DNA of 64,000 nt, taken from positions 62,001-126,000 of the forward strand of contig CANQKM010000006.1 of assembly GCA_947624485.1 (NCBI GenBank), given 5' to 3'. The stretch's first letter is position 1. Every line of letters begins with the position of its first letter. The stretch comes from an uncultured Clostridia bacterium. Its GTDB lineage: Bacteria; Bacillota; Clostridia; UBA1381. A program made the position numbers and the translations under genes. This document shows, piece after piece, positions 1-64,000 of the stretch. The notes beneath the pieces were generated by a model. It worked only from the letters and a program-made list of their open reading frames with translations, ran no database searches and was not told where the DNA came from.

Positions 1-1
1 C

Positions 2-3000
2 GACGCGGATCTTATCGGTACCGGCTTATTCAGCGGCGCGGCTGACGCGGCGGCAAACAACGTCGCGTACCCGCAGGTTGTGACGGGTGCGAACACCACT
101 TATGCTCTGAAACCGAACGGAACGGTATGGGCATGGGGTTCAAACGAATACGGACAGCTCGGTAACGGCGCAATATTCGGCACGGAGCTGTACCCGCAGC
201 AGGTAAAGATAACTGACGGCGGCGCAGAAGTTAAGATTACAAAGCTCGCCGCGGGCGGACACAGTGTACTCGCGATAGATACAAACGGTCACGTATGGGC
301 GTGGGGACGCAACGATAAGGGACAGCTCGGTCTGGGTGCGGACAAGGGCGACAAGATAAGCGTTCCCGAACGCGTACACGGCGGTATGCAGGCTACGGCT
401 GACGGATATATTGCGGATATTGTGGATATAGCGACGGGCGGTCTTACAAATGATGAAGGCTTCTCGCTGTTCCTCGCAAAGAACGGCGTTGTATACGGCA
501 CGGGCGACAATGCTTGGAATCAGATTAACGCCGTACATCAGGCGTCATACAATGAACCCGTAAGAGTAGCCGACAACGGCGCTCAGATCGCGATAGGTCA
601 GGGCGCGACGTCGCACATACTGCGTATGGACGGCTCTGTATTCTCCGTCGGCAAGGGCAACAGATACGAGTACGGTATCAGCGACTATGAGGATACCGAG
701 GATTACAGAACGGGTAAGGCAGAGCTTGAGTACCGCGCTATGACAATCGGCGCGGGTGACGAGAACACCATAGCAATAGTATACAACATCGACCAGCTCT
801 CACGTATAGATAAGGATAAGACAGGCAGCGTATGGGCATGGGGCGCGAACGACAACGGTGAGTTCGGCGCTATTCCGCCTACGCTCACATCGCCGACGAG
901 ACAGGCGAACGTTTCGGATGTACTCGCGGCAGGCGGCGGCAGAAGCATATTCGCCGTAACGAAGGACACGGCGGTAATGGGCGGTCTCGCGTCGAGCGGA
1001 CAGCTCGGTATCGGTACTGTGACAAGCGATACCCAGCCGCTGTCGGATAACAAGCAGGTTATCCAGAACACAGCAAATCTCGGCTCAAAGACAAGCGCCG
1101 ACGCGAACCCGGGTGACAGACTTGATCCGTTAAAGGGTTATCAGGCGAACGCGAACAACATAATAAGCATGTCCTCCTCCGTGGGCGGAGAATATTCGGC
1201 ATACGCCAACAGATTTGGTGACGTTTGGGCGTTCGGTAAGAACGACAAGGGCCAGATCTCGTATCAGGATGTAACGGCGGATTATCCGGAAGCTTCGCTC
1301 GTGGGCGCGGATCTTGTTGTCGAGCTTGAAAACGGCAGTGAAATGACGCTCAGACATCTCGCGCAGTCAGAGCCTATAAAGGTTAAGGCTATGCAAGGCT
1401 TTAACCTCTACAGAAACGCCGACACCAACGCAACAAACACATTCACCTCGCTTGACGAAGATATCGCGACGGTAGATGTAAACGGTGTTGTAACGGCGCG
1501 AGGCACCGGCGACACGTACATAAAGGTTGAGACGAACGCAAACGGCGCGTCAAAGACGATGTATGTTCACGTATACGCTCTGCCCGACGACAGCGAGGCA
1601 ATGGGTAAGCAGGATGACGACACATACCTCTATCCCGACGAGCAGTACGTGACATATCCGCAGATTGCGGCGGGCGAGAACTTCATGCTTGCGCTCCGCG
1701 CAAACGGCGAGATGTACGCATGGGGCGACAACACGTACGGTCAGCTCGGTCTGGGACTCGGAAGAGTCGGCAGCATAGATATGAAGCCGCAGAGAGTAAG
1801 CGTAAAGGATAAGGACGGCAACGAGATTAAATTCAGCAAGATTGCCGCCGGCGCTGACTTCTCTATGGCTGTCGATACAAACGGCAACCTCTACACATGG
1901 GGACGCAACAACGTAGGTCAGCTTGGTAACGGACTTGGAATGTACGGCAACGAAATGACCGTGGATAAGGGCGCTAAGCAGACGATTGGCGTATACATTG
2001 CGGACGCTGTGACAAAGACCTACGAAAGCACTAACGCCTCAATCGCGTCTGTAACCGCGGACGGCGAGGTAACGGGCGTTAAGTCCGGCAAGGCGTTCAT
2101 TAAAATAACGTCAACGGACAGCAGAGGCAATGAAAAGATAACATACGTACGCGTAATCGTAACGCCCGGCGATGGCAAGAGTCCGACGGTGAACACGGAA
2201 GATCCGAAGGACGAGGTAATCGTCGAAGTACCGACGAAGCTCGACTTCTTCGCGGACGGCACCGACGAGAGCGGCGTACGCGGAGTAATCAGATCCATCG
2301 CCGCGGGCGGCAGCGCGGGCAACAGCTATGCACTGGCTCTTACAAACGGCGGCGACGTGTTCGCATGGGGTTCAAACCTCTATCATCAGGTAAATAATAC
2401 AAACACAAGAGTAATAACCGTTCCGACTATATCCTCCGTATCGAGAGTGACGTCGATTTCAGCGGGCAGCGGTGAAAACTACGCTACAAGCTACGGCGTT
2501 CAGGAAACGGGTAAGATAATAGCCTGGGGTTCAAACAGAAATCATGAATATGCGGACGGTACGGTTGACACGATAACAGGTCAGGCTGTAGTGAGAGGCA
2601 ATGATTTTGAGAACAGCGTTCACGCCCTCGAGGTAACGGCGGGTGAAGGCAACGCGGTTGCTCTCACAACAACGCATGACACGACCGATACGGCGTACTA
2701 CGCTTGGGGTAACACCGAAAGCGGATTGGTACCCGTAAACGCACCGGCGGAAGGCGAGGCGGCATCGTACGCACCCGCTAAGCTTAATATACTCGAAAAT
2801 ACCATAGACGTAACGAACGGCGACGCGGCAATATTCGTACAGAAGGACGGCTCGATTATGGCTGTCGGCTCAAACAGCGGCGGTAAGCTTGCCGCAAACG
2901 AGCCGAACGTACCCGAAATCAAGCCGATTGACGGCGTAAGCGGTATACTCGCGGCGGCGGTAAGCGCGAACGGCTCTATGTCAGGATTTATCACAACGAC

Positions 3001-6000
3001 AGGTGAGATAAAGACTGTCGGCTCCAACTCGCGCGGACAGCTTGGCGACGCGACGCTTACAAGCAGCTCGAAGCTTGTGGATGTATATTCGGGCGTTATC
3101 AACGTAAAGGGCGAGGATGGAACGGTTATAGGCAGCGACAACGCGATAAAGACGAAGCTCAACCTTATTGACAACGAAACATACTTCGAGAGAACGTCAA
3201 GAGGCAAGGTCAGCTTCTCGTACGACGTATTCAACGCGTTCAAGAAGCATGATACCACCGCTCAGTTCCGCGCGGCTTCAATCAATCCGTCTGTAGCGCA
3301 GATAACGAGCGAGGGCGATCTCACATACACGGCTGTCGGCTCGACGAGAATTATTGTATCAAAGACGGACAGCGATAAGTACGCGCTGTTCGATGTAAAC
3401 GTGCTGCCCGAAACGTCCAACCTTGACACGGCAGTACAGCCGATGATTGTGACGGGCGGTCAGTTCACGGCGGCTCTCACAAGCGGCGGATACGTATATC
3501 TCTGGGGCGACAACGCAAAGGGACAGCTCGGAGTATCTACAAATACAAAGACAATAAACGCACCGGTAATAGACGGCGCAGGTCAGCTTAAGGTAGGCGG
3601 CAAGCCTCTCAGCGGCATAGTTTCCGTAGCGGCGGGCGACAACTTCGTAATCGCAGCCGATAAGGACGGTCACGTATGGTCATGGGGACGCAACGACGCG
3701 GGTATAGGTCAGCTTGGCAGAAACTCGACCGTGGGACGTAATCTCTCCGGCCCGCAGTACGCGCGCGACGTGGCTTCCAACCCCGTGAACGCCGACACAA
3801 AGGCTGACAGCACCGCGAAGCTTGACGACGGAGTACGTATACTCGGTTCGGATGCGACGGGCAAGATTGTAAAGGTATTCGCTTCCGGCTCTACGGCTGC
3901 GGCGATTACGGAGAACGGCAACGTATACGTATGGGGTTCAAACCGTTACGGACAGCTTGGTATAGGAAAGGACGAGCTTACGGAACTTGAACAGAGTTCA
4001 AGCAGCGCAAGACCGGTAAGAATGTACGGTATCGACGACGCGGTTGACGTTGTGATAGGCGAGAAGAACATAGCCGTTGTAAGACGCGACGGCACAATGT
4101 ATATCGCGGGCAGCAACGACAACGGTCAGCTTGGTAACGGCGAAATTTGGAACGCGCAGAACGACGTGGATATGGCGGCGTACAATAGAACGATAGCTCT
4201 TCCCGTACTCGACAGCGACGGCAGTCATATAACGGGCGCGATGAAGGGTATCGTGAATGCCGCGGTAGGCCCGAACCACGTTATAATCAATACATACAAT
4301 TATGACAGAACGACCACAACCACTACCGACACAACTGTTGAAACGACGGTAGCGGGCGGCAGAACAAAGACAAAGACCACAACCACGACGGTTACAGACG
4401 CGGATGTGACGGATACAAATTCCGAAACAACCATTGAGGTTTACACAACGACCACAAAGGATATTGTTACGACAACCACCAAGGAGGAGGCTGTACGAGT
4501 AACGGTAACGCTGTCTGTAAACGGTCAGATTACAACGGAAACGACGAAGACAGATATACTTGACGCAGAAGCCGGAGTAGTAAGAACATCGTCCGTAACA
4601 GAGGATCGCGCTTACTTACCGGGTGACGTCGACGGCGCGGAAACGGTTACGGAATACAGAAGAACGACCGTAACGACCTCCACCCAGTACGGCGAGACGC
4701 CCGAAGCCGATCCGACGGTTACGACCGACGTCGAGCAGACGGCGCTGAACGGCGATTACTTCAACGAGACGGAAAGCACGTCAAAGAACACGGTAACGAC
4801 GGTATCTGCGAGAACGGTTACAAAGACCGAAGCGGATTCGGAAGGCTCGACAACTACATTCTCGAAGAGTTCGACAGCGGCGTATAAGGAAGGCGACACA
4901 GCCGGCAGCGAGACAACGCTCACAACGACGCATACAACAAAGACGGTAATGAGCGACGAATCCGGCAAGACAACAATAACCGTTGTAACGGAAAAAGAAG
5001 CTCCGACAGAGCCGGGCGATGTGAGCGGCACAACGACCTCACATGACGTGGATACGAACGACGTATTCGCAAATAGAGTTTACGCTTGGGGCAACAACAC
5101 CAACGGCGTACTCGGCAACGGCGTGGCTTATCTGAACGGTAAGTTCTACAAGGTTGACAAGACCGGCACACGTACGGACAACGGCGCAACAGACCTTAAC
5201 GGCAATACGGCGCAGGAGATCCTCTCCTTCCCGACAAATAAGGAAGCCGCGCTCGTACACGTATGGGATAACGACGGTGTGTCAGACAATCCGACAGGCA
5301 TAATGGATAACGTTTACACGGTATTCGCTGGCGATCACTTCTCCGGCGCGCTTACGGCGGGTACGTTTATCAACGCGGATCATATTGAAGGCAACAACGT
5401 TTATATGTGGGGTACGAACAGATATTCGGGCATCAATTCCGGCGTACTCGGCAACAGAACGCTGAACGTTGACCAGTACAAGCCGATGCTCGTATACAAG
5501 AACGATTCGTCGATGGATTACCTCGATACAATCGTTTCCATACCTGCGATTATAAACGGAGAGCATATCGCTTCAATCTCGCGCACGGGCGTTGCGTACC
5601 TGTGGGGTTACGATAACAAGTACCAGCTTGGTATAAAGAGCCAGGCGACCATGATGGTTCCCGTAGTTGCGGGCAACTCCAGCATGTCGATGAGTGAGCC
5701 TACGATTATCAGAAGAAAGGGCGGTACGGCTGATATCCGTGTTCAGGGCGGAGAACTGTTCCCCGTATATGATGAGCTTAAGGGCGACGTAGGCGCGTTC
5801 GACTGGAAGGTGCTTGACGATACAATCGCGCGAATAGCGGTTCTTTCGGGCAGCGACTCGTCGAGAGCGCAGCTGCGCGGAGAAGGCGAGGGCGAGACGA
5901 GAGTTATCGCCATAAACAAGATTACAAGCCAGCCGGTATTCGCGAGAGTAATCATCACGGACGATATAACGTACCCGCAGATGCAGTTCGGTAAGGACTT

Positions 6001-9000
6001 CGCGGTAGCGCTGAAGAAGGACGGTACTGTATGGTCATGGGGTAATAACACCTTCGATTCCGGCGACACGGGACTTCTCGGTTCGGGAAGTAAGCAGGGA
6101 GAGCTTACCATACCGGTACAGATAGACAGATACTACGCTAACGCAAGCGACGCGGTTAAGGGTATTTCGTCACCGATAGAAAAAATCCTTACGATTTCTG
6201 TCGGCGATAAGCACGCAATCGCGGTCGGCAAGAGCGGACGCATTTACGCGTGGGGCGACAACTCCTACGGACAGCTTGGTATAAGCCCGATAGTTGCGCC
6301 GTATGTAGACCGTCCGGTACAGATAGAGTTATATAAGAACTTTACAAACGATATTGTCAACAAGGGCAAGATCGACAACCAGATAGTAGACGCGTCCGCG
6401 GGCGCTTACCACACCGTAGCGGTAACGGCTATAGGCGAGGTATACACATGGGGACGCAACGACAAAGGTCAGCTTGGCAGAGGCTACACGACGGGCGACT
6501 ACGAGCCGGAGAATTTTGAACCGGCGAAGATGAAGGGTACCGGAGACAGCACGATTACGAACGTCGTAATGTCGGCCGCGAGCAAGGAGGCTACGGCTGT
6601 ACTTCTCGCGAACGGTATGGTATACACCGTCGGCGGCAACAGCCGAGGCGAACTGGGTATAAACAGCGATAAAGAATTTGAAACGCAGCTTTCGATGGTA
6701 AGCCTCATTGATACGAACAACGACGCGGTTGATTCGACGAAGAAGACGGAATATCTCACCGACGTAACGAGAATTGTCGGCAAGGGATACAACTTCGCGG
6801 CAATTTCCACGAAGTCCGAGCCTGTTTACGACGAGAACGGAAAACCGCAGTATGTGGTTTCCGGCGGCGTGCCGTATCAGCAGATTAAGTACACCAGAAA
6901 CAGACAGGTATACGCTTGGGGCGACGATTCCTCGATGCAGCTCGGTACGGGTATCTACCAACCGAAGAAATCCGACGGAACCGACTGGCTGCCGGGTGAG
7001 ACGATGTATTCAAAGGTTCCGATGGAAGTAACCATGAACCCCGAGGACAACTGGGCGAACGATCCCGAATACAGCGGAATGGAAAGCGGCAGCTATGAGA
7101 ACAAGGGCAATGACAAGAATCCGGAATTCCTGCGCAATATAGCGAACATCTCCATAGGCTACTATGAGGATGAAGAAGGAATACACACCCACATGCTCGC
7201 GATAGACCGTAAGTCCGTCAACAAGGGTACCGAAGACAAACCCAACATGGTGGCAATGGCTAACGCGTACGCTTGGGGTGAAAACTCCATGGGAGAACTC
7301 GGAGTATCGGGATCCGACAATCTTAATTCAGCATATCTCATAAAGGATCTGTATTATAAGATGGGCGAAGACGGTCAGCTTACGACAGAACCTGCAGAGA
7401 GAAACGTCATAGGCGCGGCAACGGGCGGACAGTTCTCCGGCGCATTTGTTGACGACGGTCTCGTATACACATGGGGCAGCGACGACAAGGGACAGCTCGG
7501 TAACTTCATGGTAACTGCCGGCGGAGTTACTGTAGACAGAACATATCCGGGCTATGTTGACGAAGAATACATAGCTCTGGGCGACTATGACATAGTTCTC
7601 GGACCGGATAAGGAATACGCCGTAATTCCCGCGGTATACATGCGCTCCTTCAGCCTTGACATACAGGTTGACACGGAAAAAACGGGTATGCTCTCCTTCA
7701 GCACACTTAACGATGATATTATACAGGTTGAAAACCTTAGCAAGGAAGAGACAGTCAAGCTGCTCGGCTCGCGCAATGTTGTCGAGAATGTTAAGTACGG
7801 CAAGGTATCGCTCAGGAAGGATGAGGACGGCAATATTAAGTACGGCGATACAAAGCTGCTTATCACGTACAACAACAGCGAAAATAACGAAAGCATGACG
7901 GCGGTTGCGAACGTGACCGTACTCGGCGAGGCTTACAGACAAATCGGTACGAATGACGACGGCAGTCCGATTTACGACAGCGAAAACATTTACAGAACGG
8001 CTCCGAAGATGGAAAGCGGAGACGGTTATACGGTTGCGCTCAAAGCGGACGGCACGGTATGGTCATGGGGCGCTAACGACAGCGGTCAGCTCGGTCAGGG
8101 AACGACAGGCAAGAACATTGTTCCGACGCAGGTAGAGTTTGACTTTGAAGACGAAGGAACATATATTAAGAAGATTGCCGTAGGCAGAGCGCACGCGATT
8201 GCTCTTGATTCAACCGGCAAGCTCTGGGCGTGGGGTTCAAATACAACCACGTACCAAAACAACACGGTGGCTACCGGTCAGCTTGGTATAGATCCCGAAG
8301 AAACTCCGTATTCCTCGACGCCGGTAATTGTCGGCGTAATAGACGGCGTTGACCACCTTGACGGTCTCAACATAGCGGATATATTCGCAGATGAAAATGC
8401 AAGCTTCGTTATAACGAGCAGCGACCAGATAGTTAAGGTCGGCAAGACCGACGTAAGCACGCTTACGATTACGATGCCGATAAACAGAGAGACATATGCG
8501 TTCGGTTCGGCGTACAGTTCTAAGTACGTAGGCGAAGGCGGTATCTTGATGAACGAATACAACGCCGACGAACAGAAAGCGCAGTCGTACGGCGCGGCTC
8601 CGACGCAGCTTAGCATGGTTAAGCGCGTAAGCGGTATAGCGGGCAACAATGTACTGAAGTTCAACGGCACCGTATGGAAGCTGCCGAAAGATCCGACAAA
8701 GTCGAGCTTCAACAGAAATACAGGCTTTGCGGGTATAATTGAAACCGCTTCGACAAATGATTATATCCTGAACAATATAGTCGATATAGCATCGACTGAT
8801 CTCCACTCGCTCGCGCTTACAAAGGACGGCACGGTATACGCTTGGGGCGACAATACCGAAGGTCAGCTCGGTAACGGCAGCGACAGCGGCAGCATGGACG
8901 CAGAATATGTTCTGCCCGATGAAGAAGGAGAATCAAGCGTAACCGTAAACGTAAAACAGCGTGTAGACGGAGATTATACAGATAAAGAAATATCAGTTCT

Positions 9001-12000
9001 CGGTAACGTTGTCCGCATAGCGGCGGGTGACGACCACAGCGTTGCGCTTGTTCGTCTCGGAAATGAAAGAGACGGCTACAAGTACAGCGTATACACATGG
9101 GGTGACAACAAGAACGGCGAGCTTGGCAATTCGGCTGATGCGCGGCAAACCCTGAAGCCGAAGAAGGTTAAGTTTACGGCGATTGACGGCTCGTCGGGCG
9201 AACCCGTAGAGGATACCGATAAGAATATAATGGATATTGACGCGGGCTACAGCGTAACGTCCATGCTTGAAGACAACGGCTTCATGTGGACGGCAGGTCT
9301 TAACAGCTACGGTCAGCTCGGCAACCTTGACGAGACGGATTCACAGGTACCCGTACTTGTAGGTCAAGGCCAGCTTGAGGTAGTTCCGACATCGTATGAA
9401 CTCAAAGTGGGCAACATGCTTGAGGTATCGCCCGAATATAAGGCGCAGCCGGCGTTTAACCTCATAATTGACAGAGGCAGCGAGCTTACAAATCCGAAGT
9501 ATTCGTCGGTTGACACGAGAATATTCACCGTTGAGAGCGGTGCGGACACAACCAAACCCACAATTAAAGGTCAGAGAGCCGGCAAGTCGAAGCTCAAGCT
9601 CGAAGTCGGCGGACTGACGGCGTACTTCGACGTAACGGTAATAGGCAAGGACGGTAATTACAGCCCGATAGTTGCCGCGGGTGAAAACCACACCGTTGTC
9701 TTAAAGTCGGACGGCAGCGTTTGGACATGGGGCGGCAATACCTACGGACAGCTTGGCAGAGATGATGCGAACGCCGTAGGAAAGGTAACGTTCCCGACAG
9801 CGGACGGAGAATCCGAACCGGAGATTAAGTTTGTCGCGGCGGGCAAGAACGCGTCATACGCCGTAACAAGCAAAGGCAGACTGTACGCGTGGGGTGACAA
9901 TACCTACGGACAGCTTGGCTCGGGTACAAATGCGAAGAACACGGCGGAGCCGGTACTCGTACTCGGCACGGACGGTAAGCCGATAGAAAACGTAACGCAG
10001 CTTTCCGTTCAGGATAACACAGTTCTTATACTCGTACAGGAGAACAACGCTCAGAACGGTCTTGTATACGGAATGGGCGATCTGTTCGCGCAGAACTCCG
10101 GCAAGATAAAGCGTATACCGAATCTTGAGAACGTAATGCAGATAAGCGGTCTGTATGCTCTCACCAGACAGGGTACCGTATGGCAGATTGTAGCCGACGG
10201 CGCTCCGCATAAGCTGCCCTTAAAGCGTGAGGACGGCAGCGACCTGTCCATAGTTCAGATTGCCGCCGGCGCAAGCCATGTACTTGCTCTTGACGGCGAT
10301 AAGGAGCTGTGGGCGTACGGAAGCAACAATTACGGACAGCTTGGTCAGGGCGACGTTACGGAACAGTCTAAGGCGGTGAAGGTAGAGCTTTCCGAAACAG
10401 TTTATGACGAGGTTATGACAGAGCAGACAAAGAAGGTTTACACAGCCGTGAACCTTGCGGCGTCAGCCAACTCGTCGTACGCGCTCGCGATAGACGGTGA
10501 CGGCAATGAAAAGCTGTTCGGCTGGGGCGACAACTCCGTTGGTCAGATAGGTATTGCGGATGAGGAAGCGGTGCTTAACAGCAATGTCATTAAACCGATA
10601 GTTATGACCTCCGCACCCGCGAATATTGACTTCATGACCGCGGGCTACAAGCAGGCGTTCCTTGTTGACAGCGAGGGCCGCGTATGGGGCATCGGTGAAA
10701 ACGGCGCAGGTCAGCTTGCAAACGGCGACACTGCCGATGTAAACAGCTTCATAATCTGCGGCGACTCACAGATTGAGATTAACAAGGTGACTGTAAACGC
10801 GGACGGCACGCTCGATGATATTGTCGCCGTCGGCTACGGCACTATATACATTAAGGAGGATGAGGATACTTACCTCCAGGCATACTATAACGCGTTCAAC
10901 GTATACAAGATAAACGATGACGCAGATACAAACTACAACTTCATATACACCACACACAGTCTCACGACGGACAGCAGCGATATTCTGTCGCTTGCACCGG
11001 TTGAAGGTCAGCACTACGCTCAAACTAAGGGCATTAAGTCCGGTATCACGTACGTGATGGCTAAGGAGACCGGCAGCATAAACAAGAGTTCCTACGTAAA
11101 GGTAGTTGTAATTCCGAAGGATGCGACGTATTACGACGATCATTACTTCCAGCCGAAGGTTGACGCGGGCGAGAACCATACGATAATGGTGCGCCACGAC
11201 GGTACAATCTGGGGCTTCGGCGCGAATACGGACGGTCAGCTTGGCACGACCAACAACATATCCTACGACGCTCCGCACGAGGCGGTAACGCTCGACACAT
11301 TCTATGTTGACGCGGCGGCGGGAAGAAATCACTCCATCGCTCTTGACAGCGAGGGCAACATCTGGACAACGGGCGACAACTCAAAAGGTCAGCTTGGCAC
11401 AGAGGGTGAGGGACGCAACTACTTTGACAAGATAACGGTTGAAAGTCTTGAAGAAGGTGAGAAGTTCGTATCCGTTGCGGCGGGCGACGGCGTAAGCGCC
11501 GCTGTAACAAACCTCGGTAACGTATACGTATGGGGTGACAACTCGAAGAGCAGAATAGGTCTCGGCGCTGACACGGCAAAGACCGACAAGCCGACAAGAC
11601 TTAACATAGCTCAGGTAAGAGAAGTATCCATAGGTAAGGAGCATACGCTGTACCTCCAGATGAACGGTACGGTTTACGCTTCCGGCAATTATGAGGATAA
11701 CAGACTCGGCATACAGGGACTTGGCGCGAATGCCGCAGTTCCGACAAAGATACCGTCGTTCGCGGTAACGGGCATGAACGCAGACAGCGATAACCATATC
11801 GTATCCGTATCGGCGGGCGGACGTCACAGCATGGCTCTGTACTACAACGCTACCGCGGTAGCGTTCGGCAGCAACGATCACGGACAGCTTGGTATGGGTA
11901 CGGTTCTCCCGCAAACGGGTATGCCGGGTATAAACGCGAATAATATTTACAGCATTTCCGCGGGTGAGAACCACTCGATGCTCACCGACAAGGACGGCAC

Positions 12001-15000
12001 GGTTTACACCTTCGGTGACAACACCTACGGCGAGCTTGGTATCGGCGGTATGATTGACGGCACGATACAGTACGCGCATACGCCGAGAGATAACAAGACG
12101 TATCTCGACGGTATTTCCGCGATGAGCATTTCGGCAGGCAATCACTACAGCGTATTCGCGGACAAGAACGGTGTTGTATACGGCTGGGGTGACTACACGC
12201 AGGGCGACAGTCAGAGATTTGGTCTCACAAGCATCGAGACACGCAGCGATACGCCTGTTGTTATAGGCGGCTCGAAGGTAGTAACGATGTATAACGAGGT
12301 AACGGTACACACAGGTGAGACCGTTGCGCTTGACCTGCCCGGAGCAAACAGATTTAACCTGCTTGTGGATTATGACAGCACAAGCGATATAAGTGCGGAG
12401 AGCAAGAATGAGTCCATCGCGACGGCGGATCTCGACGAAACCGGAACGGGCGTACTCGTAACCGGCGGCGAGAACACAGGTCTCACGCATGTGGTTGTTA
12501 CAAGACAGATAGACGGCAACCGCGACCATGACGAAAAAATAGTTTACTTCGTAACGACCATAGACGCGGACGGCAAGGTTGCGCCGATGGTAGCGTCCGG
12601 TCAGGAACATACGATTGTTCTTAAGCAGGACGGCTCCGTATGGGCGTTCGGCAAGAACACGTACGGACAGCTCGGTATAGGCAACACCGACGAGATAGTA
12701 GACCAGGTTCCGCAGAGAATAACGTTCTTCGACGAACACCTCGGCGAAGGCGAGTATGTGACAAAGGTTTACACGGGACAGTACCATTCGGTTGCGCTGA
12801 CGAATAAGGGCAGCGTATACACATGGGGACGCAACGACCGCGGACAGCTCGGTCTGAATTACGATCCGTCGATTTACAACATGGTTCCGTCTCCCGAACA
12901 AGTGACAATCGCCGCGGCGGACGGTACAAGAAAGCCGCTGACCGGCGCCGTTAAGGCTTCCACGGGTACACACCATACCGTAATACTCACAGAGAGCGGT
13001 ATACTGTACGCTTGGGGCTGGAACGAGTACGGACAGCTCGGCAACGACTCAGACGCCGTTAAGGAAATGGCGATCGAGCCTGTAATAGTTAAGAACATAA
13101 ACAACGTGGTTGACATTAACCGCCGCAGCGGCGGTCAGACCGTATTCGCCATCCGTTACGACGGCACGGTTTGGGGTTGGGGCAACAACATTGACGGACA
13201 GATCGACTATAAGTCATCCGAGCAGGAATTTGTAAGACCTACCCGCGTGGATCTCACCATAGAGAAGGAAAACGGCGAGGTTGTTAATTACGACGGCAAG
13301 GTAATCCGCATCTACAGCGGACTTGGATTCGCTGTCGCGCTCCTTAACGACGGTACCGCTATCGCATGGGGTAATGAGGATCCGCAGGAGCAGCAGCTCG
13401 GAAGAGACGTTTCGTCCGAGCATCCGTCCGCAAATACAGACGGTAAGACGATCTACGCCCCGGGACTTATAGACGTAACAAATATTGATGAGAATAACAA
13501 CTATATCGTAGAGCTTGCCATAGGCGTAACGCACGGCTTGGCAATGTTCAACGATCAGAAGGTTGCGGGCTGGGGAAGCTCCGCGAACGGACGTCTCGGC
13601 GATCCGACGCAGCAGAGCGAGACGAATCCGAAGCCGGTTGTTACACCCGAATATATCGAGGTAACAGATGCGGTACAGGGTGCATCGGATGTAGAATATA
13701 AGCAAAGCACCCTTGAAGCGCTCACGATTTCGGCAGGCGGCGCGTTCACGATAGTGGGCAGAAGCACGAAACCCGACGACGCTCTTAAGGCGAAGAACGG
13801 TCTTATGTACGGCTTCGGTCTCAATAACGACGGACAGCTTGCGCTCGGCGCGGCGGGTATGAACCGCGATACGCTTGGCAATGTAACGAGTAAGGTTGTA
13901 GACGTATGGAAGCCGACACTTATCGCCGGACAGCTTGCGAGCATAGTTCCGTCGTCGAAGATAATGCCTGTTAAGACAGACACGGCTGTCAAGATAACGA
14001 TGCCGAGATTCTATATCACCGGCGACGACAATGATAACAATAAGGATTACGGCTACTATATCCTTGATACAACCGGCAGCAACGTAATCACATTCACAAA
14101 GAATACGTCCACTGTTCATGCGAACAATGAAGGTACGGCGGTTCTTGTGGTTCAGGATTACGAGAACGGCACGGATATGAGAGCGACATTCCAGGTAATC
14201 GCCGAAAATGACGACAGAACACAAGGTCTGCTCTATATCCTTGACAGCAACGGCGAGAAGTACCTCGGCGAGGTACGCGACACCGACTGGTTCATTGAGA
14301 GAGGATATCTCACGAGCAAGGATTATGAGCTTATAAGCGTCGAAGATAAGGACGGCGGCAAGTTTGACGCTCCCGTACTTACGAACGACCTTAAGGAGCT
14401 TTACAGCGTATCCATACCGCTCGACACGATAGAACCCGCCGAGGACGGACATCTTAAGGGTAAGGGTACTCTCAAGATTTCCGCGCCGTATACTGCGGAT
14501 GTTCTTAAGTTGCTCGACAGCAACGGCAATGAGCTTATCGCCGAGGATGCAAGCAAACCGCACGAGGCGGTTGAAAACAACGGTCTTAAGCTGACGTATC
14601 ACACAGGTGACAGTGATGTTGATTACGGCGGTTTACCGTACTACCTCATCGAGGGCGTTGATGTTGACGACGTATCGCTGTACTACGCGCAGTTTGACGA
14701 ATATGAGGGCGGCGCAGTAACGACTGACGGCACAAGGAAAGTTAAGGTAGCGCTTATCGCGGAGAATAAGAGCTTAGACATTACTCCGTACGTGACGGCG
14801 CAGTACAATACTGCAGATGATCCGACCGAAATGGAAGATCCTCACACGCATGCTCAAAAGGAAAGCCTTAACAGAGCGAAAGCGCATAAGGACGCCGACG
14901 GTAATATAGACTACTACACCTATATCCTGAGCAGTCATGACGCCGACGGCAGAGACCTCATAGGCGCGACGGTTTACATTGAAGGACAGAAGGCTTCGGT

Positions 15001-18000
15001 TGTCGAGGTAGCTTCCATACCCGTCAACTCCGACCATGACATAGCTCATCGCCATGCGACATGGTATGACGCGCAGAACGTATCCGTTGTGGAGGTTGAG
15101 GAAGGCAAGATTGTTTCAACCAACAACATAACGGCTGTTAAGCTTGCGGTAGAGCAGACATATCACACAACCGAAACGGTTGAGACGGATGTTATCGGTG
15201 AGGACGGCAACCCGACAACCGAGGAAAGAGAGGTTGAAAAGACAGAAAGACGCGAGTATATTCTCTACCTCTACAGAGACGAGTACGTAACGTCGATCGA
15301 TGAGATTACATTCACCGATAAGACGTCGGAGAACGGCAAGACGTACACCGCCGTTAAGTCGAGCGACACGACATATCAGATAATCGTACCCGCGAACGTG
15401 ACGATAGGCGATATACTCACGAGAGCTACATATAAGGAAGCGGAGCCTATTGAGTACAAGAACAGCTCCGTAGCGGCTAACACGCCGAAGAGCATAGAAG
15501 ATAACCCCGCGGTATACGAGGGCTTTGAGCTTGGCGATGAGAGCAAGACGACCGTTGACATTACAATTTATGCGACGGCGGGACGCGCGGCTTCAAAGAA
15601 TTACACGCTCGAAATCATAAGAGTAACCGATGAGGACGATCCGTATGTAGCGGTTGACTACAACAGAATACTGCCGAGCGTTGAGGGCAAGTACATAGCT
15701 TACGTCGCGGATGAAGCGAAGTCGGCTGTAATTACCGTGTCCACAATTCTCGAAGGCGGACAGGTCAAGATTGGCAGCGAAGGTCTGACGAAGCCGACCG
15801 TTAATGAGGTTGACTACATCTTCAGTGATGATGAAAACCGTCAGTTCGCGGATTCAGGCTACATCGAAGTACCGTTCACCATCTTCCCGATGGTTGGCAC
15901 GGCTCAGGAAAAGACAATCCGCATTTACCGCAGCGGAGCATATCCGATGCCCGAGCTTCTCGAGGTTATCTATGAAGTAAAGGGTACGGACGCTGACGGT
16001 AACGCCACGACCGATTACATCACCGTTCCCGCGAAATACGATACGGTTCAGCAGCAGTACGTTGCGGAGATACCGAGCGACTACTCGAACGACGACAAGA
16101 TCACCGTAAGAGCGGCAGGCTTTAAGTACACCGACGCGTCGGGCGAAGAGAAGAAGTCAGAGGTTAAGATTACAGACGAAAATATTGATCCGAACAGTAC
16201 ATCGAGCGACATTAACGGCGACGGTATACAGGTACTTGAAACAAATACGGTAGACACCGTTACAAACTACAAGCTCAGCGTAACCGACGCGGACGGCAAT
16301 ACATACGAGGACGATTACCACGTATTCAACCTTGCGGTTGTTAAGCAGACAACCGACATAACTGCCAACGCTAAAACGGCGCAGATGGTAGGCTACGATA
16401 TACCCGAGGTAAAGAGAACGGAAGCCGGTGAAAACGAGTCAGGTCTTGTAACATTCCGCAAGACGGTTAAGTACGACAAGGTTGAAGCGAACACGGCTGA
16501 CATCAGAATCACTCTCGACCATCCGTACCAGCAGATTGCGATTGCGAAGAGAGCGGCGGACGGCACATATACCTACGGCGAGTACAGAAAGCTTACGGAA
16601 AAGACGCCGGAAGGTGAAGAGCCGACGCTCGTATTCGAGAAGCAGCCTCTCACGGACGGTGAGAACGTAACCGAGAACTACTTCAGAATCAAGGTTAAGT
16701 CCGGCGATAACGAGCAGGAATACGACCTTGTACTTGAACTCGGTCACGATGACGTAAGTCTTATCAAAGTAAACGACGTATCCGAACCCGAATCGGCACG
16801 TTACAAGATTATAAAGGTAACGGATCCGGCGAACCCCGCCAACTACGATCCCAATAAGAAATATCAGTATTACGTTGCGATTAAGCGTTCCGACTTCGTT
16901 AAGGATAATATGATGACCATCGAGGCGGAGGCTAACGACAAGAGCGCTAAGGTAACTATGGCTGTTAACCCGACACAGCCCGATAATGAGGTTGCGTTCG
17001 CGGACGGCATAAACGGCGCGGGCTATACTCTCATACGCCAGATAAGACTTCAGGACTATGTAATAGATACGGAGGATGTAAACGAAACGAGAGATCCGCT
17101 CGACTATCTCGTAAGAATTAAGGTAACGGGCGAGAGCGGCTACGAACAGATTTACAGACTTCTTATAGTAATTCAGTCGCCCGACGTAACTCTCGACGGC
17201 GAAGGTTATATGCACGCGTTCGACATGAGCGGCAAGACGTTTACCGACGATGAGTTTAAGGCGGAAATTGAGAAGGAGGAATACGACCTTCACAAGTACG
17301 CCGATACAACGGACGAGCATGGAAATACGACATACGGCAGACTTGACGTCAACTACAACAAGGCGGCGAGCTTGACCGCTACGGCACAGGCTAACGCCGA
17401 CACGGATGTTTACGATACCGCCGGCTTTGAAGGCTACTTCGTAACCGTTGCGGAAGCAAAGGACGGCGAGCCGAGAAAAGCGGCGATAGGCGTTAAGGCT
17501 GCAAACGAGTACGCGGATGTGGCTATCGGTAAGTTCTTCTCGATGGAGGACTACATAAGATACATCGCTGACGAAGCTAACAGAGAAGTTGTTGAGTCGA
17601 GATATATTCAAAATATAGAAGCCAACAGCGTAAGCGCGTATAAGCTCGGCACAAACAACGCTCAATACGACCTCACCGCGCAGGCGGCTGACGGCGGCGT
17701 AACGTATATTAACCAGTATAATCCGTCGGCAAACTACACGAGTGCGGTTGACCTCAGCATAGGCGTAGTCGTACCTGTGGTTGTAAAAGCCGAAAACGGA
17801 GACACCGGCATAACTTACCTGCTCGTCCGCGAGGAAAAGAAGGTAGAGCCGCCCAAGGAGGTTTGGGTTAAGCAGGTAGGCACGGACAACACGTACTCAT
17901 GGGTACAGGCAGAGTGGGATGAAGAAACGAATAAGTTCAGAGCGCCCGTACTCAACAATATGCAGACTGTTGACGTAAGAGTAATTCCGACACGCGCGGA

Positions 18001-21000
18001 CGTACTCTCGGTTCTCATAGGCGAAAACAGACAGATTGAGCAGGATGAGGACGGTAACGAGCATATTATTCAGCCGTCCACGGATCCCGTTACGGGCAAG
18101 CGCATCTGGATAAGCACGCTGAAGCTCTACGATACGAATGATCCGACCTCCGACTACAAGACGGATTATCAGGCTTATGATGAACACGGCGAAAGAATTG
18201 TCAAGGAAATTGACACCGCCGCGGGTGAAGTGCTGAGAACAAATATTCAGCTCAGCAAGGATTCACAGTCCACCATTGTTAAGATTTACGAGTACGTGGA
18301 CAACGGCGAGATTCTGTCAAACGAGCATATTGTGGAGGGTACGGAGTACGGTTCGGGCAATACCGACGATGAGCTTGACGGCTTCACGCTCGAGCTTTAC
18401 AAGCAGTCCGACGATACGGGTATTACAATAGTTACAATCTCACCGGGAGAGGAATACGAGAACAGCGATTCCACCAACCCGCCGAGAATGTACAACGATC
18501 CCGTACCGAACGAGCTTATTTATGACAGCGTAACGGGCAATCAGGAGTCCTCCGATGATATAATACCGACGTACACGGTATTCCTCAATGAGGAAACGGA
18601 TCAGCTCTCGTATCAGGTAGATTTCGACATAACGCTCTCCGATCCGAAGGCGACGCTTGAATATAACGGTGAAACGGTTGACACAGATCCCATTACGGGC
18701 AAGACTGTAATACCGTTTAGAGCAATACTTGCCGATAAGGATGTTAAAAATAACCGTTACTACGTACCGGTATACGTAACGTCCGAATCGGGCAGAAAGC
18801 AAAAGTATGTAATCTTTGTTGAGCCGAATGACCTCAACGTTGGCATAAAGCAGATTACCGATACAAGATTTAATCTCCGTTATAACCAGGAATTTACGGA
18901 ATACAGAGAGTTCACAAGATACGAAAACGAGGAGGATACGGAAGGCAAGAAGGTAAGACAGTTCTACGTATACGAGGCGGCAGGCACAGATTCGGGACGT
19001 CTCTATATCGAGTCTACCGACGGAACATATATCACAATAGAGTCAAAGACAGATCCGTATAACAATTATTACGAATCCGACGAGGATAGCATCACTCACG
19101 CGAGAAACATCTTTGACGAGAATGTAACCTTCGACAGTAAGCTGTCCAAGGAGTTTGCTCAGCAGGATTATAAGATAGTCGTTCACAAAGAGCTCGGATA
19201 CTATGACGGTACGAACGAGGTTAAGGAATACACGAAGGAATATGAATTCGCATCAATCCTTATGTCCGACGACACGAGTATCAGAGTTTGGGTGGATGGC
19301 TATGAGGTAGAGCTTATAAACGGCATCTACTCAACGAGCATCTCCAACACCGCGGACACTTACGACCTCCGCATAGAAACGACAAACGAAAAGGCGCATC
19401 TCGGTCTTGACGATCCCGACACTCCGCTCCTGCACGTATTCAGAGGCACAATGGATACGCCTAAGACGGAGGACGGTTCGGCGTACGATCACGAGGCTGA
19501 AATCCCCGTAATCCATATCTACGTAACGGCTCAGGACGGTACGGTTGTAAGAACGCCCAACAATGACAACTATTACATCCTCCAGATTACGCGCAAGAAC
19601 ACGACAGCCGAAATCGACCGCGTAGACGGTACGGATATAGGCACGGAGTCTGAAAAGACAACAATAGGCGCGATAAAGGAAATCCTGAAGGATAACCCCG
19701 ACAGGTTCACATTCGACGAGGATGAGTACACCGACGATACCCCCGCGTTTATCATCTATTACAACCGCGGTCAGTCGACGATAAGCGGTAACGTATACGT
19801 AACGCCCGAATCAACGGGAGCGCAGGTAGCGCTTTACACGAAGGTTAACGGCGAGTGGGTTGTTGAGAATAACGATAACGGCTTCACGACGGTTGACGAA
19901 GCGTTAAAGAGAGCGATAAGCAATCTCTCGACCTCGTACAACGACGGCGAGTATCAGCTCCGCGTTAAGTCCGAAGGCTCTAAGTCAGATGACGACGTGA
20001 AGAAGTATCCGCTCCTGCTTTCGGCTAAGGACGACGATACGAGAATAAAGAATATCATAGTCGAAATGGGCAGACCGGGCGAATACTGGGCGAATAACGA
20101 TTCGGTATGGTACGCAAAGGCTCCCGAAAAGGATGCGGGCGCGGATAATGACGAGGACAAGTACGCCACATTGACGATTATCCTCAACAATGAACACGCG
20201 GTTATCACCGATATAAGACGCGTACAGTCGGTAGAGCTTGGCTCACCCGAAACCGAAACGCCGAAGATACTCTTGCAGAATAACGAGATAAGCGGTTCGC
20301 TCCGCGATGACAGGGCTGCGCTTATTGAAGGCGGCGTTAAGATTAAGAGCGAAGAATTCTACAGCATAAAGGTACGTCCGCACAGCGGCGGCGCGGAGAA
20401 GGAGTACGTTCTCTGGCTCGTCGGCGACGACGATGAGATAGGTCTCAGAACCGTAAGCAAGTACACTGCTGTAAACGCTCCTTCGGACATCAGCTACGTC
20501 ACATATAACGGCGACGACTTCTACCTCGACGAGGACGACATACCGTCGTACAACTTCATGGTGGCGGATTACGAGCATCTGTTTGTTGAGGCGAAGTCCG
20601 AGAACGCTATTATAAGCCATGTAAAGATGACGCCGTATTACCTCGGCGAAAACGACGAGCTTATCGAAGGTAAGCCGATGCGTGATGAGGAAATAGGCGC
20701 TCAGACGTATATTTGGAACGAGGAAGCTCCGCTCAGCGCCGACGATATAGATCTCGAAGCGGCGGTTAACGTGATTGAGCTTACCGTATACTCGAAGTAT
20801 TACGACAAAGCTAATCCGGCAAAGACGCCGAGAGCTAAGCAGATATACCGCATTAAGCTCTACACGTCGTCAAACAGAACCGACGTGGGCGAGGTTAAGG
20901 TTAACGGCATTGCCGCGAAGCCCAGACCGGAGAACCAGACGATTTACGACGTTGCAATACCGCAGAACGGCGAGGGCAGCGAGTGGCAGAATGCCGAAAT

Positions 21001-24000
21001 AGAAATCAACGCTCTTAACGGCTATACAAAGATAGAGGCAAACGGCAAGTCCGCAAAGAACGGCTCGGTTACGAATGTTTCGTCTCTCGGTCAGCTCATC
21101 TACTGGTACAATATCGATCCATCGGGTGTAACCACGCTGACATTCGAGACAACCTCGTCATCAGACGTATATCATCAGGTTTACACTCTCAATATTTCGA
21201 GAGACCGTTCGGTATCGACGGTAGACCAGGTATACGTAAACAATAAGCTGCTCGTAGCGGCTAATAACACGGATGTAGATATAAGCCTGTTCAGCCGCAG
21301 CATAGCGTCTAACGAGTATGTTGCGACCGTCAACAGACGCGATCCGATAAATATCTCCATACTGCCTTCGGGTAAGACCGCAAGCGTGGTTCTTATGAAC
21401 AACCCCGATTATAACACGGGTACGCTCCCCGAAGGAGGAATTGAGAAGTACAGAGGCGGCGTATTTGAGGAGATAGAGCAGAGCAAGAGCGGTGAAACGA
21501 ACCTTATGTTCATCGTAAAGGCTGCCGACTATAACGATAACGGCGAAGCAACGGGCAACTCGAATACATATAAGCTGACAATCCTTTACGCCGGCGACGA
21601 CGACACCGACGTTTCAAAGGATGTTGACACGGGTAAGGAAGGCGTATACTTCACCTACGACGTAACGACGACGGTAGGCGCGGATACGATAACAAGCACA
21701 AGAACGGTAGACAGCACGAGAGTTAATCCGAATGCCGACGACGTTTACACCAAGGACGGCGAGACGCATTCGTATGACAATAAGCATATCATAAACCTCA
21801 TAGGCGAGCAGAAGTCGCAAGGTCATATCATCATAAGAGGCGCGAACGAGAAGCAGGTAATCGAACTGTACGCGCCCAACGATACCAACCCGTTCGATGC
21901 GAAGCCGCTTACGACAAGCGTTGACGGACTGCTCGATTACGTATACAATGTTGAAGCGAGCGTTGTTGAGATACCGTATACGATCACATCGCACGGCAAA
22001 TTCGGCACCAAAACGCCGGAAGTATCGTATAACCTTATCAAGTTAATCAAGGTATCACCGCAGCTTGAAGCGGTTTACACGGACGGCGACAGACGCTACT
22101 TCAACAAGGTACAGTATTCGTACCAGACGCTTCCGAACGCGAAGAAGGTAAGAATCTCCGTGAAGGCAAGCGATCCGGACGCTCAGGTTAAGATTGGCGA
22201 AGGCGACTGGGTATTCGACTCCGACGAGCAGGATTACTCGATCGACGTAATGGGACAGTCGGTATTCACAATACCGCTCAGCATAAGAGTGGCTCCGTTC
22301 GGCGACACCGACGTAACGACGAGAAATCTCGTTATAACGAAGGGTAACACGAACCTCAAGAACGTATTCGTATATACGCAGAACGAGTATGAGGATCTGT
22401 CCACGGTTGTACGTTCAAACGAGTACGGCGCATTTGTTGCAACGGTTGACGCGGATAAGACATATCAGTTCGTAACCGTTACCTTCGACGCAAGGAAGGG
22501 CTACACGCTGCAGCTGCTCGACAAGGACGGCGACTTAATCGAAGGTTATACAGCCGACGACGTAACGGACGAAGAGGGCAATGTTGTAAATACGAGCCAA
22601 GAGCTGCGTATAGACCGTAGGATGCTTAACCTTGCGGAGGATCAGGTACAGAACGCGTATACCATTAAGGTAAGCGACGGCATAGGTCATACCGCCGCAT
22701 ACCCGCTGTATATCAATAAAAAGACACAGGAAGCGGGAATTGACAGTATCATAGCCCAGAAGGGTACGGCGACCGAGGATGTTGCCGACAAGACGGGCGA
22801 CAATACATACAGGCTTGTAATATCCAACTCGACGGAGGATATTAAGCTGCAGATTATCCCGACGGAAAGCACTTCGACCGTTACCGCGGAGGGTAAGTCG
22901 AGAGTCGGAACGCTTGACGTGACAACGCATATAGACGCTTCAGCAGCGTCGAAGGAAGTAAAAATCAGAGTAACGCCGACGGAGAGTACAACGCTCGCCA
23001 AGGAGTATACTCTTACCATCGTGCGCAGAAGCGACGACACAAGCATCGCGAGCGTGACGGTAGACGGCAAGGAGCTGTATAAGGAGGGTATAACATCCTT
23101 CAATTCGCAGCCGCTCACCAACCCGACGGCGAACGTAACCATTAAGACGGCTAACAGAGCGTCGATACAGGTTCTCAACAAGTCCGCTGTAGAAGAAACA
23201 CGTGACAACACGGATGATCCCGATTATGAGTGGAAGAAGGCGGATCTTGCGCTCGACCATGATACGGAAACGACGAAGTACGTTATAAGAGTAACGTCCG
23301 AAAACGGCAAGAATACGGTTGACTACATGCTCGTACTCAACAGAGATCTCTACTTCGGCGGTCTTGACTTCATGAAGATTGCGCTTAAGAACACTGACGT
23401 AACCGACGACGATTACGAAACTCTCAAGGTAAGAGCCGTAACGCCTGAGGAGATGGATACCTTTAAGGAGTACGACGACATCAGTGTTCACGGCGTGTTT
23501 GAGAAGGTTATAAGCGAGCAGGATACGGAGCTTAACATTTGGGCAAAGGCTCTTGCTTCCGACGCGAAGATTACAATGACGCTCCCGCTCGAAAACGGCA
23601 CGGACGAAAGCGGAAAGACGCAGGTTAAGTACGTGACGATGCCGCTCGAGAACGACGAGGAAAGCGAGACGAGAACGGATAAGCCGCCGTATACGGATAA
23701 GTATAAGGATTACGGCGATAACTCGTTCACGAGCATATACTTAAGACCTGACATCAAGGAAATCTACATCCCCGTATATGTTGACGTTCCGGGCGATAAT
23801 CCGCACACGTACAGATACACGTTAAAGCTCGTGAGAAAGAACCTCAGCATAGGCAACATAACGGTTAAACTGAGCGACGACGGCACGGACGACGACGGTA
23901 ACTTCAAGGATGAGAATGTTATAACGCTCACACCGGAGGCTGACGGCGTAACGTATTCGGCGAAGGTGAGCGCAAGCGACATCGAGAAGAATATCATCGT

Positions 24001-27000
24001 CACCGCGGACGGCAGAAGCGCGATGCTCACCGGCGATCTCGCCGACATCGGCGCGGCACTGCCCGACGAGTCGACAATAGGCACAAAGACATACAGAAAT
24101 GAGATAAGAGTTAAGGCAAGTCTTGACAACGAGCTTACGTCCTACGAGTTCAAGATAAGAGCCGAGGACGCGGAGCCTGACGATTACAAGACAATCTACG
24201 TAAACATCTATAAGGAGAACGACGACGTATCTCTCGAGGAGGTCAACGTATACTACACGCGTCACGGCGTAAAGGGACCGAGTTCGGTTGTACCCGAATA
24301 TGACAGTGACGGCAACATTGTAGGCTACGACGCATGGCTGCTGACGGATAAGGATTCGGAGATTGTGGACATTGAAGCAATCGCGGCGTCCGAAGGCGCA
24401 TGGGTACAGATTACGGGCGGAGATGCTGACGGCGATAAGACGCGTCACATAGCTGTTCAGAACGACCAGACGGCGACGCTTGAACCCGTTATTAAAAGAA
24501 CGATAACGGTAACGGCAAACACGGATTACGCTAAGTCAAAGACTTATACGCTCAGGGTTCACCTGTTCGACCTCGAGATTGAATACGTAGAGTCCGAGGG
24601 TGTTCGTTACGAGCCTGTGACCGAGACGGTAGACGGCGTTATGACCGACGTTTATGAGATATTCATAGACAGCGACTACACCGACCTCAAGGTTAAGGCA
24701 AAGAACAATGACGCGGGCGTAACGGCAGGTTATATGCCGGCAGGCGCTCCGATGCCCACATCCGCTTCACCGAACATTTACACGAACAGTTCCGTAGGTC
24801 TTACGGACGGTTACGCGGAGATACAGGTAAGAGTAGGCAAAGGACGCGCAACAGGTATACCCGACAACCTTAACAATATCGCATATATCAGAATTTACAA
24901 GAACAACGACGACAATAATCTCGATTATATCGACGTAACGTACGATAAGGATAAGGCGACCGAGACGACGCTGCGCGCCGTTAAGACGGAGGACGGCGAA
25001 TACGCGGTAATCGTTCCCGCAAGGACGAGAAACGTAGACCTCCTCGCAGCGGCGGTAAGCAAGTCCTCGCACGTAACGATTGAACCGAGTGAAACGAGAC
25101 AAGGCAGAACGGCATACGACACGTATGAGGACTATGCGCTTGTATCGGATGTTCAGACGGCAGACATTTCGGTTGTATCGTCGCTCAACAAGAAGGAAGC
25201 GAAGTACACGCTCACGATTTACAGAGCAGACTTAGAGCTTAAGGAACTCTATGTAAACGATACCGATAAGATTGTCGAGAACACCGTTCTTACCGGCATG
25301 GCTGTTCAGGAGGTAATTGACGGCGAGGAAGCGACGGTTTACCAGACCGTTGTCGCAGAGCCGAACGATATAAAGATGTACGCGGAGGCGCTCGGACAGA
25401 ACGCTGTGATTGACATGTACGAAACAACTCCGTTGGGCAACAGCACGAACAGCATTACCGTAACGGATAGCATTAAGGATTCGACGGTTCTCACAATGAC
25501 CATCTCGCTCAAGCCGAGCGTTGACGCGAAGATTGACAAGAAGGCATACCTGAGAATAATCGTAATCAACAGCCTGACCGACCTCGAAATAACCGGAACA
25601 TACACGGACAGCGAGGGCGAGAAGCAGACGGTTAAGGCTGAAGCGGCGCAGGTAACCGGCGAGAGCGGCGCAAGCGATACAATCTATATCGTAAGAGTGC
25701 CGTATGACGTAGACACTCTTGAAGCGCTGACGGCTAAGGCAATGCCCGCAAACGCGCTTGCAAACGTATACCTTGATACCGCATCCGGTCTTACGAAGGA
25801 AACGATAGGCAGCGGTTACGGCTTGGGCAGCTACAACGAGGAGAACATCAGTCTCGATCAGGGCGCGATACTCGACAGATACGCGTACATACTCGCTATG
25901 GACGGCATTGCCGAGAAGGAGTACCACGTTGTACTCGTTCACGAGGTATCGCTCGACATTGACGCTTACACCGAGTATGTTGGCCCCGGCGAGCTTGGTA
26001 ACCTCGCGGCGAAGGAAACGCTGACGGGCAAGAAGATAGAAGTAACCGCAAAAGAAGGCGCTGCGGCGGACGAGCCGAAGGAAACATACACGCTTACCGA
26101 CGATGCAGACGGCAGCGTAAGAATCCATAACGCTCTTGTAGGCAGCAAAGGCGAGAAGAATATCTACTTCAAACCTGTTGTTGAAGGCGTACAGATAACC
26201 TTCTGGAGTAATATTGACAAGGATTACAAGGAGAACCTCGGTATGACGAACATACCGTCCGACCTTGAGAAAGGCATGCCTCACGAGGTATACGCCGAGG
26301 TTACGTACAACAAGGGTAAGCCTTACGAGCAGAAGGAAATCCAGATACTCAGAATTTACGTCAAGAACGATGTGGCAGACCTTGAAAGAGTAATCGTGGA
26401 TTACGTTGACGGCAGCGGCAAGACGCAGACAATAATAGCAGAAAAGACGGAAGACAACAAGTATCAGGCTTACGTGCCCGATACCGCGTCAATCGTAGAC
26501 CTTACGGCTGAAACGAAAGAACCGCTCGCGACCGTAACGTTTAAGGATAACAACAGCTATAAAGTTCATATCGACACCGAGAAAGACTTTACTCTTAACG
26601 ATGAAACAACCTCTACCGAGATATGGGTAAAGGCTACCGACGGCGCTGCCTCAAAGACGTTCACTCTCAACATAACGAAGCTTGACATGACGCCGTACAT
26701 CACGGTTTATGACAAGTCAAAGGTTGAGGGTAAGGCGTATGATGAAGAGCATCCGCATATTGCGAAGCAGAACGCGGCGGATAAGGAAAGATTTGACGTA
26801 AGAGTAGCTCCGGGAACGCCCGGATACCTCGAGCTTGACCTTAATAAGAAGACCGACGGAAGTGATAAGGATGCAGCCGATCACGACAAGTATTACGTAA
26901 GCTACGGCTATCTTGATCCGTCTGCGGGAGATTACTACACCGCCAACGCCAAGCTCTACGGTGACGACGACGAGCATATCATATGGTCAGACTGGTACCT

Positions 27001-30000
27001 CGGCACAACAAAGCTTGGAGAGGTTCTCCCGAGCGCGGCGCTTGTAGAGGGCGAGAACGCAGTAACGCTTGTAAAGGTTAAGGTTGCCGCACTTGCTTCG
27101 GAAGGCACGGTGGGTACGCTCAATTCGACGCACGAAATAATACATTACGGCACATCCAAGATTTACAACCTGTTCATCTCGCAGATGTACAGCGATGAGG
27201 ATAATCTTGAGGTTACACTCGGCAAGGGTACGGACGATGAAGCTACCTTCACAACAAAGGGCATGGAGCCTGTCGTAGAAGACGACGGCAGCAAGCTTTA
27301 CGAGTTCAGCTACGGCTATACTAATTATGACGGTAAAGATAATAGTGATAAGCTCGAAATGCTTGTCAATATGCTTACAAAGAATAAGGTAACGCGTCCG
27401 TATAATCCGGAAACGGATGGTGAAGAAGTAACTCTGCCGAATACCGAGTATGAAATGACATATGAAGGCTACGAGCTGACAGAGGATGATACCGCAGAGG
27501 GCTACAGCGCGAAGGGTTACTTCACCTACGGCAATTACAACGATACGCTCGGCGAAGACGAGGACGGCGGTTACGCAAGCGGCGCGGAGAAGATTAAGAT
27601 AGGTAAATCCGAGGACGGAGAAGACGTCGCTCCTGTAATCGACATCTATTCACGCAGCGAGGCGGGAACGGTTACTCACGTGAGAATTACGCTGTACCGC
27701 AAGAGCAGCGACGCCGACCTTAACCTTCTCAGAATACCGGGCAGCGTGCCTGAAGAAGGCGCGAATATAGACATAAGCGGCGGTCACTTCGATGATGACA
27801 GACATAAGTACGGCAGAAAGAGCGACAGCGATACGGAAAATCCGGAAGAAACGCTGTCGAGCCGGTACACCGTCACCGACGCGGCTGTCACATACGCTCC
27901 GGTATATATCGAAACAAAGGACAAGAACGCGGTTATAACCATAACGAACGCGGCGGGTGACACGATTTCGGTATACGACATAACGGTAGATGAAGAGACC
28001 GGCACGGTAACGAGAACAGAAGCCGCGAAGAAGTTCATACATACTTCAACGTCAGAATGGAATTATGTATGGGTACCGATCAATATTGACAACGGCAGAG
28101 CGCCCGTATACTTCACCGTAACGTCCGAGGACGGCTCAACGTCGTCGAAGCACGTTGCGTACCTCAAGATGGTATCCGCTAACGCCGATGTTGATACAAT
28201 ACAGATATCCACGTCCAATACCTACAACTGGGCTGAAAAGACCGACAAATTCACTTACATGGGAACAGAGCAGAGCGAGTGGATTGACGGCGTACCGCAC
28301 GATTGGGAGGTTTATAAGGGCTACCTGTCCTCTGACGACGTGGGCAAGTCGAACAGTGATGTAGATATTGCGATTAAGACCGTAGAGGACACCACGGATA
28401 TTGCGCTCAGCAATCGGTACGTAATATTTAACGGCGATAGCGAATACAACACGAAGGGTACTGAAGGAACGACTGACGGAACATATACCGTACGTCATAC
28501 ATTTACGGAGCTTGAATCTATGGAGGCGGACGGTTACACTTACATGAGATTTGTAACCACCGCCGAGGACGGTATAACTCATAAGTATTATGAGCTTCGT
28601 CTGTATCCGATGGATACCGAGAACAATAATCTCGAATGGCTTGATTATCCGTCAAAGACCGATAAGGACCGTAAAGACCATATAGTATCGCTCTGGGCGG
28701 GCGAAACGGGTTCGATCTCGCTTATGGAAAGACCGAATGTAAGAAAGCCGAATGATGAGGAAAAAGACGAATACTTCAAGACAAGACCGCTGGGCGTAGA
28801 CGATAACGATTTGTTCATCGCGTATATCGACTACGACGTGACGGCTGTTGAGATTAAGGGTATTACGGAGCATCCGCTTGCAAGCATAAAAATTCACAAC
28901 TCCAAGTACGCCGTTCATCAGCAGACGACGACCATTACGGGTATGACGAGAGGTCAGAGCCTGATGATCAGTATATATGTAAGACCTCAGGATCTTGCGA
29001 ACACGGCGCATGACGACGCGGCAGGCAGAGGCAGAGTATACGCGCTGCGTCTGCAGAGAGTACCCAAGGACAGAACGCTTGGCCACGTATACATCGCGCC
29101 TACAAAGGGTGAAAACGGCGCTGTCAGCGACGGCGGAGAGGACTTGCTCGATCCCGAATACTTTGCGGGACCGGACGGCGTTGCTCCTTCGCTCAGCGCG
29201 GCTGACGTTGCCAAGATGGAGCATACGCCCAACATGATTACGCCGGACGAAAGCGGCAGATATACCGTAAACGAGGACGGTTCCGAGTCAATCCATGCAG
29301 AGGTTAACTACGGAACAACAATCGTTCCGGTAAGACTTGTTCCGAACGTAAAATCGGCGATCGTGACCATAACGGGCGCGGACGGCGACATCATAGACGG
29401 TGTGGACGCAACGAACGATGACGGTGACGTAATCGGCTCGCAGCTCACAGGTCCGTCCAATAACACGACAGGCGCTCTGAACGTATATCTGAGCTTCCCG
29501 CAGGATGTGAACGAAAAGACGTATCACGTCATTGTGGAGAACAAGGAAGGCGACCAGAAGCCGCAGGAATACGACCTCGTTCTTACCAGAAAGGTAAACA
29601 ATCTCGCACTGAAGGAAATCTACGTTGCGGGCGACCTCGCGGTATACGATGAGGAAACAGACGCGTACTACGCTACAATTCCGTACAAGACGAAGAATGT
29701 TGAAGTAAGGGCGGTAGCGGAGAGCGAGAACACGCGTGTAAACGTATTTGACAACCCTGAGAGAGATGCCGCGGATGACTGGATTAAGTGGGAAATTGAT
29801 CCCGCAACAGGCGACAGAATCAATGAAACGCCGCTTACATACGACGAAAGAGCAAGATTCAATTCTGAAACGGGACGTTCGGACGACGAGACGCGTACAT
29901 CGAACAGAAATCGTCTCATAACCATATCTGACGATACGCTGTATACGATTTACGTAGGCTCGAATAACCTTGTAAACGACATACCCGACCAGATACGCAA

Positions 30001-33000
30001 GGTTAAGCTCTACATAAGACGCCGTCCGGCGGATTACGTGGATCCGAACCTTGACATTGAGATGCGCGTTTACCACCTGCCGAATTACGCGGGTATACTC
30101 GCGACGCGCTCGACAATAGGCGGAACGCTGTCAGATCCGGCGACGTATGAGGTTCTCATAGACCAGAACGCGACGACGGCGTACATTAACGTAACAAACA
30201 ACTATAAGACGACGGTTCTCAGGGCGTACTATCCGATTGACTACATAAAGACGACTAACCCCAACGAGGCGGAATACGTATTGAGAGATCCCGAAGACCG
30301 TACGTATGTTAAGATTGATACCGATATAACCAAGCTTGACCACGAGGGCGTTGTAAGATACAGCTATAACGAGCTTACGGGCGAATACACCAAGTCCGCA
30401 GACGGTGATTACGTTCTCGACGTAAACAGCTACGAAATCATCTCAAGCTCTACGGTTCTTGAGGGTAAGGAACTGTTTAAGCTCAAGACAAAGGACGATA
30501 CTAACCCGACCGACAAGGAGCTTAACGCGGATTACATCGCAGGCCCCGCAATGCAGAGGCTCAGCTTCAACGTGCCTATGACAGGCTCGATGATCACCGT
30601 AAGGGTACGCGCGACGAACGGCTCCGGTACGGGTGACACTAAGGAATACAACCTTAACATCAGACGCGAATCGAACGACGCTCTGCTTGATTACATCAGA
30701 GCTTACGACCTGCGCGATTATAACGATAAGCCGATGGATATAACGATGCCCGAGGCTTCGTCGAACGGTATCAGAACAAACGCAGGTCTCTCAACGGAAA
30801 CGCCGGGTATGTATAACTACTATGTAATCAACATGCCCGAGGAGTCCGGCGACTCGAAGTTTGAGATTAAGGCTTTGAGCGAGTACGCGGTAATAGAACT
30901 GTACGACGCACAGCTCGGCACGTTCGTATCGAACGACCAGACGCCGAGATATTTGAAGAGAACGAACTACATTCCTATCTCCAATATCTCGCAGCAGCAG
31001 CTCTACTTCAGAATTGTTCCGGCAAGCGTATACTTCAACCCGAACAACAGCAGAACAGAGCATTACAGCGCGACAGACGGCTGCGCGTACTACATGCTTG
31101 ATATTCTGAATACGCCGATGGGAACGGGACTTAAGTCCATAACGGTTGATTATGAGACGGAACACGCGACATACGCGTCGAGAAACGGAAGCTACGGCTT
31201 CATAGGCGTTGTCCAGGGTGACTCGAACTTCACCAATCTGTATATCGAGCCGACGGTAGCGTCGTCGAAGATAACGGTAGAGGGTTATATCACAAACGAC
31301 CAAGGTCCCGTAACGCTGAATAGCGTAAACGTATCCGCAGCGACGGCAACCAATCCCATAAGAATGCCCATAACCGTTCAGTCAACGAACGGCATAAAGG
31401 TAGAATACGAGCTGCTTCTGTACAGAGAGACCGAGGGCAGCAACGGTATGAAGGTGACAATCGAAGATACCATAGACGCGCCGTGGAACAACGCAAGACA
31501 GATGTACATTCAGGATGAGAATGAGACGCTTCCCGTTTACCAAAGAACCGCGAAGGTATCCGTACTGTTCACCTCGACAACAGGCTTCTACGCGGCGGTA
31601 GGCAATATGCCGCGACAGTACGTAACGCCGGACAACAGAACCGTATTCAATCAGGCTGTACCGCTCGAAGGCGAACTGACGTACGTTCCCGTTTCGATAT
31701 ATACGAACGAAAACGAACCGACGCCGCAGAACACATACACAGTTCTTGTCAGAAAGAGCTCGATAGACGACATTCTCGAATACATAACGGTTGAAAAGCG
31801 CGAGCCTGACGAGACGACAACGGACGATGAAGGTAACAGAGTATTCATCTCCTACGTATACAACAACACGAGAACGGCAAACGTATTTGTTCAGGCGTAT
31901 GACAGACTTGCTCGTGTAAGCATGTCGCGCACGAATAACCCGCAGGATGTAGAGCCTAATATATGGAACGGCATGGCTGCCGGTTCGCTTGACGCGGGCG
32001 TAACAAACCTTGCGGACGGTCTCAACACCTTCAGCATAACGATCCATCCCGAGAATACGATTGTATCCGGCTTCTACAAGCTCTATATCTACTACACCAA
32101 TGTGGATATGTCGCTTGATATGCTTGAGGTACGCTCAAATGGCTTTGAGAATACCGGCAGCGGTGAATACAGAAGCGCGAACTCCGCTGACGGAAATGTA
32201 TATGTAAGAAGCGAACATAACAATACAACGGGAGACACAAACAGGTATATGTTACTTGCAGCTGCGAGCGACAAGATACCGTTCAGAGGCAAGGAATTTG
32301 TTCCGACCGTACAGGAATATGAGCTTGAAGACCTGCCTGTAAGCAAGAACGGCAAATATGTAATCATGGCTGACGCTCAGAAGGCTTACGACTCCGTTCA
32401 GGAGCTTAAGAGCAAACCGTATAACGGCGAACCGCCCATAACCGACGACCTCAAGATTTGGATCGGCGATTACATTGACAAGTATGACCTGAAGCAGAAG
32501 GCTGTACCGGTAGAGAAGCGCAGCAATCCTGACGGCTTCGGCAGTCCGATAGTACGCGAGTACACAAGAGAAGAACTTATGCCGAACAATGCGGAATACA
32601 TTGAGATACCCGTAACGCTCGTGCTGGGCGACTTCACGAACGAGTATAGGATTATAATCCACAGCCGTTCAAATAACGCCGACCTCAACCACACCGGTGA
32701 GGAAACGCTGTCCGACGACAGAAGAAATCTTGTCGGTCTCGGCGTAACCGGCTACGCTCTCCTGAGAGACGAAGCCGAGCTGTCGCAGTTCAAGCTTGAT
32801 CATACGCCCGCTGACCTTGGCGAAACGGGCGAAGACTTCAGTCCGTACGGCTACCACTACCTCCTCAAGGAATACGAGGTATCGGTAGGTCCGACGGTTA
32901 CAACGGCTGAAATATTCGCTTACGCATACCACGTACATAAGAACTCCGGTACGCTCGTATCGCTGTTCAGACAGGGCGACGACGGCGAGACGCTCAATGT

Positions 33001-36000
33001 TCTCGACGCGGCTATAAGCGATATAAGAACACCGGTAACGCTTACTCCGGGAGTAAACAGATTTATCGTAAGAGTAACGAGCGAGGACGGCACTGCGACT
33101 AACGATTACACAATAACGATCAACAGAAACCAGACGGAATTCAATGTTGAGAGAGTAATCGTAAACGATGTAAGAGCGCAGAGAGTGGGCAACGACTTTG
33201 TTGCTTACGTTGCCGACGGCACAGCGCTCAAGATTGAGGCGCAGTCCGACAGTCCGTATCTCGTAACGACGAGTATCCTGAACGAGCATAGCGGTACTCT
33301 GACGACAGGCACAATGACGCCGAGTAACGGACTTACATACGCGACGGCGACCGGCGTGGCGCATCATCCGTTCGGCAATACAAACTACGATCATGCAGCA
33401 TTTGATACGCCGCCTTACGAGAATGCGACGCTCCTTAAGATACACCTTGAGGACAGCACAAGCAGTACGCACAGTCAGGAATACAACCTCTGGGTACTGC
33501 CTGCGTCGACGGATGATATTCTCAGCATAATGCTCGGCACGCCCGACGGCGGTTTTGCGACCGACAACTCGCTCGGATACGATATGCCGATTACGGCGAT
33601 ATTCGAGAAGAATCATCAGATGCCCGACGGCACGATAGCCGACGCGTACGTCGCAAGAGTACCCAAGGCTATGGATACGACGAGAATACGCGTAATAACG
33701 GTTAATAGCAATAAGATTGTGAAGATCGGCTCGTTCACGCCGCAGGGCAACGACTTCTTCGACACTACCGGCAGACAGTTTACCGCGAGAGGCGCGGTTG
33801 CCGTTCCGCAGGTTGTGACGATAGGCGTAACCGACGGTACGCTTACCGGCGGCGTTGAAACCGAGAATCTGACGTTCAGAAATTATCTCCTCTCGATTGA
33901 GCAGATGGAGAACGAGGCTCTGCTCCTTAACGCGGACTACCTGCTTAAGGACGGTAAGGATGTTGCGGAAGAGGATGAATGGATAACAGACTTTACGGAG
34001 CTTCTGGACGAGCAGTTCAGCTTCACGCTGCAGGCGGAGACCGACGCCGACCATATCACCTTCAAGAACCTTAAGATGAGTGACAGGGCGACGGGTACGT
34101 ACGTTCAGAACTCGCGCGGCTACACGACGAGCGGCGTTCTGCAGTCGTACGATCCGGGCGACAGACACACGTTCGATTTGAAGGTCGGTATAAATGACAT
34201 AAAGATAAAGGTAACGAGCGAGGACAGAACGGTTACCAATACGTACAAGTTCAGTATCATCAGAAAGGATCCGAACAACAACATCGCGAGACTGAACGAT
34301 ATACAGATTATTATAGGCGATCCCGACGAGCCGGAGAGCAGCTATTATGATACGATAGCCGTTCCTTCGGACGACAAGACCTCGGATGTGTTCACGTATC
34401 ACTACACGATTCCGCAGGATCTCGACCTTACAAAGACGCCTATAAGGATCAAGCCTGTTCCGATGGAGGACGACTACAGCGTTGTATACAGAATGGTTTA
34501 CAACATGCCCGAGCATACCGATCCGAAGAACTTCGGCACGCAGGGTGAGAACAACGTTTACGGCGACCTCACGAACGAGCAGAACGGCTTTGACTGCAAC
34601 GAGGTTGTAATAGGCAAGGGTACGCAGTTCCCAAGCTCCGTATTTGCGAATAACCTCAATAACGGCGACAGAGTAAGAGTAATCTTCATCGTATCGTCGA
34701 GAAAGCTCGCCACGGAGAAGGAATACGCGATAGAATTCTTCAAGGATTCGTCCTTAAAGACAACTCCGGAATTCCCGTTCCTGTCAAACATCATCAGATC
34801 CGACACGGGCAAGCCGCTGACGAGAAGAGTTGCGACGAACGAGTACGACGGCAACTACTATGACTTTGTGGACGCGGATACGCATCAGATAAGCCTGCAG
34901 TTCGTAAAGAATGAGTTTGCTATGGACAGCCGTATCTACCTGCTCTCCACAAAGACAGACAGCAACACGTATAAGTATGAGGAAAGAACGGAGCTTACAA
35001 ATACTCTGAACTACACCGCGATACTCCAGCCGGGCGACAACACCTTCCTGTTTGAGGTGAGCCAGCTCGACGGCAGCGGCATTGACAGCCGTGACCACGT
35101 AAAGAATACGAGATTCTACTCCGTAACCATCAACAAGGCAAGCGCCGAGAATACGGATGACGATGAGTCCGGCAAGATAAGCCATAACGCGGAGCTTAAG
35201 GGAATAACGTCCTCGAATTACACGCTCCTTACGGCGATGTTCGACAAGGATGTGCATGAGTACTTCCTCTCGATACCGTATGACGAGGATGAACTTAGCC
35301 TTACCGCGGAAGCGGCTAACGACAACTCGACGCTCAGAGTAAGAAAAGTCGGCGGCGAGAGACTGTACTCCGGTATAGGCAGCACGTTCGATACCGAAGC
35401 AGACCTGTATATAGGCGGAGAAAAGCCCGACGGTATACCGCTGAGCGAAGGCTCCAACATGATAGTCGTTACCGTAACAGCAGAGGACGGCATTACAAAG
35501 GAGCGCTACGTAATCGACGCGTTCCGCGCGACAGCCGATCCGGCTCTCACGGGCGACATACTCGATATGAAGATAGACGTGCTTGCGGATACGGAGGCGG
35601 AGTCAGAGCAGAAGTTCTCGCACGAGACACCGCACTGGAACAGCAAGCTTACAAACTACTTCGTATCGTACGATTACGACGTATCGACGCTTACCTTCAC
35701 GCCGACGTTAAGACCTGACGAGCTTAAGGGCGAGGTTGACGGTGTGGAGAAAGAATCGTACATCAACATAAGCCACTCCAACTCCAACGCTCTGCCGATA
35801 GCGTATAAGAGCGGTCAGACGTATACTCTCACAGACCTGCCTTACGGCGACACCGAGGTACTGTTTGACGTTAAGCTCTATAACGGCACGGAGAAACGCT
35901 ACATAGTAACGGTCAACAGAGCGTACGGCGAGGACAGACCTGAACTGAATATCCCGATTGACATTTATCCGACGTCAACCGGCGTTGAGGCGTCGAAGTA

Positions 36001-39000
36001 CACGCTGTCCACAGGCTTCTACCATTCCGAGCACGCGTACTATCTGAACGTGGACGAGGATGTAAGCAAGATATGGGTAAGAGGCACGCTTGACAATAGT
36101 GACTACACGCTCAAGATTAACAACACGCCCGCTCAGTCGGGAAGTCTGAACGAAATCAGTCTTGCGAGCGGCGACAACCTGCTCAATATGACGGTTGAGA
36201 ACAGCGTCGGCTCTAAGGAGAGATACGTTGTTGTAATCAACAGAGCGGAGAAGGCGCAGACGGAAACCGACGAAACCGGTATCAGACTGCAGCCCGTAAC
36301 GGCGGATAACACGCTTGAAAACAGTGACAGCAAGCTTGTGCTTGATAACCTCACAGTGACGACAACAGACGCTGACGGTACGGTTGTGCCGATAATTCCC
36401 GACTTCGTCGAGAACCAGCACACCTACACTGCAATCGTTGATCCCAAGACCGACGAAATTGACGTCTCGGCGTTCTTCCACAACGAGGAAAACATGAGCG
36501 TCACCGTCAGAAATATGCCTATCACAAAGAGCGGCATGAAGCTGTCCGAGGCTGAAAAAGCGTATATGCGCTACGGCACACTGACAGACGAGAGCAACCG
36601 CCTTGATCTCACGAAGCTCAGAACGGGTATCAACTACTTCGATATTGTTCTGACGTCAAAGACGGATGTGAAGAAGGACGTCAACGACGATAAGTATACG
36701 AAGGATTCACAGACGAGCGTGCATTACGTACTCAACGTAATCAGACCTGAAGATCCGATCGCAGACCTTGACTACCTCGCGGTTGACAAGGGCAGCATGG
36801 CTCCGGTATTTGATCCGTCAATCAGAACGTACTACGTATCTGTACCGTACGACGCTGAAAAGATAGACATAGAAACGCTCGGCAAAATGCTTCCCAAGAC
36901 GCTTGATGACGGCTCGAAGGTACCCACCGGCCTGCCCGACGAAGGCGTAGTGGTATCGGCATACTCGTCGAAAGCGGCTATTACGAGAACGTCAAATACA
37001 AGCTTTACGGCTAAGCTGCCGGAGGGTAAGGATTCGACAATCACACTGCTCGTATATCCGACGGATGACGCGAAGTATCCGACAAGAGCGTACTCGATGA
37101 TTATAAACAGACATACTCACGAGACGGTCAAGAGCATCGCGCTTGCGGCGAACACAGGTCTTGTGCTTAAGGACACGAACGGCAAGACTATACCGTTCAC
37201 GACGGAATTCACCAAGGGCGGCGACAACTACGCGCGCGGCGTGAACTACTACGCGTACGTCGATGAAGGCGTAGATGAGGTTGTTCTTAATGCGGCTGCC
37301 GAATACGCGGGTAAGGATGATGCTCCGAAGCTGACCATATCGGCGGACGACGGTTCGGTATCCGGCACCGACGGCACTGCTTCAAAGACAATTGCAGTCC
37401 ACAACGGTGTGAATAAGGTTATAATCACATCCGCAATCGGTGAGGAAGCCGCGCAGAGATATTCGCTCATAATTATGAAGAAGTCCGAGGCGGCAAACGC
37501 GCAGCTTACTGAGCTTACCGCAGACGATCAATCGGTAATCGGCGATGCTTACACGGCTTCGGCGCACACCGTAACGAGACCTGACACAGCCAATGATAAG
37601 TCAGGCGGCTACATCCTGCGCAAAGACCTTACAATGTCTCTCGGCGCGGCTGCCGATGAGGGCGCTGTTATCAGAGTAAACGGCAAGCGCTTAACGGACG
37701 GCACAATCGAAGAGCTTATTACGAGCGACAGAGAGAGATACGATATACGCGTCGAAACAACGGACGGCAGCGTATACTATAAGAACCTTGAAATAACACA
37801 CAATAATGCGGAAGGCGACTTCGACACCGACAAGTATGAACCGCTTGTGACGGAGATACTTGTAAGAAGCCTTAAGACGACCGCAGACGAGGACGGTAAC
37901 GAAACCGTTCAAAAGAGTCTGGGCAGCTTCGACCATGAGGTTGAGGGCGGCAGACATACCTACAACGTAATGGTATCGAGCGAAGACCTCGAGCTGTTCG
38001 CACACTCGCTTATCACGCACATGAAGGAAATAGAGGGTGTTTCGGGCAGCGTAACCGAAGAAAACGAGAATGTATACGTACAGGTACTCGACACTTATGA
38101 GGCGAGCGGCGCATACATGAACGATTACACGGTTACGACGAGATTTACCGATAACGTAACCACGAAGCTCACGAAGGGTATGGGACGTTACACCTTCCGT
38201 CTGACCGAATATGCGGAGAGCGGACTTGAGAACGTATCCGAGTACGTGATTAACGTATTCAATACGGATAAGCCGGTACTTACGGATCTGTGGGTATTCC
38301 CCGTACCCGGCAAGGATGTTGACGATGTAACGCTCGAAAGAAACGCTGTAATGACGCAGAAGTACAACCCGTCCGTAACGGAGTACGACGTACATATCGG
38401 CAGAAGCGTTACAAACTTTGATGTACTTGCGACGGCGTTCGACAACGTAAGCATTAAGATAGCGCGTCATGAGGCGATTGAAGATGCGCTTGCTACCGAC
38501 AACCATTCTGACAGAGAGCATGCGAAGAAGGAAACCATCGAAACTACGACGGAAGAGAAGGAATTTACCGTTGATGTGGTTCTCAGCTACAACAGACTGA
38601 TAGACGGTATGGATCCCGCAACGGACGGCGAAAAAGCTTACGAGACCGTTTCCGAGACGTATAAGCTCCACGTAATCAGAGAGCCGTTCGATGATACGAA
38701 TGTATACATGGACAACCTCTGGGTAGTGGAAGAGGATACCAAGGACAACGGCAGGTACGAGCTTATACCCGAGTATAACAAGTACGTGAGACTTTACGAG
38801 ACAGTCATAGACTTCGAGGACAACACCGTTTCCATAGGCACGAAGTTCGGCGAAGATATGACGGTTATCGCCGACCAGAGCAGCTATAACGGCGAAGGCG
38901 TTGCAACTCCCGAATACGTTGTCAACAACACCGTAATCATGGAGAACAATGAACCTCACGAGTTCACGATGCCCGAATCGTTCATGAGCGATCCGAACGC

Positions 39001-41575: not shown

Positions 41576-41588
41576 TACAACGGCACAG

Positions 41589-41640
41589 ACAGCGTACCGA
41601 AAAAAACGGTGCGCTGTTTGCGCCTCGTCATACGCGCAAA
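41589..41640 (+). terminator. Tandem hairpins after the giant gene, possible terminator
   Basis: An 11-bp stem (41589-41599 with 41607-41617, one G-T pair) encloses a loop of seven A. A second 7-bp stem (TTTGCGC 41617-41623 with GCGCAAA 41634-41640) follows at once. The T-run after the first stem is only three bases, so the intrinsic terminator call is moderate; the pair may instead act as an mRNA 3'-end stabiliser. Confidence 0.5.
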
Positions 41641-41734
41641 ATATCTACATTTTGTATTATTTTGAGGATAAAAGCAAGGTTTGAATACCAAATCTTGACA
41701 TACGGATGTAACCAAAGCGTTATGATGTTTTATC

Positions 41735-41763
41735 TTGACAAATAAGTCATTATGATGTACAAT
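41735..41763 (+). promoter_or_regulatory. Sigma-A-type promoter for the 41877 operon
   Basis: TTGACA (41735-41740) is separated by 17 bases from TACAAT (41758-41763). This is a perfect -35 box, the ideal spacing and a one-mismatch -10 box. A start near 41770 would give a leader of about 105 bases. The upstream sequence repeats two motifs of this promoter, ATCTTGACA (41692 and 41732) and TTATGATGT (41720 and 41750), in the same order with different spacing. This may be a duplicated promoter or regulator site. Confidence 0.8.
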
Positions 41764-41862
41764 AATAAATGGGCAATTATACCCCTTTTTTGGGGATTTT
41801 GCATATTTGCAGCAAAGGCATGACAGCATGATTAAACCATAATTTTGAAAAATTAACAATGA

Positions 41863-41872
41863 AAGGAGGGGG
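41863..41872 (+). promoter_or_regulatory. Ribosome binding site that selects the GTG start at 41877
   Basis: AAGGAGGGGG lies about five bases upstream of GTG 41877-41879. The ATG at 41859 precedes the ribosome site and would translate through it, so GTG 41877 is the preferred start. Confidence 0.8.
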
Positions 41873-41876
41873 TAGC

Positions 41877-44800
41877 GTGAAGCATAATGCCGCAATGAAC
41901 CGTATTGTGGCAATGTGGATGATTTTTTGTATGATGATATCCTGCTTCGGAGTCAGCGTTGCTGCTGATGAAGACAGCGATATTCAAACAAACGGTAACA
42001 TCTCTTTTGAAGGCTTTACCTTCAATTACAGAGAAGACAATTCAATACAGGCTACAGCGGATGTATATGTGGAAAATCTTGCCATGACTACCATGACTAT
42101 CGGATTGAAATATCACGATTACATAGTCCCCTCCGAGTTGGATACGAATATAGACAGCACGGATGTTGAAAAGGTGTTTAAGGTTACCGATGAGAATGAC
42201 ATCAGCAAATATTTTCGGATAATGTACAAAACGATTGATCCGACGGAGAAAACGATATATATTATGCTCACGCTGGATCAGGCATTGGTGGAAAATGCAT
42301 TTAAGGACACAGAAGTAAGTGAGACGGATGTTATAACAAACCGTTTGTATTCACATCCCGATACGATAGATCAGTGGCACATAAACGCCTGCAGTCCGGA
42401 GCATAAAAAGGTCAAAATCGGAACGATAAGCTTTAAGGTCACAGACTCCGCACAGCTTATAAAAGTTCCGCAGAATCAGATCGAGTCAAGGGTTCTCGAA
42501 AGTATTCAGGCGAACGATAACGACCTTTTCGGAACGGCGGCGAGATATTCATCGGGCAGCACCCATTACGACTCTCTTGTAACGAATTCAAGCGTCACCA
42601 TCACGATTGACGCGCAGAGAACGGACGCGTCGGCTACGATACCGAGAAGCACCGTATCGGCTTACACGCTTTATAAGAGTTGCTCCAAGCCGTCCGAGGC
42701 GGGTACGATGGACGCGCTCTATGACTATATCAACAGGAATATGAGCCGCGTTAAGGTTACAAAGGCTTCGGGTACTCAAAGCATAGGCGAGCTTATAAAG
42801 TGGACGCATACGGATGAAGTGCCGGAAAATAACGCGGTGATACAGTTCGTTGAAGGTATCAAGCCCATGGTCGAGGAGACATTCGAGAGTGACGCTCAGA
42901 CGCTTACTGCCGAGAATTACAGCGCGAAGGGCAACAGGACGTACATGATTAAGCAGCCGTATATGAAGGATCCCGAGCAGATTATAACGATCTTCCTGAC
43001 GGTTACGCCGTCGGAGCTTACGGGCTTTGAATACGACAGACGCGTTAAGGTATTCGGCAGCAGCGAACAGCCGGATATTACATGGGATAAGCTTGAAATG
43101 CCGGATCCGATAACGGCTGTGGTAACAGGCGTGGACGACGAGTATGTTCCGCCGGAGTATAAGCCGACAGAGAACGATTGGAGATACAATCATGACGGTT
43201 CAGAGGTGGATGCGAATGACGGCGTTACCGCGCTTAATGAAACATCGGGTTATCCGATTACGGCGCGGTTTACCACCAAATTTCCGGAAGAGAAGCTGAC
43301 AGAACCGTGGCTAACGATCCCCGAGGACTTTGACTATACGGTAGACGCGTATCGATATGTTGTTGACGAGGGCAAAGTATCACCGCCGAAGGACGATGAC
43401 GGCAAAGGTAATACCGACATTACGGCAAGGATAATCTATGATGAGACAAACCTTAACATTGATATGCCGGGTACGCTTGAAATTACAGTTAACAAACTCG
43501 GCGATGCTACAATAGCGGAGAATACAAAGTTCAACATCTACCTCCCCAACGGATGGGTACTGTCGAGCGATGAAAGCTATGTTGACGTAGACATTCATGA
43601 CGGTACGGCTACTATCAGAGTGAACGCTATGGACAATACAAAGCATGGAGAAGGCGACAAGTATGACGACGCGCAGCGCAGGGAGATACAGAGTCTTATA
43701 AACCTCGGCAGTGAAAACACATTCAAGCTCAGCGAGCTTTTACCCGACGACCATGTTGTTGAAAGTCCGCTGTACAGGTTCAGTTTCGATAAGCGCATAA
43801 ACCGCTATCTCGACGACGACACGTACTTTGAGTATTACGTTGAAGAGAACCACGCGCTGATTGCTCCCGACCATGTATCGGTTGAGACAAATCCCGAAAC
43901 GGACGGATATATCGAAAAGGACTATTCGGAAGGACGCGCGGGGCTGTTCACGGTATATAAAGGTCAGTCGTTAAAGGATATATCGAGCTATATCGAATTC
44001 CCCGACGACAGCACAATCCCTGTGATGTATCACGGCAAGGACGGCTATCAGCCCGCGGAACTCAGTGCGGCGAAGGTTCAAGAGGACGATGAAGGCATAG
44101 CATGGCGTATTCTTGGCAATGAGACTGCCGACGCTATCCCTGCCGACCAAAGCGGCAATATAACGCTTGTGGGTACGCTTGAACAGTATTCCTACACGAA
44201 TTTTGACAATGTCACAAATCCGCAGGGTGTGAAACTCTACTTGAAGCTCACGCCGATAGATCCGTCGAACCCGTCGGAGTCACCAAGTCCCGACGCGAGT
44301 CCGACGCCGGATGTAACGCCGGATCCCGACGCCACGCCCGATCCGAACGCGAGTCCCTCTCCCGTTCCGGGCGAAGCGATAGAGATTTCGACAAAGGTTC
44401 CGCCCGGCTACGGGGCGTATAAGGTGGTTATGAACAACAAGACGTTCCAGTACGACACAAAGAACGTCGGCTACAGCCCCTCGCAGCGTCAGACCTTCAC
44501 AATAAAGAATATCGGCTCTGTCGATATTGCGGGACTTACGATGCGTATCGCGGATATTACGGACACGGGAGGCAGCTTTAACGGCAGCGCGGCTAACTTT
44601 ACGGACAGCGTTCCGCTCGACATAACAAAGCTCGCGCCCGACAAGACGCTCACAAAGCTGTATTCGCAGCAGTACAACGAGATTGACGTTGAGCTGCGTC
44701 CGCTGATGTCGCTGCCTGAAGGAACGTATAAAGCGCGTGTAATAGTCGGTTCGAGAATGAATAGCGACCTCGCGCATTTTGACATTGAGTTCAAGGTTGT

Positions 44801-47800
44801 GAGCGCGGACAGGAAGCTGTATACGGTCACGGTCGATAACTACAAGACAGCGAAGGATCCAAACTCGGGATTATCCTCAATCGGCGTGGCATACCTTACG
44901 GATGGAAGCGGCGGAACGGTTTACTCGCAAACGTTTGAGGAGGGCGATACCGTTCCCGCGACGGTAGTTGTACTCGACACCGAAGGCTACGACTTTGATT
45001 GCTGGATAGGATGGGATACGGATACCGAAATTGATACATGGGGAACCGGTAGACCAGGCAATCCTTTGTCTTTCGATATGCCGGCGTATGACTTGACGAT
45101 AAAGCCTGTATTTAAGGAAAAAACCGATTTGTATTTAAGACTTGCCGACCTTAAGGATTACACGATAGTTAATATGTCGGACAGAGTACAGGACAGAGAA
45201 AATCCCCTGCGCGACACTCCGACAAGCGTTACGGCGTTTAACGAAACGCTGCATACATACTATGTTGTTGTCGACTATCCGGACGAGGATAACTATGTGA
45301 AATTCGGCTTGAAAAAGTATTTGACAGGCATGAACTACACGGTTACGCTCAGATATGACGGCGAGGAGACGGAGCAAGATATTAAGAATGATCCCGATGA
45401 TGTGGTTGAAGAAAGCAGCCAGATTGCGATGCACAAGTCGAAGGACTTCAAGCTCCGGGAAGGTCATAACTATGTTACCATTACAGTTACATACAACGAC
45501 GGCGGTAAGGAATACAAACAATCATACCAGATAATTATTCACAGAAGAAAAGCGGAGGTAGACGTCAGATGGCGGCCGGGCAACTCGCCCTACGGTCTGA
45601 TAGCCGCGCAGTTCGCGGACAAAGCGGACAGTGAGAATCCGACCGAAGCGGCACAGGCTCAAGCCGACGAGCTTGAGGCAAAGCAGCGGTTTACGGAAAA
45701 CCACAGCTTTATAGCCTTTGACGGCGACGATAACCAATACACGAGCGATTACACACCTCTTACGGCTGTCAATACGTACGACACATATTACAGCACCGAG
45801 GCGTGGAAAAATTCGGACGTCTACACCGGCGCAAGCCACAATGAAATAAACTACGATGAAGTGGACGAAGCGCTGTTCGTCTACAACAAAACGACCTTCG
45901 TCGATCCCGGCTTCACAGCCGTGTACGACGACGAAGGCAGACCAATCAGCGCTAATGATATAACGCGTGAGATACATGACCTTATACTGATTAACGATGG
46001 TCAAGCGCTCGATACCGGAGATTTGATCGGGTTGGGTAACCTGACAAGCCTCGGCGCAAAATTAACAAAGCAGAGCGTATTGCAAATTTCCGACACGGAC
46101 AAGGATAAGGCCGACGGCTCGTGCGTTATAGATGAGCTTAAAAACCTTAACGTACTGCCCGGCGTATACTCACTTGTATACAAATTCAAGGACACAACGT
46201 TCGACAACACAACGGGACTAACCGCATCGTTCGAGAGACCGCTGATTATACTGCCCGAGAAGGGCGACGTAAACGTTGACGGAAATGTTAATGAAGCCGA
46301 CGCGAACATACTGTATCAGCGTCTTAACAACAACGGCACAGACCAATACAAGAGCTTTTACACGGATGTTATAAACGGCGCAAACGCATGGCAACGGCTG
46401 CTCTCGTACCGTGTGGGTGACACGAACGAGGACAGAAACGTGAACTCCATAGACGCGAACGCCATACATAACACCGCGGAGCTTACGCGCTATTACGAAC
46501 AGCTGCCGACCGAGAAAAAGACGGTCGACGCACCGGCGGAGAACGCGCCTAAAACGGTATGGCCCGGCATGACGGCAGCGGCGGACAAAAGCGGCTTCAC
46601 ATACACCGAACCGTACGATATACCGGACGACAAGCCGACACTCGTGCTTGACTATCTCGGCAACGGAGCTATACCGCAAAAAACAAAGGTTCAATACAAG
46701 CCTGACCAACTGGAAGGCAAGGTAATATGGTTCGGAGTAGGCATAAGAGATCCGAAAAAGCTCCGATACTTTATCGACAACGGTATTAACAGCCTCGACG
46801 TCGCGGTTGACTACGACGAGGACATACTCGTACCGTGCGACAGCACTTCCGGCAATGCCGGCAGCGATATAGACAAGCATACGTACGCGGAATTTGTGCG
46901 AAGTCAAAACACAGATCCGGCATACGCACCGGGCATGACTGACAGAGACGTCGCACTATGGAATAACGCGGAACTGTACGAGAACTCTTTGCAGACCGAC
47001 CTAAACCTCAGTACAGCTGACTACGGCGGTGACACAAAGGAAGACCGCTACAAATCGGTATTCATCACGATCCGTTCAAAGGACGGCAAATCGCTGAGGC
47101 TGAAAGGTCTCGAAAATATTCACGACGCCATTGAGGACAACACGATAGAGACCGACACGATATACCTTCTGCGTATACCGTTCCTCGTGAAAAAGGAACC
47201 GCAGGAGGGCTACACGGGACTTGCCGTCACAATAAACGGCATAACCGAGCAAACGTTCGTGATGGGCGCGGAAGCAAGAGGCGCGCCGAAGGGCGTATCA
47301 TGGGAAGGCGCGGACGACAAAACCACAGCCAACCTGATAAAACCGAAGGAGCAAAACGCCTTTAACCACTTTAACGGCATAGACGTGCAGGACTTGTTCG
47401 ACACGGACGACCGCTTTACGTTCAAAGGCTTGCTGCACGGCTGGAACCCGATTGAACCGTTCAAGATAAAGTTCTACCGCCAAAGCGACGACGGCGCGAC
47501 GGAGACGCTTTACAAGACGTTTACGTCAATCGAGAACGACCTCTACACGAACGGCAAAACGACTGTCACGACCGCCGAAGGCGAGGTGACGTGGGACTAC
47601 GAGCTGCACGACATACCGGTCGCAAAATACCGCGTACAGGTCGAGAAGCAATCGCACGTGACCTACCCGTACATGACGGTCACGCCCGACGACATCGTCC
47701 CCGACAGCGGCACAGGGACGGGTACGGTTACGCAGCCGGACATGCTCAACCTAATCGTCGGCGACATCAACACCGACACATACATAAAGGACGTTGACCG

Positions 47801-47993
47801 CGCGTACCTGATACACACGTTCAACCAGTCCCGACCGTGGACGCCGGAGCTTGCGGAACGGTTCGACCGAAATGACTTAAACGGTGATCACATGGTCAAC
47901 ATGTTCGACTTAAACCTGCTAAGTCAAAATTACGAAAAGAGCTACCCCGTTGAATCGGCGGGAGAAGAAGAAGAAGGAGGAGGCGGCGGATAA
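41877..47993 (+). CDS. Secreted multidomain protein with two dockerins and possible cohesin-like modules
   Basis: 2,038 residues from GTG 41877. A hydrophobic signal peptide (~1-29, ending V-A-A before D-E-D) is followed by a cohesin-like beta module (~35-200, with I-G-L-K-Y-x-x-Y-I-V-P-S and I-G-T-I-S-F-K-V). Next come uncharacterised beta-rich sequence, a Pro/Asp/Ser linker (~799-838), an Ig-like domain of the Hydin/ASPM type (~840-978), an InlB B-repeat-like domain (~980-1082) and a cadherin-like domain (~1083-1228). Then follow dockerin A (~1462-1545), a second possible cohesin-like module (~1582-1798, S-L-D-V-A-V-D-Y-D-E-D-I-L-V-P), a CnaB-like domain (~1842-1942), dockerin B (~1957-2023) and a Glu/Gly tail. 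No enzyme domain is seen. The first ~620 bases are more AT-rich than the rest. It overlaps the next gene by one base. A weak lipobox-like M-I-S-C in the signal peptide leaves a lipoprotein possible but unlikely. Confidence 0.92.
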   Translation: MKHNAAMNRIVAMWMIFCMMISCFGVSVAADEDSDIQTNGNISFEGFTFNYREDNSIQATADVYVENLAMTTMTIGLKYHDYIVPSELDTNIDSTDVEKVFKVTDENDISKYFRIMYKTIDPTEKTIYIMLTLDQALVENAFKDTEVSETDVITNRLYSHPDTIDQWHINACSPEHKKVKIGTISFKVTDSAQLIKVPQNQIESRVLESIQANDNDLFGTAARYSSGSTHYDSLVTNSSVTITIDAQRTDASATIPRSTVSAYTLYKSCSKPSEAGTMDALYDYINRNMSRVKVTKASGTQSIGELIKWTHTDEVPENNAVIQFVEGIKPMVEETFESDAQTLTAENYSAKGNRTYMIKQPYMKDPEQIITIFLTVTPSELTGFEYDRRVKVFGSSEQPDITWDKLEMPDPITAVVTGVDDEYVPPEYKPTENDWRYNHDGSEVDANDGVTALNETSGYPITARFTTKFPEEKLTEPWLTIPEDFDYTVDAYRYVVDEGKVSPPKDDDGKGNTDITARIIYDETNLNIDMPGTLEITVNKLGDATIAENTKFNIYLPNGWVLSSDESYVDVDIHDGTATIRVNAMDNTKHGEGDKYDDAQRREIQSLINLGSENTFKLSELLPDDHVVESPLYRFSFDKRINRYLDDDTYFEYYVEENHALIAPDHVSVETNPETDGYIEKDYSEGRAGLFTVYKGQSLKDISSYIEFPDDSTIPVMYHGKDGYQPAELSAAKVQEDDEGIAWRILGNETADAIPADQSGNITLVGTLEQYSYTNFDNVTNPQGVKLYLKLTPIDPSNPSESPSPDASPTPDVTPDPDATPDPNASPSPVPGEAIEISTKVPPGYGAYKVVMNNKTFQYDTKNVGYSPSQRQTFTIKNIGSVDIAGLTMRIADITDTGGSFNGSAANFTDSVPLDITKLAPDKTLTKLYSQQYNEIDVELRPLMSLPEGTYKARVIVGSRMNSDLAHFDIEFKVVSADRKLYTVTVDNYKTAKDPNSGLSSIGVAYLTDGSGGTVYSQTFEEGDTVPATVVVLDTEGYDFDCWIGWDTDTEIDTWGTGRPGNPLSFDMPAYDLTIKPVFKEKTDLYLRLADLKDYTIVNMSDRVQDRENPLRDTPTSVTAFNETLHTYYVVVDYPDEDNYVKFGLKKYLTGMNYTVTLRYDGEETEQDIKNDPDDVVEESSQIAMHKSKDFKLREGHNYVTITVTYNDGGKEYKQSYQIIIHRRKAEVDVRWRPGNSPYGLIAAQFADKADSENPTEAAQAQADELEAKQRFTENHSFIAFDGDDNQYTSDYTPLTAVNTYDTYYSTEAWKNSDVYTGASHNEINYDEVDEALFVYNKTTFVDPGFTAVYDDEGRPISANDITREIHDLILINDGQALDTGDLIGLGNLTSLGAKLTKQSVLQISDTDKDKADGSCVIDELKNLNVLPGVYSLVYKFKDTTFDNTTGLTASFERPLIILPEKGDVNVDGNVNEADANILYQRLNNNGTDQYKSFYTDVINGANAWQRLLSYRVGDTNEDRNVNSIDANAIHNTAELTRYYEQLPTEKKTVDAPAENAPKTVWPGMTAAADKSGFTYTEPYDIPDDKPTLVLDYLGNGAIPQKTKVQYKPDQLEGKVIWFGVGIRDPKKLRYFIDNGINSLDVAVDYDEDILVPCDSTSGNAGSDIDKHTYAEFVRSQNTDPAYAPGMTDRDVALWNNAELYENSLQTDLNLSTADYGGDTKEDRYKSVFITIRSKDGKSLRLKGLENIHDAIEDNTIETDTIYLLRIPFLVKKEPQEGYTGLAVTINGITEQTFVMGAEARGAPKGVSWEGADDKTTANLIKPKEQNAFNHFNGIDVQDLFDTDDRFTFKGLLHGWNPIEPFKIKFYRQSDDGATETLYKTFTSIENDLYTNGKTTVTTAEGEVTWDYELHDIPVAKYRVQVEKQSHVTYPYMTVTPDDIVPDSGTGTGTVTQPDMLNLIVGDINTDTYIKDVDRAYLIHTFNQSRPWTPELAERFDRNDLNGDHMVNMFDLNLLSQNYEKSYPVESAGEEEEGGGGG
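46256..46510 (+). other. Dockerin A (internal)
   Basis: Two calcium-loop repeats, G-D-V-N-V-D-G-N-V-N-E-A-D (from 46263) and G-D-T-N-E-D-R-N-V-N-S-I-D (near 46422), are each followed by a short helix with A-N-x-[I/L]. Their spacing is larger than in classical dockerins but the loop residues are well kept. An internal dockerin is less usual than a terminal one. Confidence 0.75.
47400..47960 (+). other. CnaB-like domain followed by dockerin B (C-terminal)
   Basis: A beta-sandwich with F-K-G-L-L-H-G ... Y-E-L-H-D-I-P-V-A-K-Y-R-V-Q-V-E-K is followed by I-V-G-D-I-N-T-D-T-Y-I-K-D-V-D and D-L-N-G-D-H-M-V-N-M-F-D-L-N. This is the same domain pair that ends the giant protein at 41575, which suggests a shared anchoring or assembly mode. 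Here the two loops are at normal distance. Confidence 0.75.
47974..47983 (+). promoter_or_regulatory. Ribosome binding site inside the preceding gene
   Basis: AAGGAGGAGG ends nine bases before ATG 47993 and is read as Glu/Gly codons of the upstream gene. With the TAATG junction (47991-47995) this points to coupled translation. Confidence 0.8.
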
Positions 47994-50452
47994 TGAAAGA
48001 CATGGCTAAAAGGGCATTGGCACTCATAGCGGCACTGACCTTAGCACTGCCGTGCCTTGCTTTACCCGCCGCCGCCGAAAAGGACGACGGCACGGTCGAG
48101 GAGCAAACACAGCCCCTCACGGTAGTCGCAAAGCGCATAACAAACGACGACACCTATTTCGAGATCAGTCTCGAAGTAAACGAGGACTACGACAAATACT
48201 CCTCCGTGGGCGTTGTACTGCGCTACGATCCCACCTACATCACACCTGCCGACTCATGGGCGGAGGACGCACCGGCGGCGGACATGAGCGAAAACACCTC
48301 ATGGGCGACGCGCCGCGCACTGCCGACGCTCGGCGTTGACACGTGGACGACGCACACCGCCCTTGCGTACGAGGAAACGGCACCGCAGTACGGCGCGGAC
48401 AAACCTTACGGCTACCTCTACCTCGGCGCGGAACACCCGCGTCCCGAGGAAGGCCCTAACCCCGACGCGACGGTCGAACCCGAACCGGGGCTTGAACCGA
48501 AGCTCGGCGAACCCACAACCGATCCCGAAGCGGCGCCGAAGCCCGAAACCGGCACAGCGCCGGTTGTTGCCGCGCGCTTTGTGTACAATGCCAAAGGCGA
48601 AAAAACGGGCGAGGACGTGCGCAAAGACCTCGAAAACGCGTGGCTCAAGGGTACGAACACCACAGAAAGCATAGTGAAGGACCACCCCACAAACTGGGAC
48701 TACGACTGGTACGCGAACGACATCCTCACAATCGCAAAGGACGAGGTCGCGCAGGAATCGCCGGCGCAGTACCCGTTTGTAATATACACGCAGAACTACG
48801 AGGAAAAGGCGTTTATGCATAAATTTCCGGAAACCGTTATGACGTCGGCGGAGCTGCGCTCGGTTGACGAATACAAGCACGTTGTGGGAAGCAATATAAC
48901 GACGGAAAACAAGCTCAATGCGACGGATATAAGTATCATCACGCTTGTGGGTGACAGCGCGCTCAAAACGGGCGGTCTGTCGCTCAGCGACATATACACT
49001 ATCCTGTTCTTCGACTGGGACGATTCTCTTCTCGGCACACTTACGGCGGGCGTGGGTGAAGACCCGACCGAGGCTGTGCATAATTATACAAAGGAGAAGT
49101 TTATCCACCCCGACCTGCGCGAGCTTGACTATTTAAGCATGTCCGAAGCGGATAAGAAGAAACGCGCAAACAACTACCGCGGCGAATACCCCGAGGACGC
49201 TCCCAACGGCAGTAACCCGCTCGCAAAATCGGGCGCGTACGGCGACGAGGCGGAAGAACCCGGCTCGAAGTACCCGCTGACGAATAAGCTTGACTACGCT
49301 TTCGCGGGCAAGAACCTCGCAGACGAGGATCACCCGTATACCTTCGCGTACGGCTGGACGCAGGTGCTGCCCGAAGCGCCGGATTACAGTGACAAGGACA
49401 AGTACCCGGGTAAAACCGCGGATATTTTGCCGAAGGCTATGGAGGATACATTCACAGCGGAAGCGCCTAGTGAAAATCAGACATACGGCTGGGCGCCGGA
49501 GCTTGACGAAACAACAGGAGAGCTAAAAAACCCCGAAGACACAATCCCTACATGGATAGCATGTGATTTTTCAAAGATAACGAAAGAAGACATCGACGCA
49601 AGCGGAGGCAACCTATATGTAAAAGCTGTATATACAGCTTGTGAATGGTTGTCAAGGGATAATGGCAGTTCGTATGCCGATAACTATACGGCATTCGGAC
49701 CTGCAAAGGTTGAGGTACTTACATCAACAGCAACCAATTCAACTTACGGCATCTCTTTTTCCTATGAGCGTATTAACAGCTACGGACACGGAGTATATCG
49801 AATTACTGATCCGAGAGTTACAATGTCAATGACGCAAATCGGAGCGGCGGCAAGCACACCGATTGAATTAAAGCTCGACAATGAGGACGTCATGCCCGTA
49901 AGATTGACACCGTCAAACGCTGTGCAGTCGGTTGGCTATCAGTTGTTGGATGAGGACGCAATTCTTGGCGGAAAAAGAAGTCTTGAAAACGGAATTGACG
50001 GAAAGCCGTTTCAGCTTTCGGGCGGAGACGGAATAATATATCAGTTTAATCTCCAATCTCTGTTTGAGTTAGCTATGGAGCATGTGCAAAAGGTAATCGA
50101 TACAGGCGTACCATATACCGACAGTTCAAATAATTTGGAATACAATAATCAATGGACAGACAGTGCAACATGGAGCGGACTTAAAATATACAAAAAGGAA
50201 TCGGCAACTAAGACGACGGCAATTTCGGGATCAACAAATTTACGACTGGCGCAATGCGCGATAGTAGAGCTTATGGTAAAACAGCATGAGCTCGGCAGAG
50301 AATACAGCGATTTGACATGGTTTCAAATGCAGTATTTTGTTCTAAAAAAGACTGCAAAAACTACAAAAATCGACTATATTGAATCGGCAGATGCGGAGGC
50401 ATATCTCCGTGAGAATAATCCGCTTATTATTAAAGAATATGAAAGTTTATAA
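47993..50452 (+). CDS. Secreted protein with cohesin-like module and degenerate dockerin-like repeat
   Basis: 819 residues. A clear signal peptide (M-K-D-M-A-K-R-A-L ... L-P-A-A-A, cut near 28) is followed by a cohesin-like beta module containing V-G-V-V-L-R-Y-D-P-T-Y-I-T-P-A-D-S (~65-90). This is interrupted by a Pro/Glu/Asp linker (~148-186) between the strands G-Y-L-Y-L-G-A-E and P-V-V-A-A-R-F-V-Y. Residues ~297-345 form a degenerate dockerin-like pair (N-K-L-N-A-T-D-I-S-I-I and G-L-S-L-S-D-I-Y). The last ~300 residues are unrecognised. From about 49530 the DNA becomes clearly more AT-rich (24/60 G+C in 49561-49620 against 40/60 in 48481-48540 by hand count), so the gene looks mosaic. It shares one base with the gene upstream and is followed by a strong terminator. 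Confidence 0.9.
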   Translation: MKDMAKRALALIAALTLALPCLALPAAAEKDDGTVEEQTQPLTVVAKRITNDDTYFEISLEVNEDYDKYSSVGVVLRYDPTYITPADSWAEDAPAADMSENTSWATRRALPTLGVDTWTTHTALAYEETAPQYGADKPYGYLYLGAEHPRPEEGPNPDATVEPEPGLEPKLGEPTTDPEAAPKPETGTAPVVAARFVYNAKGEKTGEDVRKDLENAWLKGTNTTESIVKDHPTNWDYDWYANDILTIAKDEVAQESPAQYPFVIYTQNYEEKAFMHKFPETVMTSAELRSVDEYKHVVGSNITTENKLNATDISIITLVGDSALKTGGLSLSDIYTILFFDWDDSLLGTLTAGVGEDPTEAVHNYTKEKFIHPDLRELDYLSMSEADKKKRANNYRGEYPEDAPNGSNPLAKSGAYGDEAEEPGSKYPLTNKLDYAFAGKNLADEDHPYTFAYGWTQVLPEAPDYSDKDKYPGKTADILPKAMEDTFTAEAPSENQTYGWAPELDETTGELKNPEDTIPTWIACDFSKITKEDIDASGGNLYVKAVYTACEWLSRDNGSSYADNYTAFGPAKVEVLTSTATNSTYGISFSYERINSYGHGVYRITDPRVTMSMTQIGAAASTPIELKLDNEDVMPVRLTPSNAVQSVGYQLLDEDAILGGKRSLENGIDGKPFQLSGGDGIIYQFNLQSLFELAMEHVQKVIDTGVPYTDSSNNLEYNNQWTDSATWSGLKIYKKESATKTTAISGSTNLRLAQCAIVELMVKQHELGREYSDLTWFQMQYFVLKKTAKTTKIDYIESADAEAYLRENNPLIIKEYESL

Positions 50453-50468
50453 TAAATGATATATACAG

Positions 50469-50511
50469 AGGCATACGTGTGTTTTTACGCGTGTGCCTGT
50501 CGTGCGTTTTT
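50469..50511 (+). terminator. Intrinsic terminator of the two-gene operon
   Basis: A 12-bp stem (50469-50480 with 50487-50498, including two G-T pairs) has a six-base loop, and a run of five T ends at 50511. It begins 16 bases after the stop codon. Confidence 0.75.
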
Positions 50512-50536
50512 AACCACCACGTATATAGGGGCAGAA

Positions 50537-50649
50537 AGGCTCCCCCTTGAGGGGGAGCTGGCACGCACCGCGTGACTGAGGAGGTGACTTACACCAATGT
50601 CACCTCATCCACCGCTTACGCGGTCCCCCTTCCCCTCAAGGGGAAGGCA
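50537..50649 (+). repeat. Palindromic repeat element, left copy
   Basis: Each end carries a strong hairpin (CTCCCCCTTGAGGGGGAG and CTTCCCCTCAAGGGGAAG). Next to each is a small hairpin (CACGC/GCGTG and ACCGC/GCGGT), and the centre is GAGGAGGTGAC paired with GTCACCTC. The whole unit is therefore an imperfect inverted repeat, MITE- or REP-like. It is nearly identical to 51172-51281 and lies in the same orientation. Apparent reading frames here are not believed. Confidence 0.85.
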
Positions 50650-50738
50650 TACGAACAAGGGGAGCCAAACACAGCCTTCCCCTCGAGGGGAAGGCATACG
50701 AACAAGGGGGAGCCAAACACAGCCTTCCCCTTGAGGGG
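50644..50738 (+). repeat. Two tandem 47/48-bp repeats
   Basis: The units 50644-50690 and 50691-50738 both start with AAGGCATACGAACAAGGGG and end with the CTTCCCCT-AGGGG hairpin half. They differ by one inserted G and two substitutions. They look like partial duplications of the end hairpin of the palindromic element. Confidence 0.85.
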
Positions 50739-50800
50739 AAGGTGTCGGCGAAGCCGACGGATGAGGTGATACCGGCGGAGCCGACGGAAGAGGTGAGAAG
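50739..50800 (+). repeat. Inverted half element with duplicated small hairpin
   Basis: With the preceding CTTCCCCTTGAGGGG this is the reverse-complement form of the right half of the palindromic element. The small stem is replaced by GTCGGC-GAA-GCCGAC, followed by GGATGAGGTGA. A second short unit (CGGC-GGA-GCCG, then GGAAGAGGTGAG) repeats it. The DUF559 gene starts 17 bases further on. Confidence 0.7.
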
Positions 50801-50816
50801 TGCGAGGTGCGAGAAA

Positions 50817-51173
50817 ATGAAAACAAACCCAAACCAAAACAAAAATCTCACCAAATACGCACGAACATTAAGGAAAAACATGACCAAAGAAGAAAAACAT
50901 CTATGGTATGATTTCCTAAGAACATTATCAATACCTTTTTATCGTCAGAAAACAATAGAAAGATATATTGTCGATTTTTATTGTCCGCAGGCAAATCTTG
51001 TAATAGAGCTTGACGGTTCACAGCATTATGAAGATGACGCAAAGGCGAAAGACAATGTACGTGATGATTTTCTGAAAGATAGAGGATTAACAGTATTAAG
51101 ATATTCAAATCTTGATATAAATACACAATTCAGAAGTGTATGTGAAGATATTTTGAAACACATCACTCTATAG
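50817..51173 (+). CDS. DUF559 family protein (Vsr/PD-(D/E)XK-like endonuclease fold)
   Basis: 118 residues from ATG 50817. Upstream in-frame codons run through the repeat and are not used in this model; GAGGTGAGAAG and GCGAGG lie just upstream as possible ribosome sites. The family signature is plain: A-R-x-L-R-K-N-M-T-K-E-E-K-x-L-W near the start, then F-Y-R-Q-K-T-I-E-R-Y-I-V-D-F-Y-C, V-I-E-L-D-G-S-Q-H-Y and L-R-Y-S-N-L-D-I. The D of V-D-F and the E of I-E-L-D are the likely metal-binding residues of the PD-(D/E)XK fold. The substrate is unknown for the family. The gene is AT-rich, its TAG stop touches the right repeat, and near-identical repeats flank it, so it may belong to a mobile repeat unit. 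Confidence 0.88.
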   Translation: MKTNPNQNKNLTKYARTLRKNMTKEEKHLWYDFLRTLSIPFYRQKTIERYIVDFYCPQANLVIELDGSQHYEDDAKAKDNVRDDFLKDRGLTVLRYSNLDINTQFRSVCEDILKHITL

Positions 51174-51281
51174 GCTCCCCCTTGAGGGGGAGCTGGCGCC
51201 GTAGGCGTCTGAGGAGGTGATTTTCACAATGTCACCTCTTCCACCGCTTACGCGGTCCCCCTTCCCCTCAAGGGGAAGGCT
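51172..51281 (+). repeat. Palindromic repeat element, right copy
   Basis: Same layout as 50537-50649 and same orientation. The outer hairpins and the ACCGC/GCGGT hairpin are identical, while the other small hairpin is changed to GCGCC-GTA-GGCGT. It starts inside the TAG stop of the DUF559 gene and may also serve as its terminator. Confidence 0.85.
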
Positions 51282-51333
51282 AACCAACAACAGGCGCGAA
51301 AACGCCTTTGACATACAAAAAAAATTTAACTTG

Positions 51334-51340
51334 AAAGGAG
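51334..51340 (+). promoter_or_regulatory. Ribosome binding site for the 51349 gene
   Basis: AAAGGAG lies eight bases before ATG 51349 and fixes that start; the earlier in-frame ATG at 51217 lies inside the repeat element. I see no convincing promoter between the repeat and this site. A TTGACA at 51308 lacks a good -10 box. Confidence 0.8.
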
Positions 51341-51348
51341 TTAAATCA

Positions 51349-54300
51349 ATGAAAAAACGACTGCTTAGCGCATTACTCGCGCTTTCTATGATTTTTTCGA
51401 TAATTCCTAATTCACTGGGGGGGGGTGCTGACGGCATCTGCCAAGCAGGACACAGCCACTGAAGATGAAGTATTATATAATCTTGTAAAAGGCTTTCAGT
51501 TTAAAGTAAGCTCTACTGGAGAAGTTACAGATTTTCATGTAAAGATAGACACACAATCTATTGACGGTCAACTGGGCATCTTGATTCTCTCTAATTTTGA
51601 TATGGATGATTCTAGTACTACAGAATATGGTGATATAGTCGGTAGTTGTGAAGAGTATATGACAGGCGCAACACCGATAGACGAGGCTTTAACATGTCCG
51701 GGTGTATATTATCTATTAGATGGAACAAGCGAAAATCTAAATAAAGACACTGATTATTCACTTTCGCCCAAAAACCAAACAGAGACAAATTTTACCCTTG
51801 ACGCTATCAATGCCGTTCGAGATGGTAATGGTGTAGACGGATTTCCGGAAGGATACGAGTGTCCTATTGGTATTATATTCTATAATTTGTCCAGACAAGA
51901 GACAGATTCCTATCTTGCAACGATAAAAATAGGTGAGGACAATACAGTTACCGGCGGCGATTACGAGAGTGAACCGGCAGGAAATAAAACCATTACCGAC
52001 GTAGATCTCGACGGTGCATTTAGTGCGTTTGCAAACGGCAGCGAGCTTGCACTGACTTCGCTTACAAACGTTCAGGCAACCGTTGACAGCGTTACGGATT
52101 CAAGAGCGGTAAACGCAAATCAGACCGTAGAGTGGACAAAGAACGGAGGTCCCACGAGCGGTACGGTTACAGCCGGAGAGTATAAGGCGAAGATAACGAT
52201 TGCGCCGAATGACGGCTATGAGTTCGGCACGCTTACCCCGGAAAACATAAAGAATGTCGGCGGCAGCGGTATTGTAACATCGGTCACAAAATCGGGCAAC
52301 AGCCTTGTAATCGAGATTACATTTACCGTAGTGGAGAGCGATCAAGTAATTACGCATATAAAGGGCAATCTTACCGCTCCTGCCGTTAAGACCACGCCGG
52401 ACACGAACGCCGCCGAGGTACAGGTAGCGCCCGACGAATCATCATACGTGAACGCGAATAACACAACTCCGGAAATTACGTGGAGCGAAAACGCGACGCG
52501 GCTGGAAGGCAAGCCTGCCGCCGGCGCGGGCGAGTATACGGCAAAATTTACCGTAACGGCTCCGAACGGATATAAGTTTGATGAAGGACAAACTCCGACA
52601 GTAGTGACGCCGGCAGGAGCTAAAGAAGCGACCGCGGAAGTCAAAAATGAGAGTGAAGCGGAAGTGACCGTTACCTACAACGAAATAAAGAAAACCGCTG
52701 ACGATATCAGCGTAGACAGTATTAAGTATACCGAAGTAACGGTGGGCGGCACGTATTCAAACGCGTTCCCCGAGGTTACCATAACGTATAACGACGGTTC
52801 TACTGTCAAGGCGTCTAACAACGTCGACTATGCCAGGTATGATCTTCAAGTTGACGCTACTGCTATTCCTGAAGTAAGCGTCAAGGGCAATGTTGAAGGT
52901 ACGCAGCTTAACACAGCCAATAGATATGATGTTTATGTTGAATATATCGGCGACAAGACCGATCCGGGTGCATCACTGAGAAAGAGGATAGAAGAGGTCA
53001 ATGTTACATATGAGGCTTTGGGCGATGTAAATGTCAGCGTCAAGCTTCCGACTGTCGGTGAATTGGCTGCACAGATTAACCACGGCGACAGAGAATTGAC
53101 AGCCGTGCTTGCCGCTTCGGGCGACGGTATCAATGACGAAGAAACAACCATTGAATGGTTCAATGATCAGAACTGTGAAAGCGGTCTGGGCGATGCGACG
53201 TTCCCTTACGGCGGCGAATATTATGCAAAGATAAGCATAAGCGCGCAGGAACCGGGTTATAAATTCAACCCCGGTGCACCGCCGACCGTTACGTTCGAAA
53301 ACACGGACAGCTTACATTCATCGGAGGATAAATCGACGATTACGGCTGAACCGATATCGGTTACAGTAGATCCCGATAATCCCGCCGCGCTGACGGCTGT
53401 ATTTAAGGTTAATATGCCGAAAGCACCGAATATTGTAAGTGCTGAGCCGTCCCCGTACGACTATTACAATGATAGCCAAGACTTGAAGATTACACTCAGC
53501 AGGGATCTCATAAACGGCTTGAACGGCACGAATATACAAATAGGTACTGATAACGTTCCCGCCTCGCTTACAGATCAAAAAACTATCACGGTGACGGCTG
53601 CGGAGGTTAGGAAGTTCTTACAGCAGAAGTGGGGAACGAGTGCAGACAATCCGCTTACCGCGTCGCACGTTCAGGAAGAATGGGATATTCATATCCCGAT
53701 CGAACGCTCCGGCAATACCATTGACGGTACAGCTGCGTTCAAAGCCGTCAACACCACCCCGTATTTGACGATAGAAAAACCTGAACATGGTTCGATTGAG
53801 GTCAAGGAAACGGCAGGCTCGGGCGAAACATATACCTCAGCCGGTACATATCCGCTCAAAAAGGGCACGAGTTATACCATTACCGCAAAAGATGACGGTG
53901 ATTACAAGTTCAAGTCATGGAATGCAGGAACACCCGGAGCGGGCGACGAAGCTACTCGTACCTTCACCCCCGCCGCCAGCGGCACCTACACCGTCGGCGC
54001 AACCTTTGAGGGACCGATAGAAATGACGGTAAGTGCGGACAACGGCACGGTGACAAGCGTAAAGGAAGACGGCGACGGCGGCGAGACTATCAGTGAGGAC
54101 GGTGGTACGTATAAGATTTACCCCGGCAAAAAGTACGTTGTAACCGTTACGCCCGGTGATGATTACAAGTTTAGTGATCCGGCGTGGACTGTTGCGGATG
54201 CTACGCTTTCCGACGGTTTGGACGGCGGACAGACATCAGGTGCGCGCACCTATACCTTCACCGCCCCCGCCACCTCCTTTACCCTCACCGCTAATTTGGT

Positions 54301-57300
54301 GTTGGATACAAAGACGCTGACGATAAAGAAAACCGGCGACGGTACTATTACCGTGAAAAAAACGGACGGCAGCGAGATTAGCGGTTCTCCGGGCAGTGAC
54401 GGCATAACCACTTATGAAATCAAGAAAAGTGATTGCCCCGTTACCGTTACGGCGACAGCGGACAATGCTTATAAGCTGACAAAATTCGGCAGCGATGTAT
54501 TACCTGCGGTACAGACAAAGGACACGATATATGACGCCTATGAAAATGTGCCTGCCGATACTGTTGACGTTACATTTACCGCGAAGGTAGTTCCCGATTG
54601 GGATGATGCGCAGACATCGGATAGAGGAGCAAGACACCAGAAGAATATAACAGTCGGCGGTCTGAAATATACGCATAACAATTCTGCCGATTATACCTTC
54701 AAGGAGTACAAGATTACCGGTCCGAACGGCGATACACAAAAAGCTTCCGGTTCCGCACTCACGAGCAATACACTTACGCTTGATGATACTACGCTTGATT
54801 TGTATGATGAAGGTACATATACCGTTACGTTTACCTTCACGGACAATTTGGACAGTGGAAATTCCACTCTGGAAAAGACCATAGATCGCCAGTTTGAGAT
54901 TACCGGCGCACCGAAGGTTAGCAGCGTAACTTTGCCGTCAGGCAAGGTTCATGGCGACAATTTGGGTACGTTTGAATTTGCGCTCGATAACGGTAGTACA
55001 TATAAGTATACCGCGGGCAGCGGCTGGGATCATGAACCGCCGGAGAGCATTAAGGTAAGTGTAGGCGGTGCGAGTGTTATATCGCTGAGCGAATTTATTA
55101 CAAAGTATGTTCAGACAGGTACCATAGTGCGCTATCAGGCAAAGTCCGGCGGTGGTGATGCACATGCTACACTTTGCAATGGTGATAGTATTGCGGTAAG
55201 TATTCCGGGTACAACACCCGCAACCGCAACGCTTGAGGTCGGCCAGAAGACGGTTACGCTGGAAGTTACCAATACAAATCTTGATAAAACATACGACGGT
55301 GACAACCAAGTAAAGGCAGAGCTTACGTGGAATGCAAGCGATACTCCGATAAATGATGATAAATCTGCGCTCGGCGATACGTTTACAGATACCGACAAAA
55401 CCTCAAACGGTCTTACCGTTAATGGTACGTATCAAGGCGGTGCCAACGCGGACGAAAGTAATAATAAGACGATTAAATTTAATGTAACTAAAGATCCGTC
55501 AAAAACAGAGCTTGAGAACTACGACATTACAGTAGAAGACGGACAGGGCAAAATAAATAAAAAAGAAATCACTGTATCGGCTGAAGCGTTTAAGGAGGAT
55601 ATTCCCGAAGCGCCTTACGGTGAAGCCTCTACAGGTCAAAGGACAATACATGGTTTGAAGGACGACCAACTTGAAACAATTGACGCAAGTAGCGGTATAG
55701 ATGTTCAATATACGTATACGTATAAGAACGGAACCGATACCAACGTTGAAATTTCAAATGCGACCTCGACGAACTATACTATTATAATAAGTCCGAATGA
55801 AACTACAGGTTCACGTGCAAAGAGAACGGTACAGAGCATTGAGGTAACGCCGAAATATACAGCGACGGGCGCTTTCTATTCGTCCGACACGTTTGACGCG
55901 ACGATTACTATCAATTATACCGACGGCGGAGCTGCCGATACGTATCCGAGTATTGAGGCTGCGCTTGCGACCGATAGCAAAATCCAATCCGTAACATGGA
56001 ATGGTGTGGCAGGTGTTTCTGACGCGCAGAATACGAAACTTACCGTTGCCGGCTATAACGGAAAAACCGTTACCGCAACGGTTAAGACTGACGCGGTTGA
56101 GGCGGGCGACGTTACATCCGGCACGAGCGCAGCAATCACAGTTAAGAGAATTCCGGTTGTTGTTACGGTTATGGCGACAGATGGAATTTCAAAGACGTAT
56201 GACGGTACAAAGACGTTTACACCGGGTACGCACACGGGAACCTTGTCATACACCGCTGAGGTAGACGAGTCTGCACTAGGCGCAGCCGGTGTTGCCGTTA
56301 CTGACGACTATAACATGGGCGACGTAACCGCAACAGGTGCGACGGTTGAATTTGCGCAGGCGGATGTTTACGATAAGACATACAACGGCGGCGGTGTTCA
56401 GTATTCCGATATTGCAACGGCAGAGGAAGGCACACTTAGCGACGATACAGAGTACGAAGTTAAACAGACCGTTTCGCATATTGAAGAAGCACAGATTACA
56501 GCGCTTACTATTACGGTTAAGCAGATTGACTACATCAAATCCGTAAGAGTAGGTGCTGCCGGTGTGCGCAAAGGTCAGGCTAAGGTTGCAGCTGTTCCGG
56601 GCAGCGCGCCGCCGGAAAGTGAAGGCTACACAGCATTCGTCACTCTCAATAACGACCATGGTGAGCAGGACATTGCCAAAAAGGATAATCTGCTGTTCGA
56701 TATTAAGTACGAGTACGATGATACAAAGACAACGCATGAGAACAACAGTGCGGAGGTAACGCTTCATTCGGTTACGCTTGCGGACAGCAACACCAAGAAA
56801 GACAACTATACCTTTAAACCTCTTGAAAGCAAAGAAGATGCTAACAGTGTTGACGGTCATGGTACGGTTACGGCAGCGAATATCGAGAGTGTTAAACTGA
56901 CGCTTCCGTCGTCGCTGAATCCCTCTGACGGCAACGGTCATATGGTCTACGGTGAGGGAGAATATAAGGACTTCCAAGGCGATGACTATATCGGCTTGAC
57001 AGTTGTAATAAACTATAATGGTTCAGACGACACGGCTACATATGTATTGAAGAAAAAGGACGGCGGCAGCGAGTATGAATGGCAGGTAACCGAAACAGGC
57101 GTTGAGGGTACCATGTCCGCCGACTTCGGAAATCAGCCGTTCACGCTTAAGTGGAGCGGCGCGGATTTGGCGGGCGGAGATCCGCAGGATGTAGCTTTGG
57201 GAACTCCCTTTACATGGACGTGTGAAAAGAACGGAAGACAGCTTACCGCCGCAATAGATGAACAACACGATACAAAAACTATCAATGTAAATCCGAAGCT

Positions 57301-60300
57301 GCTGACGGTAACGCCGAAGTATAGTAATGGCAGCGACGGCACCACTCCGACAAAGAACTATGACGGAGGTTACAGTATACTTCCCGCAGGATCGTGGACG
57401 TATGAGGTAAGCAACGCTATTGCGGAAGACGGCATTGCTGTTGAGCTTGCGGAAGGTAAAAACCCCGCATATCTCAGCAAAGACGCAAGCACAGGTGATA
57501 TATCAATTAAATTCGGTGAGTCATATGATGGAAATATACATGATGACGACTGGAAGATAACAGGAACAAATAATACCAGCTACAAGATAGGCACTCTGAA
57601 TGACGCTAAGGGTAAAATCAATCCACGCCCGCTGACGCTTGTAAGTATCACAGACATTCCGTCTGTTGACCAGTTCTCAGCTCTTCACAAGTACGAGAAC
57701 GCTGTAGCGTCAAACGTAAGCGGCGGCGGTAGTCAGGCAAAAGCTAATTTTGCGGGTAGAGTGGACACACCCGAAGGTCAGGGCACAGGTCTTGTAGGTG
57801 ATGATCAGGTAAGCATAACATATGATTATACGTACACCGATACAAGTGAAGCCGGTGACGTTGAAGCGGCTGATAAGCTGACTATCGAAAATGTCAAGCT
57901 GCAAAGCGGCATAAACAACTACTCGCTTAATGATGTTGACGAAGGTACGCTTACACGAAAGGGTTCGGTAAAGGCGGCAGAAGTTACGGATGTTACTATC
58001 GAAGAGCCGACTATGTACGAGGCAAGTAAAACTGCGTATGCAGTACAGGTGGGCGATAAGTATGACTATGCCGGTCTTGAGATAACACTGCATTATAGCG
58101 GCGGCATGGATGTTACATATAAGCCGGAGACATATAAGGAGGCACCCGATAAGGGCGTAGCAACATGGACGGTAACGTATTCTGACAGACCGGGACATAC
58201 CGAAACCGGCGTGTCAACAGTGCCGTTTGAGTTGACGTGCGATCACGGCGGTCATGCTCAGGGCGAAGCGCTGAATGAAGTTACCGAAGGTCATCCCGAA
58301 TCAGGAAAGCTGCAGGTAAAAATCAACGGAGAAGAGAAAGCGACAACTACAGATACCCTCGATGTATTTCCGCGTAGAGTAACGGTAACGCCGACCGGCG
58401 ATATTTCCAAGACTTACGACGGTACGACGGATTATGCTGTGGAAAACGGCGCGATTACGTATGAACTCACAGCCGATGAGACGGCATATAACGATTCGTA
58501 CTCGCTTCCCGAGGGTATATCCGCGACGGCAGATGCGAGTGATATTAAATTTGATTCGGCAATCGCAAGCGGTAATGTTGGCGGCGCGACGAAGGTTACT
58601 ATAAATAATATCAAACTTACATCGACCGATCCTTCGTGGGAAACTGACAAAGGCAAATATCAATTTATATCAGGTGATGCCGGCGCTGACACTACTACCG
58701 CTACCATCACTCCCGCGACGATTAACAAGCGTTCGGTAACGATTACGGAAGTGCACAAGCTTCCTTCGGTAGTACAGGGTTCTACACCGACGGAACAAAC
58801 AGCCGAGAATGTGACGACGAACGAAACAAAATCGCCTTACGCGAAGGTAAGCGGCGAAACACCGGTTGCAAATCCGGGCGGCGTGAACGAGGAACTTGAA
58901 CTTACCGTTAGCTATCAGTATGAAAACACAAAAACCGTGACGGATGAGGATAAAGCAAATGTAACAATCAGCGAGGTTAAGGCTAAGACGGGTTCTAATA
59001 CCGAGAGGAATTATACCGTAACAGCTGATCCGAGTGTAACAGGTCACGGTACGGTTACGGCGGCGAACTATAGTGTTGAGGTTACAAACCCGAGCCAGTT
59101 TACCGGCGGCGGCTACGAGTTCAACGAGGACGGTCTTAATGTGGACGGTCTGACGGTTAAGCTTACGAATACCAATCCCGCCGCTTCCTCCGATACAACC
59201 ACGTATTACGCGGTTAAGGATGCCGACGGTAATATAGAGTGGCGTACGGATAAGGATAATCCCGAATCAAAGGTTGAAGTTCCGCCGTTTACGCTTAAGT
59301 GGAGCGGAGACCATGTCGGTGCAGGTACGGACGTTAAGCCCGGTATGAAGCTCCCGCCCGCGCAGTACAACGGCGCACAGCTTACCGCGACGCTGACAAC
59401 ACTGAATACCGATCCCTCAAAGCCCAGTAGCGCAAGCGGCGATAAGGTTACGGTAAATAAGAAGAAGATTGATACCGTAACGGCATCAGGCGATGATATT
59501 GAAAAGGTATATGATGGTAATACGGACGTTACTAAGCTCATCACATACGCTATACCCACAGACCAGACTATAGATGGTACACCGGCGACGCTTACGCCTG
59601 ACGTAACGGCGAAGTATGCGGATAAGAATGTTGCTGACAATATTGCAATTAAATTCACGCTCAACAATAAGACCGCTAATACCGATCCCAACTATGAGTT
59701 TGCGAGTGAGGTAACTATCGCAGATCTTACGGGTAAGATTACAAAGAGAACGGTTAACGTTACAGACGTGTATGTTCCGGGCATTACCGCAAATTCTTCC
59801 GATCCGCAGCCAACGGTTACTGTTACGGACGCGAAGGCAGTAACTACATCTAGCGGCGTTCTTACGAGCAAACAGGTTCGCGCGAATAACTTTGTGACAG
59901 GTGAAGAATCGTACTTTACATTCTCTTATACGATAACGTACAGAGACGGTGACGCGAGAGGCACATCGGGTGCGACAAATCCTGTATTTGTCACAATGTC
60001 AGGTAATACATGTGAAGCAACGCCAGAAGCTGCGGCGAATAATGTAAGCATTAACAACTATGAGATTCAGTGGACGGATGTAGAAACTAAATCAAGAAAG
60101 AGTACAGATGCTTCAAGCAGCATAGACTGGAATGCTCTGCATACGGCACAACCCGGCGAAAGCCAGTCGAGTTACCTGCTCGGTAATGTAGTGGCTGATA
60201 CGTACAAAGAGGTTTCGCCTCCGACCGATGCGGGCAACAAGATTACGTCGGAGGTTAATCCGCACAAGCATGGTGATAAGCTTGACCTTACAGGCTTGAC

Positions 60301-63300
60301 AATTAACGTAACATCAACAACTTACGGAGAATTAGAGTATAAGATTGCCGGTGAAGCGGGTGCGCAGTATTGGACGAGTGATGGTAGCAGTGAGGTTACA
60401 CTGCCCGATGGAATTGCGGTTCATATAGGAAATATTCCGATTACAACAAAGGCCGACCTTGAGAATCTTCAGGCGCACTATACCAATATGAACGGTAAGG
60501 ACATCATCTTGGAGGTAACAGGTCAACCCGCGAAAACATCGGCCAATAAGGTTGTAGTTAAGCAGGCAGAGCTTCATGTAACTGCTGACAATACCGAGTA
60601 TGATAAGTACTACGACGGCAATGATAATGTTGTCAGCAGCTTTACGCTTACACCGACAGATACGGAGCTTGTGACATTTACAAAGAACAGCTATAAGGAC
60701 CAAGTAACCGTTACAGGTACCGCGAAGTATGCAAGCGCGGATGTTGCGGGTACGGCGGCTGCACCGACACAGCAGAATATTACATTCACCTTGACACCGG
60801 GCGGAGATGATAAGGACAACTATATATTGGTTGCGCCCACAGACGTAAAGGGTAAAATCAATCCGCGTACGGTTGTTGTGAGCGAGTTCGGCGATAACGT
60901 AAAAGCGGATGACGCGACATATAACGACACGTCTTCGGCAACCGGCGAGGTTGACAACATACCGGGTACAACAGGCAGTGTAAACGGTCAGTACACGTAT
61001 ACGGCGAAATCCGAGGAAGGCGCATGGCCCATTGGTCTTGCCGCGCCTACGATTAAGGTTACATACGATTACGGCAGCCTTGTTTCAAACAGTATAGGCG
61101 AGGTAACGATTGAGAAGTCAGGCACAGTAAATAGTGATCACTTCGATGTGGAGCTTAGCCACGCAACGAATAACTTTGTACTCGACACCACGGCTGTAAC
61201 CGAGCTTAAGGGTAACGTTAAAGCCGCCGCGATAACGTCGCTTAATGTTACAAAGGGCAAGACAGATTATTACTACGGCGACAAGCTGACGGACGCAGAT
61301 CTTGCCGACCTCGAAATCACGGTAAACGGTACCGACACGTTCAGCTATTTTGCAGGCGGCGAGGTAAATCCGAAGTTTGCGCACTACGGCTTAACTCTCG
61401 AGGTTAAGAACGGCGACGGTACGACTGTAAGCGATCGCGATACCGATGTGCTTAAGAATGGTACGGCACAGGCGAAGATTACGGTTTCGGGCGGCGGACA
61501 GTCACAGGATGTTGAGCTTACCGTTAGCAAGCGTAAGCTGGTTGTTAAGGCAAGCGGTGAAGTTACGAAGGAATACGACGGAAAAACGGATGCAAACTTA
61601 ACAGATAAACTTACAATAGCGCCTAAGGAGGAACAAGGCGACGCAAGCGACGGCTACGGTCTCGCGGATGCGGATGAGGCTCTTGCTACAACTGCCGGTG
61701 GTTACACAACAGCGTTTAGTGTAACCGCGACAGAAGCAATGTACACTAAGGGCAGCGCACCTGTTAAGGACGCGTGGGTAAGCGGAGATTCGTATAATAT
61801 TACCGCTAACGTAACCCTTGGAACTACTACCGATATACCGACAGACCAGTACGAGCTTGAGCTTAAGGACGTTAAGGGTAAGATCACCCCGAAGCCGGTA
61901 ACGCTTACGCCGGTATTGCAGTATACCTACTACATAAAGAACGAAGCGGAGACTATTACGAGTGAACAGAAGTACACAGCGGACGCATTTGTAAGCGGTG
62001 AGGAAGCGTATTATAACTTTACCTATACCGTTAAGCTGTCGGCAGACACGCATAATACGGCAGGAGCCAAGTCAATCACCGCCGCGGCAGCTTTAGGTAC
62101 AGGCGATGATGCGTATAAGAGTACAACGGTTGACAGCAGTACCGCAGACGGATATGAGTGGGAAATCACGGCAACGAACGCGGAAACCTACCCGCTTACA
62201 AACTATACGTTTACAAGAGCGAATGCTTCGATAACCATCTCAAACAGAGAGTTTGATCATGCGTCAATAGTCGAAACAGACAGACATATGCAGAGGACGT
62301 ATCGCTCCGGCGATGGTGTAAACTTTAAAGATCTTGAAGTAAGAGTTTACTATAAGAATGACACGACCTTCTATACCTCGTATGTATTCGGTACAGAAAG
62401 CTGGAACAACAGCTTTGAGATTGTGAATACAGACGGCGATACAGTAGTAAGTAACGGAACTGTTCTTACAACAGCCGACGACGGTACAACGTATAAGGTA
62501 AAAATCGGTACACGCTCCGGCGGCGAAGCTGTATATACGGATAATGCGACATCTCCGATAACCGTAACGGCAAATGAGCTCAAAGTAACGGCTGTTCAAA
62601 GCGGAACACCGTCGAGACCGTACAACGGCACGGCTGACGCGAGCATGTTTGTAAAGTACGAGTTTACCGAGGATGCGAAGGCTTTGATAGCAGGTAAGAC
62701 CGTAACTATCGATAGCGATACCGCAGCGGAGGTATTCACGGATTCAAATCCGTCGTACGTGGGAGTTGATAAGCCGATAGGTATTACGGCGACCGACAGC
62801 TCGTTCACGCTCGGCGGCGCTGATGCGGCGCAGTACACCGTTAAGTGGGTTCCCCCGACAGGACTTAAGGGTACGATTGAAAAGCTCAATGTTACGATTC
62901 AGTCGCTCCCGCTTGTGAGAGCAGGTATGGACAGCGCGGCGACAAGCGGCGTCGAGGTTGAAGCTCCTTCCGCGTCGATAGGCGATGACGCAAAAACGTA
63001 CGTTGTTCTTGATCCCGGTTCCACAATGCCCGAGGCGGATAAGCAACAGTTCAGCGCGACATGGACGGCTGTATTTACGCAGGAACAGATACAATCCGGT
63101 TCTACCGACGCAGACGCTCCCATGAATTTGACGTTCAAGAAGGACGGCGACGCTGATGTATATCCGGTTGTAAAAGACAAGAGCGGCAACACAGAGCTGT
63201 TTACGGAGAACTACAACTTCACGTGGCCCGCTCCGCGCGGTATAGTTGTTCCGTCGGCTATCAGGATAAGCCATTCGGACTACACGCCTGTCACATCGGT

Positions 63301-64000
63301 ACATGGTAATGCGTTCAACCTTGACGGAATTAAATTTACCGTTGAATATAAGAACGATATCGACATGGCTAAGATATTTACATTCCGTCACAAGGACGGT
63401 AAGTGGCAGGTTGCCGCCGGTGAAGATGTTATGACGGATTCGTCGTTCAAGGATATAACCGACGACGACTTTGCGAATAAGTACGGCATACAGCTTCAGT
63501 GGAACGCGACAAGCTCGACAGCAGAGTTGGTTCCGAGCGGCGCTGTAACCGGCTATGCAAACCGCGGTTTGTATAACGGTAAGCCGATTGTTATCATGGT
63601 TGCGAGCCATAACGGCGACGGTAAGTATGAAATGGCTGCGACAAATACGGTAACAATCAATCCGCGTTACATTTACGCGTTTGTACGTAAGTATACGGAC
63701 GGCACGAGCTCTACCCCTGTACAGCTTGATAAGGAGTATGACGGTACGCCGTACGCGGATCCGTCGGGACTGGAGTTCGAGTTCTATGACTTCACGACAA
63801 ATAGTAATGCGGGTAATGATGCAGAAGACAACTCAGGATTTAACAAGTATACATCCCCGTTCGTCGGTGAGACGCTCGCGATAAAGAAACCCGCGAAGGG
63901 TGTACAGTCTGTGGGCGATCAGCTTAAAGCGGAGTATCTCGGCGGTGAAAATGCTTCTTATAAGAAAGCTGGCGACTCGTGGGTACAGTGCAATATTGAC
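51349..64000 (+). CDS. Giant secreted InlB-repeat / YDG-repeat protein, signal peptide out of frame at a G9 tract (3' partial)
   Basis: ATG 51349 opens a clear signal peptide (M-K-K-R-L-L-S-A-L-L-A-L-S-M-I-F-S). After nine G at 51417-51425 its frame ends at a TGA (51460-51462), a 37-residue product. The other frame, starting L-T-A-S-A-K-Q-D, is open from 51425 to the last base, about 4,217 residues in all; I translated it without meeting a stop. With eight G the two join and give a normal cleavage site (A-S-A before K-Q-D). Domains: a unique AT-rich N-terminal module (to ~51960), three modules with a G-E-Y-x-A-K-I/F strand (52000-53340), three InlB B-type repeats (53764-54595), then composite YDG/Big_3-like units to the window end. 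No catalytic domain is seen. A surface stalk or adhesin role is inferred. Confidence 0.88.
51417..51425 (+). other. Run of nine G in the signal-peptide region
   Basis: This homopolymer separates the signal-peptide frame from the main frame of the gene. Loss of one G, or gain of two, puts them in one frame. G-tracts of this length are known slippage sites for phase variation and for transcriptional slippage, and are also frequent assembly errors. Confidence 0.85.
53764..54595 (+). repeat. Three InlB B-type (bacterial repeat) domains
   Basis: Copies begin near 53764 (L-T-I-E-K-P-E-H-G-S-I), 54023 (M-T-V-S-A-D-N-G-T-V) and 54310 (L-T-I-K-K-T-G-D-G-T-I). The first two have a central Y-x-[I/V]-T-[A/V]-x-x-D-D-x-Y-K-F. 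Each ends in a strand before an A-x-F/L/K-V-type exit. These are known beta-grasp-like repeats of Gram-positive surface proteins. Confidence 0.75.
55200..64000 (+). repeat. Composite ~1,056-bp units with a Y-D-G motif, nine copies seen
   Basis: The Tyr codon of the [K/R]-x-Y-[D/N]-G motif lies at 55292, 56198, 57359, 58415, 59510, 60611, 61574, 62621 and 63737. Spacings are 906 to 1,161, with a mean of 1,056 bases (352 residues). Each YDG domain is followed by a strand of the form G-K-I-[N/T]-[P/K]-[R/K] and a variable domain. Most units also have a Big_3-like domain with a pattern such as Y-x-x-G-D-x-x-D-x-x-G-L-x-[I/V]-x-[V/L]. Copies are diverged in sequence while keeping the order. The array continues past the window. 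Confidence 0.8.

Follow-up and report, generated by a model that had tools for sequence, protein, structure and literature searches.

The sortase-dependent pilus switch bbr_0113/bbr_1889 of Bifidobacterium breve UCC2003, in which the lengths of a G tract have been measured, is the closest published case to the locus described here; its authors also mention further G tracts, some of them in promoter spacers, and cite the fimbriae of Haemophilus influenzae as an example of promoter-spacer phase variation (PMC9187656, in the excerpts available). As in B. breve, which is likewise a gut commensal, a Sec signal and a surface body lie in two open reading frames with a G tract between them whose length decides the frame; unlike that LPXTG pilin of a bifidobacterium, with its measured tract lengths, our locus encodes a 5.7k-residue SLH protein of a clostridium and its switching is deduced. 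Promoter-spacer phase variation is also known from Neisseria and Bordetella. In systems of this type a repeat between the -35 and -10 elements changes promoter strength, a layout shared by 16 of the 66 tracts found in the genus studied here, whereas the locus in the window would act through the reading frame and not through promoter spacing.

A 5' homopolymer is also responsible for the frameshift that inactivates a surface protein in Listeria, namely the poly(A) tract of inlA (PMC2831843, in the excerpts available), and our locus is similar in having a 5' homopolymer and a frameshift in a surface protein gene. It differs from the general findings of that survey as excerpted, in which poly(G) was underrepresented and no 5' bias was seen, in that the tract here is poly(G). 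In its accessible passages a 2025 review brings up Clostridioides difficile in connection with invertible promoters and with a signal transducer that is phase-variable, but not with homopolymers (PMC11868660). Among the matches listed in our search of the literature, mostly open-licence papers, no poly-G switch in Clostridia was found, which agrees with the remark in an earlier note on this DNA that such loci are described less often in this class. To our knowledge, phase variation in gut Clostridia has been described mainly for the invertible DNA of C. difficile. The kind of switch is known; this member of it and its genus-wide setting look new.

In this work a window of 64,000 nucleotides (positions 62,001 to 126,000 of contig CANQKM010000006.1, here C6, of an uncultured Clostridia bacterium) was analyzed together with related genomes. 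The best explanation, to which we assign a probability of about 0.8, is that a translational phase-variation (contingency) locus, working by slipped-strand mispairing, has its switch in a run of nine G in the window and has been recorded in the OFF state.

Tract, leader and body of the locus

The features of the locus are collected in Table 1. The frame starting at ATG 51349 encodes a positively charged start followed by a hydrophobic stretch and resembles, by eye, a Sec signal peptide. The earlier note had reported that this frame runs through nine G and stops after 37 residues with another frame open for the remaining 12.5 kb, and the sequence bears this out; the second frame in fact extends beyond the end of the window and runs, in coordinates of the window's contig, from C6:113404, 13 nt 5' of the tract, to C6:130617, which amounts to 17.2 kb and 5,737 codons, with no stop in the 5,729 codons read. 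With just 13 nt open 5' of the tract, the body frame lacks an upstream start of its own. None of its first eight ATG, GTG or TTG codons gives a signal peptide, nor is a clear ribosome-binding site seen by eye at any of them, and its N-terminal residues after the tract read LTASAKQDT. A conventional promoter scan found two sites 5' of the gene, where shuffled sequence gave 1.4 on average.

Table 1. Features of the locus and of a recurrent AraC-type tract; positions are those of the window unless a contig is named.
Feature	Position	Strand	Evidence or remark
2044-aa protein, type I dockerin domain	41859..47993	+	78% identical in G011
819-aa gene	47993..50452	+	G011 counterpart, 63% identity
Shine-Dalgarno AGGAG of leader	51336..51340	+	8 nt 5' of ATG 51349; same in G011
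Leader ORF, Sec-type signal peptide (by eye) then early stop, 37 aa	51349..51462	+	ORF translation; region 94% identical to G011 over 154 bp
G9, proposed slippage tract	51417..51425	+	Sequence read; G011:C42 has 8 G at equivalent site
Giant surface protein body frame (putative)	51404..64000, on to C6:130617	+	5,737 codons; SLH domains near C-terminus
AraC-type 3' tracts	G000:C1:94355 (L001), L027, L044, L060, L066, L071, L072		

The last 1,538 residues of the body match the Pfam domains SLH (E=2.8e-35), Big_2 and YDG and InlB-like repeats, and no pilin match appears among the Pfam results for this C-terminal part. The sole Pfam match in the first 4,190 residues is to YDG and lies below Pfam's cut-off. 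We read the body as a probable giant cell-surface protein anchored by SLH domains.

A chance origin of the tract was also considered. Runs of G or C in C6:1-166000 number 52961, 12468, 1864, 392 and 26 for lengths 1, 2, 3, 4 and 5; lengths 6 to 8 are absent, but a single run of 9 occurs. Codon usage in the five large genes of the cluster (45,567 codons, the tract left out) shows GGG to be the rarest glycine codon (24 of 4,004), and GGGGGG encodes none of the 270 adjacent Gly-Gly pairs in these genes; the one such pair in the gene of a sister species (G011) is apparently the leader's own. The decay in run length and the codon usage rule out a simple chance origin. In the window's whole genome (G000; 2.72 Mb in 35 contigs) there are 11 G runs of at least 7, five of which are of at least 9 (lengths 9, 11, 10, 11 and 9).

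Some observations were made upstream of the leader. A DUF559-type ORF at window 50742-51173 is flanked by short repeats of the CCCCTTGAGGGG type; it is missing by blastn from the corresponding gap in G011, where repeat DNA was found. The 819-aa gene gave no match in Pfam or NCBIfam. A single frame of approximately 33,033 codons (C6:4474-103575; window 2-41575) starts with a ribosome-binding site and a signal peptide, both recognized by eye. Its domain scan covered the first and the last 5,000 residues, with many RCC1 repeats found in the former and cadherin-like domains in the latter; its last ~2,850 residues are 90% identical in G011, and its end is dockerin-like by eye, yet no Pfam dockerin was reported there. 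A protein of some 33,033 residues would, as far as we know, be among the largest bacterial proteins.

The copy in a sister species and selection on the body

A DNA search with the leader matched five of the 16 genomes of the genus, and it was in this way that the copy in G011 was found. On contig C42 of that genome the upstream gene order is the same, with neighbours that are 90% (end of the giant protein), 78% (2044-aa protein) and 63% (819-aa gene) identical, and 144 of the 154 bases of the leader region match (94%). The tract has eight G in G011, and from the ATG a single frame stays open for 5,046 codons or more, up to the end of the contig. The length of the tract sets the frame: nine G lead to a stop after 37 aa, eight G in G011 to at least 5,046 aa. 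Tract length at this locus differs between two sister species, and intact copies exist. The G011 leader, MKKRILSALLALSMIFSIIPNSIGGGLTASAAD, reads IGGGLTASAAD across its tract, with the LTASA after the tract common to both species. The earlier note had predicted that eight G would join leader and body and create a cleavage site, and had proposed looking at tract length in relatives; the in-frame gene with eight G in G011 agrees with this, the site itself having been judged by eye on the G011 copy.

The two bodies are collinear from residues 449-5047 in the window to 407-5022 in G011, with 47% identity by blastp, and no blastp alignment between them was obtained before window 449 or G011 407. 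The alignment covers 4,414 codons and contains 5,013 differences. As 3.6% of single changes produce a stop, about 179 stops would be expected without selection (a very rough figure, counting both lineages) and none is present, and because of this we infer that any out-of-frame period of the gene in the window has been short. The overall dN/dS between the bodies is about 0.47, a rough guide in view of a dS of 0.93. A conserved leader followed by a fast-changing body would fit an exposed surface antigen. In addition, nonsynonymous exceed synonymous changes in two overlapping 200-codon windows at alignment codons ~2200-2500 (dS 0.03-0.05, dN ~0.09), which suggests either diversifying selection or recombination in this part of the protein.

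Two members of the genus, G004 and G014, have related leaders without a G run. A query with the start of the body (window 51428-52999) against 37 genomes recovered the window and, beyond it, no more than a 45% partial match in G004, and the same query over a wider contig collection, from which the locus's own records were possibly excluded, gave no confirmed relative. The pattern of leader plus tract matched five of 70 genomes of the family, those of the window and G011 being the present locus. Of the other matches, G306 has another leader-like start with seven G in frame, and in G407 a stop comes soon after a run of nine G; the match in G449 was rejected as not leader-like.

Poly-G tracts across the genus

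Runs of at least nine G number 66 in the 16 genomes of the genus and occur in 14 of them, the other two having no G run of nine. The fit of these tracts to a promoter spacer (TTGACA-spacer-TATAAT, spacer of 15-21 nt) was compared with 300 shuffles of the flanks: 10, 16 and 19 of the 66 fitted with at most 0, 1 and 2 mismatches, against shuffle means of 0, 0.06 and 0.81 (maxima 0, 1 and 5), and none did so at any of these levels in the opposite orientation. Fifteen of the 16 tracts at one mismatch precede ORFs with signal-peptide-like starts (by eye), and the ORF of the sixteenth runs off its contig; it should be noted that two of the 16, on contigs C19 and C27 of G011, are probably one place counted twice. 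The three promoter tracts of the window's genome lie at C1:304129, C2:263155 and C4:125870; the proteins encoded after them are a BspA-type leucine-rich-repeat protein, one with a GH26 match and one with a copper-amine-oxidase N-domain.

A stricter promoter pattern occurs in six of the 16 genomes (15 matches at 14 places, three of them in the window's genome) and in six of 391 class genomes, one of the six being the window's, and the reversed pattern has no match in either set. In the wider contig collection the promoter pattern is found in at least 119 stretches, the carriers among the matches listed including Clostridia, Bacilli, Saccharibacteria, Treponema, Microcystis, Streptococcus and others. 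A class relative with a 1.6-Mb genome (G404) has nine poly-G promoter matches (L085, L091, L095, L097-L102); five of the eight examined precede lipoprotein-like starts, which suggests that G404 may represent a second lineage with this habit.

The remaining 47 of the 66 tracts lie outside any promoter fit at up to two mismatches. Further tracts are found in or beside secreted-protein-like ORFs, and some are in repeats or have no clear context. As in phasevarions, G tracts break a DNA N6/N4 methylase (L053, G007:C191) and a Dam-like methylase (L017, G013:C9), and one precedes a cytosine methylase (L028, G008:C1). On G009:C81 (L020, L032, L054) four tracts lie within 15 kb, in or beside a hexapeptide transferase, two acyltransferases and one more ORF; the region has the look of a polysaccharide locus under switch control. 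AraC-type genes with a poly-G/C tract of 9-11 at their 3' end recur, by flank similarity, in seven genomes (Table 1); the C-terminal tail or the stop differs among the five of these seven that were read, Pfam having been run on one.

Another flank is shared by six tracts of 10-11 G (L021, L023, L035, L036, L073, L074), with TTGTAA or similar before the tract, TGTTAAAT or similar after it and then AAGGAG in most cases. These tracts are mostly 5' of long secreted-protein-like ORFs and are perhaps a second type of promoter. One of the ORFs concerned, a secreted-protein-like gene on G008:C4 (L074), has a G tract upstream and a second one, in frame, just past its signal peptide.

Signs of a change in tract length came from the promoter tracts. 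Two contig ends of G011, C19 and C27, overlap with 67 identical bases before the tract and 27 after it, and the tract itself has 10 G in one and 9 G in the other. The simplest reading would be that both lengths were present in the reads and broke the assembly. For nine of the 66 tracts a contig end is no more than 110 bp away, where 0.63 such cases would be expected; the number falls to seven without one contig whose end, with 53 G, was set aside as an artefact. This excess supports a change in length without proving it, because similar copies of a promoter could also break contigs. When promoter tracts of G000 and G011 were paired by a shared downstream protein, one pair had 11 and 10 (or 9) G with proteins 86% identical and a second had 11 and 11 G with proteins 98% identical; in a third pair the downstream proteins look different.

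Reading of the locus and its alternatives

Under the favoured reading, slipped-strand mispairing during replication would add G to the tract or remove G from it. At an ON length the ORF of the signal peptide would be joined to the body, and the giant SLH-anchored surface protein would be made and exported; at OFF lengths, among them the recorded nine G, translation would end just past the signal peptide and neither a full-length nor an exported protein would result. In the window's species the tract would then have to mutate often and in both directions, and the nine-G allele would have to be OFF in cells; switching may help in the gut, for example against phages, immunity or competitors. The earlier note had already taken the tract for a contingency locus, and this is supported by the intact relative, by the tracts across the genus and by the promoter tract recorded at two lengths. 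Its limits are that the leader tract was found by pattern in only two of 70 genomes of the family and that the ON allele comes from another species and not from another strain.

Where one tract differs by one base, a single fixed mutation or an error is another possible cause. If the true tract were uniformly in frame, the gene would always be ON and the ninth G would stem from sequencing or assembly. Homopolymer G runs are hard to sequence, tract lengths of B. breve in databases can differ from those in cells (PMC9187656, as excerpted), and an in-frame length is indeed present in G011. The same assembly, however, holds an uninterrupted frame of 99 kb, and an error would leave unexplained a tract made only of GGG in a gene cluster that avoids this codon, as well as the other tracts in promoters of the genus. 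Tracts in both promoters and genes throughout the genus, together with one tract at two lengths, make a switch likelier than an isolated error, which we regard as improbable. We give still less credit to a recent pseudogene fixed in the window's species by one insertion. The recorded frame is broken, and a single allele is known for this species; decay, which the earlier note had named as the observation that would speak for a pseudogene, was looked for and not found, the body being open over 17.2 kb and the gene intact in the relative. The rough dN/dS of about 0.47, at a dS of 0.93, also argues against it, as does the position of the break in a homopolymer shared with the intact gene of G011.

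The DNA might also be constant and a minor share of full-length protein be made at all times because RNA polymerase or the ribosome slips on the G run. RNA polymerase is able to slip on homopolymers, and in Buchnera in-frame mRNAs arise through transcriptional slippage (cited in PMC2831843, as excerpted). For G runs in promoter spacers, on the other hand, a change in the DNA is the natural reading, and the promoter tract at two lengths and the in-frame length in G011 also point to DNA; slippage of this kind appears about as improbable as an error. A switch in the DNA remains our preferred explanation of the locus.

With distinctly less assurance than for the switch itself, we lean towards the view that poly-G tracts make up a phasome throughout a genus of uncultured Clostridia living in herbivore guts, and that this locus is one of its switches. 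Independently of one another, some tracts would set the promoter spacing of secreted proteins, others the frame in which surface proteins, DNA methyltransferases and acyltransferases are read, and others again the tail at the C-terminus of an AraC regulator; at this locus a conserved leader switch would drive a body more variable than its neighbours, near a surface-type protein of 33,000 residues. The herbivore gut is deduced from names: four isolates (G011, G005, G008 and G010) are called 'Lapin', French for rabbit, and G003 is named Oscillospiraceae bacterium Zagget12, 'Zagget' occurring in the accessible part of a study of koala and wombat faeces.

If this is true, genomes from single isolates misreport which surface proteins a clostridial genus makes, and tract length in metagenomic reads would be a simple read-out of selection on surface proteins in animals.
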